The notes beneath the pieces are model-generated. The model saw nothing but the letters and a program-made list of their open reading frames with translations. It had not been told where the DNA came from and searched no databases. Of a stretch of 64,000 bases of DNA, positions 1 to 64,000 are shown in pieces. The stretch is from assembly GCA_944324225.1 (NCBI GenBank), contig CALUVL010000003.1, positions 1 to 64,000 on the forward strand, given 5' to 3'. Numbering within the stretch: position 1 is the stretch's first letter; each line of letters starts with the position of its first letter. The DNA comes from Candidatus Gastranaerophilales bacterium. Lineage in GTDB: Bacteria > Cyanobacteriota > Vampirovibrionia > Gastranaerophilales > Gastranaerophilaceae. The translations under genes were made by a program, and so were the position numbers.

Positions 1-146
1 TGTTTTAGACATTGACGGACAGTAATCGGACTTTTTTGCCAGTTCAGGAATTTCATTTTTAGCGATTTCCGACTAAAAAAATCAAGATATATTTGAAACA
101 CACCCCTATTAGTTCAAAAAAATCAAATTCCTGCAATGTCTGTTCA

Positions 147-242
147 ATGATAACAACATTAGATATTTATTCACATCAGCTAGAAAAAGATAAACCTATT
201 GTAGCTGATACACTTTCAAATGTTCTGTTAAAACGTGCATGA
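147..242 (+). pseudogene. C-terminal remnant of a tyrosine integrase
   Basis: The last 31 codons before a TGA read MITTLDIYSHQ and end in VLLKRA, the typical C-terminal end of phage-type tyrosine integrases, including the catalytic Tyr in the IYSH context. Upstream in the same frame there is no recognisable HxLRH or LGH motif, so only the tail survives, or the rest was replaced. It points at the 3' end of the initiator tRNA gene about 100 bp away, the usual place of an integrase beside its attachment site. Fragment, not expected to be functional. Confidence 0.6.
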
Positions 243-302
243 TTAACTCAATTCTTGTAAAAAACACGGACAAAACACGGACATTTTGACAAAATAAGCA
301 AC

Positions 303-340
303 AAAAAAAGAGAGTTTCAAAAACCTTGAAACCCTCTTTT
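303..340 (-). terminator. Terminator of the initiator tRNA gene
   Basis: An inverted repeat (arms about 307-320 and 326-340, one mismatch) lies directly after the tRNA 3' end. On the minus strand it is followed by a T-rich run, as in an intrinsic terminator. Confidence 0.75.
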
Positions 341-346
341 GATAAA

Positions 347-423
<77 letters not shown>

Positions 424-729
424 ATATCTATTTTGTTGGAGGTATAACTGTTTTAAAGACACCTCCACTTTATTATTAAATGCTGAAAATAAAAAATCAA
501 GTACATGTGTGTAACCCTGTTTTTGATAGTTCCAAAGATGTTTATAGGAAATTTATTTTCTGAAATAAGCACATTGATTAGGATTATGTAAAAAATCCGA
601 ATTTTTAAGGGCGGCATGATTGTGCGAAATGTGTGTAACATCCAGAGCGCTTGGGTATCTGTCCATATAAAGTTTTTTTATATTAAGTATGCATTTACGT
701 GTTGAAAACTTAAAGCGCTTTATTTAATG
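424..729. other. Gene-free stretch
   Basis: About 300 bp between the tRNA 5' end and the end of the rpmH-rnpA operon. It should hold the tRNA promoter (minus strand). The short open frames here have no ribosome binding site or recognisable motif. I see nothing else. Confidence 0.5.
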
Positions 730-1251
730 TTATCTTTTAATGACACCCCAAGCTTTTATTATACCTCTTACGTATTTAATAAGGTAATAGTTGCCATCTT
801 CAATGTATTCAATGGAGGCTTCCATAAAAATATCTTCTGTGTCTGACGGCATACCAGCTTTGGCACGTTTTTCGTTAATTTTTTCTCTTTGTTTAGCTTC
901 TTTTTTTAATCGTTTTTTGTTTTTGGGGTCGTTAAGCCTTTCTCGTTCAGAAAGATCTTCTTCCACTTTAATAACAGGTATAATTGCAATCGGGTTTTTA
1001 CTCTGAAGAAGCAGCAAGAAGTCCCACCCGTCAGAAAGCGCGAGTTCATAGTGTCCTGGAGGAATGAAGTCCATTTCTTTGTCAAAAAGATAATCCGGGA
1101 TTGTGAGCGTAGGGTAGTCGCTTTCAGCAAGAGAATAACGGTATATGGAATCAGAGCCGAGAGTTACACCAGAAGTTTCTTGCGGCTGCTGCGGGTAAGG
1201 TCGGATTGTCGGGTGCATCAAGACCCTGTCTGTAAACGTTCCTTCAAGCAT
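730..1251 (-). CDS. Conserved hypothetical protein downstream of rnpA
   Basis: A 173-aa soluble protein I do not recognise. The N-terminal half is rich in Pro, Tyr and acidic residues. The middle (about residues 95-135) is a highly charged Lys/Arg/Glu segment likely to be helical, and the C-terminus is hydrophobic (YYLIKYVRGIIKAWGVIKR). Its start codon shares one base with the rnpA stop (TGATG), so it is translationally coupled to rnpA and is the third gene of the rpmH-rnpA operon. In most bacteria this slot holds yidD or yidC, which it does not resemble. A role linked to ribosome or tRNA maturation is only a guess from position. Confidence 0.75.
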   Translation of the reverse strand: MLEGTFTDRVLMHPTIRPYPQQPQETSGVTLGSDSIYRYSLAESDYPTLTIPDYLFDKEMDFIPPGHYELALSDGWDFLLLLQSKNPIAIIPVIKVEEDLSERERLNDPKNKKRLKKEAKQREKINEKRAKAGMPSDTEDIFMEASIEYIEDGNYYLIKYVRGIIKAWGVIKR

Positions 1252-1604
1252 CAGAGTTTCTCCAGAAGGCTTTTTACAATAGTTTGAATTTCATTCATTG
1301 ATTTTCCAAGTGCCTTTTCGCCCCCAACAAAAATAAGGGACATGTATTGTTGAGAGTTGGCGGTGCGGCCTGATTTCAGAAGAAGTCTGTAGCTTTCTCT
1401 CATAAGTCTTTTCAGGCGGTTTCTTTTGACAGAGCGTTTGTGAGTTTTTTTTGATACGACAAAACCGGTTTTTGTTGCAATCTCCGGTTCAGGTTTCTTT
1501 TTGCCGGCAAAAAGGGTTACACCGCCTTTGTGGAAGGAGTTTTTAATTCTGTATGTGGCAGAGAATGCTGCTTTGTTTTTTAATCTAAATTGTTTTGGTA
1601 ACAT
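1251..1604 (-). CDS. rnpA: Ribonuclease P protein component
   Basis: A 117-aa basic protein that helps the RNase P RNA remove 5' leaders from pre-tRNAs. It begins MLPKQFRLKNKAAFSATYR and contains the family signature: VSKKTHKRSVKRNRLKRLMRE, a cluster of basic residues around the RNR motif. Length is normal. It lies 109 bp downstream of rpmH in the standard bacterial rpmH-rnpA order and overlaps the next gene by one base. Confidence 0.95.
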   Translation of the reverse strand: MLPKQFRLKNKAAFSATYRIKNSFHKGGVTLFAGKKKPEPEIATKTGFVVSKKTHKRSVKRNRLKRLMRESYRLLLKSGRTANSQQYMSLIFVGGEKALGKSMNEIQTIVKSLLEKL

Positions 1605-1624
1605 AATTTAATTTTTCTCACAAC

Positions 1625-1661
1625 AACACAGCACGTCTGAAATATTTCGACCTGCTGTGTT
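1625..1661 (-). promoter_or_regulatory. Hairpin between rpmH and rnpA
   Basis: Perfect 8-bp outer arms (1625-1632 and 1654-1661) enclose a second small stem. There is no strong T-run on the minus strand, so this may be a processing site or partial attenuator adjusting rnpA expression relative to L34 rather than a full terminator. Confidence 0.45.
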
Positions 1662-1713
1662 ATTTTTATAAAATTGCCGTAATCCCTTCGGGGTTAAGTG
1701 GGGTTAGGGGATT

Positions 1714-1866
1714 TTAAGCAAGTTTTTTAGCCTGAATTGCAATTCTGTGGCGGCCTTTAGCACGGCGTCTGTTCAAAACTTCGCGTCCGCCCGGAGTTGC
1801 CATTCTTGCTCTGAAGCCGCTTACGTGCTGTCTTTTAATTTTTGTTCCTTCTAGTGTACGTCTCAT
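1714..1866 (-). CDS. rpmH: 50S ribosomal protein L34
   Basis: A 50-aa, very basic protein of the large ribosomal subunit. The start at 1866 ([19 protein letters not shown]) is chosen over an upstream in-frame ATG because a Shine-Dalgarno-like AAGGGA lies just before it and it gives the near-standard L34 length. The GFRARM and RRRAKGRHR core matches the family. It heads the operon with rnpA. Confidence 0.97.
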
Positions 1867-1962
1867 TTTTTTATTCCCTTTTGTTATTTTTGTCGTATAA
1901 TTCAAATGTTAAACAAAAAAAACTAAATAGTCAACATCAAAGAGGGAGTCAGGTTAAATATT

Positions 1963-2778
1963 ATGAACAAAACTTTAAAAAAGATAGGATTTATCGGTTG
2001 CGGCAAGATGGCGGGCGCTATTATTGCCGGAATAAAAAGCAGTGACTGTGCAAAAAATCTTCAGCTTAAAGGGTCTGAAGTCAATTTTGAAATAGCCGAA
2101 CTTGCTCAAAACAAACTCGGTATTGAAGTTTTGACGGATAACAGACTTCTTGTAATGGACAGCGATATTGTGTTTATTGCGACAAAGCCTAATCTTGTCA
2201 GAAATATTCTTGAAGAAATAAAGGATGAAATTACACCTGACAAACTTGTGGTGTCAATTGCAGCGGGAGTTTCAATCAATACAATAGAATCAATTCTTCC
2301 GAATGTCCGAGCCATAAGAGTGATGCCAAACACTCCGGCTCTTGTAAAGGAGGGGATGTTTGCCGCTGCTAAGAATGAATATGCAGCAGAAGAGGATCTT
2401 GAGTTTGTGATGGATTTGCTTTCTTCTATCGGACGGGTAATAGAAGTTGAGGAATCTCAAATTGATATTGTGACGGCGATTTCAGGTTCAGGGCCTGCGT
2501 TTTTCTATAAAGTGATAGAGGATATGGCACGTGCAGGTGAAAAATTGGGGCTTGAATATGACAAATCGCTTCTTCTTGCAACCCAGACAGCATTGGGTTC
2601 AGCCAAAATGGTTCTGAACAGAGGCGAAACTCCGGTTCAAACTTTAATTGATAATGTCGCAACAAAAGGCGGCTGCACATTTGTCGGAATTCAGACAATG
2701 CTGGAAGAAAAGTCAGGCAAACTGTTTTTTGATGTAATCGAAAAAACCACTCAAAAAGCGCACGAACTTGGAAAATAA
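1963..2778 (+). CDS. proC: Pyrroline-5-carboxylate reductase
   Basis: A 271-aa cytosolic enzyme for the last step of proline synthesis, reducing 1-pyrroline-5-carboxylate with NAD(P)H. The N-terminal Rossmann motif GFIGCGKMAGAI and the later family blocks VRAIRVMPNTPALVKEGM and TAISGSGPAFFY are intact. The C-terminal TLIDNVATKGGCT segment matches the dimerisation region. Length is normal. It is transcribed alone and converges directly (1 bp) on the pseudopilin gene downstream. Confidence 0.97.
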   Translation: MNKTLKKIGFIGCGKMAGAIIAGIKSSDCAKNLQLKGSEVNFEIAELAQNKLGIEVLTDNRLLVMDSDIVFIATKPNLVRNILEEIKDEITPDKLVVSIAAGVSINTIESILPNVRAIRVMPNTPALVKEGMFAAAKNEYAAEEDLEFVMDLLSSIGRVIEVEESQIDIVTAISGSGPAFFYKVIEDMARAGEKLGLEYDKSLLLATQTALGSAKMVLNRGETPVQTLIDNVATKGGCTFVGIQTMLEEKSGKLFFDVIEKTTQKAHELGK

Positions 2779-2779
2779 T

Positions 2780-3424
2780 TTACCAGGGATAATCTTTCGG
2801 AAATTCCCAGCCGTTTTTGTATAAGAGTGTTGAACAGGTAAAATATGCGTTGCCTCCCGGATTTTCGGAAGTGCAGCGCTGTTTGAGGTAGTCATTTTCT
2901 CTGTCTAAGTATGGCGGTTCAAGCATTCCGGTATTTTCGTTAACCACAAACCAGAAAATATTTCTTGAGCCCTTAATCTTTCCGTAATCCCAGAAATCGT
3001 CTTTTTTAACAAGCGATTTGGCAAGATATACGCAACTCAGTTTGTCGCCTTCCCAGGAGCCGTTTATTCTTTTAGTGCATACAAACTGCGAGCCGTCTTC
3101 AAGAGTTACGGCTACTCCGTCGGTAAAACTTCCGGATATTTGAACATTAGTCTGTATGTTAATGGTTTTAAAATGTTTTATCAGAAAATTTCTGCATAAA
3201 AATTCCGTATCAGTATAAATCCAGTCTTTATATTCCCCATTTTCGACTTTGGCAAGCATCATTGCCTGATTAAAAATGGTGTAGAATTTTTGTACTTTAA
3301 CGGCAGTTGTTTTTTTCTGGTAATGCCCCATAAGCCTGGGAAATGTCATAGCGGCAACAACCCCGATTAGACCGAGTGTAATTAACACTTCAGCCATTGT
3401 AAATGCAATATAATTCTTTTTCAT
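2780..3424 (-). CDS. Pseudopilin-like protein, DYPW tail (A)
   Basis: A 214-aa protein with a type IV prepilin/pseudopilin N-terminus: short basic leader, cleavage context IA-FTMAEVLITLG, Glu at +5, then one hydrophobic helix (residues 8-30). The -1 residue is Ala instead of the usual Gly. The exported body holds several Cys and ends in GWEFPKDYPW. The second pseudopilin at 4851-5522 has almost the same ending. It is divergent from the HTH gene at 3510. No secretion ATPase or prepilin peptidase lies nearby. The fibre or secretion system it belongs to is unknown. Confidence 0.88.
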   Translation of the reverse strand: MKKNYIAFTMAEVLITLGLIGVVAAMTFPRLMGHYQKKTTAVKVQKFYTIFNQAMMLAKVENGEYKDWIYTDTEFLCRNFLIKHFKTINIQTNVQISGSFTDGVAVTLEDGSQFVCTKRINGSWEGDKLSCVYLAKSLVKKDDFWDYGKIKGSRNIFWFVVNENTGMLEPPYLDRENDYLKQRCTSENPGGNAYFTCSTLLYKNGWEFPKDYPW

Positions 3425-3509
3425 AAAATATCCTTCTTTTTACATGAATTATATTTCTATAAAAGTATTTTATCATGGATATTAAAAAACTGTCAATTTG
3501 TCTAAGATT

Positions 3510-3731
3510 ATGGCTATGGATGATAAATTAATTTTAGAAGAAGTTGCTGATAATATAAGAATTGAACGTTTAAGACGAAGGCTCTCGCAGGAAAAACTTG
3601 CAGAAATGGTTGATATTTCAACCAAATACCTCAACATGATTGAAAACCGCAAAGCAAATCCGACAATTGTTATTGTCATTAAAATCTGTCAGGCGCTTGA
3701 TATTGAACTTAATACGATCTGGTCAAAATAA
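3510..3731 (+). CDS. Small XRE-family HTH regulator
   Basis: A DNA-binding protein of about 73 aa consisting of one Cro/CI-type helix-turn-helix: RLRRRLSQEKLAEMVDIS, followed by TKYLNMIENRKANPT as recognition and turn, and a final helix. There is no sensor domain. No clear ribosome binding site is seen; a TTG at 3498 or the ATG at 3516 are alternative starts. It is divergent from the pseudopilin gene at 2780-3424, so it is a plausible regulator of that gene and of itself. Confidence 0.85.
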   Translation: MAMDDKLILEEVADNIRIERLRRRLSQEKLAEMVDISTKYLNMIENRKANPTIVIVIKICQALDIELNTIWSK

Positions 3732-3740
3732 ATTTAATAT

Positions 3741-4832
3741 TTATTCAACAATAATATTATCAGCCAGAGCAAGGAAATCAACAACATTCAAAACTTTCGG
3801 GTGCCGCTTATGATTAAATCCCCGCAAAATGCCTAAAATACACGCCGGACACGTTGTCAAAACTACATCAGCGTCTGTTTCAATTATATTTTTTGCCTTG
3901 TTGTTTGCAAGTTGGATTGAAAGATTACTGTTTTTCAGCGCAAAACTGCCTGCAAAACCGCAGCATTCATCAAAATCTTTCATTTCAACATATTCAACAT
4001 TTTCGCACCTTTTGAACAACCCGGGAATAAATGCGGAGCTTTTTAAATGGCATGGTTTATGGAAAGTAACTCGTACAGTTTTTTTGAAACCAAACCTGAC
4101 GTTTTGTTTTGCAAGAAACTCCGCAGCGTTGACAAATTTCGGAGGGGTGCCTTCTTTAAAATATTCTCTTAACGTACTCTCACAGCTTGCGCAGTCTGTT
4201 AAAATATAATCAAAATCACAATCCATTTGTGCAAGGTTCCGCTTTTTTACTTCTTCATATCTTTCCATATTTCCGCTTGACAAAAAAGGAAGCCCGCAGC
4301 ACTCAAAGTCACGCTCAATAAGTTCAATATCAAGGTTTTTAAGGATTTTTTTCAGAGCCATTTCTGATTTTGGATAAATATTATTTACACAACCCCTGAA
4401 ATAAAGCAGTTTTGTCCGAGCGGAATTTTTTTTACTGCAGGATACAGCTTCGGAATCTTTTAAATGTGTAAGTTTTTGGGCAATTTTCATAAGATTACCG
4501 AAAACAAAATCGGACTCAATAAATTTTTCAACTTTTCCTGTAAGTGATTTTTTTGCGCACTCGTATTTTGCTGTGTTAAAAATTTCACAAACATCAATAC
4601 CGCTAGGACAAAAGCTTTTGCACTTTCCGCATTTGAGGCACATATCAAGGTATTTTTCAATGGTTTTATTGAGTTTTAAATCACCTTTCAAGACGCCTTC
4701 AAGCATAACGAATTTGCCCCTTGAAACAGCGCAGTCGTTGCCGGTAACCTTATATACCGGGCATACAGACTGGCAAAGTCCGCATTTGGAGCACTTGTTT
4801 ATCTCATCAGCAAAGTCGTTTAATGTTTTCAT
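3741..4832 (-). CDS. GlcF-like (Fe-S)/CCG-domain oxidoreductase subunit
   Basis: A 363-aa protein with two N-terminal [4Fe-4S] motifs, CSKCGLCQSVCP (about residues 15-26) and CLKCGKCKSFCP (about 65-76), then two cysteine-rich CCG domains with FECCG and DECCGF. This is the layout of glycolate oxidase subunit GlcF, LutA and related electron carriers that work with an FAD/lactate-type dehydrogenase. No such flavoprotein gene (GlcD-like) is next to it here, so the substrate is open. It probably acts at the cytoplasmic membrane as an electron relay. Confidence 0.85.
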   Translation of the reverse strand: MKTLNDFADEINKCSKCGLCQSVCPVYKVTGNDCAVSRGKFVMLEGVLKGDLKLNKTIEKYLDMCLKCGKCKSFCPSGIDVCEIFNTAKYECAKKSLTGKVEKFIESDFVFGNLMKIAQKLTHLKDSEAVSCSKKNSARTKLLYFRGCVNNIYPKSEMALKKILKNLDIELIERDFECCGLPFLSSGNMERYEEVKKRNLAQMDCDFDYILTDCASCESTLREYFKEGTPPKFVNAAEFLAKQNVRFGFKKTVRVTFHKPCHLKSSAFIPGLFKRCENVEYVEMKDFDECCGFAGSFALKNSNLSIQLANNKAKNIIETDADVVLTTCPACILGILRGFNHKRHPKVLNVVDFLALADNIIVE

Positions 4833-4850
4833 AAGATAATCATAACATGA

Positions 4851-5522
4851 TTACCACGGATAATCATCTTTTATTTCCCAGCCGTCTCTTATTATTTTTT
4901 CAGCACAACACTGCCCGGATCCTGTTTTACTGCAACTATTATTGAGTTCCGCATCTGTATAACTATTACATAGTCCTATAACTTTGTTATCATGTAATTG
5001 CAGAATAAAAACGTCTTTTCCTACAAAATTAGGTTTTCGAGGACCATTAAGATCTATATAAAATTTCTGCTCGTTACCCCAGTATTGTCCACTAGCCTCA
5101 TTCCACGAAAAAAGAACAAATGCAATTAAAGTCCCATCCATTAATATGATAGTGTAACGATTATTGCCAACAAGTGATAGTGTGTCTCCGTTATATTGTT
5201 CTGCTTGTACATCATACCCGCAATCTCCGTCTTTACTGCATTCCTGCAAAGATTTGAAATATGGAAGCCAATAAAGCTGAACATACTTTTTTACTGATTC
5301 TGTATTTATTGTCAGTGACCCGTCAACCCATGTGTCTGAGGGGCCGTTTTTATATACTGACTGCATATATGCTTGCGAAAGTGTGGTGTAAACCTTTTTT
5401 AACTGTACAACAGTCTGTTTTTTCTGGTAATTTTTTATAACTCCTGGCATAGTCATTGCGGCTACAATTCCTATGACTCCAATTGTTATAAGTACCTCTG
5501 CCATTGTGAATGCTTTTTTCAT
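4851..5522 (-). CDS. Pseudopilin-like protein, DYPW tail (B)
   Basis: A 223-aa protein beginning MKKAFTMAEVLITIG, a classic prepilin-type cleavage and methylation signature with Ala at -1, Glu at +5 and a following hydrophobic helix. The body carries paired Cys residues (CSKDGDCGYD, CSKTGSGQCC) likely forming disulfides after export. The C-terminus DGWEIKDDYPW matches the tail of the protein at 2780-3424. It is divergent from the HTH gene at 5666 across an AT-rich gap containing a near-perfect palindrome. Probable minor pilin or pseudopilin; partner machinery is not in the window. Confidence 0.88.
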   Translation of the reverse strand: MKKAFTMAEVLITIGVIGIVAAMTMPGVIKNYQKKQTVVQLKKVYTTLSQAYMQSVYKNGPSDTWVDGSLTINTESVKKYVQLYWLPYFKSLQECSKDGDCGYDVQAEQYNGDTLSLVGNNRYTIILMDGTLIAFVLFSWNEASGQYWGNEQKFYIDLNGPRKPNFVGKDVFILQLHDNKVIGLCNSYTDAELNNSCSKTGSGQCCAEKIIRDGWEIKDDYPW

Positions 5523-5583
5523 AAAGCTCCTTAATTAATATTTATTTGTTTTAAATTTATAAATTTATTTTTAAACAAATTAA

Positions 5584-5607
5584 TTTAATTATCAATTGGT
5601 AATTAAA
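5584..5607. promoter_or_regulatory. Palindrome between pseudopilin B and HTH gene
   Basis: A 24-bp palindrome, TTTAATTA..TAATTAAA around CAATTG with one mismatched pair. It sits in the middle of the 143-bp divergent intergenic region and is a good operator candidate for the small HTH protein encoded at 5666. Confidence 0.45.
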
Positions 5608-5665
5608 TTTATTTATTAATAACTTAATAAATAAGTATAATTTTAAATAAATATGTGGAGCGGTT

Positions 5666-5884
5666 TTGATGATAATGAATGATTTAAAAAAAATATTACT
5701 GGATGTTAATGTAAGCCTGACCGAGCTAGCTCAGGCACTTTCTAAAAGACTTGACAAACCGTATTCAATGCAAAATCTTTCAAACAAACTCCGCAACGAA
5801 ACAATAACCCATCGAGAAATGCTTATTATTGCGGATATTTTAGGGTATGATTTAAAATTTATACGCAGAGAGGAGATGCGCTAA
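5666..5884 (+). CDS. Small HTH-type DNA-binding protein
   Basis: A 72-aa protein with a lambda-repressor-like fold: [13 protein letters not shown] as the first helices, [13 protein letters not shown] as the recognition region, then [20 protein letters not shown] lies 8 nt before the chosen ATG. It is divergent from the pseudopilin gene at 4851 and overlaps the end of ilvD by 4 bp tail to tail. Likely a local repressor or activator; its target is inferred only from position. Confidence 0.75.
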
Positions 5885-7530
5885 ACAATTGCCCCGTGGC
5901 TTGCGTTCTGAACATTTTGTGCATATTTGTAAAGATAACCCGATTTAACCTTCGGCTCAAACGGTTTGAGATTTTTTCGTCTAACTTCAAGTTCTTCAGT
6001 GCTTACCAGAAGTTCAATTTTTCTGTTCGGAATGTCGATTTTGATTTTGTCGCCATTTTTAATCAGGGCAATTTCTCCGCCTTTTGCAGCTTCAGGGCAA
6101 ATATGTCCGACGCAAATTCCACGTGTGGCGCCGGAAAATCTTCCGTCTGTAATTAGGGCACATGATTTGCCAAGACCCTTTCCGACAAGAAGTGATGTTG
6201 GCGCAAGCATTTCCCGCATTCCGGGGCCGCCTGACGGGCCTTCATATCGGATAACTATTACATCTCCTGCATTTATTCTGTCATTTTCAAGTGCATTCAT
6301 AGCTTCTTCTTCGCTGTCAAAGGTTACGGCCGTACCTTCAAATTCGTAGCACTCCGGTGCGACACCTGAAATCTTAATGACACATCCGTCTTTTGCTATG
6401 TTTCCGTAAAGCACGCCAAGACCTGCTTCTGTGTATTTTGAATTTTTATACATTGGAATTATGTCAGTATTTATGTAAGCGTCTTTTGCGATTGTTTTGT
6501 TGGTCAATCCGCTGACTGTCTGGGTTTCGGCGAGCAAATCCCCGAGTGAATTTACAACTGCCGGAACACCGCCTGCGTTATGAAAATCTGCCATCGTAAG
6601 CGTTGATGACGGGTTAATCTTCACAATCTGATGAACTTTTCGGCTGAGTTTGTCGAAGTCGTCTATCGTAACATCAAGTCCTGCTGCATTTGCGATGGCC
6701 AGAAGGTGCAGGAATGTGTTTGTGGAGCCGCCTAGAGCAAGAGATGATATAATAGCATTCGTCAGTGACTCTTTTGTAATTATATCTGACGGTTTTGTGT
6801 TTGATTTTACAAGTTCTATGATTTGCATACCGCTTTCAAATGCAATCCTGCGTTTTTTGGATGACACGGCTGATGTTGAGGCACAATAAGGAAGCGACAT
6901 ACCTAAAATTTCAGTCAGGCATGCCATTGTGTTTGCAGTGTACATTCCCTGGCAAGAGCCTGCAGAAGGACATGATTCCTCTTCAAGTGCCAGAAGTTCT
7001 TCTTCGGTTATTTCACCGTTTCTGAATTTACCAACTGCTTCAAATGAGCCTGTGACCATTGTTAGTTTATGATGTTCTCTGCATTCGCCGTCAAGCATAG
7101 GGCCGGCGGTTACAACAATGGCGGGGATATTTAGTCTTAAAGCTCCGATAAGCATTCCGGGGGTTATCTTGTCGCAGTTTGCAAGAAGTACAACTCCGTC
7201 AAGCTGATGTGCAGCTGCAACACTTTCAACACAATCTGCAATCAGGTCACGGGAGGGTAATGAATATCTCATTCCGCTGTGCCCCATTGCTATCCCGTCG
7301 CAAATCGCAGGAACCCCAAATACAAAAGCCTGCCCGCCTGCTGAGTGAATTCCTTTTTCAATCTGTCTTTCAAGATCTCTCATTCCGATATGTCCCGGAA
7401 CAATGTCAGAAAAAGAACTTGCTATCCCGATAAACGGGGCTTTCATGTTTTTTCTGCTCACTCCTGCAGCCATCAAAAGTCCACGGTGTGCAGTCTTTGA
7501 AATTCCTGATTTTATGTTGTCGCTTTTCAT
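5881..7530 (-). CDS. ilvD: Dihydroxy-acid dehydratase
   Basis: A 549-aa Fe-S enzyme that dehydrates 2,3-dihydroxy-isovalerate and -3-methylvalerate to the keto acids in valine and isoleucine synthesis. Typical blocks are present: [35 protein letters not shown] with a cluster-ligand Cys, [14 protein letters not shown], and [14 protein letters not shown] near the C-terminus. Length fits the family. It is the last gene of the PBP-murE-nagA-ilvD unit, 3 bp after the NagA-like gene. Its presence among wall genes looks like an operon of convenience. Confidence 0.96.
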
Positions 7531-7533
7531 AAT

Positions 7534-8439
7534 TTATCCTATTTGTACTTTTTGAATAGTCCAACGGTCATCCCATTCTATATAGCCGTTAAGGTTTATA
7601 TTATGGTAAATATAAGGATTCTCAATAAATTGCGGGTTGAAAAGCCTTATAGAGTGAAGTCGTTTTATTATTCCCGGAAGCAGTGTTGTGCTGCCTGCAA
7701 GAATTCCTTCGTTTGTTGTTGCTTTTACTCCGTCATAGTAAACTTTTTCACTTGCAAAAAACATTTCGGTTTTGTTACTGTTAGTTATTGGTAGACTGTC
7801 GCTTATAAGAATTATTTTATCTGCCGGTTTTGCTTTAAATACAAGTTTTAATGCATCATCGGATACATGGACTCCGTCACAGATTATTTCTGTGTATATA
7901 AAGTCATTAATTAGAGCAGACAGAGCCGTTGAAACTCCTCTGTGTGCAATACCGCTCATTGCATTGAAAAGATGGGTTACTCCTCTACATCCGTTCAAGT
8001 GTCCGCTTATACAGTGCCCTGCCTGAACCTTAACGCCTTTGTTCCACAGATAAGTTATAAGCCCTTCATCAAATTCAGGTGCAAGAGTTACAATTTTGAT
8101 AAAAGGATCTTCTATCATCCGATAGTTTTCAATTGTAGGTTTTAGAAAAAATTTAGGATTATGAACCCCTCGTTTTTCTGCATTTAGAAAAATACCTTCC
8201 ATGTGAATACCAAGAATTCTTGCCATATCCGGAGTCTGTTTTTGGGCGGCTTTCTTAATTACCTCAATCTGATGTTTGATATTCATAATATTATCTGTTA
8301 CGAGTGTTGGAAAAATTCCGCCAATTCCATACTTTGTGATTTCTTTAGTTAGATAAAGAATCTCATCCTGAGTGGCTGTATTAAAATCAATTCCAAATGC
8401 TCCGTGAGAGTGTTGTTCTATTAAAAGTTTTGTCTTCAT
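7534..8439 (-). CDS. NagA-like N-acetylglucosamine-6-phosphate deacetylase
   Basis: A 301-aa amidohydrolase-fold protein. It shows the metal-binding and catalytic blocks of NagA in order: EQHSHGAFGIDF, EGIF, the GHCISG histidine, THLFNAM, DGVH and the catalytic Asp in LISDSLP. It lacks the N-terminal beta domain found in classical NagA of about 380 aa, so it starts directly with the barrel. It overlaps murE by 4 bp and precedes ilvD by 3 bp. In this context it may deacetylate amino-sugar phosphates from wall recycling. The exact substrate is uncertain. Confidence 0.82.
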   Translation of the reverse strand: MKTKLLIEQHSHGAFGIDFNTATQDEILYLTKEITKYGIGGIFPTLVTDNIMNIKHQIEVIKKAAQKQTPDMARILGIHMEGIFLNAEKRGVHNPKFFLKPTIENYRMIEDPFIKIVTLAPEFDEGLITYLWNKGVKVQAGHCISGHLNGCRGVTHLFNAMSGIAHRGVSTALSALINDFIYTEIICDGVHVSDDALKLVFKAKPADKIILISDSLPITNSNKTEMFFASEKVYYDGVKATTNEGILAGSTTLLPGIIKRLHSIRLFNPQFIENPYIYHNINLNGYIEWDDRWTIQKVQIG

Positions 8440-9947
8440 ATTACGCTTCCCTCAAATACTTTTCGTGCTTCTTCTCTGTCGTCAAAGTGAATTGTTCTGT
8501 CTTTTAATATTTGGTAATCCTCATGACCTTTACCTGCAATGATTACAACGTCATTGTTTCCTGCAATTGTTTTTAATAAAGCTATTGCATGTCCTCTGTC
8601 CGGTTCCACAGTTACTGTTTCTGTGTTTACGTTTTTGAGCCCTGCAATGATGTCTGTTATAATCTGTTGTGGATCTTCGCTTCTCGGGTTATCGCTTGTA
8701 ATGATAATTTTGTCTGCAATTCTTTCTGCTATGGCGCCCATCTTAGGTCTTTTGGTGGCATCTCTGTCCCCGCCACAGCCGAAAAGACAAATTAATTTAC
8801 CGTCTTTTGGGGTAATTTCTCTTGCGGAATTGAGAACATTTTCAAGTCCATCTGGTGTATGAGCGTAATCAACTATTACAAGTGGTTTTTTGACCACAAC
8901 TTCAAATCTTCCCGCAACTCCTTTTACATTTTCAAGTGCCTTAAGCGCCGTTTTAACGTCAATGCCAAGTGCAATTGATGCCGTAACCGCCGCTAATACG
9001 TTATAGACACTGAACATCCCGTTCATATGGAGATTTACTTTGTACGAACTTTCTTTTTCGAGTTGTTCATGGTTTGATAGGACTTTGTTGTTGACCGTAA
9101 GTGTAAATTCAGCGCCGTTAAGAGAAAAATTAATATCTTTTGCTTTTACATCAGCATCTTTTTTAACACCGTAAGTGTATTTTCTGACACCTTCGGGGAT
9201 TACGCTTAAGAATTTTTCTGCATAACTGTCATCATTGTTAATCACTGCAAAATCACCTTCAGAAAGATGTTTGAAAAGCAGAGCTTTAGCTTCAAAATAA
9301 TTTTCCATTGTAATATGGTAGTCAAGATGATCCTGAGTAAGGTTTGTAAATACTGCTCCGTTAAACTGGCATCCGCCGACACGATTCTGTTCAAGAGCGT
9401 GCGAGCTTACTTCCATAACAACATTGTCAATTTTTTCAACATCTTTAATCATTCTTAAAGTTGCCTGAAGTTCAGGAGCCTGCGGGGTTGTGTGTTTTGC
9501 ATCCCGGTATTCTCCGCTTGATGAGAGTTTGTAGCCTAGAGTGCCTATCAACGCACATTTTTGTCCGTTTTCCTCAAGAATTTTTTGAATAAGATGGGTA
9601 ACGGTTGTTTTGCCGTTTGTGCCGGTAATTCCGATAAGATTGATGCCTTTTGAGGGGCTTGAATAAAATCTGTCTGCAATGTCTGCAATCTTATGTCTGG
9701 TTGAGGAAACCACAATTTGCGGAATTTTGCCTGCTTCTACAGTATGTTCAACCAGTAGGGCAACAGCGCCGTTTTCGATTGCATTTTTTGCATATTCGTG
9801 TCCGTCAGTGTATTCACCTGTAAGACAAATGAAAATATCTCCAGGTTTTGTCGTTTTGGAATTATACGAAATCCCTGTTATTTCTACATTTTTAAAGTTT
9901 ATTAAATCTTTGTAATCCAAATGCTCAATGAGTTCATCAAGTTTCAT
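8436..9947 (-). CDS. murE: UDP-MurNAc-tripeptide synthetase (meso-DAP adding)
   Basis: A 503-aa Mur ligase that adds the third residue to UDP-MurNAc-L-Ala-D-Glu in the cytoplasm. The ATP-binding loop GITGTNGKTTVTHL is near residue 105 and the C-terminal domain carries FGCGGDRDATKRPKMG. The specificity motif DNPRSEDP contains DNPR, characteristic of meso-diaminopimelate enzymes, implying DAP-type peptidoglycan. It lies 5 bp after the PBP gene and overlaps the NagA-like gene by 4 bp (ATGA). Confidence 0.97.
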   Translation of the reverse strand: MKLDELIEHLDYKDLINFKNVEITGISYNSKTTKPGDIFICLTGEYTDGHEYAKNAIENGAVALLVEHTVEAGKIPQIVVSSTRHKIADIADRFYSSPSKGINLIGITGTNGKTTVTHLIQKILEENGQKCALIGTLGYKLSSSGEYRDAKHTTPQAPELQATLRMIKDVEKIDNVVMEVSSHALEQNRVGGCQFNGAVFTNLTQDHLDYHITMENYFEAKALLFKHLSEGDFAVINNDDSYAEKFLSVIPEGVRKYTYGVKKDADVKAKDINFSLNGAEFTLTVNNKVLSNHEQLEKESSYKVNLHMNGMFSVYNVLAAVTASIALGIDVKTALKALENVKGVAGRFEVVVKKPLVIVDYAHTPDGLENVLNSAREITPKDGKLICLFGCGGDRDATKRPKMGAIAERIADKIIITSDNPRSEDPQQIITDIIAGLKNVNTETVTVEPDRGHAIALLKTIAGNNDVVIIAGKGHEDYQILKDRTIHFDDREEARKVFEGSVI

Positions 9948-9952
9948 TTTTT

Positions 9953-11692
9953 TTAGTCATCTCCTTTTTTAGCGGGTATCTTATCTTGTTTCAAGTTTAA
10001 AATTCTTGCTGTCTGGGTTGCAACTTCCTTGAATACCGGTCCTGCAACTGTGTTGCCCCATATTGCTCCGACTTTTGCGCTGTCAACCATTACGTAAATC
10101 AAAATCTGCGGATCTGAGGCAGGAAGGTAGCCTATTGTTGATGTGTACATATAGGGCGTGTAGCCTGCGGCATTTTCTTTCGGTTTTCTTGATGTCCCAG
10201 TTTTGGCTGCAACGTTGTAGTTGTCCATTTTTATAACAGATCGTCCATTGTTTACACTTTCAGCAAGCAGTTTTGTAATTGTTTTAGCGGTTTCCTGGGT
10301 TACGACCTGAGTGTAGTGAATTTTCTGGTCATATTCTTCCTGGGAATACTTAATTATATGAGGTGTAACTTTGACTCCGTTGTTGGCAAGTGCTTGAACT
10401 GCTGATATCATCTGCATTGCCGTAACAGAAGTGCCATATCCGTAGGACATTGTTGCCTGAATGCCTTTGTCCCACTGTGCCCAGTACGGCAAAAGTCCAG
10501 AGGATTCACCTGGTAAGTCTATGCCTGTTTTGGAACCGAATCCGAAGTTTTTTAATACATCATAAAATTCTTTGGGAGTCATTGTTTTTGCAACATTGAT
10601 TGCTCCGATATTGCTTGAATGTTCAAACAGATATTCCAGAGATATTTCTCCTGGATAGGGGTGAATGTCATAATCGTAGTTTTTGATTTCCCAGTTCCCG
10701 ATTTTTGTTTTACCAGTATCCATAATCTTGGAGTGCTCATTAATTTTGCCAAGACTCATGGCGGCAGCAACGGTTATAATCTTGAATGTCGAACCTGGCG
10801 GGAAAACGTCTGTCAGTGTCCAGTTTTTAATCTGTTCTGCTGTTGCTTTGCGGTAATTGTTCGGATCGTAAGTCGGATATATTGCATATGCCAGAATTTC
10901 ACCATTTTTGGGATTCATTACTATAACGGTTCCTCTAAGGGCTTCTTTTTCATCAACCATTTTTTGAAGTTCTTTTTCACAGATATGCTGGATTGCTGCA
11001 TCTATTGTAAGTGTAAGATTTTCTCCTTTTGGAGGCTGAGTTGTCGCAACAGGATCTGTTGTGAAGTCATATATGATTTTGCCATCCCTTGAGCTTTGAA
11101 ATTTGACAGGATTTTCGACATTTTCAAGCTTGTCTTTTGCCGTGTATTCAACTCCGTTTGCAATGTCAGCATCAAAATTGTAATATCCGAGAACGTGTGC
11201 GGCAAGTGTTCCTTGAGGATATTCACGGGTATTTTTTTTGCCCATGGAGATTTCTCTCAGGTGAAGTTTTGCAATTTCTTTTGCGGCATTTCGGTCAATA
11301 TCTTTTTTTATTGTTATAACAGGCCCCGGTTTTTTAAGGGTTTGTGCAAGCTGATCTTTTGGAATTCTTAAAATAGGGGCAAGAAGTTTTGCCAGTTCTT
11401 CAGGTGAACTGTCGTAATTTGCAGGGTGGGCATAGACGTCAGAATATACTTTGTCTGTTGCAAGTTTTATCCCGTTTCTGTCATAAATATCCCCGCGCAT
11501 TGAAAATGTCCTGCCTGCACGCTGATTTTGTGCCCTGACTCTGTATTTTCCTGTATCAATTACCATTATGAAGAACAGGTAAATGACAAGTGCGGCGGCA
11601 AAGCCTACGAAAAAAATGTGAAGACAGCTCAATAGTCTGTCAAATCTTTTAAATCTTTTTTCTTTTGTCCGTTCGGACGGTTTTACTCTCAC
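9953..11692 (-). CDS. Class B penicillin-binding protein (FtsI-like transpeptidase)
   Basis: A 579-aa protein with a short cytoplasmic tail, one membrane anchor (about residues 28-47), a PBP dimerisation domain (RGDIYDRNGIKLA) and a transpeptidase domain. Active-site motifs are all visible: STFK with the nucleophilic Ser, SSN, and KTGTS near residue 500. It crosslinks periplasmic peptidoglycan. The arrangement PBP then murE resembles ftsI-murE of the division and wall cluster, which favours a septal role, but an elongation role is not excluded. First gene of its operon. Confidence 0.93.
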   Translation of the reverse strand: MRVKPSERTKEKRFKRFDRLLSCLHIFFVGFAAALVIYLFFIMVIDTGKYRVRAQNQRAGRTFSMRGDIYDRNGIKLATDKVYSDVYAHPANYDSSPEELAKLLAPILRIPKDQLAQTLKKPGPVITIKKDIDRNAAKEIAKLHLREISMGKKNTREYPQGTLAAHVLGYYNFDADIANGVEYTAKDKLENVENPVKFQSSRDGKIIYDFTTDPVATTQPPKGENLTLTIDAAIQHICEKELQKMVDEKEALRGTVIVMNPKNGEILAYAIYPTYDPNNYRKATAEQIKNWTLTDVFPPGSTFKIITVAAAMSLGKINEHSKIMDTGKTKIGNWEIKNYDYDIHPYPGEISLEYLFEHSSNIGAINVAKTMTPKEFYDVLKNFGFGSKTGIDLPGESSGLLPYWAQWDKGIQATMSYGYGTSVTAMQMISAVQALANNGVKVTPHIIKYSQEEYDQKIHYTQVVTQETAKTITKLLAESVNNGRSVIKMDNYNVAAKTGTSRKPKENAAGYTPYMYTSTIGYLPASDPQILIYVMVDSAKVGAIWGNTVAGPVFKEVATQTARILNLKQDKIPAKKGDD

Positions 11693-12115
11693 AACTTTCT
11701 CCCATTACATAGAAATATTTTAACATAAGGAATGGTAAAATCATGAAATATTAACGAATATTTACGCATACGGGCGTTGAATGGTTAAAAAGGAGAGAGA
11801 ATTGAAGTGTGTGAAGCGTATGGCATGAAATAGTTAAAGTGGTGAAGAGAATTTTTTCCATCCTAATCCCTACCAAGCTATGCTGGCGCACTCTCACAGC
11901 CGTAGTGATAACATTTTTAACTCAAATCCTCTCCTTTCACGCGTCTCTCTTTTGTCCACCTTTATTCCTTGCCCAATCCATATGAATAAAGAATAAAGTC
12001 TCACAAGGCTCATTCTTTCAACTTTAAACTATTGACCTAAGACTCCAACTTAACACCTCACGCTTAACTTAAATGATGAATGATGAAAACTTATTCTTGC
12101 CGATAATTCGAACGA
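11693..12115. other. Gene-free divergent region with strand-asymmetric composition
   Basis: This region lies between the divergent PBP and amidase genes. The left half (about 11760-11850) is purine-rich on the plus strand and the right half (about 11930-12060) is pyrimidine-rich with imperfect complementarity, so a transcript could fold into a long imperfect hairpin. No open frame with a ribosome binding site is seen. Confidence 0.4.
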
Positions 12116-12144
12116 TTGTATTTATTTAATTTACGAGCTATAAT
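12116..12144 (+). promoter_or_regulatory. Promoter of the amidase gene, leaderless start
   Basis: TTGTAT, a 17-bp spacer, then TATAAT. Only 7 bp separate the -10 box from the amidase ATG, so transcription would begin at or next to the start codon. No Shine-Dalgarno sequence is present, which agrees. Confidence 0.65.
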
Positions 12145-12151
12145 TATCAGT

Positions 12152-13501
12152 ATGAAATATTTTAGTTTAATTTTTGCTGTTTTGTTGGGTGCCCAGTCTG
12201 TTTATGCTCTGGATGTTGTGTATCCAAAGAAAAATGATGTAACAATAAATTCACCGTCTACTTTTTTTGTTGGAAATGCTGATACATCAATTCCTCTCAA
12301 AATTAATGGTGTTGATATTCCTGTGCATAAATCAGGTGGCTTTGCTTATGCTGTTAAACTTAATACCGGCAAAAACAAATTTGTACTTGAATCAGGTGAA
12401 GAAAAGCAATTTTTTTATATAACCCGGCCTGCTTCTAGATATATTGGTTATACAACTCAAAACACGGAATTACCATATGAAACAGCCAGAACTTTTGTGA
12501 CTGTCCAAGAAAATGTTCCGCTTCGTTCTACACCTGTTGACAGTGGAAATAATAGAATTGCACATTACAAAAAAGGCATACCGCTTTTTGTAGTTGGTGA
12601 AAAAAGCGGATTTTATAAAATTAAACTTAATAGTAAAGAATTTGCGTGGGTTGCTTTTAGCGATGTAACTTCTGCTGATGAGTTTACCCCTGCAAAACTA
12701 TTAAGACGAGAAGTTGTTGATAATCCTGATTATTATATTTTTAAAATAGATTTTGATAAAAAAGTTCCTTATTTAATAGAGGACGAACATCCTTTAATAG
12801 TGAAATTTTTTAACATTGAAGGTAAACCTGATAATACGTTTATTTTTAAGTTTCCGCTCAAACAGAAACTTGTCGGCTACAGCGGGGAGTTTGACGGTAA
12901 TACTTTTGTGTTAAAGGTTAGAAAATTCCCGAAAATCAGAAAGGATAGACCCCTTAAAAATATAAAAATAGTTGTTGATGCAGGGCATGGCGGAGATGAA
13001 ATCGGAGCAATCGGATGTTTGAGAAACAATGAAAAGGATGTAAACCTTGCAATTGCCAAAACTCTTGAAACCGAGCTGAAACTTAGAGGGGCAAAAGTTG
13101 TTATGAGCCGCTCAGGTGATGAAACCGTCGGATTGTTGGATAGGGTTAAAAAAACTAATGAAAATGAAGCAATGATATTTATAAGTATTCATGGAAATGC
13201 GCTTCCTGATAATATGGATCCGAATGAGCACGAAGGTACAAGTGTTTTCTATTATTACCCGCAGGCAAAGCCTCTTGCTGACAGTATTTTAAAATCAATG
13301 ACCGAGCAGCTTCCCTTGAGTGATGACAGAGTAAGGCAGGGTAGTCTTGCTGTTGTCCGTAATACTGCGGCTTTGAGTGTTCTTATTGAAGTCGGATATC
13401 TTATCAATCCGTCAGACAATGCATATTTGCTTGATAAAGAAATTCAGGCAAATGCTGCAAAAGCAATTGCTGACGGGGTTGAAGCTTTTATTAGAGAATA
13501 A
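12152..13501 (+). CDS. N-acetylmuramoyl-L-alanine amidase (Amidase_3)
   Basis: A 449-aa exported wall hydrolase. The signal peptide is MKYFSLIFAVLLGAQSVYA; the longer frame upstream would begin inside the promoter. The middle has an SH3-like segment (about 110-180). The C-terminal zinc amidase domain holds VVDAGHGGDEIGAIG, the motif SIHGNA, and the catalytic Glu in VLIEVGYLINPSDN. It cleaves the bond between MurNAc and the stem peptide in the periplasm, as AmiC-type enzymes do in cell separation. Confidence 0.93.
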   Translation: MKYFSLIFAVLLGAQSVYALDVVYPKKNDVTINSPSTFFVGNADTSIPLKINGVDIPVHKSGGFAYAVKLNTGKNKFVLESGEEKQFFYITRPASRYIGYTTQNTELPYETARTFVTVQENVPLRSTPVDSGNNRIAHYKKGIPLFVVGEKSGFYKIKLNSKEFAWVAFSDVTSADEFTPAKLLRREVVDNPDYYIFKIDFDKKVPYLIEDEHPLIVKFFNIEGKPDNTFIFKFPLKQKLVGYSGEFDGNTFVLKVRKFPKIRKDRPLKNIKIVVDAGHGGDEIGAIGCLRNNEKDVNLAIAKTLETELKLRGAKVVMSRSGDETVGLLDRVKKTNENEAMIFISIHGNALPDNMDPNEHEGTSVFYYYPQAKPLADSILKSMTEQLPLSDDRVRQGSLAVVRNTAALSVLIEVGYLINPSDNAYLLDKEIQANAAKAIADGVEAFIRE

Positions 13502-13592
13502 TTGTAAAATAATGTGATTTTTAGTACAAAAATTAACAAAAAAAATTATGTTTAGTTTTATATACGTATAGGTAAAAGTTTAAGGAAATGCT

Positions 13593-14234
13593 ATGCAAAT
13601 AGATAAAACAAACAATACTGCTCAAAGAATTGCTTATACACTGGCAGGCTGCGGAATCGGTGCTGTAGCAGGCTGGGCAGGTGACAGGATTGCAAAACCT
13701 TTGTTTAAAGATGATGCAATTACAGATTCTTTTGTGAAAAAAGTTACGGAGAAGGAAAATAAATTAAATGAAAATGATTTCAAAGTTTTTGTTGATGATT
13801 TGAAAAAAATCTCTGCCTCCGGAGATCTTAAAAATACGCAGGAGTTTACAAAAGCTTATTTTGCAGATTTGACTGTTCCTGAGGAAATCAAAACTTTTAG
13901 CAATCAGATGCTTGATGATTTAAAATCCGAATTCGGAGACGGAATTGTTGACGGAAATTTTGATGATTACAGAGCAAAGGCTGGTGTTTCTCCTGATGAT
14001 TTGCCGCTTCAAAAAGAAAGAATTAAATCGGCAATTGATTTTAAAAATAAAACTGTTAAAAAATTATCGGAAAATGCCGATTTGTCGGATAAAAATTTAT
14101 TTGCAGCTTTGAAGAAAACAATTTTTGAAACCAGATTGAAGTCTGCCGGCAAAAGTGCGGCTATAGTTGCCATAATACTTGGTGCTGCCGGCTATGGACT
14201 TTCTGTGCTAACCGGTAATAAAAATAAATCTTAG
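13593..14234 (+). CDS. Hypothetical protein with hydrophobic ends
   Basis: A 213-aa protein I do not recognise. A glycine/alanine-rich hydrophobic helix near the N-terminus (TLAGCGIGAVAGWAG) and another near the C-terminus (AAIVAIILGAAGYGLSVL) flank a charged, helical Lys/Asp-rich domain. AAGGAA lies 5 bp before the ATG. It follows the amidase by 91 bp on the same strand and converges on a glycosyltransferase. The layout resembles small envelope-anchored proteins such as the one at 37452-38159. Function unknown. Confidence 0.7.
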   Translation: MQIDKTNNTAQRIAYTLAGCGIGAVAGWAGDRIAKPLFKDDAITDSFVKKVTEKENKLNENDFKVFVDDLKKISASGDLKNTQEFTKAYFADLTVPEEIKTFSNQMLDDLKSEFGDGIVDGNFDDYRAKAGVSPDDLPLQKERIKSAIDFKNKTVKKLSENADLSDKNLFAALKKTIFETRLKSAGKSAAIVAIILGAAGYGLSVLTGNKNKS

Positions 14235-14242
14235 AATGTATT

Positions 14243-15106
14243 TTATAAAGCTGGATTTTGTTTGCTTAATCGTTTCCATTTAATAAAATTAAAAAGTCTG
14301 AATAATTTATATTTAGATGTTGTTTTGAGCTTGATGACAGTTATGCCGAAGAATTTGTATTTTGAAATAACAGGAACGTACAAAGAGGGATTAATACTAT
14401 GTTCTTTAAAAAACTGTTCAATGAATTCCATCGCATAATTATAGTCGTTTTTGGTTTTAGCATCTTTTCCGGTTACGATTGAATTTCGTGTCCGCCAGTA
14501 ATAATAAAAAGTGTCGGGTACTGTTACTAAGGTTTTTAGATAATATAAAACCTGCGGGGTGAAAATTACATCTTCAAAAAGTCTGTTCGGTTCAAACTTT
14601 AAATTAAATTTTTTTAATTCTTCAGCTTTGTAGATTTTATTCCAAATATATGATTTGTCCGGAAAATCGCATAAATCCAATTTTTGTTCCAGGTCATGTG
14701 TAATAGTACTTTCTTTAAATTTTAAGTGATATTTTTGGTGTAAGCTGTTTAATCTTATAATTCCGGCTGCAGCCATATCTGCATTGTACTTTTTGGCGTT
14801 TAAGTATAATTTTTCAAAAAAATCAAGGTCAACCCAGTCATCGCTGTCCGTAAATCCAATATATTCACCTGAAGCGATTTCCATGCCTTTATTCCTGCAA
14901 ACGGAAGGGCCGCTGTGCGGAATGGTTATTAATTTTATTCTGCTGTCTGTATATTGTTTTATTATTTTTTCTGAATTATCTGTAGAACTGTCATTAACGC
15001 AGATTATTTCTATATCTTTAAGTGTCTGATTCAGCAGACTGTCAAGGCATCTTTTGATGAGTTTTTCTCTGTTATATACGGGAACTATAATTGAAATTTT
15101 GGGCAT
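14243..15106 (-). CDS. Family 2 glycosyltransferase
   Basis: A 287-aa GT-A fold enzyme that adds a sugar from a nucleotide donor to a surface glycan. The N-terminal SIIVPVYNREKLIKRCLDSL, the Asp of VNDSSTDNS and the DXD-type motif TDSDDWVDL (about residue 90) are intact. The C-terminal third is basic and probably membrane-peripheral. It is a single gene, divergent from the XRE regulator at 15247. A strong promoter with an embedded palindrome lies between them, so regulator control is likely. Confidence 0.92.
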   Translation of the reverse strand: MPKISIIVPVYNREKLIKRCLDSLLNQTLKDIEIICVNDSSTDNSEKIIKQYTDSRIKLITIPHSGPSVCRNKGMEIASGEYIGFTDSDDWVDLDFFEKLYLNAKKYNADMAAAGIIRLNSLHQKYHLKFKESTITHDLEQKLDLCDFPDKSYIWNKIYKAEELKKFNLKFEPNRLFEDVIFTPQVLYYLKTLVTVPDTFYYYWRTRNSIVTGKDAKTKNDYNYAMEFIEQFFKEHSINPSLYVPVISKYKFFGITVIKLKTTSKYKLFRLFNFIKWKRLSKQNPAL

Positions 15107-15162
15107 ATTATCTACCTTATAATTAGATTAATTGTTGATAAATATTCTTATAAAGTGGATAT

Positions 15163-15179
15163 TATACTAAATAAGTATA
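15163..15179. promoter_or_regulatory. Palindromic operator overlapping the GT2 promoter
   Basis: TATACT-AAATA-AGTATA is a perfect 6-bp dyad. On the minus strand its edge forms the TATAAT -10 box of the GT2 gene, 15-16 bp from TTGACA. It is a plausible binding site for the adjacent XRE protein. Confidence 0.5.
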
Positions 15180-15246
15180 GTTGTCAAATAAAATTCTCAT
15201 ATATAGTTTGTTTATTTTTCCGAAAAGGTTAAATAAAATATAAATT

Positions 15247-15579
15247 ATGGGAACGATGAATAAATATTTGGGTTTAAAAATAAAAGAATTGAGAAAGTCG
15301 AGAGGTTTGACTCAGGCGCAGCTGGCCGAAAAGATAAATATTGACGCAAAATATTTGAGCCGGATTGAAACCGGATTGTCTTATCCTTCTTTAAAAACAA
15401 TTGAAAAAATTACTGAAATTCTTCATATTGAGGCGGGGCTGTTGTTTAATTTTTCGGAATTTAAAGATAAGGATTCAATTATTAGTGAATTAAACTATAA
15501 AATTAACAATTACCCTCTGGAAAATCTTAAACTTATGCTTAGTTTTTCAAATATTATAGATACTAAAAACATAAAATAA
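15247..15579 (+). CDS. XRE-family transcriptional regulator
   Basis: A 110-aa protein with an N-terminal Cro/CI helix-turn-helix: IKELRKSRGLTQAQLAEKI, then DAKYLSRIETGLSYPSLKTI. A roughly 40-aa C-terminal extension is rich in Leu, Asn and Lys and may dimerise. The GLTQAQLAEKINIDAKYLSRIE core resembles the regulator at 3510. It is divergent from a glycosyltransferase gene and ends in a bidirectional terminator shared with thrS. Two possible starts (ATG at 15247 or 15256); no strong ribosome binding site is visible. Confidence 0.88.
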   Translation: MGTMNKYLGLKIKELRKSRGLTQAQLAEKINIDAKYLSRIETGLSYPSLKTIEKITEILHIEAGLLFNFSEFKDKDSIISELNYKINNYPLENLKLMLSFSNIIDTKNIK

Positions 15580-15611
15580 ACAGCAGACTCTTTTTGTAGA
15601 GTCTGCTGTTT
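15578..15611. terminator. Bidirectional terminator between XRE gene and thrS
   Basis: A perfect 13-bp stem (15578-15590 with 15599-15611) around an 8-nt loop, with A/T runs on both sides. It serves the two convergent genes. Confidence 0.85.
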
Positions 15612-15633
15612 GATGTCAAAGTTTTACCTTGTC

Positions 15634-17439
15634 TTAAGCTTTAACAAGAGCTTTTGCAAAAGACTCAAGGCTTCTTGATTTAATCTCCTCTTCAATTTTT
15701 GCGATGAAATCATCAACTTTGAAAGTTCCGACCTGTCCGATTCCTCTTGCACGGACGGCAACTGAATTTGATTCAATTTCTTTGTCGCCTACAACTACAA
15801 CATAAGGAATTTTCTTGTCCTGAAGACTTTCTCTGATTTTGTAGTTCATACTTTCGGATCTGTCGTCGAGTTTTGCTCTTATACCTGCTGCGCGCATTTT
15901 TTTGTAAATTTCTTCAGCAAAATCTGCGTGTTTTTCGTTGCTGATAGGAACGATTGCAACCTGCGTAGGAGCAAGCCATGTCGGGAAAGCGCCGGCAAAA
16001 TGTTCGATTAAAATTCCGTGGAATCTTTCCATTGAACCGAAGATTACTCTGTGAAGCATTACGGGTGTTTTCATTGAGCCGTCTTTGTCCTGATATTTGA
16101 TACCGAATCTTTCAGGCAGGTTAAAGTCAAGCTGAATTGTTGCACACTGCCATGTTCTGCCGATGGCATCTTTGACTTTGAAGTCGATTTTCGGCCCGTA
16201 AAATGCGCCGTCGCCCTCATTGATGTCATATTTCATGCCGCGTCTGTCCATTGCTTCTTTCAGACCGGCTTCTGCTCTGTTCCAGTTCTCAATATCTCCG
16301 ACAAAGCTTTCCGGACGGGTTGAGAGTTCAACTTCAAACGGAAGGTTGAATATTGCCATTGTGTCTGCTACAAAATCAATAATTTCGTTGATTTCGCCGA
16401 TTAACTGTTCCGGTGTGCAGAATACGTGGGCATCATCCTGTGTGAAACCTTGAACCCTTGTTAAACCTGACAGAGCACCTGATTTTTCTTTTCTGTAAAC
16501 AGTTCCGAGTTCTGCCATTCTCAATGGTAAGGATCTGTATGAATGTCTGTTTGCCTGATAAATCAAGATATGGAACGGACAGTTCATCGGTTTTACAACG
16601 TACTGGTCATCCGAGTCGTCGTCTTTTTGTATAAAGAACATATTTTCTTTGTAGTGCCCCATATGTCCTGAAATTTCCCAGAGTTTTGATTTTGCAATCT
16701 GCGGGGTGTTTACGATTACATAACCTCTTTTTCTGTGTTCTGTTCTCCAGTAGTTTTCGATTTCTTCCCTGACAGTAGCAAGGTTCGGATGCCACAGAAC
16801 AAGACCGCCGCCGATTTCTTCTCTTACTGAGAACAAATCAAGCTTTGCACCGAGTTTTCTGTGGTCACGTTTTTCGGCTTCTTCCAGAAATGTCAGATAG
16901 TCCTGTAAATCTTCTTTATTCCAAAATGCTGTTGCATAAATTCTCTGAAGCATTTTGTTTTTTTCGTTGCCTCTCCAGTATGCGCCTGCAACCTTGAGTA
17001 ACTTAATTGCGTTTGCTTTGATGAATGAGGTGTTTGGAATGTGAGGGCCTGCGCAAAGATCGTTGAACAGAACATTTCCGTCTTTGTCTTTTGTCAGGTA
17101 CAAAGTCGGGTTGTCGTTTCTGTGTTCTTCAAGAAGTTCTGCTTTGTAGATTTCACCCTCATCTTTGAATTCCTTAATCTGCTTGTCCACATCAGGAATT
17201 ACGTACTTTTCAAACGTAAGATTTTGTTTGATGATGTTTTTCATTTCTTCTTCGATTTTAGAGAGGTCTTCTTCAGTAAAAGCATGACCGTCTGTCAAAT
17301 CAAAATCGTAATAAAAACCGGTGTCCGTAGAAGGGCCGATAGCTAACTTTGCTGACGGAAACAGCTTCTGAACAGCCTGTGCCATGATGTGAGAGCAAGA
17401 GTGCCTCAAGATGTGTAAAGTTTCGTTGTTTTTTTCCAT
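15634..17439 (-). CDS. thrS: Threonyl-tRNA synthetase
   Basis: A 601-aa class II aminoacyl-tRNA synthetase. It starts directly in the editing region (LRHSCSHIMAQAVQKLFP with the HxxxH zinc-like motif), so the N-terminal TGS domain of long ThrRS is missing. The catalytic core has MNCPFHILIY and the motif 2 region RVQGFTQDDAHVFC. The anticodon-binding domain ends the protein (APTQVAIVPI..HADFAEEIY). A GGAAAGGAT ribosome binding site precedes the ATG. It is monocistronic with a 150-bp leader in which I see no T-box. Confidence 0.96.
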   Translation of the reverse strand: MEKNNETLHILRHSCSHIMAQAVQKLFPSAKLAIGPSTDTGFYYDFDLTDGHAFTEEDLSKIEEEMKNIIKQNLTFEKYVIPDVDKQIKEFKDEGEIYKAELLEEHRNDNPTLYLTKDKDGNVLFNDLCAGPHIPNTSFIKANAIKLLKVAGAYWRGNEKNKMLQRIYATAFWNKEDLQDYLTFLEEAEKRDHRKLGAKLDLFSVREEIGGGLVLWHPNLATVREEIENYWRTEHRKRGYVIVNTPQIAKSKLWEISGHMGHYKENMFFIQKDDDSDDQYVVKPMNCPFHILIYQANRHSYRSLPLRMAELGTVYRKEKSGALSGLTRVQGFTQDDAHVFCTPEQLIGEINEIIDFVADTMAIFNLPFEVELSTRPESFVGDIENWNRAEAGLKEAMDRRGMKYDINEGDGAFYGPKIDFKVKDAIGRTWQCATIQLDFNLPERFGIKYQDKDGSMKTPVMLHRVIFGSMERFHGILIEHFAGAFPTWLAPTQVAIVPISNEKHADFAEEIYKKMRAAGIRAKLDDRSESMNYKIRESLQDKKIPYVVVVGDKEIESNSVAVRARGIGQVGTFKVDDFIAKIEEEIKSRSLESFAKALVKA

Positions 17440-17593
17440 TTTTATCCTTTCCGGTCAGTTGACAACGTTCAAAAGACCTATCACGGGGCGGATCCCCCTA
17501 ACTAACTACAGCAAAATTTTACCACTTTAAAAACGGATTACAAGAAAAAATCTAACAAACTTATGTGCCGGCATAAATGCTCTGTTATATAAA

Positions 17594-18529
17594 TTATTTT
17601 CTGTTAAGAGTGAATTTTAAACCTATCAGAGTTAGTTCTTTTTTCTCATCATTGAGGTTTCTTAGTCTGAAAAACTTCTGCCCGGCAGCTTTTAGAAGTC
17701 TGAGTGTATAAAGAATTGAAAAATCTTTTTTATATGGCGTTTTCAGAAACAGCGGGAAGCTGTTATAGACAAAATCCCTCTTATCTCTTGCGACATAGTG
17801 GATAATGCAGGCATTAGGAAGTGTTTTTACAGAAGTCAGCTCTTTGCATTGAAAATTCCATATTTCATCAAGTTTTTTTATTTTTCCTGCAAAATAGAGG
17901 TTAAGCACATCCTGATCGTGAAGTTTAAGTTCATCCTGATGAACGTTTATCCAGTCGAAGATTTTGTGAGTGAAATTTATTTTTCTAAGGTAATTAAGGT
18001 TCATCAAAAGCATTCCCGCATTAAAATATTCATCAATGTTAAGTCTTTTTTTATGTTTTTCTGAAGCCGCATCCTTAACCATAGCCAGCGGATTTTGTGA
18101 AATGTCGGTGCTAAAAAGTTCAGAGAGTGAATGTTTAATTTCCATATCGCAGTCAAGGTAGATAATTTTTTCGACTTCCGGCAAAAGGTCTGAAATTACA
18201 AGTCTATAGTAAGATGCAATTGTGAGCCTTTTGGAGTTGTGCATAGGGCAGGAGTTGAATTTGTCTGTGTCTACTGAAACAAATGATATCCGGCAGTCTG
18301 CAATGTTTTTTAGTGAAAGGATTTTTTCTTTATCTTTACTTTTTATTCCGCCGTCTAAGATGTAGAAATGGATGTTGTCTTCCGGATTTTTAGCCAGCAA
18401 AACCGACGCAAGGGAAAGCGAAAGATATTTTGCGTAATTTTTATCGCTTGAGTAGCAGATATTTATTGTTTGATTACTTGTGTAAAATGCTGAATTATTG
18501 CCGTTATTTTGAGTTTGGATTGCGGGCAT
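17594..18529 (-). CDS. Family 8 glycosyltransferase
   Basis: A 311-aa GT-A enzyme of the LPS galactosyl/glucosyltransferase type. Seen: NICYSSDKNYAKYLSLSLASV at the start, KIIYLDCDMEIKHSL with the metal-binding DXD near residue 120, NAGMLLMNL, and HDQDVLNLYF. A short C-terminal segment, TLIGLKFTLNRK, resembles tails of glycosyltransferases in the 53-59 kb cluster. It is a single gene, likely adding a hexose to a surface oligosaccharide. Confidence 0.9.
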   Translation of the reverse strand: MPAIQTQNNGNNSAFYTSNQTINICYSSDKNYAKYLSLSLASVLLAKNPEDNIHFYILDGGIKSKDKEKILSLKNIADCRISFVSVDTDKFNSCPMHNSKRLTIASYYRLVISDLLPEVEKIIYLDCDMEIKHSLSELFSTDISQNPLAMVKDAASEKHKKRLNIDEYFNAGMLLMNLNYLRKINFTHKIFDWINVHQDELKLHDQDVLNLYFAGKIKKLDEIWNFQCKELTSVKTLPNACIIHYVARDKRDFVYNSFPLFLKTPYKKDFSILYTLRLLKAAGQKFFRLRNLNDEKKELTLIGLKFTLNRK

Positions 18530-18693
18530 GTAAAATCCTTTTCTTTTTTAATTTGTTCTTGTTAGTATTTTACAATAAAAGCGCTAAATCTTTTCAAAAG
18601 CTTATTTATAAATTTTTGAAGGGTGTAATTTTTATTTTTTTATGAAAAAATGTTTATTGTAAAGGAGAGTACTATATATAATAAAGGAGGCTT

Positions 18694-19212
18694 ATGGATT
18701 TCAAAAAAGTTTTAATGGTTGGACTCGGTTTATGTATGGCATTTACACTAATTATTGGAGATAGAGTTATGGCAAAAGAAGAATTGGCAAACGAAGCACA
18801 GGCAGCAAAAGCTGAAACTGCACCAGGCGGGATATTCGGGCTTGGTGAAGAAAATACGGCATATAACAAATATTTTATCGGCAAAAGTTACCTCAAACCT
18901 TTGACTAGTGAAGGCGTATCATCAAGCAACGTAACTTTTGAACCCGGATGCAGAAATAACTGGCACATTCACCACAAAGGCGGACAAATTTTGCTTGTAA
19001 CCGCAGGTAGAGGCTATTATCAGGAAGAAGGCAAACCCGCTCAGGAACTTCATCCCGGTGATGTAGTAAACATTCCGGCTGAAGTTAAACACTGGCACGG
19101 GGCAGCTAAAGACAGCTGGTTTTCTCATATTGCAATTGCAGTACCGGCAGAAGGCGCAACAACGGAATGGCTTGAACCTGTCGGCGATGCAGAATATTCA
19201 AAATTGAAATAG
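18694..19212 (+). CDS. Exported cupin-domain protein
   Basis: A 172-aa protein with an N-terminal hydrophobic signal (VLMVGLGLCMAFTLIIGDRVMA) and a single cupin barrel. The two cupin motifs carry the metal ligands: NNWHIHHKGGQ (two His), and HPGDVVNIPAEVKHWHGA with the last His. The tail TEWLEPVGDAEY is common in small cupin proteins annotated as carboxymuconolactone-linked or sugar-binding. A perfect AAAGGAGG lies just before the ATG. Export of this cupin type is unusual. Substrate unknown. Confidence 0.85.
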   Translation: MDFKKVLMVGLGLCMAFTLIIGDRVMAKEELANEAQAAKAETAPGGIFGLGEENTAYNKYFIGKSYLKPLTSEGVSSSNVTFEPGCRNNWHIHHKGGQILLVTAGRGYYQEEGKPAQELHPGDVVNIPAEVKHWHGAAKDSWFSHIAIAVPAEGATTEWLEPVGDAEYSKLK

Positions 19213-19231
19213 TATATTTTTGTAACTAAGA

Positions 19232-19266
19232 CAAAAGCGGGCATACATAAGTAGTGTCCGCTTTTG
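19232..19266. terminator. Bidirectional terminator
   Basis: A 9-bp perfect stem, CAAAAGCGG with CCGCTTTTG, lies between the convergent cupin gene and the hypothetical gene at 19286. Confidence 0.75.
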
Positions 19267-19285
19267 ATTTGTGAAAAATCTTCCC

Positions 19286-20059
19286 TCACTGTTTGCGTGA
19301 AAAAGTTCTGGATTTTACGGCGCCGTTGTTTGTATAGGTGAATTTTTCGTAGGTTTCAAGAATCTTTTCGCCGGCAGAGTCCTCCTTGTACGTAAGAATG
19401 GAGTGAATTTTATTTCCATTATATCGGATTTCTTTGTTGTTAAAAAATTCAATTTCGACTTCAGGTGCTTTCGGGTTGCGGATAAAGCCTTCTTTAAGGT
19501 TGAAGTTGTTGCTGATAAGCGCCTTGAAAGCTTTTTCAGCGTCGAGCCTGCGGATTTTAGCCGGAAATCTTGCCTGTCCGTAAGAACTTATCTGTCTGTA
19601 AAGATTGTCTGATTTTTCTTTTGCATTTGAGAACCATTCAAGAAAGCTGTCAGGATTTCCGTTTTTCATTGCTTCTTCGCCCGGGGCAGGCGTGTGCGTG
19701 TGTTCGGAGGTGCTTAGGGTAAGTGCTTCTTTTAATTTTTTAATAAAGCGGTCTTGTTTTGGCTTTTTCCAACTGTTGAAGTCAGATACAAATCGTTTGA
19801 GGTTTTTCTCCTGCTGCTTTTTTTCTTTTTGCAAATGTGATTGAAGGTTTTTAATATTTTCACCCGTGCAAATCAAAATTTCGGCATAAGGCTGATTTTG
19901 GTGGTATTGCTCAGTCAGATACATTGTCATTACCGGAGGATTTTTATTTACTAGTTTTTTCATGTTGATTTCATTTTCAAAGCGGGCGACTGCTTTTTGC
20001 GAGCCTTTTATTATATATGCACCATTAAAATTAGTGCTTGATGTTATTTTGTTAATCAT
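19286..20059 (-). CDS. Hypothetical soluble protein
   Basis: A 257-aa protein I do not recognise. It opens MINKITSSTNFNGAYIIKGS, has a Lys/Gln/Glu-rich coiled-coil-like segment (about residues 75-110), and a C-terminal half with alternating strands and charged residues (VEIEFFNNKEIRYNG). There is no signal peptide or membrane helix. It sits 31 bp upstream of the SulP transporter stop on the same strand but has no clear functional link to it. Confidence 0.7.
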   Translation of the reverse strand: MINKITSSTNFNGAYIIKGSQKAVARFENEINMKKLVNKNPPVMTMYLTEQYHQNQPYAEILICTGENIKNLQSHLQKEKKQQEKNLKRFVSDFNSWKKPKQDRFIKKLKEALTLSTSEHTHTPAPGEEAMKNGNPDSFLEWFSNAKEKSDNLYRQISSYGQARFPAKIRRLDAEKAFKALISNNFNLKEGFIRNPKAPEVEIEFFNNKEIRYNGNKIHSILTYKEDSAGEKILETYEKFTYTNNGAVKSRTFSRKQ

Positions 20060-20090
20060 ATACCCCCCGTTTCTTGCAGAATGTTTGCAG

Positions 20091-21719
20091 TTAGGAATTT
20101 TTTTTGTTTTTTGCTTTTTGTTTGAGTGAATTTTTTGCGAATTCTATTGCGTCAAGTTCGTTATAAAAAATTTTGTCTTCTCCGAGTTGGCTGATAATTG
20201 AATGAGAAGACAGCTGATTTAAGACCTGTTCGCTTTTAATAACCATAAGAATTTTTATATGTTGTGATTTTAGTCTGATAATAATATCTTCCAGAGCAAA
20301 TATTGCTGAAATATCAAGCAGATCATCTGCTTCGTAATTTATAATAATGCATTTTGTGCCGAGAACATCCTCAAATTTTGAGATTAATTGTGTTGCAGAA
20401 CCGAAGAAGAATTGCCCTGTAATGTGTACGACGCGGATTTTGTGTTTGTAATCTGTTTCAAGCATTTTTTCTAACTTCATAATATCCTTATCGTAGATTG
20501 ATTTTTGTACAATGTTTGCTTTATCTGCAACTCTTTTTGCATAAAGAAGTGCTGCAAGCGTAATCCCTGCCCCGACCGCAAAGATAAGGTTGTAAAACAC
20601 AGTCAGCAGAAAAACAAGAGCCAGTACATACAAATCATCTTTCGGAGCAAATTTTAATACTTTCAAAAGTTTTACATCAATAATATCGTATCCGATTTTA
20701 ATAAGTATTCCTGCAAGTACTGCAAGCGGAATTTCAGCTACAAAACCGGAAAACTTAAACAGAAGAATGCACAGAATTACAGGGTTAATAACAGCTGCAA
20801 GTTTGGTTGTGGCGCCGGCATTAAGTGCTGCAACGGTTCTCATAGTGGCTGCCGTTCCGCAAAGAGAGCCGGTGAGAGCGCAGGCGACGTTTCCAAGTCC
20901 CTGCGAAAAGAGCAAGGTTTTGGGGTTGTGTCTGCTTTTTGTCAAACTGTCTGCCACAAGCCCTGTCAGCATACTTTCCGCTGACAGAACTATTGCAAGC
21001 GTCAGGGCATAAGGTATATATTCTGCCGCTTGCGAAAGATTAAATATCGGGATTTCAATTTTAGGAAATCCGACTGCGATTTCGGAAATCTTTGGCACAT
21101 CAAGCCCTAATTTAATAGAAATCAATGTGCAGAAAATAAGTGCTATTATTTGTGAGGGTACATATTTGTTAATCTTTTTCGGAACCCCGAAAATAATTAA
21201 AAGCGTAAGCATTCCAAGTGCAAATGCAGGTATATTTATTGAATGCAGATTTAATATAAAGCTTTTAATTCCTTCAAAAGTATTTGAAACAGCTGGATAT
21301 CCGATTAAAGGATTAAGCTGTAAAAGGATTATAATAATTCCAACCCCGTTCATAAATCCTGATATTACTGGATACGGAACATATTTAACGATATCCGAGA
21401 TGCTTGTGAGTGAGAATAAAAGCTGAAAAATGGCAGCAAACATAATAACAACAGTAACAGCATGCATATCATGGCTGAGAGAAGCTGCAACTGATGCTAT
21501 CACAATAGTCATCGGGCCTGTGGGGCCTGATATCATCGGAATTTTAGAGCCCAGAAGTCCAGCAACAAAGCATAGAATAATTGCGCCCCAGATGCCCGCT
21601 CCGGCTCCGAATCCCGTTGCAACCCCGAATGCAAGAGCCTGCGGTAGAGCTACGATTGCGGAATTTAGCCCTCCGAATATATCCCCTGTTAAAATTTGCA
21701 ATCTTGATTTAATGTCCAT
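20091..21719 (-). CDS. SulP-family anion transporter with STAS domain
   Basis: A 542-aa inner-membrane protein with about 10-12 hydrophobic segments and a cytosolic C-terminal STAS domain (from about residue 430, VVHITGQFFFGSATQLI). SulP family members carry sulfate, bicarbonate or dicarboxylates. The conserved entry LTGDIFGGLNSAIVALPQALAFG and GPTGPMTIV match. I choose the ATG at 21719; a TTG at 21755 preceded by AAGGAA would add 12 residues. It follows the sugar permease gene on the same strand. Substrate cannot be told from sequence alone. Confidence 0.9.
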   Translation of the reverse strand: MDIKSRLQILTGDIFGGLNSAIVALPQALAFGVATGFGAGAGIWGAIILCFVAGLLGSKIPMISGPTGPMTIVIASVAASLSHDMHAVTVVIMFAAIFQLLFSLTSISDIVKYVPYPVISGFMNGVGIIIILLQLNPLIGYPAVSNTFEGIKSFILNLHSINIPAFALGMLTLLIIFGVPKKINKYVPSQIIALIFCTLISIKLGLDVPKISEIAVGFPKIEIPIFNLSQAAEYIPYALTLAIVLSAESMLTGLVADSLTKSRHNPKTLLFSQGLGNVACALTGSLCGTAATMRTVAALNAGATTKLAAVINPVILCILLFKFSGFVAEIPLAVLAGILIKIGYDIIDVKLLKVLKFAPKDDLYVLALVFLLTVFYNLIFAVGAGITLAALLYAKRVADKANIVQKSIYDKDIMKLEKMLETDYKHKIRVVHITGQFFFGSATQLISKFEDVLGTKCIIINYEADDLLDISAIFALEDIIIRLKSQHIKILMVIKSEQVLNQLSSHSIISQLGEDKIFYNELDAIEFAKNSLKQKAKNKKNS

Positions 21720-21769
21720 TACGGGAAGTTTAGCAGAAATAATTTTCGGACGCAATAATGTTAAACGAA

Positions 21770-22594
21770 TTATTCCTTGACCCCGCCCTGCATAATGTCA
21801 TTGATAAAGTATTTTTTTCCGGCCAGAAACACACCGATAACAGGAATTGTGCAGATAACAGAACATGCAAGAAGTTCTCCCCAGAGTGTGACTTCCCTGA
21901 AACTTCCCTTGAATATTGCAAGACCTACAGGGAGAGTTCTCATACTTTCGGTATTTGTCACAATCAAAGGCCACATAAAGCTGTTCCATGTTGTGACAAA
22001 TGTAAATATCGCAAGCGTTGCAACAGTTGGCAGAGCAAGCGGAAGTGCGATTTTGAAGAATGTTTCAAGAATATTACACCCGTCGATTTTTGCGGATTCC
22101 TCAAGATCCTTCGGGAATCCTAGAAAATACTGCCTCATCAAAAATATTCCGAATCCGCCGAAAATTCCTGGCAAAATAAGAGCTGCATAGGTGTTTATTA
22201 AATGCAGTTCACGCATTAAGAAAAACAACGGAATAATATTAACCTGAGGTGGAATAAGCATTGTGACAAGTATTGTCAAAAATAGCGCATTTTTAAATTT
22301 GAAATTCAGCCTTGCAAAGGCATACCCCGCAAGCGCAGACAGAATAACCGTAAAAAATGTCGTAATACTTGCAACAATCAGACTGTTCAAAAAATACCTC
22401 GCAAGCGGAATTTGAGAAAATACATTTTTGTAATTATCAAGCGTCAGGTTTCCGTAAAAGATTTTTGAGGGCTGTGTGAATATTGTATTATCTTCAGCAA
22501 ACGACAGGTTCACCATTGCAAAAAACGGGTAGAGCATACTTATAGCAATCCCGATTAACAGCAGATATCCAAAAATCACCCTGAACTTTTTCAT
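21770..22594 (-). CDS. ABC transporter permease, carbohydrate type (MalG/AraQ-like)
   Basis: A 274-aa membrane protein with six predicted helices and the EAA loop of CUT1-type sugar importers (DLEESAKIDGCNILETFFKIALPLALP region). It would form half of the membrane channel with a MalF-type partner. No partner permease, solute-binding protein or ATPase is next to it, so it is an orphan that must use distant subunits. It may share a transcript with the downstream SulP gene, which starts 15-50 bp after its stop. Confidence 0.9.
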   Translation of the reverse strand: MKKFRVIFGYLLLIGIAISMLYPFFAMVNLSFAEDNTIFTQPSKIFYGNLTLDNYKNVFSQIPLARYFLNSLIVASITTFFTVILSALAGYAFARLNFKFKNALFLTILVTMLIPPQVNIIPLFFLMRELHLINTYAALILPGIFGGFGIFLMRQYFLGFPKDLEESAKIDGCNILETFFKIALPLALPTVATLAIFTFVTTWNSFMWPLIVTNTESMRTLPVGLAIFKGSFREVTLWGELLACSVICTIPVIGVFLAGKKYFINDIMQGGVKE

Positions 22595-22653
22595 AGAAAA
22601 ATTTTATCACACAAAACTGCCGGACTGCAAGATGAATAGAATAAACGGAGCAT

Positions 22654-22688
22654 TAAAAAGCTGGAGGTTTGCACATCCGGCTTTTTAA
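22654..22688 (-). terminator. Terminator after the annexin-like gene
   Basis: A hairpin with arms AAAAAGCTGGA and TCCGGCTTTTT (G-T pairs allowed), followed on the minus strand by T-rich sequence. Confidence 0.6.
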
Positions 22689-22737
22689 CATACAGTTGTT
22701 TTTTACTGGTATTTGACTTGTCCGAGCTTGTTGTTTT

Positions 22738-23367
22738 TTACACACAATACAAATAAGTAAAAAGTTCATTGAAAGTATCAGCCATAGCACCTTTGTCAGG
22801 GAACAGTTTAGCTGAATTCAATTTGTTGAATTTTTCAGCCAGCTTGTCGCAATCGGATGTCAGCTTCCCTTCAATATTAATTCTATCCCTCAAAGATCTG
22901 ATGAGTTTTTCTCCGTAAACCTGTCTTTGTTCCGTATTCGCGTCACCTAAAAATGATTCGATGAAAGATTCGTTATATTCTCTGCCCGCTGTTTCATTCC
23001 AGAGGTTTACGACTTCGTAGATATTTTCTAAATCAATTTTTTGCAACGCTTCTTCAAAAAGTTTGTTATCAGTTCCGAGCCCGTCAATTGCTTTATACAT
23101 ATCTGAAACAATTTCGTGTGATTCTTTTTTAACCCGTTCAATGCGTTGCTGTTCTTCTTTGGAAAAATACACAGTGTCGGATTTTGCACGCTCTAAATAG
23201 ATTGTATCCGTTTTTATTACTGTTTTGTCGATTGCCCATCCTTCACTAAAAATTATTGGTTCACTAACTGTGTCAACCGGTATTGAATGTTTGTCTCCGG
23301 CCTGTTTTGCGCCGCCTGTTTTGGCCTGTGATGCATAAATAGTGTTTGTAACTGCTAAATTTCCCAT
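22738..23367 (-). CDS. Hypothetical protein with one annexin-like repeat
   Basis: A 209-aa protein with no signal peptide. Residues about 90-160 match the annexin repeat pattern: MYKAIDGLGTDNKLFEEAL, then IYEVVNLWNETAGREY. The GLGTD loop is the type II calcium-binding motif of annexins. Only one repeat is evident, whereas eukaryotic annexins have four. The N-terminal 85 residues are low in hydrophobicity and mention no known domain. It is monocistronic with a strong GGAGGAAAAAAT ribosome binding site. Possible membrane- or calcium-binding function is inference. Confidence 0.72.
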   Translation of the reverse strand: MGNLAVTNTIYASQAKTGGAKQAGDKHSIPVDTVSEPIIFSEGWAIDKTVIKTDTIYLERAKSDTVYFSKEEQQRIERVKKESHEIVSDMYKAIDGLGTDNKLFEEALQKIDLENIYEVVNLWNETAGREYNESFIESFLGDANTEQRQVYGEKLIRSLRDRINIEGKLTSDCDKLAEKFNKLNSAKLFPDKGAMADTFNELFTYLYCV

Positions 23368-23529
23368 ATTTTTTCCTCCTTAAATACCCTTGTGAAATTT
23401 TTCCCTATGTTTTAATATAAAAATTTTTGGTTAGAAAAATTGCCCGACGAAAATCGGGGGAGGGGTTGTAATCCTCTCAGTATAAGGGTTTACAGGAGTG
23501 TAACAAAATGTTAAATTTGTATAAAGCAA

Positions 23530-23690
23530 TCCGTTTGTTGGGCATACCTGCACAACAAAGCTTAGCAGGTTTTGGTAATCTCCGATTGCCGAAACATTTT
23601 TATTGCGGTAAATTAAAATTTACCGCAGCCTGCGGACTGTGTTGTTGCAAAACAGAACATTTATTGTTATCTCCGCAATGTCCGGCAGTG
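23530..23690. ncRNA. Candidate structured RNA or palindrome-rich element
   Basis: This stretch contains a run of strong hairpins: TTTGTTG/CAACAAA (23534-23559), GGTAATC/GATTGCC (23574-23590), a perfect 11-bp dyad (23604-23627), and a longer-range pairing of 23630-23637 with 23679-23687. A 69-codon open frame with AGGAG crosses it (23508-23717) but its Cys-rich product looks random. I favour a non-coding RNA or palindromic repeat unit over a gene. It matches no RNA family I know. Confidence 0.4.
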
Positions 23691-23747
23691 TTTCTTGTTG
23701 CCGCAATAACGAAGTAGCAGATTTGGCTTTCAGCCAGGCCGTGAAAC

Positions 23748-23882
23748 CTAGACAACAAAAAACAGCAGTGCAAACATAAAACAAATAGACACTGAACTCA
23801 GCAAAAACCACGTGTGCATAACAGGATGCTGATATTGCCAGATTTCTTTAATTGTGGATGCTGCGTGTTCAATAGTCTGCAT
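23748..23882 (-). CDS. 44-aa single-pass membrane protein
   Basis: A small ORF below common length cut-offs. It starts ATG at 23882 with GGAG 8 bp upstream and reads MQTIEHAASTIKEIWQYQHP, then a roughly 20-residue hydrophobic helix (WFLLSSVSICFMFALLFFVV) to TAG. The amphipathic N-terminal helix plus one membrane span is typical of regulatory or structural small proteins. It diverges from the U32 gene at 23993. Function unknown. Confidence 0.6.
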   Translation of the reverse strand: MQTIEHAASTIKEIWQYQHPVMHTWFLLSSVSICFMFALLFFVV

Positions 23883-23957
23883 AATTTTTTCTCCGAATAC
23901 TCTCTTCTTACATTATCTATTTTCTACATATTTCAAAAATAATCATCACCTAATCGG

Positions 23958-23986
23958 TTGATTATTTTCGACCTTTAGGGTATTAT
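23958..23986 (+). promoter_or_regulatory. Promoter of the U32 gene, leaderless start
   Basis: TTGATT, a 17-bp spacer, then TATTAT. The ATG of the downstream gene begins 7 bp after the -10 box, so the mRNA would be leaderless. An 8-bp dyad (AATAATCA/TGATTATT) overlaps the -35 region. Confidence 0.55.
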
Positions 23987-23992
23987 CCGGTT

Positions 23993-25252
23993 ATGCATAA
24001 AGTCGAATTATTAATGCCTGCTGGCAATATGGAAAAGCTTGAATATGCCGTACGTTATGGGGCGGATGCAGTTTATCTCGGGGTTGTAGACTTCAGCCTC
24101 AGAGCGATGAGAAAGGGCAGTCTTATTACCCTTGAAAATCTGAAGGAGGCTGTTGAACTTGCGCATAAACTCGGCGCAAAGGCTTATGTAACTTTGAATA
24201 TTTTTGCTTTTAATAAGGATATCCAGCTTCTTGAAAAATGTATAGATATATTTAAAGATGCAAAGCCGGACTCTTTTATAGTAAGTGATTTCGGGATTTT
24301 CAATCTTTTGCGTAAGACAGCACCGGATGTTCCGGTTCATGTTAGCACTCAGACTAATACACTCAACTATGAAAGTGTAAAATTCTGGCAGGATTTAGGT
24401 GCAACAAGAGTGATTCTCGCTCGTGAACTTCCAATATCAGATATTGCGGAAATAAGAAATAAAGTTCCGGATATTGAATTGGAATGCTTTGTCCACGGTT
24501 CACAGTGTGTATCGTTTTCCGGAAGATGTTTGTTAAGTGATTATTTCACAAAGGGAGAAAGAAAAGCCAACCATGGGAACTGCTCCCAGCCGTGCAGGTG
24601 GAGTTACAAACTCGTTGAAAGCACCCGCCCTGATGAGTATTATGAAATTAATCAGGATGAAAGAGGTTCTCATATATTGAGCCCCAAAGACCTCTGCCTT
24701 GTCGAACATTTGAGAGAAATGATTGATGCGGGAGTGGACTCATTCAAAGTTGAGGGACGAACCAAAAGTCTTTATTATGTTTCAGCTGTTGCCAAAACCT
24801 ACCGTCAGGCAATAGATGATGTTTTAGCCAATCCATCTGCGGATATGAGTAAATATTTCATTGAACTTCAAAAAGTTGGTAATAGAGGTTATACTACAGG
24901 CTTTGCACTCGGAAACAATAACAGTGAAAGTTACAGCTATGATATTTCAAAAGGGCTTGCCGGTGCTGATTTTTTGTGCGAGTTTAAAGGTGATAAAAAT
25001 CCTCTGGAACTTGATGACGGAGTATTTTATCCAGTAAAAATCAAGAACAAAATGCTTATTGGAGATGAAGTTGAAATTATCACACCTGACGAGCAGTTTA
25101 GGACAAAACTTCTTTCTGTTAAGGATGAAAATGGAATAGATTTGGGGCTTGCAAACACAAATGATGACGTTTATCTTAAGTTTGTTAAAGCTCCGAATAA
25201 TTATAAATATGCACTAGTACGGACAGTCGGAGTGAAAACAAATGTTTCTTAA
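23993..25252 (+). CDS. Peptidase U32 family protein (TrhP/YegQ-like tRNA hydroxylation factor)
   Basis: A 419-aa protein. The N-terminal TIM-barrel shows ELLMPAGNMEKLEYAVRYGA and ADAVYLG; the U32 signature is ECFVHGSQCVSFSGRCLLS followed by GNCSQPCRW with clustered Cys. Members of this family (TrhP, RlhA, UbiU/V) act in prephenate-dependent hydroxylation of tRNA, rRNA or ubiquinone rather than as proteases. The length and the tail match the YegQ/YrrO group, so 5-hydroxyuridine formation at tRNA U34 is most likely. It overlaps the YqeG gene by 11 bp. Confidence 0.88.
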   Translation: MHKVELLMPAGNMEKLEYAVRYGADAVYLGVVDFSLRAMRKGSLITLENLKEAVELAHKLGAKAYVTLNIFAFNKDIQLLEKCIDIFKDAKPDSFIVSDFGIFNLLRKTAPDVPVHVSTQTNTLNYESVKFWQDLGATRVILARELPISDIAEIRNKVPDIELECFVHGSQCVSFSGRCLLSDYFTKGERKANHGNCSQPCRWSYKLVESTRPDEYYEINQDERGSHILSPKDLCLVEHLREMIDAGVDSFKVEGRTKSLYYVSAVAKTYRQAIDDVLANPSADMSKYFIELQKVGNRGYTTGFALGNNNSESYSYDISKGLAGADFLCEFKGDKNPLELDDGVFYPVKIKNKMLIGDEVEIITPDEQFRTKLLSVKDENGIDLGLANTNDDVYLKFVKAPNNYKYALVRTVGVKTNVS

Positions 25253-25721
25253 ACCTGATTATGATTTAAAAAGTATTTATGATATAGATTTGGACGAATT
25301 AAAAAAAGAAGGAGTTAAGGCTTTATTATTTGATTTGGACAGTACGCTTATGGCATCAAAATCAGGAAAATATACTCAAAAAACTCTTGAATGGCTTGAA
25401 AAAGTACGCCGAGATTTTTACATAGCTGTAATTTCCAACAATAACAACCCTGATTATATAGAAAAAGTTAAAAAAGTTACTGATTTCCCTGTTCTTTTTG
25501 ATGCAGGTAAGCCGAAGTCTGAACCTGGCAGGCGTTTTTTGCAAAAAGAAGGAATTGATCCGTCTACATCTGTAATGGTAGGTGACAGACCGCTTACGGA
25601 CGTTTTATTCGGTAAAAGGCTTGGCTGTAAGACTATTTTGGTAGATTCAATCACTGCAGATACGGAAAAGAAAATAGTTCGGATTGTAAGACGGCTGGAA
25701 AGACTGTGTATAAAACGATAA
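25242..25721 (+). CDS. YqeG-family HAD phosphatase
   Basis: A 159-aa HAD IIIA phosphatase. Motif I is LLFDLDSTLMASK with the nucleophile Asp, motif II is VISNNN, and motif III/IV is KPKSEPGRRF and VMVGDRPLTDVLFG. The GDxxxTD arrangement is typical of YqeG/PGP-type enzymes, some of which hydrolyse phosphatidylglycerophosphate. The start at 25242 lies inside the U32 gene end, giving an 11-bp overlap and probable coupling. Confidence 0.92.
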   Translation: MFLKPDYDLKSIYDIDLDELKKEGVKALLFDLDSTLMASKSGKYTQKTLEWLEKVRRDFYIAVISNNNNPDYIEKVKKVTDFPVLFDAGKPKSEPGRRFLQKEGIDPSTSVMVGDRPLTDVLFGKRLGCKTILVDSITADTEKKIVRIVRRLERLCIKR

Positions 25722-25739
25722 AACCAGTTTAATCCGGGG

Positions 25740-25768
25740 TTGAATTATTTTGAATAAAATGTTATAAT
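25740..25768 (+). promoter_or_regulatory. Promoter of the glycine-rich pseudopilin pair
   Basis: TTGAAT, a 17-bp spacer, then TATAAT, about 36 bp before the ATG at 25805. GAGGA supplies the ribosome binding site. Confidence 0.65.
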
Positions 25769-25804
25769 AAAATATAAACTAGTTTACATGAGGAATTAAT
25801 ATAT

Positions 25805-26884
25805 ATGCGGCAAGGCGCTTCAACTGGAAGTTTTAAGCTTGGGAGTCTAATATCAATACGTGAAGCCAGACTGGGTGGTTTTTCTATGGCAGAAATGCTA
25901 GTAGTAATGCTGATAATGTCTTTTATTGTAATTGGCATTCCTGCAATACATTTTAAAAAGACGGAATTAAAGACCAAACGGAGTTCTCACGGGCGATATG
26001 AATGTTATTATGATGGCAGTACTTTGAAGGAATACTATATAAATGAAAAGGGCGTCGAAACAGGTCCTTCGGCAGTAACAGAGTGCAAGTTTTCACCGCC
26101 GAAGAATGCAATATATTTTCTTATTCACGCAGTTGGCGGCGGAGGAGGTGCAGCCAATGTTGCAGGTTCTATAATAGTAAACAACAAAACAGAGAGTTCA
26201 TCTTTCAGGACTCCGAATGATTTTCCGGAATGGCTCAGAGATGTTCAAGGGCAGGGAGAATTACCTGAGGTTTCATCTAGTCCGCCGGTATATAATGCAA
26301 CAAGGAGCGGATCTTATGCGACTGTTACTTACGGTAAATCCGGCGGTGCCGGCAAAACTGTGTCGATATTTTTCCCTAGATTGACAGGTGTTGAGATAAT
26401 AATGGTTCCGGGTAAAGGCGGGGCAAAAGGTCAGCCCGGTGAAAAAACAAACGTAAAGTTTAAACTCAGCGATGGCAGTATTGTAAATATAATAGAAGCT
26501 GAAGGCGGAACAGCAGGTACAGGATCTGGAGCATTCCCGTTGTGGCTTGATGGTGCGGGTGCAATGTGTTCCGTGAAGGAGCTGGTAGACAGAAAGTTTA
26601 ATCAGGCTGATTTTGTAACAAATATAGAAATGGATGAAGATACGGAGATGACAACACAATTAACAGCCGACTCGGTTCTTGCCGGCAGTGGAGGTGCAGG
26701 AGCCTATGGCGTTTATACCGGTACAGGGAATGTCACATACACAGTTAACGGAACGGATGTAAGTGCTTATGTAAGAAAAACGACCTGTGATTCTCCAACG
26801 CTTTGTGATAATGATGTAGCTCCCAGCGGCGGATCTTGTCCGGCACAGGCAGGCAGAAATGGTGCGGTGGTAATATTATGGTAA
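25805..26884 (+). CDS. Glycine-rich pseudopilin-like protein 1
   Basis: A 359-aa protein. A long 25-residue leader precedes the prepilin cleavage site G-FSMAEMLVV with Glu at +5 and a hydrophobic helix. Just after it is a motif shared with the next two pseudopilins: HGRYECYYDG, then CKFSPPKNAIYFLIHAVGGGGG. The body is glycine-rich (GKGGAKGQPGE, AGSGGAGAYG) and the protein ends GAVVILW. The Gly-rich body plus VVI-W ending resembles phage tail-tip glycine-rich domains. Its stop overlaps the next start (ATGGTAA), so the two are co-translated. Confidence 0.82.
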   Translation: MRQGASTGSFKLGSLISIREARLGGFSMAEMLVVMLIMSFIVIGIPAIHFKKTELKTKRSSHGRYECYYDGSTLKEYYINEKGVETGPSAVTECKFSPPKNAIYFLIHAVGGGGGAANVAGSIIVNNKTESSSFRTPNDFPEWLRDVQGQGELPEVSSSPPVYNATRSGSYATVTYGKSGGAGKTVSIFFPRLTGVEIIMVPGKGGAKGQPGEKTNVKFKLSDGSIVNIIEAEGGTAGTGSGAFPLWLDGAGAMCSVKELVDRKFNQADFVTNIEMDEDTEMTTQLTADSVLAGSGGAGAYGVYTGTGNVTYTVNGTDVSAYVRKTTCDSPTLCDNDVAPSGGSCPAQAGRNGAVVILW

Positions 26885-27774
26885 AAAACGGAAATAAATC
26901 AGGGTTTTCATTATTTGAAGCGTGCGTTGTAATGTTGATAGTCGGGATATTTACGGCATTATGTGCAAATTCATATTCTAAACGCCATGTGACCTATCAG
27001 GAATCCGACGGCCACGGTCGTTACGAATGTTATCGCAATTCTGCTGGAACACTAATGCAGCGTTATGTAGAAAATAATAACTCACGTAATGTGACAGGGT
27101 CAATCTGCGTATTCAGACCTCCAAGATATGCTAAATATATTCTTTTAAATGCGGTTGGCGGAGGGTCAACAACCGGTGCTGGAGTTTTCCAGAGTATGTT
27201 TTACAGCTCGGTTGATGAACCTTTAACGGTGGAACCTGGTACTGTTGGAAATGCAACTACTATAAAGGAAGGTAGTAATACTTTACTGACAGCAGAGGCA
27301 GGAGGAGGAAGTTTAATAACAACTAATAGCACCATGTCTACAGTCAAAGATTGTCAATTCATAGATAATAAATATTCTTGTTCTGGTACCCCTGTCTGTA
27401 TGCAGGACGGAGTTAATTTGGCAGTATCATACTGTAGTTCCGCAAACGAGTTTGTGACGGATAGTATTCCTCTGGCATACATAAAGACATACAGTCAGTC
27501 ACAGACCAGTGACAGTGTTGTATATAAGGATTTGTCAGATATGACAAAAAAGGGTGTTGACTATAAAACTGCAAGCGAAAAGGCCGGTGACCCAGATCTT
27601 GAAGAAAAGACAAACTATGAAATTTTTTATACAATAAATGTAAAATTTGATACTACGCTGACAAGCGTATCACAAATGGAGAGTTATCTGGAGTCATTGA
27701 GTATTGACGACGGTATAGCGTCGGTTCAGCCGGGGCGCCCTAACAAGCCGGGAGGAGTTATAATTCTCTGGTAA
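26878..27774 (+). CDS. Glycine-rich-family pseudopilin-like protein 2
   Basis: A 298-aa protein starting MVKNGNKSGFSLFEACVV: leader, Gly at -1, Phe at +1, Glu at +5, hydrophobic helix. The start is the ATG overlapping the previous stop; a longer frame upstream is inside that gene. It repeats the trio motifs HGRYECYRNS, CVFRPPRYAKYILLNAVGGG and ends PGGVIILW, but has few glycine repeats in the body and instead several Cys (CQFIDNKYSC, PVCMQDG). Probably a partner of protein 1. Confidence 0.8.
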   Translation: MVKNGNKSGFSLFEACVVMLIVGIFTALCANSYSKRHVTYQESDGHGRYECYRNSAGTLMQRYVENNNSRNVTGSICVFRPPRYAKYILLNAVGGGSTTGAGVFQSMFYSSVDEPLTVEPGTVGNATTIKEGSNTLLTAEAGGGSLITTNSTMSTVKDCQFIDNKYSCSGTPVCMQDGVNLAVSYCSSANEFVTDSIPLAYIKTYSQSQTSDSVVYKDLSDMTKKGVDYKTASEKAGDPDLEEKTNYEIFYTINVKFDTTLTSVSQMESYLESLSIDDGIASVQPGRPNKPGGVIILW

Positions 27775-27779
27775 TACTG

Positions 27780-27808
27780 TTGCATATTTCTTACTGCAAT
27801 GATATAAT
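27780..27808 (+). promoter_or_regulatory. Promoter and long leader of the large pseudopilin gene
   Basis: TTGCAT, a 17-bp spacer and TATAAT. The predicted transcript has a leader of about 215 nt before the chosen ATG at 28032. The leader contains a hairpin near 27952-27981 (AGGATcTTCC/GGAAaTCCT) close to the ribosome binding region. No known riboswitch is recognised. Confidence 0.6.
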
Positions 27809-28031
27809 TGAGAACAAATTTATAAATATCTGGAGGTATCAGCCAAAGGAACAACTCAAAAACATATTTCATCCTGAGTCGTACAAATCCGGGTGAAAGG
27901 TAGAAGTCGAATCAGTTTAAAGCGAATTCAAAAGTTAAAGAATCTACCAAAAAGGATCTTCCATAAATAGAAAGGAAATCCTCAGAAGTACACAAAAAAT
28001 GATTAATATGAACAATAGAGGTGATAAAAGT

Positions 28032-30770
28032 ATGGACAATAAGAGATCTAGGATATTTTATGGATTTTCAATGGTAGAAATGATGCTGTTGTTGGTAATC
28101 GTGTCATTGATGCTGGCATCCGGCGTGGCGGTAATCTCTAAGAAACACGTAAAAGTTCCACATCTTGCAGTTCACGGAGCATATATGTGTTATGTGAAAA
28201 ATGGAAACCTTCATGAGGAAAAATATCTAGGTACAGGCTTGAGTAACAAAATACTGGATCAGGATACCGCAAAGTGTGTATTTACTCCTCCTGCAAGAGC
28301 GTCTTATTTTCATATTCAGGCCACAGGCGGAGGTGGTGGCGGCGGTGCTGCAGGTTATGAAGGCGGAAATATTCTAACTTATCAATCAGCAACGGAAGTT
28401 ATTACACCTTTTGGTATAAAGAAGGCACTTTTGGATTTGAAGGGAATTTCCGAAAATGAACTTAAAACCAATGGCGGAAAACTCTGGGCTTATGCAAACG
28501 GAACCGGTAAATTGGGCGATGGCGGCAAAGGCGGTGATTTGTATTATATCCATCAGGAATGCTCAAATGATTGTCTATACTATAGAAAATGGAAATACAA
28601 CGGCACCGACGAAAAAGAATGTGAGGCTCATTATTCTAATGCTACCATAACTGAAATAACACGTAAATACAGTTATCTTAGTTCTGTACCTTGTTCTGGA
28701 ACGAGTTGTGATCATTGTACTACCCCCGACCCACTGGATCCGACAAAATGTATAAGCGGTTATAATGATGTAACCAATTATGTAACATGTACTGATGAAT
28801 ATGGTATTCCGGACCCTGCTACCTGCTCAGCTGTTACAGAGGATAAATCTGTTCAATGCGAAAATATAAAAGCAAAAAATTTGGCTCCCGATGCCCCATA
28901 CAGAGTCGAACTGAGTCCCGCTACACTGTCCGTAGGCAACGACTTAAAAGAACGTATAGTTAAGAGAGACAAAGAGGTAAATCATACTATATGCAACTAT
29001 GGAAATACAAGCCTATACAGCAGTGGCACCTCGACTGAAGATGGAATATTCGGATCATTTTCAACGGCAGATAGTACTGGTGTTGATTGCAATACAAAAG
29101 CTCTAAGAGAAGCCTTTGGCGAGCAGATGTATAAAATCAGTGACTCAGAAACTTCAATGCAAGAGACTGTTGATATGGGTGCCTGTGAAGCTTATTACGA
29201 GGCATTGGGTGGGGTTTGCACTAAAGATTACAAATTTCCTTATTATCTTTTGACAGAAGACAATGGAGGGCTGGGTGCATTTGGCGAATCATACAAAAAC
29301 GTATATAATGATTCGATTGGTGGAAACGTCACAGGAGATACAAGTTGTACATATACAAATCCTGTCACCGGTATCACTGTTGATGATAGTACCCAAGTTC
29401 TTCAGACCGGTTGTACAATAACGTCTTATAGTACTCATGATAATTTGGGTTGTGCCTCTTACGATCATAGCAGTTCTTATACTTATGTAGGAGTGGTGTC
29501 GCATAATACAAGGACTCAATCGGTAATAACGAGTTATTCATGTCCTTATAAAAGTACACCGTCAAGCGATGAAAAATGTTTATATAGTTACGCTGATATA
29601 GCAACAATTGATCCTGATGACGAAATTCATTGTGCTTATATTCCTCAGGTTGTAGCCGGAGGAGCCAATGGGGTAGGAAAATTCTGTGCCCTAAATGATG
29701 TTCAGGCCGGATTAGAGATAAATTATACTGGTATTTCTACTATAATTCCAGGTGTCAATGGGTCCGACTTGAAGCTTTTCACGCAGGAATACGCTCCTCT
29801 ATATACAAAATCTGATTGGGTACACACTATTGATTATTCAGGTACAGCAGAAGGTGGTGCACCGTCTCAAGGTTTTGCAGAAATTAAACTTGGTGGCAAC
29901 AGTTGTAAAATTCATGCAGATGTTCCAGGAGCAGGTGCCGGGGCGGAGAAGGACCCAGGAGAAAATGTTACGCCGGGTGCCGCTGCACCTGCAGGTGGTC
30001 CAGGTCAGCTTGTAGGCTCTATTGACGGCTCTGGATACACCCAAGACATGAGCCGTGATTGCGGACACAATGAGCATCACGTTGGTTACTGTCTGAAAGA
30101 TCGTCACAACAATGTTAGAGAAAATGGTAAATATACATACCAATACACATGGCAGACCAATTATCTCCAGTATGGAGAAGGCGGTAAAGCCGGTGAATAC
30201 CGTGTAAAAATTATCAGAGCTTTCAATGATAAAAATATAGAAATTACTCTTGGCAGAGGCGGTGCAGGCGGTACAGGTGCAACGGACTGTGATGGTAAGG
30301 ATGGCACTGATACAATTGTCGGGGATATTTTGACCGCAAAAGGCGGCAAAGGCGGCAAAGGCTGTATCCCGACTGCAGCCGAGCAGATGCCTTACTGGTA
30401 TTCAGGCGGTACCTTTAAAGCTACGCAGCCTGGAGGAAGCGGTGAACTTGCTACTGTAACAAACTATAAAACAAATATAATCAACCTTGTTTTGCCGGTA
30501 GATAAAACAACTCTTGGTGACTGGGTTGCAAGTTCCGGTGCTGGCGGCAACGGCGGTGGTTCTACAAACGACTGTTGGGCAAGCGAGTGGGTACGCCATT
30601 TTGAAGGTAAACAGATGGAAGAGCTAGGCGGAAAACTTGATACCGCACAGTTAGCTAATTGCCGTAATCAATCATACAGCACTGGTGATCCTCCTAAAAT
30701 GGGACCTGGTTCATATACAAGTGAGGCCGGTGAGGATGGTTTAAATGGCGTTGTGCTCATCAAATGGTAA
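28032..30770 (+). CDS. Large glycine-rich pseudopilin-like protein 3
   Basis: A 912-aa protein. The start at 28032 follows GAGGTGA by 7 bp; ATG at 27999 lacks this. The prepilin site is YG-FSMVEMMLLLV. Shared motifs follow: HGAYMCYVKNG, CVFTPPARASYFHIQA and GGGGGGG. The middle is unusually Cys-, Thr- and Ser-rich (CSGTSCDHCTTPDPLDPTKC). The C-terminal third has blocks LGRGGAGGTGATDCDGKDG, AKGGKGGKGC and GAGGNGGGS, ending LNGVVLIKW. This is the pattern of glycine-rich phage tail fibre domains. It is several times longer than ordinary pilins and is likely a surface-exposed adhesin or fibre tip. Confidence 0.82.
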   Translation: MDNKRSRIFYGFSMVEMMLLLVIVSLMLASGVAVISKKHVKVPHLAVHGAYMCYVKNGNLHEEKYLGTGLSNKILDQDTAKCVFTPPARASYFHIQATGGGGGGGAAGYEGGNILTYQSATEVITPFGIKKALLDLKGISENELKTNGGKLWAYANGTGKLGDGGKGGDLYYIHQECSNDCLYYRKWKYNGTDEKECEAHYSNATITEITRKYSYLSSVPCSGTSCDHCTTPDPLDPTKCISGYNDVTNYVTCTDEYGIPDPATCSAVTEDKSVQCENIKAKNLAPDAPYRVELSPATLSVGNDLKERIVKRDKEVNHTICNYGNTSLYSSGTSTEDGIFGSFSTADSTGVDCNTKALREAFGEQMYKISDSETSMQETVDMGACEAYYEALGGVCTKDYKFPYYLLTEDNGGLGAFGESYKNVYNDSIGGNVTGDTSCTYTNPVTGITVDDSTQVLQTGCTITSYSTHDNLGCASYDHSSSYTYVGVVSHNTRTQSVITSYSCPYKSTPSSDEKCLYSYADIATIDPDDEIHCAYIPQVVAGGANGVGKFCALNDVQAGLEINYTGISTIIPGVNGSDLKLFTQEYAPLYTKSDWVHTIDYSGTAEGGAPSQGFAEIKLGGNSCKIHADVPGAGAGAEKDPGENVTPGAAAPAGGPGQLVGSIDGSGYTQDMSRDCGHNEHHVGYCLKDRHNNVRENGKYTYQYTWQTNYLQYGEGGKAGEYRVKIIRAFNDKNIEITLGRGGAGGTGATDCDGKDGTDTIVGDILTAKGGKGGKGCIPTAAEQMPYWYSGGTFKATQPGGSGELATVTNYKTNIINLVLPVDKTTLGDWVASSGAGGNGGGSTNDCWASEWVRHFEGKQMEELGGKLDTAQLANCRNQSYSTGDPPKMGPGSYTSEAGEDGLNGVVLIKW

Positions 30771-30814
30771 AAAAATAGGACTGTTGTTCCTTTATTAATA
30801 AAAAAGCTATATTG

Positions 30815-30855
30815 AGCAAAAACAGGTACTCCCCCTAGGGATGCCTGCTTTTGCT
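30815..30855 (+). terminator. Terminator after the large pseudopilin gene
   Basis: Long interrupted stem AGCAAAAACAGG with CCTGCTTTTGCTT enclosing a small CCC/GGG dyad, followed by a T-rich stretch. Confidence 0.6.
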
Positions 30856-30859
30856 TGTA

Positions 30860-31069
30860 GTTTTTCGTAAGAAATAGTTAGGAGCTAAGCATGTTGAGTG
30901 AGTGCTGAAATATGAAGTGTAAAACTATGGAAGAAATGGTTGGAAGGTTGGGGCCGTTTATAGTTATAAGAGCCGAATTATAGAACTGTTGAAGGTGTTA
31001 AAAGAATGAAGTGATCGCTTCATTTTCTCACATCTTAATTATTGACTAATTTATATCTATTCAACTAAA
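30860..31069. other. Gene-free stretch
   Basis: About 210 bp between the convergent pseudopilin genes. No open frame with a ribosome binding site and no clear structure apart from the flanking terminators. Confidence 0.45.
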
Positions 31070-31104
31070 AAGAGCGAGGAGACCAAAACAGCCTCCTCGC
31101 TCTT
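31070..31104 (-). terminator. Terminator of the pseudopilin gene at 31125
   Basis: A perfect 12-bp stem, AAGAGCGAGGAG with CTCCTCGCTCTT; on the minus strand it is followed by TTTTT. Confidence 0.88.
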
Positions 31105-31124
31105 GACTTGTTAAACTTTTTTAC

Positions 31125-31988
31125 TTAGTTATAATCTTCAATTTTTACATAGCATGGAGATATTTTTGAATTGTCGTCTGTGCAGTTTTCGCCGGTATTA
31201 ACTGCGTTTGCGGTCGGATAATTCACGTAGAATGGACTGTTTACCGGAAAATCTCTCCTAAAATCCAATGACTTAGGTTCTGTTATAGATTTGCTGGAAC
31301 CCCAGGCATCATTTTTAGCCCAGTAGTAAGTGCCGGGATTTGAATGATTGCCTTGCGGACGATTTTCGTCTATAGGCGGATAAATAGCTGTTGCCTGCAT
31401 ATATCTTGTGTCTATTTCCGGAGGACCTATAGGAATTATAACCGAAGCATCCGTAACTACAAACGCTACTATATCAACCAATTTGCTTTCTTCGCTTTTC
31501 CAGGGGGTACCGATTGCCTCAGGACGCTGGGCAAGGTTTGGAGCTCTGTTTCCGTTGATGTCCACAAATACTACATAATATTGCATTGAAAATTGACTAC
31601 CATTAATGGTTTCTGTGTGTGTGTACGGGGCTCCGCCATTTGAACCTATCCAGAGATACATTCCGTTGCTCGCAATTATTTTTATATTTGCTTCAGGAAA
31701 AGAACTTGCTTCTCGTGCTAAATCTCCGGCATTACAATTGTTATCAGGAGAGTTTATGTATTCTAAAAGCATATTACAAAAATCTATTGAGTTTTGCGGA
31801 AACTCACTTCTGGTCATCATCGAGTTGTAAACAGCATTCTCCAGAGAATGGTATATCCTTACATAGAGCCATTTGAAAGTTTTGTCATATGGCTTTATTG
31901 TAACCATAGCAAAAATCGCCAGAATGCCTATAATCAACATACAAATCATCATTTCTGCCAGCGTAACTGCTTTAAACTTCCTAAACAT
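31125..31988 (-). CDS. Pseudopilin-like protein
   Basis: A 287-aa protein with N-terminus MFRKFKAVTLAEMMICMLI: basic leader, Ala at -1, Val at +1 (less usual than Phe), Glu at +5, hydrophobic helix to about residue 30. The exported body is rich in Asn, Pro and Tyr and has two likely Cys pairs (CNMLLEYINSPDNNC and CTDDNSKISPC). It lacks the GGGG/VVI-W pattern of the neighbouring trio and faces them tail to tail. Probable minor pilin or pseudopilin. Confidence 0.85.
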   Translation of the reverse strand: MFRKFKAVTLAEMMICMLIIGILAIFAMVTIKPYDKTFKWLYVRIYHSLENAVYNSMMTRSEFPQNSIDFCNMLLEYINSPDNNCNAGDLAREASSFPEANIKIIASNGMYLWIGSNGGAPYTHTETINGSQFSMQYYVVFVDINGNRAPNLAQRPEAIGTPWKSEESKLVDIVAFVVTDASVIIPIGPPEIDTRYMQATAIYPPIDENRPQGNHSNPGTYYWAKNDAWGSSKSITEPKSLDFRRDFPVNSPFYVNYPTANAVNTGENCTDDNSKISPCYVKIEDYN

Positions 31989-32177
31989 ATTCTCCGCTCC
32001 AAGATTAATTTATATAATAATTATAACATATTTATAAGGCATAGTCAAGGTAAAACCTGCTGCGCCTGCTTTAAAAAACAAACTATACGGAGGATTTTTT
32101 GTAAATTAACTTTCGTATAATGATATTATAGAATAAAATAGTGGCATAATATTTATATACAAAAAGAGGGAAGTAAT

Positions 32178-32786
32178 ATGAATAATAAAAAAAGAGCGTT
32201 TACGTTGGGAGAAGTCCTTGTTACTTTAATGATTGTCGGTGTCATTGCCGCATTGATTATTCCGATTATAAAAAATGCACAGCCGGATAAACAAAAGTTG
32301 ATGTTTAAAAAAGCTTACACTAACGTTGAAAGAATTGTAACAGAAATGGTTAATGATGACGATCTCTATCCTGAAGTAGGAGACTATGTCGGATTGGATA
32401 ATACAACAGATGTAAAGGTTAATGATACAACATACACCGGTAATACAAAATTCTGCAATCTTTTTGCTATGAAGGTAAATATTATCGATGATGGAGCTAT
32501 TCATTGCCCGGCTACTCCCGGCGGTGGCGGTACTTACAATACGCCAAGTTTTGTAACAGCCGATAGTGTGGCTTATTACCTGCCTTCTACAAATTTTGCC
32601 GCAGATGCTACTATTACTGTTGATACAAACGGTGACAAAGACCCGAATTGTTTCTATAATGCTACAAGCTGCAAAAAACCTGATATGTTTGAAATTATAG
32701 TCGGTGCTGATGGAAAAGTCAGTGTGGATGGAGACTTGGAGAAGGAATATTTGAAAGATACTTCTGTTATAAGAACACAAAAATAA
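32178..32786 (+). CDS. Pseudopilin-like protein
   Basis: A 202-aa protein with prepilin start MNNKKRAFTLGEVLVTLMI: Ala at -1, Phe at +1, Glu at +5. AGGGAAG precedes the ATG. The body contains a Pro/Gly turn (PATPGGGGTYN), acidic stretches and paired Cys (CFYNATSCKKP). It is divergent from the pseudopilin at 31125-31988, the two starts being 190 bp apart. Likely another minor pilin of the same or a related system. Confidence 0.86.
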   Translation: MNNKKRAFTLGEVLVTLMIVGVIAALIIPIIKNAQPDKQKLMFKKAYTNVERIVTEMVNDDDLYPEVGDYVGLDNTTDVKVNDTTYTGNTKFCNLFAMKVNIIDDGAIHCPATPGGGGTYNTPSFVTADSVAYYLPSTNFAADATITVDTNGDKDPNCFYNATSCKKPDMFEIIVGADGKVSVDGDLEKEYLKDTSVIRTQK

Positions 32787-32812
32787 TTTTTAAGGTTTGG
32801 ATAATTGGAAAG

Positions 32813-32847
32813 AAAAAGCCCTGCTGAAAAAATCGGAAGGGCTTTTT
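32813..32847. terminator. Bidirectional terminator
   Basis: A perfect 10-bp stem AAAAAGCCCT/AGGGCTTTTT between the convergent pseudopilin and TolC-like genes. Confidence 0.85.
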
Positions 32848-32865
32848 AATTATATTTCATTTACT

Positions 32866-34257
32866 TTAAATATTTTCATCCTGCTGCTTGTCGGGATTGT
32901 TGTAGTCTACTCCTCCTACAGCTTTATAAAGATTGATCGTTGAAATAAGATAGTTTATTTTGTTTGAAATTTCGGCTCTTTCACTAAGAATAAGATTTTC
33001 CTCTTCTTTGAGGTGGTCAAGCTGTGATTTTGCGCCGATATTCAATTTCTTTTCGCTTAGCGAGAATTTTTCTTTTTCAAGGTTTAATCTGTCAAGACTT
33101 TTGTCGTAATTGCCTTTGGATGTTTTTGCAGTATTCAGAGAATCATTCAGCTCCTGAATTGAAGTCATAAGGATTTTTTCATAAATTTGTGAAGCTTTTT
33201 CGTACTCAAGTTTGTTGAACCTTAAGTGCGCCATCTTTGCTCCGCCTGTGAAAAGGTCAATTGAAGGCAATATACCGAAGTTTGACAGGAATGTATGCGA
33301 ATCAAAAAGGTGTGAAAGATTTGTGTAAGAATTAAATCCAGCCTGTCCATATAGTATAAATTTCGGTAAAAAATCCCGTCTTGCGGCTTTCACATCGTAT
33401 CCGATTTTTTTGATATAATCTTCTGCTTTTACAAGATCAGGTCTTTTTTCTATTGCGTTTGCAGAGATACTGTCCGGAATCACTGGAAGCATTAAAATGT
33501 CATAAGAACTTCTGGATATTTCATTGACGTTTCTATCGCCAAGAAGCACTATCAACTGGTTTAAAACAGTGTCCTGTTTGTTTTTATAATCATTAAGCTC
33601 CTCTTCAAAAACAGTCAAAGCTTGTTTTTCAATAAGAACTTCCACTGTTGAGCAAAGTCCATTTTTATATTTCTTTTCTTCCATTTCAGCTATTTTTTTC
33701 TGGATTGCGACAAGGCGTTCCTGATTTTTAATAAGTTTGTCCAGCTTTATAAGATTGAAATATGTTGAAGCAATTTCGCTTGTAATGTTTATATAAGAAG
33801 CACGTTCGTTCTGCTTTATTATATCTCTTTGTTTTTCAACACTTTTGGTTTTAATTCTATTTTCGCCCCATATGTCTATTTCATAGGTCATTGTCAGCGG
33901 CAAAAGAAATCTTGTTTGCGAATAATCAGGAATTAAAACATCTCCAAAACGAGTATCCGCAGCGGTGAGTTCCCTGCCTAAATTCCCGTTAAAGCGTAAA
34001 TTCGGAAGTTCATTTGCAAAGGCCTCTTTTACAGCCTGATCAGCCTGTTTTGATTTGATTGTTGCTATTTTTAAATCTTGATTGTTATTGTAAGCACTCA
34101 TCATAAGTTTGACCAGATTGTCGTCATTATATGTTTTCCACCATTTGATGTTTACATAATCAAGTCTGTAATCGGTTTTGTCGGGTTGGGGTTTAGCATA
34201 AACAATTGAAAAATTGCACAACAAAATAAGGGTTAATATTATTCTATAAAATTTCAT
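32866..34257 (-). CDS. TolC/NodT-family outer-membrane efflux protein
   Basis: A 463-aa exported protein with a signal peptide (MKFYRIILTLILLCNFSIVYA) and two outer-membrane-factor repeats, seen as long coiled-coil helices (about 150-240 and 350-440). The start at 34257 follows AAGGAT. No lipobox Cys is visible at the signal end. It would form the outer-membrane channel of a tripartite pump. The divergent EmrA- and EmrB-like genes at 34632-37367 are its obvious partners. Confidence 0.9.
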   Translation of the reverse strand: MKFYRIILTLILLCNFSIVYAKPQPDKTDYRLDYVNIKWWKTYNDDNLVKLMMSAYNNNQDLKIATIKSKQADQAVKEAFANELPNLRFNGNLGRELTAADTRFGDVLIPDYSQTRFLLPLTMTYEIDIWGENRIKTKSVEKQRDIIKQNERASYINITSEIASTYFNLIKLDKLIKNQERLVAIQKKIAEMEEKKYKNGLCSTVEVLIEKQALTVFEEELNDYKNKQDTVLNQLIVLLGDRNVNEISRSSYDILMLPVIPDSISANAIEKRPDLVKAEDYIKKIGYDVKAARRDFLPKFILYGQAGFNSYTNLSHLFDSHTFLSNFGILPSIDLFTGGAKMAHLRFNKLEYEKASQIYEKILMTSIQELNDSLNTAKTSKGNYDKSLDRLNLEKEKFSLSEKKLNIGAKSQLDHLKEEENLILSERAEISNKINYLISTINLYKAVGGVDYNNPDKQQDENI

Positions 34258-34631
34258 ATCCGTATATCCTTCCAATTTTAACTTAACATAAAAATTTTTT
34301 TTTTTACAAGGTGGAGTTTTTATATTTGAAAATTGTACTTATATTCAATATTGCAGCATGTTTTTTATCTTGTTTAAATGAAAGCATGGTAATTTATAGG
34401 ATTTAAAACGGTTTTTGAATAAGCAAATAAAAATCTTTTTTGGGTAAATAAAAAGCGTCATATTCGTTTGAAGATTTTTAAATTTTTGTTCCTCTAAAAA
34501 ATTGAACTACTATAAACAGCGCATTTGCAGTAATTTTTTTTATGGGACTTGTGTTTTTTTATTTTGTGTTACTATGAAATTAGAGATAAAAAAGTGAATA
34601 TTTTTAATTAAGATTTTTAGAGAGGTTTTTT
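34258..34631. other. Divergent control region of the efflux genes
   Basis: A 374-bp AT-rich gap between the TolC-like and EmrA-like genes. It must hold both promoters. No convincing operator or RNA structure was found and no regulator gene is adjacent. Confidence 0.4.
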
Positions 34632-35762
34632 ATGGATGAAGAAAACACTAACCAGCCTTTTGAAAATGATGACGACAATGATATCAAACCCATTGACAAG
34701 AAAGAATTGGAAAAAAAAGCTAAACAACGTTTAAAGAAAAAACGACCCGAATACAAGAAAAAAAGAGTTATAATCCCGACAATTTGTGCTGTCATACTTG
34801 TTTTTATCGGAATATTTATGGCAGTAGAAGCTACGTTTTATCAATCAACGGATGATGCTTTTGTTGAGGGCCATATAATTCAGGTTGCCCCGAAGGTTGC
34901 TGGGCAGGTAATCAATCTTTATGTTGATGATAATCAGGAAGTAAAACAGGGGGAACTGCTTGTAGAAATTGATCCGACGGATTATCAGGTTAAGCTTGAT
35001 CAGGCAGAAGCAAAGCTTTCAGAAGCAAAAGCAAAATTAGGTGTAATTGAAAGACAAGTTGATGAAAATACCTCAAGAGTGGACTTTACGGTTCAGGAAT
35101 TAAATTCGGCAGCGTCTAAACTTGATTTTGCAGAAAAAGATTATACAAGATATGCAGAAATGTATAAAGAAGGTATTGTTTCTAAGCAGGATTATGATAA
35201 AAGTTTGAATATGCTGACTGTCGCACAGGCAAACAAGCAGGCTGCGGATGAAAATAACAAAGCTGTAAAAGCTGCTTTGGAAGCTAATAAAGCACAGGTT
35301 AAATCGCAGGAAGCAGAGATTCAAAGACTTCAGGCTGAAGTAAATCAGGCTAAAATCAATCTTTCTTATACCAAAATTTATGCTCCTGAGGACGGTATGA
35401 TTTCAGCAAGAACAGTTGAAAAAGGCAACTATCTGCAAATTGCACAGCCTATGTTTTCGCTTGTTCCTCAGAGAGTCTGGGTTGTTGCAAACTTTAAGGA
35501 AATCCAGCTTACAAATATGAAAAAAGACCAGCCTGTATGGATTAAGGTTGATACTTACCCGCATAAAAAATTTAAAGGACACGTTGACAGTATCCAAAGA
35601 TCTACAGGCGCAAAATCTTCACTTTTTCCGCCGGAAAATGCTGTTGGAAGTTATGTAAAAATTGTTCAAAGAGTTCCGGTCAAAATCCTTTTTGATGAAG
35701 ATTTGGAAGGATATAATATAGTTCCAGGTATGTCAGTTGTACCGAAAGTAAAAGTTAAGTAA
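34632..35762 (+). CDS. EmrA-like membrane fusion protein (HlyD family)
   Basis: A 376-aa periplasmic adaptor: charged cytosolic N-terminus of about 50 residues, one membrane helix (IIPTICAVILVFIGIFMAV), then a biotinyl-lipoyl-like half domain (VEGHIIQVAPKVAGQVINLYV), a long coiled-coil hairpin (about 120-240), and the matching half domain INLSYTKIYAPEDGMISARTV. It links the MFS pump to the TolC-like channel. AGAGAGG precedes the ATG. It is separated from the transporter gene by a hairpin terminator. Confidence 0.93.
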   Translation: MDEENTNQPFENDDDNDIKPIDKKELEKKAKQRLKKKRPEYKKKRVIIPTICAVILVFIGIFMAVEATFYQSTDDAFVEGHIIQVAPKVAGQVINLYVDDNQEVKQGELLVEIDPTDYQVKLDQAEAKLSEAKAKLGVIERQVDENTSRVDFTVQELNSAASKLDFAEKDYTRYAEMYKEGIVSKQDYDKSLNMLTVAQANKQAADENNKAVKAALEANKAQVKSQEAEIQRLQAEVNQAKINLSYTKIYAPEDGMISARTVEKGNYLQIAQPMFSLVPQRVWVVANFKEIQLTNMKKDQPVWIKVDTYPHKKFKGHVDSIQRSTGAKSSLFPPENAVGSYVKIVQRVPVKILFDEDLEGYNIVPGMSVVPKVKVK

Positions 35763-35768
35763 TTATAT

Positions 35769-35799
35769 AAAAGGCTTTACATATTAGTAAAGCCTTTTT
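35769..35799 (+). terminator. Terminator-like hairpin inside the emrA-emrB unit
   Basis: A perfect 12-bp stem AAAAGGCTTTAC/GTAAAGCCTTTT with a 6-nt loop and a T-run, 21 bp before the next ATG. It would reduce transporter relative to adaptor expression if readthrough is partial. Confidence 0.75.
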
Positions 35800-35819
35800 A
35801 GTAAAGAAGATTGTTAATT

Positions 35820-37367
35820 ATGGAAGAAGTTAAAGAAAAACAAATTAACCCCTATATAGTAGCTATTGCTGTTTTGCTGCCATCATTTATGTCGCTGGCG
35901 GCATCATCAGCCACAAATGTATGCCAGCCTAATATTGCAGGGTATTACGGTGCAACACAGTATGAGGCAAATACAGTTATCACATCTTATATTATATCTG
36001 GCGGTATAATGCTTCCTATTACCGGATATCTTGTAAGGCTGATAGGGAAAAAACTTTTATTTTATTATAGTATCTGGGGATTTTGTCTGGGAGCCGTCAT
36101 GTGTATTCTTGCACCGAATCTACAGATGCTTATTCTGGCACGTATTGTACAAGGGATTGGAAGCGGATGTATTTTGCCTCTTTGTCAAGCGGTTCTTCTG
36201 GAGGTTTTTCCGGTAGAACAAAGGGGGGTCGCAATGGGGCTTTTCGGGGTGGCTGCAATGTTTTCACCTCTGGCCGGGCCGTTTCTTGGAGGGTATTTGA
36301 CTGATAATTACAGCTGGCAATGGGTATTTATCATAAATATTCCGCTTTGTATGCTATCGTTTATATTAATCAAATTGTTCGTTAAAAGCGACCGTCCGCC
36401 AAAACAAAAATACAAGAAGAAATTTGATATAGTCGGTTTTACGGCGGTTGTTGTCGCAATGGGATGTATGCAGGTAATCTTGGACAAAGGCCAGCAGTAC
36501 AACTGGTTTGATACAACCTGGATTTGCTGGTTGACAGGTATTTGTATATTTTCATTCGTATTATTTTATGTTTGGGAACTTGAATATAAGTATCCGATTA
36601 TTGATATCAGGGTTTTCAAGGATAAAAATTTTATGATTGGAACATTGATTTGTTCATTTATAAATATAATGTTATATTCTACATTGCTGCTTGTCCCGAT
36701 GTTTGTTCAGAGTTTGCTTGGATACAGTCCATCAATGTCGGGTCTGACAATGTTTCCGAGAGCTATTGTTTGTTTTGTATGCTTGCTTTTGGTCGGAGAA
36801 ATTTCCAGATTTGTGGAAGCCAGATTGCTTGCAATAATAGGCTTTTTGATTATGGGTGTTGCCGTATTCTGGCTCAGCAGTATGAATTTAACCTCATCAA
36901 TGGAAAGCGTTGTTATTCCTAACCTGTTGTTGTGCGTAGGTGTTCCGACAGCTTTTATTCCTTTGACGGCACTGTCATTCCAGACTTTGGATCCTAAAAG
37001 AAACGATGATGCGGCGGCTCTTCATGCTATGTTCAAAAATATTATTACAGCGGTTGCAACTTCTGTTTCTGCAACTTTTATAGCGAGGGTTTCGCAGGTT
37101 CACCAGACATATCTTGTGCAGAATCTTTCAGGTGAAAACCCGATGTTTCACTACAGATTAATGGCGGCGCAGTCAAAATATTCTGCTTTGTTTAACCATT
37201 TCACTGCAGCAAGAAAAGCCGCAGGAAGTCTTTATAATCAAATGCTTGTACAGGCAAGATTGTGTTCATTTTATGATGCGTTTCACGTTCTTGCGATTAT
37301 GTGCGTGTTAGTTATTCCGCTCATTTTAATTCTGAAAAATAAATCTAACAAGAAAAAAAAATGCTAA
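35820..37367 (+). CDS. EmrB-like DHA2-family MFS drug efflux transporter
   Basis: A 515-aa inner-membrane protein with 14 predicted helices, the DHA2 layout. Motifs: the antiporter motif C region GIGSGCILPLCQAVLLEVFP and GPFLGGYLTDNYSWQWVF in the fifth and sixth helices. The ATG at 35820 is preferred over a TTG three codons upstream. With the EmrA-like adaptor upstream and the divergent TolC-like channel it should form a proton-driven tripartite pump for hydrophobic compounds. Confidence 0.93.
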   Translation: MEEVKEKQINPYIVAIAVLLPSFMSLAASSATNVCQPNIAGYYGATQYEANTVITSYIISGGIMLPITGYLVRLIGKKLLFYYSIWGFCLGAVMCILAPNLQMLILARIVQGIGSGCILPLCQAVLLEVFPVEQRGVAMGLFGVAAMFSPLAGPFLGGYLTDNYSWQWVFIINIPLCMLSFILIKLFVKSDRPPKQKYKKKFDIVGFTAVVVAMGCMQVILDKGQQYNWFDTTWICWLTGICIFSFVLFYVWELEYKYPIIDIRVFKDKNFMIGTLICSFINIMLYSTLLLVPMFVQSLLGYSPSMSGLTMFPRAIVCFVCLLLVGEISRFVEARLLAIIGFLIMGVAVFWLSSMNLTSSMESVVIPNLLLCVGVPTAFIPLTALSFQTLDPKRNDDAAALHAMFKNIITAVATSVSATFIARVSQVHQTYLVQNLSGENPMFHYRLMAAQSKYSALFNHFTAARKAAGSLYNQMLVQARLCSFYDAFHVLAIMCVLVIPLILILKNKSNKKKKC

Positions 37368-37451
37368 CATTTCGAATTGTAAAGAATTTTGTTCAAACTA
37401 AGCAATTTTTTTCTTGTTTTTCTATTATAATTGTAGTGGAAGGAAGGGATA

Positions 37452-38159
37452 ATGTCGCCACAGGTCAATACAACCAATACCCCAAAAAGACCTTTTAGTT
37501 CATTCAAGAGTGTTACGAATGCTAGAAAGGCTAATTTTACTTATGCGCCAGTAAAAAGAAATTACCGTAACCATACGACTGAATCTGTCGAGACGCACAC
37601 AAAGGTTAAATCTTTTTTAGGCGCACTGGCAGGCGTCGGGCTGTCAACATCTCTAATTGCCAAAAAACAAAAACTCCCTCTTTCAAAACCAATGAATCTT
37701 TTTAAACTCAAATACGGTATACCGGAAATGATTGCAATAAGCGGACTTGGTATTATCGGCGGAGCTTTGGGCGGAATGATAGGCTCAAAAAAGAAAAAAG
37801 AAAAAATGGATGAAGGCGTTTTTCAGTTTATGAATGCGACAGTTCCTTTGCTTGTTGTGCATCCTGTGACAAAACTTATTGATAAAACAAGGTTTAAAAC
37901 GAACTTACCTCTAAGAATCGGCGCGATTTTTGCCGCACTTCTTGCCGGTATGAAAGGTGCTGCCGTTCTGTCAAATAAGATTAATGATCCTCATGACAAG
38001 GTGCCGGACAGAAAGCTTACACTTCTTGATTCTGTCGCTAATATTGACGATGCAGTCGGTGCATTTGCGGTTGCCAAAATTCCTGTAGTGTCAAAGTTAG
38101 AAAAGATTTTACCATTCATATTTGTCTGGTGTGGTTACAGGGCGGGGCAAAGCAACTAA
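37452..38159 (+). CDS. Hypothetical membrane protein
   Basis: A 235-aa protein I do not recognise. The N-terminal 50 residues are polar and basic. Three or four hydrophobic, glycine-rich segments follow: FLGALAGVGLSTSLIA, MIAISGLGIIGGALGGMIGS, LRIGAIFAALLAGMKGAAVL and the final FIFVWCGYRA. A Lys-rich loop (SKKKKEKMDEG) lies between the second and third. GGAAGGGA precedes the ATG. It is transcribed alone and ends in a terminator. Function unknown. Confidence 0.75.
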   Translation: MSPQVNTTNTPKRPFSSFKSVTNARKANFTYAPVKRNYRNHTTESVETHTKVKSFLGALAGVGLSTSLIAKKQKLPLSKPMNLFKLKYGIPEMIAISGLGIIGGALGGMIGSKKKKEKMDEGVFQFMNATVPLLVVHPVTKLIDKTRFKTNLPLRIGAIFAALLAGMKGAAVLSNKINDPHDKVPDRKLTLLDSVANIDDAVGAFAVAKIPVVSKLEKILPFIFVWCGYRAGQSN

Positions 38160-38187
38160 AAAGCCGGCATCATAAATGCAGGCTTTT
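38158..38187 (+). terminator. Terminator
   Basis: A hairpin AAAAGCCgGCAT/ATGCaGGCTTTT begins at the stop codon of the preceding gene and ends in a T-run. Confidence 0.75.
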
Positions 38188-38214
38188 AGTAATGTGATTG
38201 ATTTTTATAATTTA

Positions 38215-38550
38215 TTACTGAATGCTTTGAATTTTAATTTGTCCGTCCTGTTCTACAAACTGAACATTTTGTGAAGGCTGCGGACGACTGTTATAAATTT
38301 TCTGCATAGCAGGCTCTGTCAGTTTGAATTCTTCTTGTGACTGTTTTGCTTTATTTTCATCAACATCTTTATAATCATTGTATTCTTCATACCGGAATTT
38401 TAAATCATCAATCATTCTGAACTCATGAGTCTGATTTGAACTGAAGCTTATCAAATTCAACATTGAATCAGTAGCAATTGCAGAATTTGCCATCACTGAA
38501 TTTCCAAGAATTAATGTTGTTAAAATTAAAGCAACGTTAATCTTTTTCAT
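38215..38550 (-). CDS. Small secreted hypothetical protein
   Basis: A 111-aa protein with a clear signal peptide (MKKINVALILTTLILGNSVMA, cleavage near SAIA). The mature part of about 85 residues is acidic and Gln/Asn-rich, with no Cys and no known domain. It follows the SIMPL-domain gene by 12 bp on the same strand, so the pair probably forms an operon acting in the periplasm. Confidence 0.75.
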   Translation of the reverse strand: MKKINVALILTTLILGNSVMANSAIATDSMLNLISFSSNQTHEFRMIDDLKFRYEEYNDYKDVDENKAKQSQEEFKLTEPAMQKIYNSRPQPSQNVQFVEQDGQIKIQSIQ

Positions 38551-38562
38551 ACTTCAATCTCC

Positions 38563-39288
38563 TTATTTTACTCTAAATACAACATTTGCGACAGAAGTAA
38601 CTTTTTTGTCAACAGTTGTAGTATCATTGATGCCGTAGTCTGAAACATTTGTTGAATCGACAGGGGTAATCTGGAAAACACCCATTCTGACAGATTGAAT
38701 TTTGCCTACTTTGTTGTGTGTTGCTTTAAGCATAGCTGCGGCTCTTTCTTTAGCATCAATTGTTGCATCTTCAAGCAGTTTTACTTTCAAGCCTGAGATT
38801 TCAGAATAGAAATACATTGGAGGCATAACATTAATTTCAATCCCCTGTGAGATAAGGCTGTCAAGGTCAATTGATAATTCTTTAACCTTATCAACATCTT
38901 TTGTATTAATAATTACAGGCTGTGAAAGAGTGTAATTTTCTATTTCATTTGTAATATTGCCATTTGCTGTTCGTTTGTAGTTGTAGTATCCGTTTGAAGA
39001 ATTAAGTTCAATATTTTCTTTTGCAATCCCTTTTTCTTCAAGATATTTCATGACAACAGGAAGCTGTTTTTGAGCCTGATTGTATGCAGACACTCTGTCC
39101 TTTTGTTTTGTTGTAATATTGAATTCAAGTCTTGCACTGTCAGATTTTACAATCTGGTAGGCTGAACCTGTTACTGTAATTGTGTCTTTAGAAAAAGTTC
39201 CTGTTATAACCTTTGCCGCAGCCACTATACCAACAGCAAGAATGATAGCCAATGTCACAATCTGTAATTTTTCAAGTTTTTCAAACAT
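38563..39288 (-). CDS. SIMPL (DUF541) domain protein
   Basis: A 241-aa membrane-anchored periplasmic protein. The start at 39288 follows AAGGAG by 8 bp. After one N-terminal membrane helix (IVTLAIILAVGIVAAAKVI) the SIMPL domain follows: ITVTGSAYQIVKSDSARLEF, a heptad-like segment, and a C-terminal VTSVANVVFRVK strand. Related proteins (e.g. YggE, BP26) form oligomers linked to oxidative stress or membrane stability. Function here is inferred from the family only. Confidence 0.88.
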   Translation of the reverse strand: MFEKLEKLQIVTLAIILAVGIVAAAKVITGTFSKDTITVTGSAYQIVKSDSARLEFNITTKQKDRVSAYNQAQKQLPVVMKYLEEKGIAKENIELNSSNGYYNYKRTANGNITNEIENYTLSQPVIINTKDVDKVKELSIDLDSLISQGIEINVMPPMYFYSEISGLKVKLLEDATIDAKERAAAMLKATHNKVGKIQSVRMGVFQITPVDSTNVSDYGINDTTTVDKKVTSVANVVFRVK

Positions 39289-39442
39289 ATTATTAACTCC
39301 TTTTACATAACCATAAAAATATAATATCACAAAATATTTTAATAGTTCTAAATAGGATTATCTTTATATAGATTTGTGAAGTTGTAGAATAATTTTCTAA
39401 TAAGCTGTATAATTTTCTATATTTACAATAAGGAGTTTTGAA

Positions 39443-40795
39443 ATGGGTGATTATATTGATAAAGTTTTGAATACCGTGCGAGAAAAGAATTTTGATGAAC
39501 CTGAGTTTTTACAGGCAGTTGACGAGGTTTTGACAACGATCAGACCGGCAGTCGAAAGTCATCCTGAGTATAAAAAGCTTGCGATTTTGGAAAGAATTAC
39601 AGAACCTGAGAGAATAATCACATTCAGAGTTACCTGGGTGGACGACAGTGGAAAAGTACAGGTAAATAGAGGCTTTAGGGTGCAATTTAACGGACTGATA
39701 GGTCCATACAAGGGCGGATTAAGATTTGACAAAAGTGTAAACCAGTCAATAATGAAGTTTTTGGGTTTTGAACAAATATTCAAAAATGCTCTGACAGGTC
39801 TTCCGATAGGTGGAGCTAAAGGTGGAAGCGACTTTGACCCTAAAGGTAAATCTGATATGGAGATTATGCGTTTCTGCCAGAGTTTTATGACAGAACTTCA
39901 AAGGCATATTGGGCCGGATGTCGATGTCCCTGCAGGAGATATCGGTGTCGGTGCAAGAGAAATCGGATATCTTTACGGTCAGTACAGAAGAATAAGAGAT
40001 CGTTATGACGGAGGGGTTATAACCGGAAAAGGTATTGAATACGGCGGATCGCTTGCAAGAACCGAGGCTACGGGTTACGGGCTTATTTATTTTATGAGAG
40101 AAATGTTGAAAGTCAACGGAAATCAAACTTTTGAAGGTAAAACGGTCACAATTTCAGGTTCCGGTAATGTTGCGATTTATGCCTGTGAAAAAGCACAGAT
40201 GCTCGGCGCAAAAGTAGTGGCAATGAGTGACAGCAACGGATGTATTTATGACAAAAACGGTATTGATCTTATGTGTATAAAACAGATTAAAGAAGTTAAG
40301 CGAGGGAGAATTAAAGATTATTTGAATACTTATCCGGATGCTGAATATATAGAAAAAGACAGTGAGGATTCGCCTATCTGGAATATAAAAACAGATATAG
40401 CTTTGCCCTGCGCTACCCAGAATGAAGTGACATTGAATTCTGCCCGCAAACTTGTTGAAAACGGTGTAATCGCAATCGGAGAAGGTGCCAATATGCCTTG
40501 CGTCAAGGAGGCTACAGAGTATTTTCTTGAAAAAGGTGTTCTTGTCGCTCCTGCCAAGGCGGCAAATGCGGGAGGCGTTGCCACTTCGGCAATAGAAATG
40601 AGTCAGAATTCAATGCGATATTATCTGTCATTTGAACATGTTGACAGAATGCTTGATGCGATAATGGTAAATATTTTTAAGTCAACAAAAGATGCATGTG
40701 ATTCTTACGGGCTTGGTACAAATTATGTTGCTGGTTCAAACATTGCTGCATTTACAAAACTTGCAAAAGCAATGTCAGCACAAGGGATTATGTAG
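39443..40795 (+). CDS. gdhA: NADP-type glutamate dehydrogenase
   Basis: A 450-aa hexameric enzyme making glutamate from 2-oxoglutarate and ammonia with NAD(P)H. Conserved blocks: FRVQFNGLIGPYKGGLRF, LTGLPIGGAKGGSDFDPKG with the catalytic Lys, PAGDIGVGAREIGYLYGQY, and the Rossmann segment TVTISGSGNVAIYACEKA. The length and the SGSGNVA motif fit the GdhA subgroup of small hexameric NADP enzymes. AAGGAG lies before the ATG. It is a single gene. Confidence 0.97.
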   Translation: MGDYIDKVLNTVREKNFDEPEFLQAVDEVLTTIRPAVESHPEYKKLAILERITEPERIITFRVTWVDDSGKVQVNRGFRVQFNGLIGPYKGGLRFDKSVNQSIMKFLGFEQIFKNALTGLPIGGAKGGSDFDPKGKSDMEIMRFCQSFMTELQRHIGPDVDVPAGDIGVGAREIGYLYGQYRRIRDRYDGGVITGKGIEYGGSLARTEATGYGLIYFMREMLKVNGNQTFEGKTVTISGSGNVAIYACEKAQMLGAKVVAMSDSNGCIYDKNGIDLMCIKQIKEVKRGRIKDYLNTYPDAEYIEKDSEDSPIWNIKTDIALPCATQNEVTLNSARKLVENGVIAIGEGANMPCVKEATEYFLEKGVLVAPAKAANAGGVATSAIEMSQNSMRYYLSFEHVDRMLDAIMVNIFKSTKDACDSYGLGTNYVAGSNIAAFTKLAKAMSAQGIM

Positions 40796-40834
40796 ATTTT
40801 GTTGAACAAGGTATTTTAAAAAATAATAAAAAGC

Positions 40835-40857
40835 CGCCGGAGCATTAAGCTCCGGCG
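40835..40857 (-). terminator. Terminator of the gene at 40864
   Basis: A 9-bp GC-rich stem, CGCCGGAGC with GCTCCGGCG and a 5-nt loop; on the minus strand it is followed by GCTTTTTATTATTTT. It may also stop gdhA transcription. Confidence 0.85.
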
Positions 40858-40863
40858 CAGAAT

Positions 40864-41217
40864 TTATTTAGAGAGTTTATCTTGGTCTGGTCGGGGTAAC
40901 TGTTTGTCTTGTCTGAGGTGTTTTTTGTGAAAGTCACCACGTCTGTGATCACGTCTGTCCATTCTGTGATGAGGCCCAAAGTCCGGTCTGCCGTATTCAT
41001 GATGAGGCATTGGTCTTTGCATTTGAACAGGCCCTCCAAGAGCACATGGACATGGCATAACCGGAGGTTTTGTAAATGTTGTGAATACACATAGTGCCAG
41101 CAAGCATCCGGTGAATGCTCCTGCGGTTATCAAGGCGAATTTTTTAAATAAATCTTGTTCGCATCTGCATACTTTTTCTTCTGTTTTAATTTCTTCATTT
41201 CTGATTTCTTCTGACAT
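40864..41217 (-). CDS. Membrane-anchored His/Asp/Arg-rich protein
   Basis: A 117-aa protein. An acidic N-terminus with CRCEQ leads into one membrane helix (FALITAGAFTGCLLALCVF). The tail begins PPVMPCPCALGG and then is full of His, Asp, Arg and Met (MPHHEYGRPDFGPHHRMDRRDHRRGDFHKKH). AAGGAGG precedes the ATG. Such tails often bind metal ions (Cu, Ni, Zn) in the periplasm, but that is inference. Not a family I can name. Confidence 0.72.
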   Translation of the reverse strand: MSEEIRNEEIKTEEKVCRCEQDLFKKFALITAGAFTGCLLALCVFTTFTKPPVMPCPCALGGPVQMQRPMPHHEYGRPDFGPHHRMDRRDHRRGDFHKKHLRQDKQLPRPDQDKLSK

Positions 41218-41283
41218 TTAAAACCTCCTTGTATTAAGTTGTTACATTCTTATAACGAATCTTAAATCAGAATTGTTCATTTT

Positions 41284-42240
41284 TTATATCAAATTTTTTT
41301 TAAGAAATTCGCAAACGCAGTTATATCCTGCTTTTGTGGAAGAAGTTTGTGCTAGTGCGTTGAGCATCATAAAGTCATGAATTGTTCCGTTAATGCGGAT
41401 ATTTGCTGTTTCAACTCCGGCTTCATCAAGTTTTCTTGCAAATTCTTCTCCTTCATCCCGCAAAACATCATTTTCGACCGTCAATATAAGTGTCGGCGGA
41501 AGGTTTTTCAGTTCATCAGTGCTTGCGTTCAACGGGCTTGCGTAAGTTTCTTCTCTGCGTTTTTTATCTGGAATATAGCTTTCCCAGAAATATTCCATGG
41601 CTTTTTTGCTCAGCCACGGGCCGTTTTTAAATTCTTCATAGGATTTTGTATTAATTGAAGAATCAGTTACTGGGTATAAAAGTGCAAGTGCCTTAATTTT
41701 GGGGCCGCCTTCATAGTTTGTTTTAAGAGCGCAGGCCGCTGCAAGGTTTCCGCCTGCGCTGTCGCCTGCAAGAGCTATTTTGTTTATATCAATATTGAAT
41801 TCATCAGGATACTTTGTGACATATTCCAAAACCCCGCAAATTTCGTTTAAAGCTGACGGATATGTGTGTTCAGGAGATTTTTTGTAATCAGCAAATATCA
41901 CACAGCACTCCGCTTCATTTGCAAGACGTTTAATCAGCATGTCATATGCTTCCTTATCGCCCATAACCCATCCGCCTCCGTGAGCGTATATAATTGCAGA
42001 AAGTTTTTCGTTTTTTGCCTTGGGCCTGATTATTCTGATATCAATTTTTTCGGCCTTAGAGGATGAAATTGTCTTGTCTGTTACTTCTGCATCAATGTTT
42101 ACATAGTTTTTTCTTTGGACCGAAAGAAGAAAATCTCTTGCCTCTTCGGCTGTCATCTCGTAAAGCGGTTTGTCTTCTCTCTCTTCAATTTCTTCTAGAA
42201 ATGTTTTTACATCATTTGCAAGATTAAGTTTTTTTGTCAT
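41284..42240 (-). CDS. Alpha/beta hydrolase, hormone-sensitive-lipase type
   Basis: A 318-aa esterase-like enzyme. It has the HSL-family oxyanion motif HGGGWVMGDKEAYD, the nucleophile elbow GDSAGGNLAAA, an Asp near LTVENDVLRDEGE and the final His in GTIHDFMM, so the Ser-Asp-His triad is complete. The start at 42240 follows GAGAGG by 7 bp. There is no signal peptide, so it is cytosolic. Likely a carboxylesterase acting on short acyl esters. Confidence 0.92.
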   Translation of the reverse strand: MTKKLNLANDVKTFLEEIEEREDKPLYEMTAEEARDFLLSVQRKNYVNIDAEVTDKTISSSKAEKIDIRIIRPKAKNEKLSAIIYAHGGGWVMGDKEAYDMLIKRLANEAECCVIFADYKKSPEHTYPSALNEICGVLEYVTKYPDEFNIDINKIALAGDSAGGNLAAACALKTNYEGGPKIKALALLYPVTDSSINTKSYEEFKNGPWLSKKAMEYFWESYIPDKKRREETYASPLNASTDELKNLPPTLILTVENDVLRDEGEEFARKLDEAGVETANIRINGTIHDFMMLNALAQTSSTKAGYNCVCEFLKKNLI

Positions 42241-42342
42241 AACAATACCTCTCAAATTTTAATTAAATACAAATAGTATTTTTATTTAACATTTAAGAGA
42301 ATACATCAGCTTTATTGTTATTAAACGGGGGATTTTTGTGAT

Positions 42343-42894
42343 TTACAAATTTTTTACAGGTTTGCACGGGTTGCCGACAGCAACAACGTTTGCAGGGATG
42401 TCTTTTGTTACAACACTTCCGGCTCCGATAACCGTATTATCACCGATTGTAACCCCAGGCATAACACAAACGTTTCCGCCAAACCAGACGTTATTTCCGA
42501 CAGTTATCGGTTTTGCAAATTCAATGCCGGCTTTTCTGTCGGCAGGATCTATCGGGTGACCGGCCGTATAAAATCCGCAGTTCGGCCCTATCATTGCGTT
42601 GTCGCCGAATTTAACCTTTGCACAGTCAAGGATTACGAGGTTGTGATTTGCATAGAAATGCTCTCCGACTTCTATATTGTAGCCGTAATCACAGAAAAAG
42701 TTAGGTTCTATCAGGATATGTTCACCAACTTTGCCGAGCATTTTTTTTAAAGTATTTTTACGGGTTTCATATTCTTTCGGGCTTATTTGATTATATTTCT
42801 GGCACATTGTTTTTATGTGAGTTCTGTCATACATCAATTCTGCGTCTGACGGGTTATAATTTAATCCTGCAATCATTTTTTCTTTTTCGTTCAT
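42343..42894 (-). CDS. Sugar O-acetyltransferase (Maa/LacA type)
   Basis: A 183-aa left-handed beta-helix acetyltransferase. The N-terminal MIAGLNYNPSDAELMYDR is the maltose-acetyltransferase cap; the hexapeptide repeats follow, with the catalytic His in FYTAGHPIDPADR, and the C-terminus VVTKDIPANVVAVGNPCK. It transfers acetyl from acetyl-CoA to a sugar hydroxyl. It is monocistronic, 102 bp after the hydrolase start region on the same strand. Confidence 0.94.
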   Translation of the reverse strand: MNEKEKMIAGLNYNPSDAELMYDRTHIKTMCQKYNQISPKEYETRKNTLKKMLGKVGEHILIEPNFFCDYGYNIEVGEHFYANHNLVILDCAKVKFGDNAMIGPNCGFYTAGHPIDPADRKAGIEFAKPITVGNNVWFGGNVCVMPGVTIGDNTVIGAGSVVTKDIPANVVAVGNPCKPVKNL

Positions 42895-42972
42895 GTTCTC
42901 TCCTCTTTATTTTGCTTTTAGCATATAATCTTTCATGCTAAAATACAATAGTAAATATTAACAGGAAGATAA

Positions 42973-43716
42973 ATGTATAATCTTTTAAAAGAAAAATTAA
43001 TAGAATTAAAACACAAATATGGAGCAGCAGGCCTTAAGATCGAGTTTGAAACAGAATGTATAAGCCTTGATGAAGTTATTGAGGTAAGACGTCTTACAAA
43101 AGAGTGTGGCGTTGACCTTGCTGTGAAGATAGGCGGGTGCGGTGCTATCAGAGATATATTTGAAGCAAAAGAGGTAATGGCTGATGTGATAGTTGCTCCT
43201 ATGATTGAGTCAGGGTATGCATTGAAAAAATTTGTAAGCTCTGTAGAAGATGTTTATAATGATTTTGCTGAAATTCCTGAGTTGCATATAAATATAGAAA
43301 CTGAACAAGGGGTATTGAACTTTTCTAAAATTGTTTCTTGTAAAGAATTTAAAAAAATTACAGGTGTTGTCATCGGGCGTAACGATATGGCAAAGTCTTA
43401 CGGAATTGAAAATGTTGAAAGTGACATTATTAAAAAAACAGTTTTGTCAATTGCAAATCAGACTTTTGAATATGGAAAGGTTGTTATTGTTGGCGGAAAG
43501 GTTACACCGGAATCTGATTTTTTATTTTTCCCTTCGATTGCAAAATGCGAAACAAGGAAAATTATTTTTAATAATTTCCCAGAGACTGACGGAATTTTAA
43601 AAGCCTTGGAGTTTGAAGCTCTGTTTATAGAAAATAAGAAAAACAAATCTTCTGAGGATTATACAAGACTAAGAGAGCTTAAAACTCGTATGCCTGCCGT
43701 TATTGCAGGTTGTTGA
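42973..43716 (+). CDS. HpcH/HpaI-family aldolase-like protein
   Basis: A 247-aa TIM-barrel protein. Family signs: LKIEFETECISLDEV, VIVAPMIESGYALKKF and INIETEQGVLNF (acidic residues that bind metal and pyruvate in HpcH/CitE enzymes), then GVVIGRNDMAKSYG. Members cleave or form 4-hydroxy-2-oxo acids or citramalyl-CoA-like compounds. It is followed after 84 bp by a nucleotidyltransferase, and such pairs appear in surface sugar loci, so a role in making an unusual acidic sugar is possible. Confidence 0.8.
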   Translation: MYNLLKEKLIELKHKYGAAGLKIEFETECISLDEVIEVRRLTKECGVDLAVKIGGCGAIRDIFEAKEVMADVIVAPMIESGYALKKFVSSVEDVYNDFAEIPELHINIETEQGVLNFSKIVSCKEFKKITGVVIGRNDMAKSYGIENVESDIIKKTVLSIANQTFEYGKVVIVGGKVTPESDFLFFPSIAKCETRKIIFNNFPETDGILKALEFEALFIENKKNKSSEDYTRLRELKTRMPAVIAGC

Positions 43717-43800
43717 ATTTGTGACAAAATATTGAATTATTGCAATTAAATTATGTTTATGAGAGAATAAACTTGGCAAATTCTAAGGGGTGTAATGTAA

Positions 43801-44841
43801 ATGACTAATAATCCGGTTAAAAAAGCAATGATAATGGCAGCAGGAGTGGGGTCAAGGCTGGAACCGCTGACATTGTCGGTGCCAAAACCGCTTATTCCGA
43901 TTGCGAATAAGCCAGTTATGGATATTTTGTTGGAAAATCTTAAAAATATAGGTATTACGGATGTCATTGCGAACACTTATTATCTGGCAGATCAGATAAT
44001 TCAAAGGTATAAAAATAATAATTTGGGTATTAATTTTAATTATATAAAAGAAGATACTCTTTCCGGGACAGCAGGTGGTCTAAAAAAATGTCAGAATTTT
44101 TTTCAAAAAGGAGATGTTTTTGTTGTTCTTTCGGCAGACGGTTTGACAAATGCAGATATTCAAAAGGGTATAGATTCACACCTTAAAAATCATGCTGTTG
44201 CAACTATTGGAATTAAAAAAATTCCGCATGAGGAAGTGTCGCATTTTGGTGTGGTTGTAACTGACGAAAATGGTTTTGTAAAAGAGTTTCAGGAAAAACC
44301 TTTAGTGGCAGAAGCAAAAAGTAATTATATTAATACAGGAATTTATATTTTTAATTATGAAATTTTTGATTATATTCCGCCTGATACCTTTTATGATTTT
44401 GCTAAGAATGTTTTTCCGGAGTTGTTGCAGACTTGCGGAATTAATACATTTGAAATTACTGAATACTGGTCCGATATAGGGACTATTACCCAGTATAAAC
44501 AATCGGTAAAAGATGTTTTTGATGGATTCTGCAACTTTGAACATTCTGCAATCCAAGCTAAAAACGGCGGAAAATATATTGTAGGATCAACTGATATTCC
44601 GGAAGATACTAGGTTTGAAGGTTTGTCAACAATAGGCAATGGTTGTCATATCGGTCAAAATGTAACGATAAAAGACAGTATAATTTGGGATAATGTTGAA
44701 ATTGCAGATAATGTATGCATAGACAATGCTATTGTTGCAAGCGAAAGCCGAATTCTTTCTGATTTGGCAGGAATGTCAATACCTGCTAAGGATGTTTTTT
44801 TTAAAGAACGGTTTTTAGAGCTTGAAGAGTCGGCAAAATAA
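43801..44841 (+). CDS. NDP-sugar pyrophosphorylase (nucleotidyltransferase)
   Basis: A 346-aa enzyme that couples a sugar-1-phosphate to a nucleotide. The N-terminal catalytic motif is MIMAAGVGSRLEPLTLSVPKPLIPIANKP, with GTAGGLKKC and VLSADGLTNAD (metal Asp). A short left-handed beta-helix tail (about 270-330; IGNGCHIGQNVTIKDSIIWDNVEI) follows. It is most like mannose-1-P guanylyl- or glucose-1-P nucleotidyltransferases of the LbH type. It is probably co-transcribed with the aldolase-like gene. Confidence 0.93.
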   Translation: MTNNPVKKAMIMAAGVGSRLEPLTLSVPKPLIPIANKPVMDILLENLKNIGITDVIANTYYLADQIIQRYKNNNLGINFNYIKEDTLSGTAGGLKKCQNFFQKGDVFVVLSADGLTNADIQKGIDSHLKNHAVATIGIKKIPHEEVSHFGVVVTDENGFVKEFQEKPLVAEAKSNYINTGIYIFNYEIFDYIPPDTFYDFAKNVFPELLQTCGINTFEITEYWSDIGTITQYKQSVKDVFDGFCNFEHSAIQAKNGGKYIVGSTDIPEDTRFEGLSTIGNGCHIGQNVTIKDSIIWDNVEIADNVCIDNAIVASESRILSDLAGMSIPAKDVFFKERFLELEESAK

Positions 44842-44943
44842 ATACTTGATTTTTATAATATTTTTTGATACTTTAAAAACAGGTAATTCAAAAGTACATT
44901 GTACAAGGTGAAGGGGGATAAAACTCCAGCCTGAAGAATATCT

Positions 44944-45026
44944 GGGACTGTGGCACTATGCCGAGAGAGAAAACGATGAAGATTGTTTTCGGGAAGAAAT
45001 GTAGCACAGCTACTGTGACAAGTCCC
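44944..45026 (+). ncRNA. Candidate structured RNA upstream of tRNA(CAU)
   Basis: An 83-nt segment closed by GGGACT/AGTCCC with three internal hairpins: GGC(ACTAT)GCC, a 9-bp stem GAAAACGAT/ATTGTTTTC with a GAAG loop, and GTAGC(ACA)GCTAC. Its first 11 nt are identical to the 5' end of the tRNA gene 20 bp downstream. It has no T-loop, so it is not a tRNA. It fits no RNA family I recognise. Confidence 0.4.
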
Positions 45027-45045
45027 AAAATAATTTAATAATTAC

Positions 45046-45117
<72 letters not shown>

Positions 45118-45120
45118 AAT

Positions 45121-45153
45121 AAAAAAGAGAGTTGAGTTTCAGCCCTCTTTTTT
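45121..45153 (+). terminator. Terminator of the tRNA(CAU) gene
   Basis: A hairpin with arms AAAAAAGAG and CTCTTTTTT followed by a T-run, directly after the tRNA. Confidence 0.8.
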
Positions 45154-45439
45154 ATTGTGAAAATTTATACTGTTTTGTTGTAAACAAACAGGACAATACA
45201 GAAAAGGGGAACTAGGCTCAAAGCCCCTGAACATAAAGGTTATTTGTTATAATTTAGGGTTACAGAAAAGTCCGGTATGTCCGATTTCCATCAAAATTAA
45301 ATCCGGCAAAAGTCGAAATTTATATGTCAATATGCCGTAAAGTCTTATTTCCGTAAGATAATAGCCAATGACAAACATCGGACTTTTGATACAAAATAGT
45401 AACACAGGTTCCGGAAATAATTATTTTTCTGTTACAAAA
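45154..45439. other. Left flank of the island, repeat-bearing and gene-free
   Basis: No open frame of note. It contains an inverted repeat AAAAGTCCG (45266-45274) / CGGACTTTT (45379-45387), several further TCCG words and a small AGGGG/CCCCT hairpin near 45203-45230. CGGACTTTT also occurs at 27-35. This may be a recombination or attachment region. Confidence 0.4.
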
Positions 45440-45480
45440 CGGAACCTTAACGGAACTTTTTGCGGAACTTAAACGGAACC
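45440..45480. repeat. Four iterated CGGAAC sites at the end of the retron gene
   Basis: GGAAC begins at 45441, 45452, 45464 and 45475, i.e. every 11-12 bp, each preceded by C. This one-turn spacing is typical of transposase- or repressor-binding sites at transposon ends. The RT gene stop codon lies on the last copy. Confidence 0.6.
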
Positions 45481-47129
45481 TACATATACTTCTCAATCAT
45501 ATTGATTTTTATAAAGGCATTATTTGTAGTTTTATCACTATCTTTGTAACTACTACCTCTAGTTGCAATCCCTACAACTTCGTTTCTTTTATTAAATATT
45601 GGACCACCACTATGACCTGTGATAATTGGAGTATCAACGCATATATGTTCAACAAGACTTATTGGTTTTGTTCTCGTTACTTTCATATCTCTTATATCCG
45701 GTTCATACTCTCCACCACGTTCTGGGAAACCAGCTAATTTAAGCATAGAACCAACTACGATATTTTGGCTATTTCCCATAGAGAAACCTTTGCTTGAAAA
45801 ATCTATATTCTTATTCTTTAGTCTAAAAACTACAATATCAATATGTTTATTGGACTTTAATACTTCTATTTCATAAGTATTCGTTGCATTTTGAAAAACT
45901 TTCAGATTATTCATTAATTTATCATTATTGCCATATACGCAATGATAACACGTAATAAAACCTACATTTTTTAGTAAAAAGGCAGTACCCTGTTTTGAGT
46001 CACTTTCAATTATCCATAGGTTATCTTTTATTACTTCTTGATAATTTTCTGGTATATGTCTAGCCCCATTTTCGTCTAGTTTATTAAATTTATTCATTAA
46101 TTTGGCATATACAAAATCATTTGCACCTCTTACATCCTTTATAAAATTAATTCTTCCTCTTAAAGTGCTTTTAAAATTATTTTTTTTACTATCAATAAAT
46201 AGTTTATCCTTATTTTTTGCAAGGTGATACTTTAAAGCTATATCCATTATTTCATCTGAGGATAGTTGAGGATTTTTCTTTTTATTAATTTCCCAATTAT
46301 AGAGCATAGATTTTGTATTTCTAATATATTGTCTTGGAATATTTGGTTTCTCATTGATTATTATACCTGTTACACTTTGTCGATTATTTTTATACTGAAT
46401 ACGAGTTTTTTTATCATTTATGCTAAATCCATTCATGATAATATATCGCTTTAATACATTTCCGATAATATGTTTTATTTCTTTAGTATCCTCATCATAT
46501 ATTATTTCTGCAATTTCTTTCGGAAATTCTTTTTGATTTGTTGAGAAAGTTATATCATCAGCATATCGTGAATAACTACAATGGAATGCTTTTGCCAATT
46601 GAGTCAGGTCATTATCTAATTTTCTACAAACAAAATTTGATATTATTGGGGATGTTGGTGCTCCTTGTGGGGTTATATTTTGTAAGCAACATATATTGCT
46701 TAGTATTTTAGATACCAAAATAGAAAACTCAAAAGGTTTATTTCGAAATATTCCAAAAACTCTTCCTTTGTTGATAGTTGGAAAAAAGTTTTCTAAATCT
46801 AAATTTAAAACAAGTCTTTTATTTAAATGGTAATTTGCATTTGTAATTATACTTTTATTTTTTACAAAACCATGAACAGGTTCTTTAACATCATAAAACT
46901 GCATCAGTATGTTATTTAATTTTTTCTGTAATAATTTTAGTGATTTTTTGGGTGCAAATATTGTACGATATTTACCATTTTTCTTGGGTATATCAAATTT
47001 AGTATACTTCTCATTGTCTTTTTGAATATTCAGCCAATAGTATAAGTGCCCGGTTTTTACATCTAAAACCTCTGCTAAATCAGATAATGTCTTAATATTT
47101 AAGAATTTTTGCTTTAACTCATCATTCAT
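45480..47129 (-). CDS. Retron-type reverse transcriptase fused to a trypsin-like protease
   Basis: A 549-aa two-domain protein. Residues about 1-330 are a reverse transcriptase with the retron hallmarks NANYH (NAxxH, about 97-101), YADD (189-192) and VTG (253-255). Residues about 375-549 form a chymotrypsin/trypsin-fold domain with His396 in FITCYHCV, Asp431 in HIDIVVF and Ser507 in TGHSGGP, a complete triad. Upstream in-frame ATGs lie inside the predicted ncRNA, so the start at 47129 is chosen; no clear Shine-Dalgarno. Retrons are anti-phage systems in which the RT and its msDNA restrain a toxic effector; here the effector is probably the fused protease. Confidence 0.92.
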   Translation of the reverse strand: MNDELKQKFLNIKTLSDLAEVLDVKTGHLYYWLNIQKDNEKYTKFDIPKKNGKYRTIFAPKKSLKLLQKKLNNILMQFYDVKEPVHGFVKNKSIITNANYHLNKRLVLNLDLENFFPTINKGRVFGIFRNKPFEFSILVSKILSNICCLQNITPQGAPTSPIISNFVCRKLDNDLTQLAKAFHCSYSRYADDITFSTNQKEFPKEIAEIIYDEDTKEIKHIIGNVLKRYIIMNGFSINDKKTRIQYKNNRQSVTGIIINEKPNIPRQYIRNTKSMLYNWEINKKKNPQLSSDEIMDIALKYHLAKNKDKLFIDSKKNNFKSTLRGRINFIKDVRGANDFVYAKLMNKFNKLDENGARHIPENYQEVIKDNLWIIESDSKQGTAFLLKNVGFITCYHCVYGNNDKLMNNLKVFQNATNTYEIEVLKSNKHIDIVVFRLKNKNIDFSSKGFSMGNSQNIVVGSMLKLAGFPERGGEYEPDIRDMKVTRTKPISLVEHICVDTPIITGHSGGPIFNKRNEVVGIATRGSSYKDSDKTTNNAFIKINMIEKYM

Positions 47130-47151
47130 ATTTCTACATATATATAAAAAC

Positions 47152-47273
47152 GGTATATAATTCATTTCCTTTGGCGTGCTGCATTGATATTGCACATTGC
47201 CAACTTGACTTATATGTAACCTCTAAAAAATCATTGCGATAAACTCAATGAAAAATTAATAGAATTATATACC
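47152..47273 (-). ncRNA. Candidate retron msr-msd RNA
   Basis: The 122-nt minus-strand segment just upstream of the RT start is bounded by a perfect 12-bp inverted repeat (GGTATATAATTC class, plus-strand 47152-47163 and 47262-47273), as expected for the a1/a2 repeats of retron RNAs. Inside are a 6-bp hairpin TCATTG/CAATGA (47231-47251) and a longer one (TTGGC..GCCAA with inner GTGC/GCAC, 47171-47203). The priming guanosine cannot be placed by eye. Confidence 0.6.
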
Positions 47274-47300
47274 TGTGTATATTTTACTACAAAAATATGT

Positions 47301-47615
47301 TTATTTATTCCTTTTCCCTTCAACATGCTCTTTTATTACTTTATAAACATATCTTTGAGTTGTATCACAAGCTTTAACTAGCTCGATTATATTTCTTCTT
47401 GTCGCAGTGTAGTTATCTATAATGTATTGTTTTTTATATGGTTGATTACAGTGAGCATGGATTGAAAACTTGTCTCCTGCGGCATTAAACATTAATTTCT
47501 TTGTTGCTTCTAATCCAATAATTTCGCAAAGTAATTTTAAATCTTCTGTTGGAAGATTCTCTTCTGTTATATATTTTGCCCATACAGGTTCTTTATTTTT
47601 AGAATTGCCTACCAT
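47301..47615 (-). CDS. Mor-family transcription regulator
   Basis: A 104-aa DNA-binding protein of the phage Mu Mor/C type. Seen: LLCEIIGLEATKKLMFNAAG (dimerisation half) and the C-terminal HTH YIIDNYTATRRNIIELVKAC followed by TTQRYVYKVIKEH. In Mu, Mor activates middle transcription. Here it is placed upstream of the retron RNA and RT on the same strand and is divergent from the MuA-like gene, so it may control both. GGAACC-type repeats lie in the 200-bp divergent gap. Confidence 0.85.
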   Translation of the reverse strand: MVGNSKNKEPVWAKYITEENLPTEDLKLLCEIIGLEATKKLMFNAAGDKFSIHAHCNQPYKKQYIIDNYTATRRNIIELVKACDTTQRYVYKVIKEHVEGKRNK

Positions 47616-47644
47616 GATATCCCTCTATCACTATTATATAACAA

Positions 47645-47675
47645 ACGGAACCATTTCCGGTTCCGTTTAGTTCCG
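47645..47675. repeat. GGAAC/GTTCC sites between Mor-like and MuA-like genes
   Basis: A perfect 10-bp inverted repeat AAACGGAACC/GGTTCCGTTT with a 6-bp spacer is followed by another GTTCCGTTT. It is the same word as the array at 45440-45480. By analogy with the Mu operator/internal activation sequence it may bind the regulator and the transposase N-terminus. Confidence 0.55.
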
Positions 47676-47837
47676 TTTGAAAAAGTTTCTTAAAATACTA
47701 CAAAAATTTTGCCTTTGCAATACCACAAAATCTTTGTTTTTGACGGTTTGAAGTGGCACTTATTGATATGTTTCGATATAGACACATTGACTACACTTTT
47801 CTAGAAAGCAGAGTTAATGTGTGAAAGGAGAAAAATT

Positions 47838-49808
47838 ATGCAAAATTCAAATGTAGACTGGATTACAACAAAAGAACTCGCTGAAATTAAAGGTATATCT
47901 GAAAGAGCTGTTCGTAAGTCCATCGCTAAAAACAAGTATGTTATAAGGAAAAGTTCAAAATCTTATGAAATTTTAGTAACATCTTTGGAAGAAAGCGTTA
48001 GAAAAAAAGTAACAGAACGCAGAGAAAAATCAACAGCACTTGTTCCAATTAATTATGTTGTTCCTGAAGAACAAAAGAAATTGGCTCTTGCAAAATATGA
48101 CCTGATTAAAAATTGGGATAAATTCAGGAATGAAAAAACCAACAAAACACAAGCAGGAAAAGATTTTCTTGATGCATACAATAATAATTGTTTATGCAAA
48201 AACTTATTTGTTGCAATAGGAAAAGTTGCTATCGGTACAATTTACGAATGGCATAAAAAACTTCGGGAATATAATGACGATTGGCATAGTTTAATCAATA
48301 ATTACACATTTGGAGCCAAAACAACAAAGACATTATTAACAGAAGCCGAGAAATCAGAACTACTAAAAAATCTCTTACATCCAAACCAGTTAAATATTGG
48401 GAAAGCTATTAAATATACTAAAATGGCATTAAAAGGCAGGGGATATGAAAATTTATGCTGTGATTTAACTTACCGAAGATTCGCAAATAATTACAAGGCG
48501 GAACATTATGATGTTTGGGTGGAAGCTCGTGAAGGAAATAAAGCTCTGCACGATAAAGTTCTCCCATATATTACAAGAGACGTTTCAAAACTTGAAGTCG
48601 GAGATGTCATCATTGGCGATGGGCATAGATTAGCATTTTTTGTTAGGAACCCATACACAGGAAATCCTGTCAGACCAACATTAGTTGCGTACCAAGATTG
48701 GAAATCAGGCGGCTTTGTAGGTTTTGAGATAATGCTTGAAGAAAATACTCAATGTATTGCTTCTGCGTTAAGAAATTCAATTATAAATCTCGGTAAAGTT
48801 CCAAGATTTGTATATCAGGATAACGGTAAAGCCTTTAAAGCGAAATATTTTACAGAGGACGGGATAGCGGGTTTGTTTAAAAATCTTGGTATTCAAGCCA
48901 TATCAGCTAAACCATATAACGCAAAAGCAAAACCAATTGAAAGATTATTCAGGGAATTACAAGACAGTTTTGAAGTTATGCTCCCGTCGTACACAGGGAC
49001 AAGTATTGTGAAAAAGCCGGCACAACTTAAAAGAAATGAAAAACTCCATAAAGAGTTATTCAAATTAAATATTCAAACAATAGAGCAAGTTATTTTAGTT
49101 TTAAATGCTTGGTTGCAAAAATATCATTATGAACAACCTTGTCCACATGTTGAAGGTAAAACAATAGGTGAAGTTCTTGAATCAGGTAAGGGCGAAGGAG
49201 TTAATATTGAAACTTTAGATGATCTTATGATGGCTCGTGAAATCAAGAAAATCCAGAGAAACGGAATAAAATTCTTAAAAAACGATTATTATGATCCTGC
49301 TTTATATGGTTATAAGAAAAATGTAATTATAAAATACAGTTTGTTCGATTTAAGTTCAATTAAGGTTTTCAAATTAGACGGAAAATTTATGTGCGAAGCA
49401 AAGAGGGTAGAACCTATAAACCCGATAGCAAATTATATGGGTACTCCTAAAGATATTGAAGATTTAAAACAAAAAACAAAATTGAAGAAGCAATTAGAAA
49501 AACGAACAGAAACTGAATTTGTAAATCACTTAAAAAGAGCACAAGTACATAATCCTTTGTTAACGATAGATTTACCAGAAAAACAGGAAGCTGATGAAAT
49601 TGAACAATTTAGTATTGAAGTAAAAAAACAAGCAGATGAAGAAATTTTCAATGGTATTTTCAAAAATAAATACGAAAAATATGAATATTTGCTCCAAAAA
49701 GATAATCTAACCAAAGACGAACAAGACTGGATTAAAGAATACAGGAAAACTGGTGAATACGAATTAATATACTGTGATGAAAGTGATAAGGAGGTAATTG
49801 ATGCATAA
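47838..49808 (+). CDS. Mu-like (MuA) DDE transposase
   Basis: A 656-aa DDE transposase. The start at 47838 follows AAGGAG by 7 bp. Residues about 8-60 form a MuA-type N-terminal DNA-binding domain (WITTKELAEIKGISERAV). The RNase-H-fold core has Asp261 in VIIGDGH, Asp328 in FVYQDNGKAF and Glu368 in KPIERLFRE. A C-terminal acidic/helical region follows, which in MuA contacts the MuB ATPase. The stop overlaps the MuB-like start. It cuts and joins transposon ends in the cytoplasm. Confidence 0.95.
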   Translation: MQNSNVDWITTKELAEIKGISERAVRKSIAKNKYVIRKSSKSYEILVTSLEESVRKKVTERREKSTALVPINYVVPEEQKKLALAKYDLIKNWDKFRNEKTNKTQAGKDFLDAYNNNCLCKNLFVAIGKVAIGTIYEWHKKLREYNDDWHSLINNYTFGAKTTKTLLTEAEKSELLKNLLHPNQLNIGKAIKYTKMALKGRGYENLCCDLTYRRFANNYKAEHYDVWVEAREGNKALHDKVLPYITRDVSKLEVGDVIIGDGHRLAFFVRNPYTGNPVRPTLVAYQDWKSGGFVGFEIMLEENTQCIASALRNSIINLGKVPRFVYQDNGKAFKAKYFTEDGIAGLFKNLGIQAISAKPYNAKAKPIERLFRELQDSFEVMLPSYTGTSIVKKPAQLKRNEKLHKELFKLNIQTIEQVILVLNAWLQKYHYEQPCPHVEGKTIGEVLESGKGEGVNIETLDDLMMAREIKKIQRNGIKFLKNDYYDPALYGYKKNVIIKYSLFDLSSIKVFKLDGKFMCEAKRVEPINPIANYMGTPKDIEDLKQKTKLKKQLEKRTETEFVNHLKRAQVHNPLLTIDLPEKQEADEIEQFSIEVKKQADEEIFNGIFKNKYEKYEYLLQKDNLTKDEQDWIKEYRKTGEYELIYCDESDKEVIDA

Positions 49809-50490
49809 ATTGTTTGTTAAAACTCGTAATGTCAAAAACTTTATCGGATTAATGAATAATCTGATAGACAAATCAAATGAAGTTCCTAAAATGGGATTAG
49901 TTTACGGTGATCCCGGATTAGGTAAAACTCAAACTGCCGTATGGTGGGCTACAAGAAATGATGCGGTTTATGTCAGAGCCCAAAACAAAATGACCAGCAG
50001 ATGGCTAATGGAAAAAATTGTTTTTGAACTCGGAGAATCACCATCAAGAAAAATGGCTAACCTTATGGAACAATGTATTGCTCATTTGAGGTTAAAACCG
50101 CAAGTAATAATTATTGATGAAATTGATTATCTTATAAGTCGCAATAAAATTATTGAGACTATCAGAGATGTACACGATTTAACCGGAACACCTGTTGTAT
50201 TAATCGGTATGCAGGAAGCCAAAACAAAACTCGGCAAATACAGGCATCTATACGACAGGTTATCCGAAATCATAGAATTTAAACCTTTTTCTAAAGAGGA
50301 TAGGGAGGTTATCGTTGAAGAATTATCCGAAATTAAGATAACAGATGAGGCAAAAGAAATATTTTTTGAAAAAACTAATCGCTTTCGCCAGATTATAAAA
50401 GGAATTTCATTGCTTGAAAATTTAGCGGCGACAAACGGATTAAACAAAATTGATGTAAAACAAGTGAAAGGATTGAACATTGAAAAGTAG
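49801..50490 (+). CDS. MuB-like AAA+ ATPase, transposition target protein
   Basis: A 229-aa ATPase. Walker A is GDPGLGKTQT (about residue 40) and Walker B is VIIIDEIDYL (about 103), followed by a sensor-like VVLIGM. MuB-type proteins bind target DNA, stimulate the transposase and give target immunity. GAGG lies 6 bp before the ATG at 49801. It overlaps the transposase stop by 8 bp and the next gene by 11 bp, so the three genes are one translationally coupled unit. Confidence 0.93.
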   Translation: MHKLFVKTRNVKNFIGLMNNLIDKSNEVPKMGLVYGDPGLGKTQTAVWWATRNDAVYVRAQNKMTSRWLMEKIVFELGESPSRKMANLMEQCIAHLRLKPQVIIIDEIDYLISRNKIIETIRDVHDLTGTPVVLIGMQEAKTKLGKYRHLYDRLSEIIEFKPFSKEDREVIVEELSEIKITDEAKEIFFEKTNRFRQIIKGISLLENLAATNGLNKIDVKQVKGLNIEK

Positions 50491-52129
50491 AGATTTAATA
50501 ATAAAAACAGCAAGAAGATTAGATAAATTTAATCTTGATGAATTAATAGTTGTATCAGAACTTGACGAAAAAGAAGTAACAGAAATTTTATCAGATTTAA
50601 TTAAACAACAAATTATTTTGAAAAATAATAATACTTATTTTTTCAATACTAAAAAATCTGTTGAAATTACCAATAATGACGGGGATGAAACAATAAGTGA
50701 ATTTAAACCGATAGTTATAGAGAAAGAGGAAGGTTATGAGGCTTTTCTGAAATTTGGAGAAGAAACTCAAAATCGGGTAAGAGCCTATGTGGGATTATTA
50801 AACTTAATTCACCAAGCAGGAACTAAAAATATAAATAAAGTTGTAGAATTGTTTAATGAGACCTCCGGTTATCCAAGAGTATCACCATCAGCTTTTACAA
50901 GAGTTCGCAAAAAATACAGCCAATATGGTTTTAGAGGAATACTGCCAAAATACAGTAAACATATAACAGTTGCAATTCCTGATGAAATATATACTTGTTT
51001 CAAAAAATATTATTTAACCAATGAAAAATTATCTGCTCAAGAAGCAATATACCGAGCTCAAAAAGAATTACAATCTGAGCAAAAGATAGAACAGCCCTAT
51101 GCTTATACTTCTACCCCTTTTGTAAGAAAAGTAAGAACGGAATTCACAAAAGAGCAAATTGAATATTTCAGAAATAATATAGAGGCTCAAAAACCAAAAA
51201 TTGAGACAATTAAAGTAAAAGAACCTCTTGACATGAAGTTTGAGAAAGCTGCATACATATATTTAAAACATCTAAAAATGGAAAACAAACTTGAAAGATT
51301 AATGCACGATAAAACTAATTATAAAAACCATTTAAAACCATATTTTGATAATTTATCAATAAGAGAAATAACGACAAAAGTTGTGGCTCAATTTAAACAA
51401 AGTATGTTTGATAACGGATTTCAACTTGTATCAGTAAATATTTATATTACATTACTGAAATTAATTATAAAAACCGTTTGTCCTTTAACAAATAGTCTTG
51501 TCGTAAGAAATAACTCTAAACAAAAAGTTTATAGTGTTGATATGAATATTTTATCAGATAAGAAAATTACCGAATTACTAAATATTTGTAAGAAAAAATA
51601 TCCTGCTGCATACCCTGTAATTTATTTGAGCTTATCAACGGGAGCAAGTGTCCCTGAAATATTAGCCTTAACTTGGGAAAGGATAAATTTTGAAGATAAT
51701 ACTGTATTTTTGAAATATTTTCTTTACGAACAACGTCTTGTTATGAATAGATGCGGATCGACAATACGAAAATTAAAATTTGATGACAATATTTCCGGTA
51801 TTCTGAAAAAGAAATTTGAAGGAACAAAACCAGAATTAACGGATTTTGTATTCAAATTTGACTCTCCAAAATCTCCTCAACAGTACATTGAAAATGTTGT
51901 ATTAAGAGGATTATCTGCACATCTTGGGATAGTAAGACTGCACCCAAGCGATTTACAACACAATTTTGTGAATATGTGCTTAAAACAAAATATTCCGATT
52001 ACTTTTATTCAAAAAGCATTAGGATACTATGGTTTACCCAATTTTATAAGAATATACAAAGATTTAATTGCGAATTTGGATAAAGGAAATTATAATCCGC
52101 TCAATAAAATTTTAGAAAATAAGGAGTAA
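50480..52129 (+). CDS. Tyrosine-recombinase-fold protein lacking most catalytic residues
   Basis: A 549-aa protein read from a TTG that follows AAAGGA. Residues about 5-60 look like a winged helix. The middle (about 100-200) resembles the HTH region of transposases (QYGFRGILPKY). The C-terminal 300 residues have the core-binding and catalytic layout of phage integrases (PEILALTWERINF), but the first Arg is missing (TGASVPE), HxLRH is HPSDLQHNF, and LGH is LGYYGLP. Only the His of HPSD and the Tyr in RIYKDL remain. It is probably a DNA-binding accessory factor of transposition. Confidence 0.8.
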   Translation: MKSRDLIIKTARRLDKFNLDELIVVSELDEKEVTEILSDLIKQQIILKNNNTYFFNTKKSVEITNNDGDETISEFKPIVIEKEEGYEAFLKFGEETQNRVRAYVGLLNLIHQAGTKNINKVVELFNETSGYPRVSPSAFTRVRKKYSQYGFRGILPKYSKHITVAIPDEIYTCFKKYYLTNEKLSAQEAIYRAQKELQSEQKIEQPYAYTSTPFVRKVRTEFTKEQIEYFRNNIEAQKPKIETIKVKEPLDMKFEKAAYIYLKHLKMENKLERLMHDKTNYKNHLKPYFDNLSIREITTKVVAQFKQSMFDNGFQLVSVNIYITLLKLIIKTVCPLTNSLVVRNNSKQKVYSVDMNILSDKKITELLNICKKKYPAAYPVIYLSLSTGASVPEILALTWERINFEDNTVFLKYFLYEQRLVMNRCGSTIRKLKFDDNISGILKKKFEGTKPELTDFVFKFDSPKSPQQYIENVVLRGLSAHLGIVRLHPSDLQHNFVNMCLKQNIPITFIQKALGYYGLPNFIRIYKDLIANLDKGNYNPLNKILENKE

Positions 52130-52131
52130 TT

Positions 52132-52560
52132 ATGAAAAAACAATTATTGGCAGAGTCTGCCGCTAAACTATATATTGAAAAATTAATGACATTAGAAAAT
52201 ATCGCTCAACGGTTAAATGTAAATGAAAGAACACTTCGCCGTTGGAAATCAGCAGATAAATGGGATGAAAAACGTTCAGAATATCTTAAAAGTAATACGA
52301 CTTTTCACGAGGATTTGTATAAATTCGGGAGGAACCTGTTAGATTCTATACAAAATGATATGGTAAAAGGTGAAAAGATTGAACCGGCAAGAATGTATGC
52401 TGTAACTAAAATTATGACAATGCTAAAAAATGTAAAAATATACGAGGATAAAGTAACTAGAGAAAAACACATGCCGGAAGCAACAAAACCTGAAGGACTA
52501 TCTCCTGAAGTCATAAGAGAAATTGAAGAGAAAATTTTAGGAATAACTTATGAGGACTAA
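52132..52560 (+). CDS. Terminase-small-subunit-like HTH protein
   Basis: A 142-aa protein with an N-terminal HTH, YIEKLMTLENIAQRLNVNE then RTLRRWKSADKWDEKRS. This matches phage terminase small subunits and DUF1804 proteins of Mu-like phages. A helical middle and a charged C-terminus follow. AGGAG precedes the ATG, and it lies 2 bp after the previous stop, so it is the fourth gene of the Mu-like operon. No large terminase, portal or structural gene follows. It may be a phage relic or a DNA-binding helper. Confidence 0.75.
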   Translation: MKKQLLAESAAKLYIEKLMTLENIAQRLNVNERTLRRWKSADKWDEKRSEYLKSNTTFHEDLYKFGRNLLDSIQNDMVKGEKIEPARMYAVTKIMTMLKNVKIYEDKVTREKHMPEATKPEGLSPEVIREIEEKILGITYED

Positions 52561-52587
52561 AATTTTAAAATTGTTTTTAACGGTTTT

Positions 52588-52680
52588 AAATATATTCAAA
52601 TGAGGTTTTATATATAAATTACATTTACCCCATCTTAATCGACCGGTTGAACACCTTTTGAACAACGTTTGAATATATTT
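52588..52680. repeat. 13-bp inverted repeats with TTGAAC array
   Basis: A perfect 13-bp inverted repeat AAATATATTCAAA (52588-52600) / TTTGAATATATTT (52668-52680). The right part contains TTGAAC/T words at 52647, 52658 and 52669, exactly 11 bp apart. It lies between the Mu-like operon and the recombinase gene and could be a transposon end or regulator-binding region. Confidence 0.5.
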
Positions 52681-52756
52681 TGATGTCATAATTTATTGTC
52701 ATACCTTTAAATGTTTAAATTATAAAGACATTTGTTAATTAAGAAAGGACTAAAAC

Positions 52757-53311
52757 ATGAATATTGTTGAACCAATAAGAAATAAAAAGCATTTGCACAA
52801 AGTAGAAAAAATTCTTCTGAATGAATCCGGGAATTATGGATTAAGAAATTTACTTATATGTTTATTTGGTACAAATTGCGGCTTAAGAATTTCTGATATT
52901 CTTAATCTAAATGTAAAAGATGTAAAAAACAAATCTTATGTAGAACTAACTGAAATTAAGACAGGTAAGCATAAAAAATTTCCAATCAACGATAAATTAA
53001 AACCTTTAATTTATGAGTTCACAAAAGATAGAGATAATGATGAGCCGTTATTTATTTCAAAATTTGGCAATAGAATGGAGAGGACTCAATGTTATCGAAT
53101 TTTAAATGAGGCATGTAGAAAGGCCGGTATTGATTATAAAATAGGAACACATACCTTAAGAAAAACTTTTGGGTATCATCACTATAAAAAATATAAAGAT
53201 GTAGCAATTTTACAAAAAATATTTAATCATTCTTCCCCATTAGTTACTTCAATTTATATAGGAATAAATCAAGACATACTAGATGATAGTTACATGAAAT
53301 TTATTCTATAA
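52757..53311 (+). CDS. FimB-size tyrosine recombinase
   Basis: A 184-aa site-specific recombinase made of the catalytic domain only, with no arm-binding domain. The full set of active residues is visible: Arg in NCGLRISDIL, Lys in IKTGKHKKFP, HTLRKTFGYH, His in FNHSSPLV and the nucleophile Tyr in TSIYIG. AAAGGA precedes the ATG. Its size matches FimB/FimE and Mpi-type invertases that flip promoters of surface genes. A segment with inverted repeats and a polysaccharide operon follow immediately. Confidence 0.9.
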   Translation: MNIVEPIRNKKHLHKVEKILLNESGNYGLRNLLICLFGTNCGLRISDILNLNVKDVKNKSYVELTEIKTGKHKKFPINDKLKPLIYEFTKDRDNDEPLFISKFGNRMERTQCYRILNEACRKAGIDYKIGTHTLRKTFGYHHYKKYKDVAILQKIFNHSSPLVTSIYIGINQDILDDSYMKFIL

Positions 53312-53353
53312 TCCAAACATAAACACTAATTCAACATATTATTTTTACAACAT

Positions 53354-53683
53354 AATTATACTTTTGTTGAGTTAGGTGTAAAACTCTTACTCAACAAATA
53401 ATAACACAAATATACAAAATTATAAAAAATAATTTTTGAATTAAAAGAATAGCCCAAAACCTTTTTATATAAGCATTTTTCGTAATTAGATATCCTTAAC
53501 AGATTTATACTTTTGTTGAGTTGGCATGCCAGATATTTATATAATTCCGTAATATTAGTATGTTTTAGGTATTAAATACCTAAAATAATATGTTGAGAAA
53601 AAAATACTATTTTTGTAATTTGTATAAGGTAGAAATATAGATTACAAAAGCATTATAGGCATTATTGCAACAAAAGTATAATT
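53354..53683. repeat. Inverted repeats bounding a putative invertible promoter segment
   Basis: AATTATACTTTTGTTG occurs at 53354-53369 and its exact complement at 53668-53683. A third copy, TTATACTTTTGTTGAGTT, is at 53505-53522 in the same direction as the first and shares 18 bp with it. The region also holds a perfect 23-bp palindrome at 53563-53585. The segment sits between the recombinase and the first polysaccharide gene. Confidence 0.65.
53613..53641 (+). promoter_or_regulatory. Promoter inside the putative invertible segment
   Basis: TTGTAA, a 17-bp spacer, TATAGA, reading toward the polysaccharide operon in the orientation given. If the segment inverts, it would point away from the operon. 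Confidence 0.5.
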
Positions 53684-53719
53684 CTGATGAAAAATGAGAA
53701 TATGGAATTAGGGAGTAAT

Positions 53720-55561
53720 ATGGATAAAGAAATTAATATATGCCTATCTTGTGATAATAACTATGCAAGGCATGCAGGGGTTACAATTACATCTATTGTA
53801 TATAATGCTGATAAATGTGATAATTACCATTTTTATATTTTGGACAATGGCATTGACGAAGCGTTTAAGCAAAAGATAATGTCTATAACAAAGTCACCCA
53901 TAACATTTTTTCACGTCAATGAAGAGGATTTTAAGATATTTAAACAAATTACAACTCACAAATATATTACCCTTCCAGCTTATTTTAGGTTAAAAATTGC
54001 TTCTTATTTCCCTAATTTAGACAAAGTTATATATCTTGATTGTGATACAATTATTAATACCAATTTGAGAAGACTAAATAACATAGATATTTCTGGCTAT
54101 TTACTTGCTGGAGTACAAGATATTAAAAAAAGTATAGTAGAACAAAATCCAACTTATGTAAATTCCGGAGTTTTAGTTTTTAACCTCGATAGAATACGAA
54201 AAGAACATATAGAAGAAAATTTTTTTGAATATACACAGAAACATATGGCTGAAATTGTTTGTGGGGATCAAGAAATAATTAATCAAGTATGTAAGGGAAG
54301 AATAAAACTAATAGATACTTTATGGAATGTCCAAACCGGCAGTTTTATAAATCGTTCTAATTTTACAAAACATCCATATATTATCCATTACACATCAAAA
54401 CAAAAACCGTGGAATTTTGGTTCTTTTAGTTACAATAAACATTTTTACTTTAAATATTTACAAAAATCACCTTGGGCACTACCCCAAAAAGATTTAATAT
54501 ATTGGTTATTGTGGAATAATATTGTATCAATGTTAAAATTTGCAAAAGAAAAGCCAAGATTTATTTTGAGGTCAAGATGGCAACGTGCGTTTTACTATAC
54601 GTATATACAAAATAGTAAACTATTGAAATCTATATTTTCAATAGACAAAGCCAAGAATAATACAACAAGACACCTTAAAATAACTTTGCTGGGAATCAGA
54701 TTTAAAATTTTACGTAAAGAATATTTAAATGAAAGAAGACTGTTTAGTAAGAAATATAGTAATCTTACTATGAATATTAAAAATATTCCCCCTGCAACCG
54801 GTTCATTAAGATTGATACAAAGGGCAAATTTTAGATTATTAAAGATATTTGATGGTATATGTAAAGAGAACAATATCAAATATTGGTTGGATTTTGGTAC
54901 TTTGCTAGGTGCTACCCGCCACAAAGGTTTTATACCTTGGGATGATGATATTGATGTTGGAATGTTAAGAGAAGATTACGAAAGGTTCATCGAACTTTTT
55001 GAAAATGAGTTTCCAGACCATCCTGCGTTAGATTTAGTATATAGTAATAATCATAAGCATAAATGTTTTATAAAAGTTAAATATAAAGAAACAGAAAATA
55101 TTTGTATTGATATTTTTCCTTATGATAAATATTGTACATGCCTTGATGAAAAAGGGAAAAAAGAAATTTCTCGCATAATTACAAATATAACAAAACTTAA
55201 ATGGTATGAAAATTTAAGATATTACAGAACTAATGAAAATATGCGTAACTTTTTAAAAAAAATGACATTTGATAAAATTTTAAAAAATAGACCAGTTAAA
55301 GATAAAAATCCTGCAATATTCATGGCAATAGATTTCCCACACAAATGGAAAAATAAAGTCTACGACTGGGAAACTATTTTTCCTTTAACTAACATTCAAT
55401 TTGAAGACTGTCAATTTCCAGCACCAGCAAATGTTGATAAGGTATTAAGTGGAATTTATGGAAACTATATGAGAATTCCAAAAGATTCCTACCCTCGTCA
55501 TACTGGATATCTAAAGATGAAAGAAGAGGAGAAAAATTTGCTAGAGGAGTTAGTAAAATGA
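53720..55561 (+). CDS. GT8 glycosyltransferase fused to LicD phosphotransferase
   Basis: A 613-aa protein from the ATG after AGGGAG (an ATG at 53687 is possible). Residues about 1-330 are GT8: ICLSCDNNYARHAGVTITSI, KVIYLDCDTIINTNL with the DXD, and CGDQEIINQV. A hinge with LKITLLGIRFKILRKE follows. Residues about 375-600 are LicD: YWLDFGTLLGATRHKGFIPWDDDIDVGM. LicD enzymes put phosphocholine or similar groups on sugars. With tagD next door, the group here may be glycerol phosphate. The stop overlaps tagD by 4 bp. Confidence 0.9.
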   Translation: MDKEINICLSCDNNYARHAGVTITSIVYNADKCDNYHFYILDNGIDEAFKQKIMSITKSPITFFHVNEEDFKIFKQITTHKYITLPAYFRLKIASYFPNLDKVIYLDCDTIINTNLRRLNNIDISGYLLAGVQDIKKSIVEQNPTYVNSGVLVFNLDRIRKEHIEENFFEYTQKHMAEIVCGDQEIINQVCKGRIKLIDTLWNVQTGSFINRSNFTKHPYIIHYTSKQKPWNFGSFSYNKHFYFKYLQKSPWALPQKDLIYWLLWNNIVSMLKFAKEKPRFILRSRWQRAFYYTYIQNSKLLKSIFSIDKAKNNTTRHLKITLLGIRFKILRKEYLNERRLFSKKYSNLTMNIKNIPPATGSLRLIQRANFRLLKIFDGICKENNIKYWLDFGTLLGATRHKGFIPWDDDIDVGMLREDYERFIELFENEFPDHPALDLVYSNNHKHKCFIKVKYKETENICIDIFPYDKYCTCLDEKGKKEISRIITNITKLKWYENLRYYRTNENMRNFLKKMTFDKILKNRPVKDKNPAIFMAIDFPHKWKNKVYDWETIFPLTNIQFEDCQFPAPANVDKVLSGIYGNYMRIPKDSYPRHTGYLKMKEEEKNLLEELVK

Positions 55562-55974
55562 AAAGAGTAATAACATACGGAACATTTGATGTATTACATT
55601 ATGGACACATGAATTTGCTGAAAAGAGCAAAAATTCTTGGCGATTATTTGATAGTAGGATTATCCGATGATAAATTTAATGCGATAAAAAACAAAAGATC
55701 TTACTATACCTATGATCAACGAAAAATGATGCTCGAAGCTTGCAGGTATGTAGATCTCGTTATACCTGAAAATACTTGGGAACAAAAAATTGAAGATATT
55801 CAAAAATATCAAGCAGACGTATTTGTTATGGGAAATGACTGGAGTGGGAAATTTGATTATTTAAAAGATTACTGTGAGGTCATTTATCTCCCTCGCACCC
55901 CCGAAGTTTCTAGCACAAAGATAAAATATTATTTAAGCCATATAGGAGATAAATATGTTCAAAAAGTTATTTAA
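55558..55974 (+). CDS. tagD: Glycerol-3-phosphate cytidylyltransferase
   Basis: A 138-aa nucleotidyltransferase that makes CDP-glycerol from CTP and sn-glycerol-3-phosphate. The HXGH motif is VLHYGHMNLLKRA and the C-terminal RTPEVSSTKIK corresponds to the RTXGISTT signature. Near-normal length for TagD. It overlaps the LicD gene (ATGA) and the next gene by 20 bp. No TagB/TagF polymerase is present, so CDP-glycerol probably serves a single glycerol phosphate decoration by LicD. Confidence 0.94.
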   Translation: MKRVITYGTFDVLHYGHMNLLKRAKILGDYLIVGLSDDKFNAIKNKRSYYTYDQRKMMLEACRYVDLVIPENTWEQKIEDIQKYQADVFVMGNDWSGKFDYLKDYCEVIYLPRTPEVSSTKIKYYLSHIGDKYVQKVI

Positions 55975-56803
55975 AGTCGAAAACAATTTATTTTATAAGA
56001 CATATAAAATTTTTGGCATAAAATTTTCAAGACGAAAAGGGAAAGATTCATTAACTACTGATGATCTGCGTTGTTATTCAATGGCTTCGCAAGTAAATTC
56101 TAAACTTGAAAAATACCGTGGTTGTTTTACAGATAAAAATGTAGTGATAATCGGTGGCGGCCCTTCATTAAAATATTTAGATACTTTACCGAAAAATGCC
56201 ATCAAAATAGGTATAAACAGGGCTTATCAAATGAAAGATATTAAGTTCGATTATCTTTTTGCTCAGGACAAATTTAAAAAGCAGGAAGATATTGACGGAT
56301 TCGTTGATTATAATCCGAATTCTTGTATCAAATTTATTGGTTTACATACAAAACAAAATCTAATAAGAATAAGACCGGCAGCAATTTCAAAAATTAAAAA
56401 GAAAGAAATGTATGTATTAAATAACAGGCGACCACAGGAGACTTTAACACCTATTGATATATCGTTAGAGCCTTTTGCTTGGTATAGCGGAACTGTTTTT
56501 GCCGCTCTACAATTTTGTTTGTTTGCCAATGCGAAAAAAATTTATTTGGCAGGATTTGATTGTTCAAATGACGGACACGCGTTCTCTGATAATAAAGTGG
56601 AATATAAACAAGCCCATCAATATGAATATTGGGAATATTTTAAAAACTTTAAAGATACATATTTTGAAGAAACTGAATTTGTTTCAATCAACCCGATAAA
56701 TTTAAAAAATCTGTTTCGGAATGTTTATACTCGTCAATATTTAGAAAATAATCCTAATATTAAAAACGAAGATGTAGAAATTTTGGAAGGGGATAACATT
56801 TAA
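55955..56803 (+). CDS. DUF115/6-hydroxymethylpterin-pyrophosphokinase-like glycan protein
   Basis: A 282-aa protein. The nucleotide-binding-like motif VVIIGGGPSLKYLDTLPKNA and the block GFDCSNDGHAFSDNKV match DUF115-type proteins, found in polysaccharide loci and in Maf flagellin glycosylation factors. The first 25 residues hold the short FYKTYKIFGIKFSRRKG segment that recurs in this cluster. It overlaps tagD by 20 bp and shares one base with the next gene. Probably a glycosyltransferase; donor unknown. Confidence 0.75.
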   Translation: MFKKLFKVENNLFYKTYKIFGIKFSRRKGKDSLTTDDLRCYSMASQVNSKLEKYRGCFTDKNVVIIGGGPSLKYLDTLPKNAIKIGINRAYQMKDIKFDYLFAQDKFKKQEDIDGFVDYNPNSCIKFIGLHTKQNLIRIRPAAISKIKKKEMYVLNNRRPQETLTPIDISLEPFAWYSGTVFAALQFCLFANAKKIYLAGFDCSNDGHAFSDNKVEYKQAHQYEYWEYFKNFKDTYFEETEFVSINPINLKNLFRNVYTRQYLENNPNIKNEDVEILEGDNI

Positions 56804-57876
56804 TGACAAAGTTTCTATCAATAAGTTCTAACTTTGAAAATACTCATACAGTTATCAATATTTTAGGACTGAAACTTAAAATCAAAAAGAAAAATACCTT
56901 TGAATTAAGAACAGAAAAGTTATTGGTAAAACTTTGGAGTATGCAATACGACAATTCGTTTAATGCCTTTTTACAACAATATATATTGATAAATAAAGAT
57001 TTTATGTCGCCACAAATCTCACTTATTGCGATTTCGACATTAATTGAGAACAAATCGTATGCACAGGCAGAGTTTTTGATAAATAAGCATATCAAAAAAT
57101 ACGGAATAACTGATATTCCAAAGTTTTTATTAGTTTCATCATTTTGTCAAAGTATAAATATTACCAGTAATGAAATAGTTAAATCTGCAAAAATATACGA
57201 ACATATTAAAAACAACCAAGAAAAATTACTGTTAGAAAAAATATTATTGAATAAAACCGTTGCTATTGTTGGAAATAGCCCCTGCGAAATAGGGCAAAAT
57301 AAAGGCTCTGAAATTGATAAAAATGATTTAGTTATTAAGTTTAACAACTTTTCTAATTCTGAAAAGTATCAAAACGATTACGGAACAAAGAATGATATAT
57401 GGATGATTGCAGGAAATATTACAAAAAAGAATTATGATAATCATTTTGAAACTTTAAAAATGGTTATTGTTGCAGATGATATTGAACATTGTGTTTTTAC
57501 AGATGAATTTCGGAGCTTTTTGTATGAAATAATTGCTAATACACAAATCCCGATTACGAGTTTGAAATTTGAATATAGAAAGAATTTAAGAAATAAATAT
57601 AATTTAATTCACCCCTCAACAGGGTTTCAAATTATAAATTATATTCACGATAACAGAAACACTATTAAAGATATCAGTATTTACGGGTTCAGTTTCAATG
57701 ATAGCAAAGAGGGAGTTAAGAAAAATATGTTTAATAAATATTTTCAAGAAAGAACACCTTTTTACATTATTCATAATTATTACAAAGAAAGCGAAATTTT
57801 ATCCGAATTATTGCAAAAAAAAGGAGTTAGAGTAAATGATACCAAAGCGAATATTTTATGTATGGGGAGCGAATGA
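56803..57876 (+). CDS. GT29 (sialyltransferase-family)-like glycosyltransferase
   Basis: A 357-aa protein. Residues about 151-182 match sialylmotif L (VAIVGNSPCEIGQNKGSEID, then NDLVIKFNN). Residues about 270-298 match motif S (HPSTGFQIINYI, then ISIYGFSF), and His324-x4-Glu329 in IIHNYYKESE fits motif VS. GT29 enzymes use CMP-sugars. No CMP-sialate synthesis genes are in the window, so the donor could be sialic acid, Kdo or another CMP sugar. The N-terminal 140 residues are helical and unassigned. It overlaps the next gene by 41 bp. Confidence 0.78.
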   Translation: MTKFLSISSNFENTHTVINILGLKLKIKKKNTFELRTEKLLVKLWSMQYDNSFNAFLQQYILINKDFMSPQISLIAISTLIENKSYAQAEFLINKHIKKYGITDIPKFLLVSSFCQSINITSNEIVKSAKIYEHIKNNQEKLLLEKILLNKTVAIVGNSPCEIGQNKGSEIDKNDLVIKFNNFSNSEKYQNDYGTKNDIWMIAGNITKKNYDNHFETLKMVIVADDIEHCVFTDEFRSFLYEIIANTQIPITSLKFEYRKNLRNKYNLIHPSTGFQIINYIHDNRNTIKDISIYGFSFNDSKEGVKKNMFNKYFQERTPFYIIHNYYKESEILSELLQKKGVRVNDTKANILCMGSE

Positions 57877-58714
57877 ACCAAAAGGCAAAGCTGAGTTAAT
57901 GTGTCTATTCTCTTGGTTTCAAAATTTAAAAGATTTTGAAATAATTGAAATCAATGATAATTCTACAGAATATTTTAATTTCCAAGAAGAACTAAAAAAT
58001 AATAAATGGTTTAAAACTGTATATGACAGAAAAATGTGGGCTTATGTTGCAGATTATATTCGTATAAAAACACTATACGACAACGGCGGAGTTTACTTTG
58101 ATACAGATGTTATGGCAATAAAAGATTTAACTCCGTTGCTAGATAATCCCGCTTTTGTGGGTATTCAAAGTTATGATAGAACAGAACCTGCAATACTAGG
58201 TGCAGAAAAGGGTAATCCTTTTTTAAAACAGATGTTGGATTTTTACAATGACGAAATTTGGCATAGTAGCCTTTATAAATGTCCGGATCTTTTTAAACAT
58301 TTTTTAGAATTAAATTATGGCAAGCAAGAATACGATTTCGACAATATAGATGATGAAGTTAGGCAATACAAAGATATTACACTTTATCCTCGTAAGTATT
58401 TAATACCATTTTCGCCTGCTCAAATTCGCAAAGAGGATATCCGTAAAATTTCTGAAGATACATATACTATTCATTGGTACAAAGGCAGTTGGTCAAAACC
58501 TGAAATATTTTACTTTTTAGAAAATAAAAATAAATATAACCTTAGTTATCTTGATGAAAAATGCAAACAAATAAAAACAAAATCCGAAAAAGGTTTTCAG
58601 TACAACAATATATTTGAAAGAATTTTTTCTATTAAAGACAGTTATAAAAAATCTAAAAAATATAGGATATTTACAATCTTTGGAATACAAATAAAACATT
58701 CCGTAAAATTATAG
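57836..58714 (+). CDS. GT32-family glycosyltransferase
   Basis: A 292-aa enzyme beginning MIPKRIFYVWGANEP, the family start, followed by the DXD block VADYIRIKTLYDNGGVYFDTDVMA. GT32 members act on capsular and LPS side chains. The start is set by AAGGAG 10 bp upstream, which places it 41 bp inside the GT29-like gene. Its tail YRIFTIFGIQIKHSVKL is the recurrent short cluster motif. Confidence 0.92.
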   Translation: MIPKRIFYVWGANEPKGKAELMCLFSWFQNLKDFEIIEINDNSTEYFNFQEELKNNKWFKTVYDRKMWAYVADYIRIKTLYDNGGVYFDTDVMAIKDLTPLLDNPAFVGIQSYDRTEPAILGAEKGNPFLKQMLDFYNDEIWHSSLYKCPDLFKHFLELNYGKQEYDFDNIDDEVRQYKDITLYPRKYLIPFSPAQIRKEDIRKISEDTYTIHWYKGSWSKPEIFYFLENKNKYNLSYLDEKCKQIKTKSEKGFQYNNIFERIFSIKDSYKKSKKYRIFTIFGIQIKHSVKL

Positions 58715-58723
58715 GAGTATGAG

Positions 58724-59749
58724 GTGAAAGCAGTAATATTGGCCGGCGGAAATGGCAGTCGCTTATGGCCGTTATCAAATGAAGAATATCCGAAACAATT
58801 ATTATCATTTTTTGATGATAATGAAAGTTTGTTGCAAAAAACATATTTAAGGTTATTAAATATTGTTGATTCTGACGATATTTTGACTATTACAAATTCA
58901 AAGCATTTTGCCAATGTAAAAAAGCAACTTGACTATATTCGCACTTCAAACATTATTGCTGAGCCCCTATCAAAAAATACCGCACCGGCAATCTTTTGTG
59001 CATTAAAATATTTTTTAGATAAGGGTATATCTGAAGATGAAATAGTCTTAGTTTTACCATCCGATCATTTAATAAAAAATTGTAATTTATTTTCAAAATC
59101 AGTTGATAATGGGAAGGAACTTGCAAAGAATGGTTTTATTGTTACATTCGGAGTTAAACCAACTTATCCTGAAACCGGATATGGTTATGTAAAAGTTAAT
59201 TCTACTTTTGAAACAGGTTATAAAGTTGAAAAATTCGTTGAAAAGCCGAATTTAGAACTTGCAAATAAGTATATACAAGACAATAAATATTTTTGGAATA
59301 GTGGAATGTTTATGGGTAAAATCTCCACATTTATGAGTGAATTTAGTCTAAATGCTCCTGATATTTATAAAAATTTTGAAAACCTAAATTTTATTGATAA
59401 AAATGAAATATCCGTAGAAATTTATGAAAAAATGCCATCAATATCCATTGATTATGCAATTATGGAAAAATCACAAAATATTGCATTGGTAGAATTGGAA
59501 TCAGATTGGAGTGATTTAGGCTCTTGGCAGTCATTATACAATGTTCAAGAAAAAGATGATAACGGTAATGTTGTTTTCGGAAATGTTATTGCTGATAATA
59601 TAAAAAATTCATTTATTTATTCAACAAAAAATTTAGTGGCTACAACATTTATAGAAAATCTTGCTATAATAAATACAGATAATGCGACAATAATTTTACC
59701 ATTGGATAAATCTCAAATGGTGAAGAATTTATATGAGTTAAATAAATAA
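58724..59749 (+). CDS. manC: Mannose-1-phosphate guanylyltransferase
   Basis: A 341-aa enzyme making GDP-mannose. Catalytic signature AGGNGSRLWPLSNEEYPKQLL; then ILPSDHLI-type LPSDH, FVEKPNLELANKYI with the Lys, and WSDLGSWQSLY. It starts at a GTG preceded by GAG. The second isomerase domain of bifunctional ManC is absent; this is the short form. It supplies GDP-mannose, or GDP-fucose/rhamnose precursors, to the cluster. Confidence 0.92.
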   Translation: MKAVILAGGNGSRLWPLSNEEYPKQLLSFFDDNESLLQKTYLRLLNIVDSDDILTITNSKHFANVKKQLDYIRTSNIIAEPLSKNTAPAIFCALKYFLDKGISEDEIVLVLPSDHLIKNCNLFSKSVDNGKELAKNGFIVTFGVKPTYPETGYGYVKVNSTFETGYKVEKFVEKPNLELANKYIQDNKYFWNSGMFMGKISTFMSEFSLNAPDIYKNFENLNFIDKNEISVEIYEKMPSISIDYAIMEKSQNIALVELESDWSDLGSWQSLYNVQEKDDNGNVVFGNVIADNIKNSFIYSTKNLVATTFIENLAIINTDNATIILPLDKSQMVKNLYELNK

Positions 59750-59769
59750 TAAAAAATACGGAAATATCA

Positions 59770-60888
59770 ATGAATAATAAAGAAAATAAAATTATAAAAC
59801 AACATTTAGAATATATGTTAATAAGTGCTTTTGATTTTTTAGAATTTTCTGCTGAAAATTTTGAAAATAAGCCAAAATATTCTATTATACATTATGCTTC
59901 TGCTATAGAATTATTTTTGAAGTCTCGACTATACGAAGAACATTGGTCATTAATTATGGATAAACCTAATATCCAGCATTTAAAGCAGAATAATTTTCAT
60001 ACTATTGGTTTTAGTAATTTAATTGAACAATACAAGAATGTATTTAATGTAAATGATAAGGAAGTAAAAAACGCATTGCAATGTTTTCACAGTATTGCAC
60101 AAGATAGAAACCAAGCAGTTCATTTTTACCACAAAAATATAGAATTAAATTCTGATGATGAAAAAATTACAATTGCTACAAAACAACTAAGAGCGTGGAA
60201 TTACTTAAAACTATTTTTACAGAATTGGGAACCTGTTTTAGGGAAATACATAAAAGATTATACTGACAAAATTGTTCTATGTGATAATTTACTACAATCA
60301 CATTCAAAGTATCTTGAAATTAAGTATAATTCTATAAAAGATACTATAAATGATAAAATTAAAAATGGTGCAAATTATGTAAAATGTGAAAATTGTGGTT
60401 ATAAAGCCGTAAATTTAAAGCAAAAAGAAAGTATAAATTTATATAGTGGTGTATGTGAGGTTTGTAATTTTGACAAAAATTATGCTTTAAAAATAAAATG
60501 CCCATATGATAATACAGAATTTACAATTTTTAAGAATGACTTAATAAATGAAAATATAATTTGCCCAAACTGCCATAATAAATTAGGATACGAAGATTTA
60601 TTCAATATAAGTGATAATTTGTCAGATGAAAAAATTAACTGTAATTCCTGTTTAAGCGATGATTGCGTAATAAAACAGAAAAATTTAAACACTTATAAAA
60701 AATATTATGATAGCGTATATATATGTTTAAAATGTCTTGAAGTTACTAATTCAGAAAATTATTGTCAATATTGTAATCAATCACAAATAGGAAATAAATC
60801 TTTAGATAATAGTTATTTTATGGGTTGTGATTGGTGTGAAGGTTTATTACTTAGAGATTTACAGACTGGTGAATATGGTATAATGTAA
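59770..60888 (+). CDS. HEPN-like protein with C-terminal zinc ribbons
   Basis: A 372-aa protein. The helical N-terminal 170 residues have HEPN features: YASAIELFLKSRLYE and DRNQAVHFYHK, where Arg113-x4-His118 matches the Rx4-6H RNase motif. The C-terminal half carries at least four CxxC pairs in zinc-ribbon style (CENCGY..CEVCN, CPYD..CPNCH, CLKC..CQYC, CDWC). HEPN proteins are often toxins or antiviral RNases. It lies 20 bp after manC, so it may be transcribed with the sugar genes. Function not established. Confidence 0.65.
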   Translation: MNNKENKIIKQHLEYMLISAFDFLEFSAENFENKPKYSIIHYASAIELFLKSRLYEEHWSLIMDKPNIQHLKQNNFHTIGFSNLIEQYKNVFNVNDKEVKNALQCFHSIAQDRNQAVHFYHKNIELNSDDEKITIATKQLRAWNYLKLFLQNWEPVLGKYIKDYTDKIVLCDNLLQSHSKYLEIKYNSIKDTINDKIKNGANYVKCENCGYKAVNLKQKESINLYSGVCEVCNFDKNYALKIKCPYDNTEFTIFKNDLINENIICPNCHNKLGYEDLFNISDNLSDEKINCNSCLSDDCVIKQKNLNTYKKYYDSVYICLKCLEVTNSENYCQYCNQSQIGNKSLDNSYFMGCDWCEGLLLRDLQTGEYGIM

Positions 60889-60935
60889 CATCTAAACTAA
60901 TTTGGCTATATAATAGAAGACAATTAATTAACGAC

Positions 60936-60964
60936 TTGACGAAACAACATCTACGATAGATAAT
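60936..60964 (+). promoter_or_regulatory. Promoter of the gene at 61063
   Basis: TTGACG, a 17-bp spacer, GATAAT, about 100 bp upstream of the ATG; AAGGAAG forms the ribosome binding site. Confidence 0.6.
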
Positions 60965-61062
60965 GGTCGAAAAATATCTTGCGAATATCTAATTTAATAA
61001 TGCCAATTAAAGGTAATTAGTATAAAAATTTTCAGAAAATGTAATAAAAAAGGAAGAATAAA

Positions 61063-62067
61063 ATGCAAGAACAATTTATTATTATGGTATGGAAATTTTT
61101 TAAAAATCCTGCTATTATTGCAGCTTTAATTTCTACCGTTGTTACTGGTTTTATAAATTTAAAAAATGGGGAATCTGCAAAACTTTCTGCTCTATATAAT
61201 CATAAATACAAATTTTGGTTGGATTTTAGTAAAAAATTTTTTAGAATAAAGCCTTTTCTTGACCGTATGATAAATCCATTTAATTGTTCCGCTGGTATAA
61301 TAACTTATCAAGGGAAAGTTGAAACCTTAAAAAATTTTTCGAAATGGATAGTAGAATGGAATGAATTTAATGAGTTAGTAAATGAAAATGAAGTGATTTA
61401 TATGCGACCACAAGAAATTGATACTTTGTTATTAAATTGCTTTTTTACTTCATTGAAAGAACACCTCCCAAGATTAGATCTTAAAGAAAACTTAGGTAAT
61501 ATTGAAACATATACAATTCCAAGCGAGTTTATTAATAAAGTTTTTATAGATGCTAAAAAATATTTTGATGACAATGTAAGAGAAGATTCAAAATTATTTT
61601 ATCAATACTTAAAAATCTTAGATAAAAAATCAAAAAATAAAAAGTCAAAATATAATGAAATTGCGAAATTTTTAAATGATACTGATATTGATAATATTAT
61701 GAATAAGTTATCAAATGAAATATTTTTAGAGCTAATCAAATTAAATCTTGATGATATAAGTAAAAAACTTGAAGAAATTGTATCAATAGAACCAGTGCCT
61801 AAAAAAATATTTTTTAAAATCAAAAAATGGTGGAGGAAGCATAAACCAAACAATTTTAAAAAATGGCTTAGTTATCCATATAATAAAAAACAACTTCAAA
61901 TAAATAAAACTTTTAGAATAATACTCATAATATTGTTACTGTTGCTTGTTACTGGTGGTCTTTGGTTTTTGTCCGATAATTTATATAGCTTTTGTGGACA
62001 TATCTCTGTTATAGTCATACTAATTTTGTTACATTATCTATTTAATCTTTTGTTTGCCAATAAATAA
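61063..62067 (+). CDS. Hypothetical membrane protein of the island
   Basis: A 334-aa protein I do not recognise. It has one hydrophobic segment near the N-terminus (IIAALISTVVTGFINL), a long cytosolic helical domain rich in Lys, Asp and Phe (about 40-270), and two C-terminal membrane helices (IILIILLLLLVTGGLWFL and ISVIVILILLHYLFNLLF). Such layouts occur among membrane effectors of phage-defence genes, but there is no motif that proves it. It has its own promoter. Confidence 0.68.
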   Translation: MQEQFIIMVWKFFKNPAIIAALISTVVTGFINLKNGESAKLSALYNHKYKFWLDFSKKFFRIKPFLDRMINPFNCSAGIITYQGKVETLKNFSKWIVEWNEFNELVNENEVIYMRPQEIDTLLLNCFFTSLKEHLPRLDLKENLGNIETYTIPSEFINKVFIDAKKYFDDNVREDSKLFYQYLKILDKKSKNKKSKYNEIAKFLNDTDIDNIMNKLSNEIFLELIKLNLDDISKKLEEIVSIEPVPKKIFFKIKKWWRKHKPNNFKKWLSYPYNKKQLQINKTFRIILIILLLLLVTGGLWFLSDNLYSFCGHISVIVILILLHYLFNLLFANK

Positions 62068-62314
62068 CTTTTGCAAAATAAGATCATAAATTATTTCTCA
62101 TTAAATATAAGTTGCTCCAACCATTCCTGAATATATAATAAATTATGTTGTTATTTTTCTGAGAATTTGTGTTACTTTTTCTGCTTTCTCATGTTAATTA
62201 ACAAAACCAAATTATAACCGCCGTTTGCCCTAATTTTACTAACTTGGACGGATAAAACGATTATTAGACTTTTGAAGTAAATAAAGTCCGATTAGATTAT
62301 TTTAAAATTTCTTT
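62068..62314. other. Right flank of the island
   Basis: AT-rich, without an open frame of note. It holds AAAGTCCGATTA at 62283-62294, the complement of TAATCGGACTTT at 23-34, and a small dyad around GACTTT/AAAGTC. It may be near an element end. Confidence 0.4.
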
Positions 62315-62353
62315 AACAATAAAAACGGATTATATAAACCCGTTTTTATTGTT
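62315..62353 (-). terminator. Terminator of the aldo/keto reductase operon
   Basis: A perfect 14-bp stem (62315-62328 with 62340-62353), AACAATAAAAACGG/CCGTTTTTATTGTT, downstream of the minus-strand genes. Confidence 0.8.
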
Positions 62354-62378
62354 AATAAATAATTCCCCCTTTTGAATA

Positions 62379-63215
62379 TTAGTAGTTTATAATACTTTGC
62401 ACAAACTCAGGGTCATAGTGGTTAACAAAGATACTTTCGCCTTTGTCTAAGGCTCTCAACGTATTCATATCACCATCAGAGAGTTTAAAATCAAATATTT
62501 CAAAATTTTCTTTCATTCTTTCTTTGTGCGTAGATTTTGGAATAACAATGACATTTTCCTGTGTTAAAAATCTCAGTGCGACCTGTGCCGCTGTTTTGTT
62601 GTATTTTGCTCCAATTAATTTAAGTGTTTCGTTATTAAATAAATTGTTTTCTCCTCTTGCCATAGGTGACCATGACATTAATTGAGTGCCGAATTTGTTC
62701 AAATATTTACGCAAAGTTTTTTCCTGCTGGAATACATGTGTTTCCATCTGATTTATCATTGGTTTTATTTCAACAAAATTACATAAATCAACAAATCTGT
62801 CAGGAAAAAAGTTGCTGACGCCTATAGCTCTTGTCTTTCCCTCTTTATAGGCGTTTTCCATAGCTCTATAGGTTCCGTAATAATCTCCGAACGGCTGGTG
62901 GATTAAAAGCAGGTCTACATAGTCTGTTTGTAATTTTCTTAGAGATTCATCAATAGACTTTGCGGCTTTTTCTTCGCCTGAATTTGTTATCCATACTTTT
63001 GTAACTAAGAAAAATTCATCTCTGTTTATTCCGGATTTTTTAACCGCAGCACCAACACCTTCTTCGTTGTAATAAGCCTGTGCTGTATCAATCAATCTGT
63101 AGCCGGTATCAATAGCGTCAGTTACACATCTTTCGCATTCTTTAGGGTCAACAAGAAAAACACCGTAGCCTAAAATCGGCATTTCAACACCGTTATTTAA
63201 TTTTACTGTTTGCAT
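62379..63215 (-). CDS. Aldo/keto reductase
   Basis: A 278-aa NADPH-dependent reductase of the AKR5-like type. The catalytic tetrad is present: Asp in GYRLIDTAQAYYNEE, its Tyr four residues on, Lys in FFLVTKVW and His in LLLIHQPFGDYY. The cofactor segment VIPKSTHKERMKEN is intact. It reduces carbonyl compounds such as 2,5-diketo-gluconate or methylglyoxal; the true substrate is unknown. It lies 3 bp after the flavoprotein gene on the same strand. Confidence 0.95.
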   Translation of the reverse strand: MQTVKLNNGVEMPILGYGVFLVDPKECERCVTDAIDTGYRLIDTAQAYYNEEGVGAAVKKSGINRDEFFLVTKVWITNSGEEKAAKSIDESLRKLQTDYVDLLLIHQPFGDYYGTYRAMENAYKEGKTRAIGVSNFFPDRFVDLCNFVEIKPMINQMETHVFQQEKTLRKYLNKFGTQLMSWSPMARGENNLFNNETLKLIGAKYNKTAAQVALRFLTQENVIVIPKSTHKERMKENFEIFDFKLSDGDMNTLRALDKGESIFVNHYDPEFVQSIINY

Positions 63216-63218
63216 AAT

Positions 63219-63767
63219 TTATTCTCCTTTTAAGTTTTTACCTAATTCGTAAGCCTGCTTAAGAAATTCGGAATTTTCGTCAATATTTGAATACCCTACA
63301 CCTGTTGCAAGTATTTCTCCGCAGTCCTCATACTTTAAGTATCTTACAAGCCCCTGATAAATATTGTGTAAATAATTCATAACCTCATCATCTGTTCTGC
63401 AAGCAGTTGCAATAAGTGCGGATTTTATATTTTTTGTCTTAAGTTTTTCATAAAAACAATGAAATCTGTCCATTGCGACTTTTAGTTGTGCCGACATATC
63501 ATAAAAATATACAGGTGTTACGTAAACGACCATATCACAGGACATAACACCATCTCGTAAAATATGCCAGTCATCTTTTTGAATACAATCATTATTTCCT
63601 GTGCACTTTTCTTTTGGACATCCAAGACACGGATGTAAATTTAGCCTTGCAGTATCTATCACTAATGTTTCGTGTCCTGCTTCCTGTGCTCCTTTAATAA
63701 AAGCGTCTGCAAGTCTGTTTGAAGCCCCGTGTTTATGCGGGCTACTTTCAAGTACAACTATTTTCAT
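63219..63767 (-). CDS. NADPH-dependent FMN reductase-type flavoprotein
   Basis: A 182-aa flavodoxin-fold protein. The FMN phosphate loop is ESSPHKHGASNRLADAF and a Cys-rich motif LHPCLGCPKEKCTGNNDC follows, as in iron-sulfur flavoproteins or multimeric flavodoxins. YVTPVYFYDMSAQLKVAMDR matches the NADPH_dep_FMN_red core. It is followed by the aldo/keto reductase 3 bp later, suggesting a redox operon with the Dabb gene upstream. Confidence 0.92.
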   Translation of the reverse strand: MKIVVLESSPHKHGASNRLADAFIKGAQEAGHETLVIDTARLNLHPCLGCPKEKCTGNNDCIQKDDWHILRDGVMSCDMVVYVTPVYFYDMSAQLKVAMDRFHCFYEKLKTKNIKSALIATACRTDDEVMNYLHNIYQGLVRYLKYEDCGEILATGVGYSNIDENSEFLKQAYELGKNLKGE

Positions 63768-63785
63768 AATATATTTCCTTTCTTT

Positions 63786-64000
63786 TTATTCCTGTTCATA
63801 TTCTATCTGGCAGGAATAAAAACCTTCTTGTACAAAACAATCATCTTCTGTTCCGTTTATACTGTTGATAAAAGCGTGATAAGGGTGTTTCATATAAATA
63901 TCAAAAGCAGCTTTATCTTTTAAATCAACAACCATTGTGACGGCATTTTCTCCACCCACCCAGCCTGTATTTTTTCCTATAGTAAGGCTGACAATTTCAG
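63786..64000 (-). CDS. Dabb (stress-responsive A/B barrel)-like protein, partial
   Basis: The C-terminal 70 residues of a gene that runs off the window. Seen: VTMVVDLKDKAAFDIYMKHP, then YHAFINSIN, close to the Dabb domain pattern of a ferredoxin-like dimer. The tail holds two Cys (DDCFVQEGFYSCQIEYEQE). It lies 18 bp upstream of the flavoprotein start and is probably the same operon. The start is outside the window. Confidence 0.7.
   Translation of the reverse strand, partial: EIVSLTIGKNTGWVGGENAVTMVVDLKDKAAFDIYMKHPYHAFINSINGTEDDCFVQEGFYSCQIEYEQE

Follow-up and report, generated by a model that had tools for sequence, protein, structure and literature searches.

Minor type IV pilins with predicted phage-tail-like glycine-rich heads in Candidatus Gastranaerophilales, likely pilus-tip adhesins

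Introduction

The modular minor pilins of Streptococcus sanguinis assemble into an adhesive complex, which has been modelled at the tip of the type IV pilus (PMC9934059, PMC8179133), and the filament tip has been argued to be the place where bulky heads are best tolerated (PMC8179133). Here we describe three neighboring pilin genes, A, B and C, within a window of 64,000 nucleotides, the whole stretch of DNA analyzed, from a Candidatus Gastranaerophilales bacterium. Their products resemble S. sanguinis PilB and PilC in that a pilin leader and the helix alpha1 bear a large non-pilin domain (PMC8179133, PMC9934059). However, in PilB and PilC this module follows a small pilin head, whereas in our models of A and C alpha1 is followed immediately by the glycine-rich domain. 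The text of PMC8179133 makes no mention of glycine-rich modules. GspI-GspJ-GspK likewise comprises three tandem minor pilins of which one is far larger, but these carry pilin-fold heads and, in GspK, a helical insert. The pilus tip adhesin PilC/PilY1 has the same role as proposed here but is a non-pilin beta-propeller.

Related glycine-rich bodies are found in phage tail tips. The tail fibre gp24 of cyanophage Pam3 (PDB 7ypx; PMC9608196), the best structural match of both A and C, is a trimer with a variable distal tip. Unlike A, B and C it is a virion protein with a baseplate-docking helix, has neither a prepilin leader nor a large insert such as that of C, and its homotrimer is the product of a single gene. 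Phage S16/PP01 gp38 (PDB 6F45; PMC12892980) likewise has a poly-glycine II lattice, with receptor-binding loops that are hypervariable, but is mounted on gp37 and has a beta-helix in place of the TNF-like part. Both gp24 and gp38 vary, and bind their receptors, at the distal ends of their glycine loops (PMC9608196; PMC12892980). The receptor specificity of the two proteins lies, or has been proposed to lie, in the variable loops that the lattice bears (PMC12892980, PMC9608196). Both phage tips are encoded in virion structural gene clusters, whereas A, B and C have housekeeping flanks. A third match is the glycine-rich (TG) domain of ALK, a human receptor that binds its ligand through this domain, and of LTK; unlike A and C, these are cytokine-binding animal receptor kinases.

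Type IV pilus genes of Gastranaerophilales as such have been noted earlier (PMC5877343). In the open-access literature that we searched there was no prior report of pilins with glycine-rich tail-fibre domains or of Gastranaerophilales pili or adhesins of this kind.

Results

Organization of the locus

The locus comprises the following features:

25740–25768, plus strand: promoter-like site 5' of A, TTGAAT-17-TATAAT with TG extension (consensus match only)
25805–26884, plus strand: pilin A, 359 aa; leader, alpha1, TNF-like/glycine-rich head (predicted by model), C-terminus GAVVILW
26878–27774, plus strand: pilin B, 298 aa; C-terminus GGVIILW
28032–30770, plus strand: pilin C, 912 aa; Gly_rich_2 above the Pfam cut-off, C-terminus GVVLIKW
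28347–30131, plus strand: Cys-rich hypervariable insert of C, approximately residues 106–700 of 912
30132–30767, plus strand: stretch of C downstream of the insert
31125–31988, minus strand: pilin E, 287 aa; syntenic partner without glycine-rich body, C-terminus CYVKIEDYN
32178–32786, plus strand: pilin D, 202 aa; without glycine-rich body, 53–83% identical to D of relatives

B starts inside A with an overlap of 7 nt. For C we used the ATG at 28032, which is preceded by AGGTG and yields 912 aa; an alternative ATG at 27999 would yield 923 aa. All three proteins have in common a prepilin leader, a hydrophobic helix of about 30 residues, the motifs HGxYxCY and CxFxPP, a GGG block and a C-terminal GxxVxIxW. 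In A these read ...ARLGG\FSMAE for the leader (the backslash marks the cleavage site), HGRYECYY, CKFSPPKNA and VGGGGG; in B MVKNGNKSG\FSLFE, HGRYECY, CVFRPPRYA and VGGG; and in C MDNKRSRIFYG\FSMVE, HGAYMCY, CVFTPPARA and GGGGGGG, with additional GAGGTGA and KGGKGGKG blocks. The leaders show class III features, with a small residue (G) at -1, Phe1, Glu5 and a hydrophobic alpha1, and the N_methyl profile scored above its cut-off at A (scored with its neighbours in frame).

Upstream of A lie genes that, named from their sequence, we take to be a U32-type peptidase and a HAD-type phosphatase. A TolC-type efflux gene is located downstream, with E and D between it and C. Since E and D also adjoin A-B-C in relatives, the natural unit of the locus consists of five pilins, three of them with glycine-rich heads. 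The original prediction had placed three genes with prepilin leaders and the shared motifs here, which held in full upon re-reading of the sequence; its limits were slightly narrow, leaving out the syntenic prepilin-type genes E and D. The orientation of D-E varies among relatives, yet we found no convincing flanking inverted repeat that would mark an invertible segment. No Rfam elements were found at the locus.

Conservation and history of the three pilins

Scanning one genome per species we recovered 34 loci, nearly all of them titled Candidatus Gastranaerophilales or gut metagenome bins. The order A-B-C is kept in 29 of these; one locus is truncated at a contig end, and in the remaining four C lies apart from A and B or at a contig end. 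Triplets are also present in divergent genera (L050, L051, L055, L058, L061, L064, L095). The aligned relatives show the C-terminal pattern G..[hydrophobic]xW, and the terminal Trp is found in all 89 aligned proteins (28/28 A, 29/29 B, 32/32 C). The architecture is not a product of chance, being found again in different genera, with a terminal Trp in every aligned relative. A profile of the N-terminal module (N-module) gave strong matches (E<1e-10) in about 97 of 286 genomes from about 17 genera, and these are almost confined to the family of the window. Many of the weaker matches are likely ordinary pilins. Outside the order the phylum sample contained a single match, a weak one. For Gly_rich_2 proteins of Cyanobacteria outside the order we read two frames (L116, L118), neither of which has a prepilin leader.

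In the N-module tree, which rests on only 93 columns, A (support 88), B (98) and C (97, plus one divergent member) form three separate lines that branch in parallel. The trio is therefore old and co-inherited: A, B and C are three ancient paralogue lines that have been passed on together. In profile comparisons the first 100 residues of B are shared with A (99.9%) and C (99.7%). The length of B is nearly constant in relatives (291–362 aa), with 353–931 aa for A and 544–1400 aa for C. C is separated from A and B in two sister genomes, and obligate co-expression of the three is for this reason unproven. Some genomes possess solitary extra C genes (L079, from the same MAG as L078, as well as G135 and G156). 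Such second copies are consistent with C being an exchangeable part.

Predicted fold of the glycine-rich heads

The Pfam profile Gly_rich_2 (PF21722) matches C with an E-value of 2.5e-9 and 37.9 bits, compared to a gathering cut-off of 24.3, and the match extends to profile position 225 of 226, i.e. the terminal Trp. A scored 23.2 bits, slightly below the cut-off, and B gave no significant match to this profile. Among the relatives 15 of 32 C and 9 of 28 A proteins match, and divergent pilins with the same architecture reach 2.2e-17 and 64.3 bits. None of 10 shuffled or reversed controls was matched, which rules out a chance match through glycine composition. In one divergent pilin profile positions 7–30 map onto the CxFxPP-GGG segment, and other matches cover positions 4–39; this suggests that the segment is the start of the Gly_rich_2 domain. 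PHROG 863 (tail) matches 18 of 32 C relatives, the best with 8e-15. Two further candidates were discarded: a phmmer search of C against PDB chains returned only ribosomal S3 at 0.22, which was taken as chance, and a match of A to the amyloid protein FapB (0.022) was far below its cut-off.

AlphaFold2 models were built from our own alignments of A and C relatives and reached a pLDDT of 83.2 and a pTM of 0.71 for A, and a pLDDT of 84.0 with a pTM of only 0.61 for C. Compared to viral models (BFVD), the A model gave 64 matches below 1e-3, mostly glycine-rich, tail-fibre or minor-tail proteins. Foldseek against the PDB was indecisive, with nothing at E<0.001 and many unrelated beta proteins; alignment to solved structures by VIA-align gave a clear answer. 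The Pam3 fibre ranked first for both models, with Z 10.5 over 148 residues (3.4 Å, 22% identity) for A and Z 12.4 over 153 residues (2.7 Å, 26% identity) for C, followed by the Bxb1 tail tip (Z 9.7 and 10.9, respectively) and ALK/LTK (7nx3, 7lrz, 7nx1; Z 7.3–8.5 for A and 7.1–8.7 for C, over 117–154 residues with the terminal strand included). The next rows dropped to Z 3.8 for A and 3.4 for C. A Z near 8 could reflect no more than a common arrangement; we discount this reading because the 15 highest-ranking PDB entries for A and the 11 for C all show one and the same rare fold, and Z falls off sharply after them. Structures of gp38 were absent from the PDB rows returned, which is no evidence either way. 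According to the models the heads of A and C are thus predicted to adopt a TNF-like plus glycine-rich fold with a poly-glycine lattice. That B has the same head is inferred from the shared N-module and terminal strand only, without a model or a significant Gly_rich_2 match.

The structural alignment covers A from residue 59 and C from residue 45, in both cases from the HGxYxC strand up to the Trp; in the two models this Trp coincides with the point where the fold finishes in Pam3 (274) and ALK (983). From these limits it follows that the TNF-like part begins with HGxYxCY, that CxFxPP..GGG leads to the first glycine run and that the sheet is completed by VVIxW. The start lies about 15 residues past the predicted end of alpha1, and no separate pilin sheet is present in the A and C models. 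As there is little space for a pilin beta-sheet between alpha1 and the glycine-rich domain, the latter likely replaces the pilin head, a prediction of the models without a solved structure. The insert of C, approximately 600 residues long and without an identified fold of its own, leaves the first glycine block and holds 24 of the 30 Cys of the protein.

The claim of the original prediction that the bodies are tail-tip-like held for A and C, with Pam3 and Bxb1 as top matches and C above the Gly_rich_2 cut-off. Neither of the two conditions that it had named as refuting was fulfilled: the predicted structures of A and C are related to tail-tip folds, and a survey found the three-part architecture kept in many Gastranaerophilales genera.

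Divergence of the C insert

The insert is the fastest-changing part of C. Compared with the nearest relative (L070), most windows of the insert are 32–63% identical, while the anchors of C show 72–88% and the flanking genes 90–98% identity. The dN/dS of C was 0.28 and 0.42 in two comparisons, in contrast to 0.02–0.08 for most flanking genes; the exception is one small gene with 0.27 at very low dS. Almost throughout dN/dS stays below 1 (one window reached 1.01, and some dS values were saturated), so that fast drift under weak constraint remains a possible explanation of the divergence. Since gp24 and gp38 vary and bind receptors at the distal ends of their glycine loops, the insert occupies a position at which recognition could be anticipated. 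We infer this position from the alignment, coordinates not having been inspected.

Pilus machinery in the genome

The N_methyl pilin motif has 42 matches in the genome. One operon encodes a single secretin (PilQ), one full PilB (T2SSE+MshEN) and PilC (T2SSF), and there is one A24 prepilin peptidase in the genome. Two more T2SSE frames are shorter (382 and 362 aa) and could represent PilT-type retraction ATPases. At E<=1 the genome yielded nothing for PilY1 (PF05567 beta-propeller), although this is a limited test, as few control genomes gave matches.

Discussion

We consider A, B and C likely to be minor type IV pilins with a role as tip adhesins. The leader, fold, conservation, co-inheritance, divergence pattern and presence of the machine are computed results. 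No binding, expression or localisation data stand behind adhesion, a gut ligand or the tip position, and these, together with a joint complex, are inferred. Nor does a shared fold prove a shared function: in the case of ALK, the domain recognizes a protein ligand instead of a surface. The original prediction of pilin-anchored adhesive fibres or tips, perhaps for attachment in the gut, is supported in its main inference, with adhesion, ligand and tip position still inferred; it did not contain the head replacement, the hypervariable insert, the three ancient paralogues or the ALK/LTK fold.

In the proposed mechanism the A24 prepilin peptidase would cut the leaders of A, B and C, and their alpha1 helices would insert at the top of the filament built by PilB-PilC-PilQ, so that the three heads would be displayed together at the pilus tip. 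The glycine lattice would serve as rigid scaffold of the heads, with receptor contact made via the loops leaving the first glycine block, above all the insert of C. The complex may thereby attach to gut surfaces or neighbouring cells, with the constant B as initiator or adaptor and the variable C as effector. Trimerisation of gp24 via a helix and the TNF-like part, together with the occurrence of these genes as triplets, makes an A:B:C heterotrimer an appealing idea; it is possible, but inferred only. A bolder reading would extend this to a lineage-wide A:B:C heterotrimeric tip of ancient paralogues with phage-tail/ALK-type heads, in which the hypervariable receptor-binding insert of C is exchangeable; here we lean slightly against.

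Among the rival explanations, the one that survives best has A, B and C capping a pseudopilus like that of type II secretion, in the manner of GspI-J-K, and acting in protein export, with heads handling export cargo instead of host surfaces. The tandem of three minor pilins recalls I-J-K, the secretin/ATPase operon is compatible with either function, and B is small and constant as expected of an initiator. Against this, the two short T2SSE frames could be retraction motors of the PilT type, the GspI/J/K profiles match only at the level of the leader (although distant kinship is not excluded), and a hypervariable insert is more readily explained by a recognition partner that varies than by the cell exporting its own cargo. 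We regard this alternative as unlikely. Less plausible still is that the variable heads serve evasion, as decoys or masked tips against pilus-binding phages or host immunity, the lattice providing rigidity only. Rapid divergence centred on the C insert and the extra solitary C copies of some genomes would fit; however, the same fold binds ligands in phages and in ALK, and a decoy needs no set of three co-inherited heads. Finally, that the genes are remains or relatives of prophage tail-tip genes serving phage-like particles is all but excluded: fold and PHROG matches do point to phage tail tips, but we reject a phage or prophage origin of the locus in view of the prepilin leader of every member, the housekeeping flanks (U32 peptidase, HAD, TolC-type gene) syntenic in relatives and the lack of any tblastn match to viral_contigs and phages.

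Returning to the adhesin reading, a pilin-borne adhesin is already known as a kind, and it is the non-pilin glycine-rich head that is new, a new type of head for type IV pilins. One fold would then be common to the tail tips of phages, receptor kinases of animals and pilus tips of bacteria, settings in which recognition is its use or its likely use. The rule of triplets leads to a simple structural prediction, the heterotrimer, and if this holds, the tip would be the functional equivalent of a phage tail tip on a retractable pilus. Gastranaerophilales are common gut bacteria that have hardly been studied, and A, B and C provide a concrete candidate for how they may attach.

Prepilin-type genes in the genome and around the locus

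Across the whole genome of the window's organism (1.93 Mb) we found 42 ORFs of prepilin type by the N-terminal motif profile N_methyl, one secretin and one prepilin peptidase. Two ordinary prepilin-type genes and one hypothetical gene of the window are considered here:

2780-3424, minus strand: ordinary prepilin-type gene, FTMAEVLIT group
4851-5522, minus strand: ordinary prepilin-type gene, FTMAEVLIT group
22738-23367, minus strand: hypothetical protein

Paralogues of the two FTMAEVLIT-group genes are common near A-B-C loci. Compared with the window, some relatives (L078, L041 and L043) have the pilin pair E-D (31125-32786) in the opposite orientation with respect to the flanking sequence; no convincing inverted repeat flanking the pair was found. 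Second copies of C standing alone, apart from the A-B-C cluster, were observed in L079, G135 and G156.

A probable recently exchanged gene

For 22738-23367 the dS to the nearest relative's locus (L070) is 0.06, compared with 0.5-1.2 for neighboring genes, and the gene is absent from the remaining relatives' loci examined. It is therefore likely the product of recent exchange. Its product matched no Pfam or NCBIfam profile.

Gly_rich_2 proteins in other genomes

In another cyanobacteriotal genome (G499:C1:876659-917869) an open frame of 20,437 aa carries at least 7 copies of Gly_rich_2 (PF21722), the profile matching C. Genomes of genera g36 and g37 (G173, G174, G037) each contain numerous scattered Gly_rich_2 proteins of 600-1000 aa. 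Since one of these, L125, on being read proved to carry a prepilin leader, these genomes may possess large repertoires of Gly_rich_2-type pilins.

Follow-up and report, generated by a model that had tools for sequence, protein, structure and literature searches.

The window analysed here, a stretch of 64,000 nucleotides, comes from a Candidatus Gastranaerophilales genome of 1.93 Mb. It contains a Mu-like mobile element in which transposition genes are followed by a small tyrosine recombinase gene, a short region with repeats and an operon of polysaccharide genes. The element and its genes are listed here by coordinates, strand and description.

45179-62203, no strand: Mu-like mobile element carrying the putative switch, 17 kb, with ends TGTAAAC... 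to ...TTAATTAACA
45480-47195, minus: retron type XI reverse transcriptase-protease, a second cargo (PADLOC RT-Protease_XI, E=6e-167)
47301-47615, minus: Mor-like late activator (phrog_836, E=7e-6)
47817-49808, plus: MuA-type transposase (PF09299, PF02914; phrog_310, E=4e-102)
49798-50490, plus: MuB/TniB-type ATPase (PF05621; phrog_296)
50480-52129, plus: 549-aa tyrosine integrase of the element (PF00589; phrog_1)
52132-52560, plus: 142-aa DNA-binding protein, terminase-small/DUF1804-like (profile matches)
52757-53311, plus: 184-aa tyrosine recombinase, putative cognate invertase (PF00589, E=1.5e-27)
53687-55561, plus: GT8 glycosyltransferase-LicD phosphotransferase fusion (PF01501, PF04991), first gene of the operon; likely start 53720, behind GGGAG
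55558-55974, plus: glycerol-3-phosphate cytidylyltransferase, TagD type (TIGR01518 above cutoff)
55955-56803, plus: uncharacterised protein (weak MptE-like match)
56803-57876, plus: GT29 sialyltransferase-like protein (PF00777)
57836-58714, plus: DXD-type glycosyltransferase (PF04488)
58724-59749, plus: mannose-1-phosphate guanylyltransferase-like protein (PF00483, ManC helix domain; TIGR01479 below cutoff)
59770-60888: HEC-08/DUF3644 candidate defence protein, within the element and beyond the polysaccharide operon

The first-pass annotation had placed a tyrosine recombinase of 184 residues next to a pair of repeats, and its open reading frame does end 42 bp before the repeat. Alignment showed that its catalytic residues R44, K68, H132, R135, H158 and Y167 are all present, and comparison with the homologue in a roe-deer genome (L065) gave a dN/dS of 0.002/0.40. 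The protein is 24% identical to FimB and 27% identical to FimE, and it scored outside the FimB/FimE-type subfamily (NF007371, 51.8 versus a cutoff of 222; NF007370, 44.8 versus 221). Six further relatives are encoded in its own genome. Recombinases about 45% identical to it are common in streptococcal phages (for example, MK448821.1), where they are annotated only as integrase or recombinase.

The region between this gene and the operon contains the candidate recombination sites, the segments between them and two promoter-like motifs.

53331-53345, plus: 15-bp repeat TCAACATATTATTTT, an exact pair with the inverted copy at 53582-53596 (minus)
53346-53371, plus: recombination site A, TACAACA-TAATTATACTTT-TGTTGAG, 7-bp arms around a 12-bp centre; ACA-N12-TGT core at 53350-53367
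53372-53498, no strand: invertible segment A-B
53398-53410, minus: extended -10 motif TTTGTGTTATTAT, 13/13 match, inside A-B and near site A
53499-53516, plus: core of recombination site B, ACA-N12-TGT; breakpoint of the observed inversion
53519-53667, no strand: invertible segment B-C, 149 bp
53613-53641, plus: TTGTAA-N17-TATAGA, inside B-C; weak
53670-53687, minus: core of recombination site C, TCA-N12-TGT on the minus strand (TCA replaces ACA)

Exact 16-bp inverted repeats (AATTATACTTTTGTTG) with 298 bp between their arms were found as originally described, and so was a third copy in direct orientation (53498-53522, 25 nt, 92% identical to 53349-53373). We found that one site form, with arms of about 7 bp, a 12-bp centre and ACA-N12-TGT, fits A, B and C; the same form with different arms occurs at many other loci. 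The window's genome contains no second close copy of the window site, and a single site family common to many invertons of the genome was rejected for that reason. Several features had been overlooked in the first reading: the shorter repeat pair formed by B and C, with a 149-bp gap, which is the pair actually seen inverted; the promoter motif in A-B; and the second exact repeat pair at 53331-53345 and 53582-53596, which is a possible accessory binding site. Positions 53332-53355 share 22-24 of 24 bases with a sequence that precedes a MarR-family gene adjacent to efflux genes. This MarR-type match occurs in about 30 relatives and on the genome's own contig C8 (42350-42373), and the stretch is possibly a MarR operator at the switch.

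Comparison with related genomes revealed different orientations of this region. In a sister species of the same genus (genome G003; locus L064, CALUPW010000001.1), in which the recombinase gene is 100% identical, positions 53500-53686 of the window are reversed at 98% identity over 187 bp, both flanks are colinear and the breakpoints are repeats B and C. The roe-deer genome has the same exact reversal of B-C at 79% identity; here repeats B and C are altered in concert (ATACAAGTGTTG / CAACACTTGTAT) and A is unaltered. Reversal of A-B relative to the window was seen only in the more distant relatives L066 (81%), L067 (77%) and L068, where the recombinase side remained colinear, whereas close relatives show the B-C inversion. 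L067 resembles an A-C inversion of the G003 state; inversion of A-C is documented only there, at 63-69% identity, and not between close relatives. These comparisons indicate that the segment does invert and that both orientations occur in nature. The reversal of A-B in L066, L067 and L068 suggests that A-B and B-C change orientation separately over time, and because B-C is reversed in close relatives and A-B in distant ones, the pattern is that of a three-site switch rather than the simple 298-bp flip between A and C that had been proposed. In G003, the first base of contig C12 is also that of repeat C (53668), and contigs C12 and C1 (at its end) overlap by exactly 74 bp; a break at repeat C is the graph branch that would be expected if the reads held both orientations.

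The extended -10 motif in A-B, the strongest promoter candidate of the region, was also recovered by a consensus promoter scan, as TTTATA-17-TATTAT with TG. Across 49 non-redundant inverton segments, the motif TTTGTGNTAWNAT matched at 12 or more of its 13 positions in 24 segments (6.5% of shuffles) and perfectly in nine, compared with 0.16% of shuffles. It usually lies 17-28 bp from the nearer repeat, with about 25 bp typical, and is directed away from the operon at most loci and towards it at some. The motif was derived partly from loci of the same set, and the perfect matches at L069, L095, L117 and L120 were not used in its definition. In the window it is currently directed away from the operon on the minus strand, which predicts that the switch is OFF; this is probably the state of the window. 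The promoter originally proposed, TTGTAA-N17-TATAGA, is present from position 53613, but it is not conserved in L065 and is not among the three sites that the consensus scan found in the region (4.4 expected). We therefore rejected it as the main promoter, and it would be secondary at best.

To place the locus among its relatives, we used 72 homologous recombinase loci of Candidatus Gastranaerophilales with enough sequence, examining the 450 bp downstream of each stop codon, with order-1 shuffles for comparison. Exact inverted repeats of at least 12 bp were found downstream in 48 of the 72 loci versus four of 69 upstream regions and 5.5% of shuffles. For repeats of at least 16 bp (60-500 bp gap), the corresponding figures were 30 of 72, 0 of 69 and 0.14%. 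On the strength of these shuffle and upstream controls, chance repeats in AT-rich DNA were rejected as an explanation; no exact repeats were detected for about a third of the homologous recombinases. Natural inversions were also seen elsewhere: 189 bp ahead of a Stealth phosphotransferase gene is reversed at 97% identity between L080 and L081/L082, a third case separates L075 from L122, and L138 versus L139 is a shorter and weaker one. The first genes downstream mostly encode glycosyltransferases, sugar transferases, Stealth, LicD and GLF proteins. The repeat sequences diverge in step with those of the recombinases (r=0.62, 0/2000 permutations; r=0.36, 0/2000 in the non-redundant set), suggesting that each recombinase serves its own site. 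Repeats lie downstream of the recombinase in the IMG/VR gut contigs L174, L176, L178 and L179 and are mostly lacking in the 45%-identical phage relatives, so the module is not universal to the recombinase family.

On the Mu-like phage-type contig L178 (IMG/VR 3300028571), genes of the MuB, gp16-like and Mor-like kinds precede the recombinase, inverted repeats and sugar-transfer genes; L176 (also IMG/VR 3300028571) has similar repeats, and the two are possible cases of phage-borne, phase-variable polysaccharide modification. On the genome's own contig C19 (35700-38017; L018, L019), two further recombinase-repeat modules stand side by side, the first of them after phage structural-type genes. 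The inverton of that first module has the same orientation in all five of the close copies compared (L088, L093, L096, L098 and the genome's own) and may thus be locked.

We also found paralogues of the recombinase that are catalytically dead, one on the genome's own contig C10 (25093-25605, L144) and others at 15 further loci in 146 genomes. They lack the histidine of HxxR, most also lack the first arginine and the second histidine, and about half lack the tyrosine. Comparison of the C10 paralogue with its G007 counterpart (dN 0.04, dS 1.09) indicated purifying selection, and inverted repeats lie just upstream in ten of 16 dead paralogues. Such genes (L144, L145-L159, L084, L087, L105 and L108) are often the first gene behind an inverton. 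Our guess is that they regulate inversion; the window locus has no dead recombinase partner.

The mobile element had also escaped notice. We set the ends of the element by comparison with G003 and with the genome's own contig C14: both ends are common to the window and G003, and the left end is also in C14. Candidate ends near 47.1 and 52.7 kb had given weak matches only and were replaced by this comparison. The G003 copy lies in another genomic context, with a 5-bp target duplication (CAAGA) on both sides; the window copy has no recognisable target duplication. The switch is cargo of a Mu-like transposon rather than a fixed capsule locus. Cargo differs between copies: the window copy carries retron XI, in which the reverse transcriptase is fused to a trypsin-like protease, together with the switch and the polysaccharide operon, whereas the C14 copy (L261, C14:36000-52000) has AbiH and a DUF1016/YhcG-type nuclease in the slot of the window's switch. 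No capsid, head or tail genes were noticed among the open reading frames at 45.2-62.2 kb, part of which were screened for phage structural families. Identity between the window and G003 is mostly 91-99% within the element and about 74% for a neighbouring chromosomal gene, a difference that suggests recent transfer of the element. A second Mu-like element is nested within the G003 copy (L259/L260, G003:C12:about 7708-27718); it has its own retron-like reverse transcriptase, an apparently frameshifted (broken) recombinase and no repeats.

Together, these data make it very likely that the locus is a phase-variation switch of Candidatus Gastranaerophilales that a Mu-like transposon carries as cargo. 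In our model, the 184-aa recombinase would recognise a 26-bp site (two arms around 12 bp) present in three copies, of which A and B are direct and C is inverted, and would invert the DNA lying between sites of opposite orientation. The 149-bp segment B-C would flip, and the A-B part would do so over longer times, most simply via inversion of A-C. With A-B turned round, the extended -10 promoter would stand about 28 bp inside site C and read into the operon of GT8-LicD, TagD, sialyltransferase-like and ManC-like genes, the window orientation being OFF. The predicted outcome is reversible, heritable variation of surface polysaccharide decoration, and we infer the ON/OFF effect on transcription and the surface phenotype. 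The earlier reading as an invertible promoter keeps its core, a promoter-bearing segment with a Fim-size recombinase and polysaccharide genes, which the inversions between genomes support well; its account of which segment flips was replaced.

A segment that inverts could instead change the leader RNA, a terminator or recombinase expression, or be neutral, without acting as an on/off promoter. The sole close-range inversion, B-C, leaves the conserved promoter motif in place because that motif lies outside B-C; B-C contains a perfect AT-rich palindrome (TTTTAGGTATTAAATACCTAAAA), and the count of consensus promoters in the window is at chance. Against this explanation, a promoter motif at nearly fixed spacing from the repeat is found in about half of the invertons, in both orientations and ahead of similar operons, and we consider it unlikely. 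Slightly less likely still is that another recombinase inverts the DNA (the 549-aa integrase, XerC/D or a paralogue elsewhere) and that the 184-aa protein is a bystander, a possibility favoured by the six relatives in the genome and the presence of the 549-aa integrase within the element. However, L065 to L068 keep the sites beside the 184-aa gene and have no match to the 549-aa integrase in up to 3 kb of upstream sequence, sites co-diverge with the adjacent recombinases and the catalytic residues of the 184-aa protein are complete. We infer that the 184-aa recombinase catalyses the inversion.

Differences in orientation might also arise during assembly, as all the genomes compared are metagenome assemblies and the repeats are short. 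Repeats of 12-20 bp are nevertheless much shorter than assembly k-mers, an equally precise reversal of this kind occurs in several unrelated loci from different projects and the recombinase-side flanks are colinear, which makes an artefact very improbable. The least credible alternative is that the repeats are Mu-type transposase binding sites, that is, transposon ends. Mu ends contain multiple copies of a binding site, and the MuA and MuB genes lie directly upstream of the switch; yet the element ends at 45179 and 62203, 8 kb off on either side, with unrelated terminal sequence, the inversion between the repeats is precise and the same arrangement also occurs without Mu genes. The inversion data refute transposon ends as the main explanation.

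Beyond the switch itself, we tentatively put forward, as a possibility that we would not call probable, that a family of Mu-like transposons of Gastranaerophilales moves ready-made phase-variable surface-polysaccharide cassettes and anti-phage cargo (retron XI, AbiH and HEC-08) between species, each cassette with its own recombinase and site. Three sites would give four orientation states, and in some cassettes the first gene after the switch would encode a dead recombinase that serves as a feedback regulator of inversion. Melainabacteria are a common, poorly cultured gut lineage near cyanobacteria. If these interpretations hold, individual switches could control many of their surface-sugar operons, the transposon would spread switches between species along with anti-phage genes, uniting the variation of receptors with defence against phages on a single mobile unit, and regulation of an invertible switch by dead recombinases would be new. 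We found no description of phase variation by DNA inversion in Melainabacteria in the open-access papers searched, which leave out most subscription literature, and this absence is weak evidence of novelty.

The closest parallel is E. coli fimS with FimB/FimE, which likewise combines a promoter segment of a few hundred base pairs, short inverted repeats, a recombinase of about 200 aa and surface genes; a pair of recombinase genes is also present at some Gastranaerophilales loci. Unlike fim, the locus described here has three sites rather than two, a Mu-like carrier and a recombinase below the NCBIfam cutoffs for tyrosine-type DNA invertases, and where Gastranaerophilales loci have a second gene, it follows the switch and its product is missing catalytic residues. 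Our claim is that the locus represents a Fim-like inverton whose tyrosine recombinase belongs to a different clade. Bacteroides capsule switches use the serine invertase Mpi, which acts at many loci, and Tsr tyrosine recombinases. They too have polysaccharide operons preceded by invertible promoters, with several in a genome, whereas the loci described here, in another phylum, each have a separate recombinase and a separate site sequence. Clostridioides difficile RecV acts at the flagellar switch (PMC7446863) and Streptococcus pneumoniae PsrA inverts DNA in vitro (PMC7096588); both invert short segments, as is proposed for the recombinase described here. The element shares MuA, MuB and Mor-like genes, TG...CA-type ends and a 5-bp target duplication (in G003) with Mu-like phages and transposons, and differs from them in its cargo, which comprises a retron, HEC-08 and a phase-variable operon for polysaccharide. 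The principle of a Fim-type switch is known, whereas the host phylum, the mobile setting, the three-site layout and the dead partners look new.
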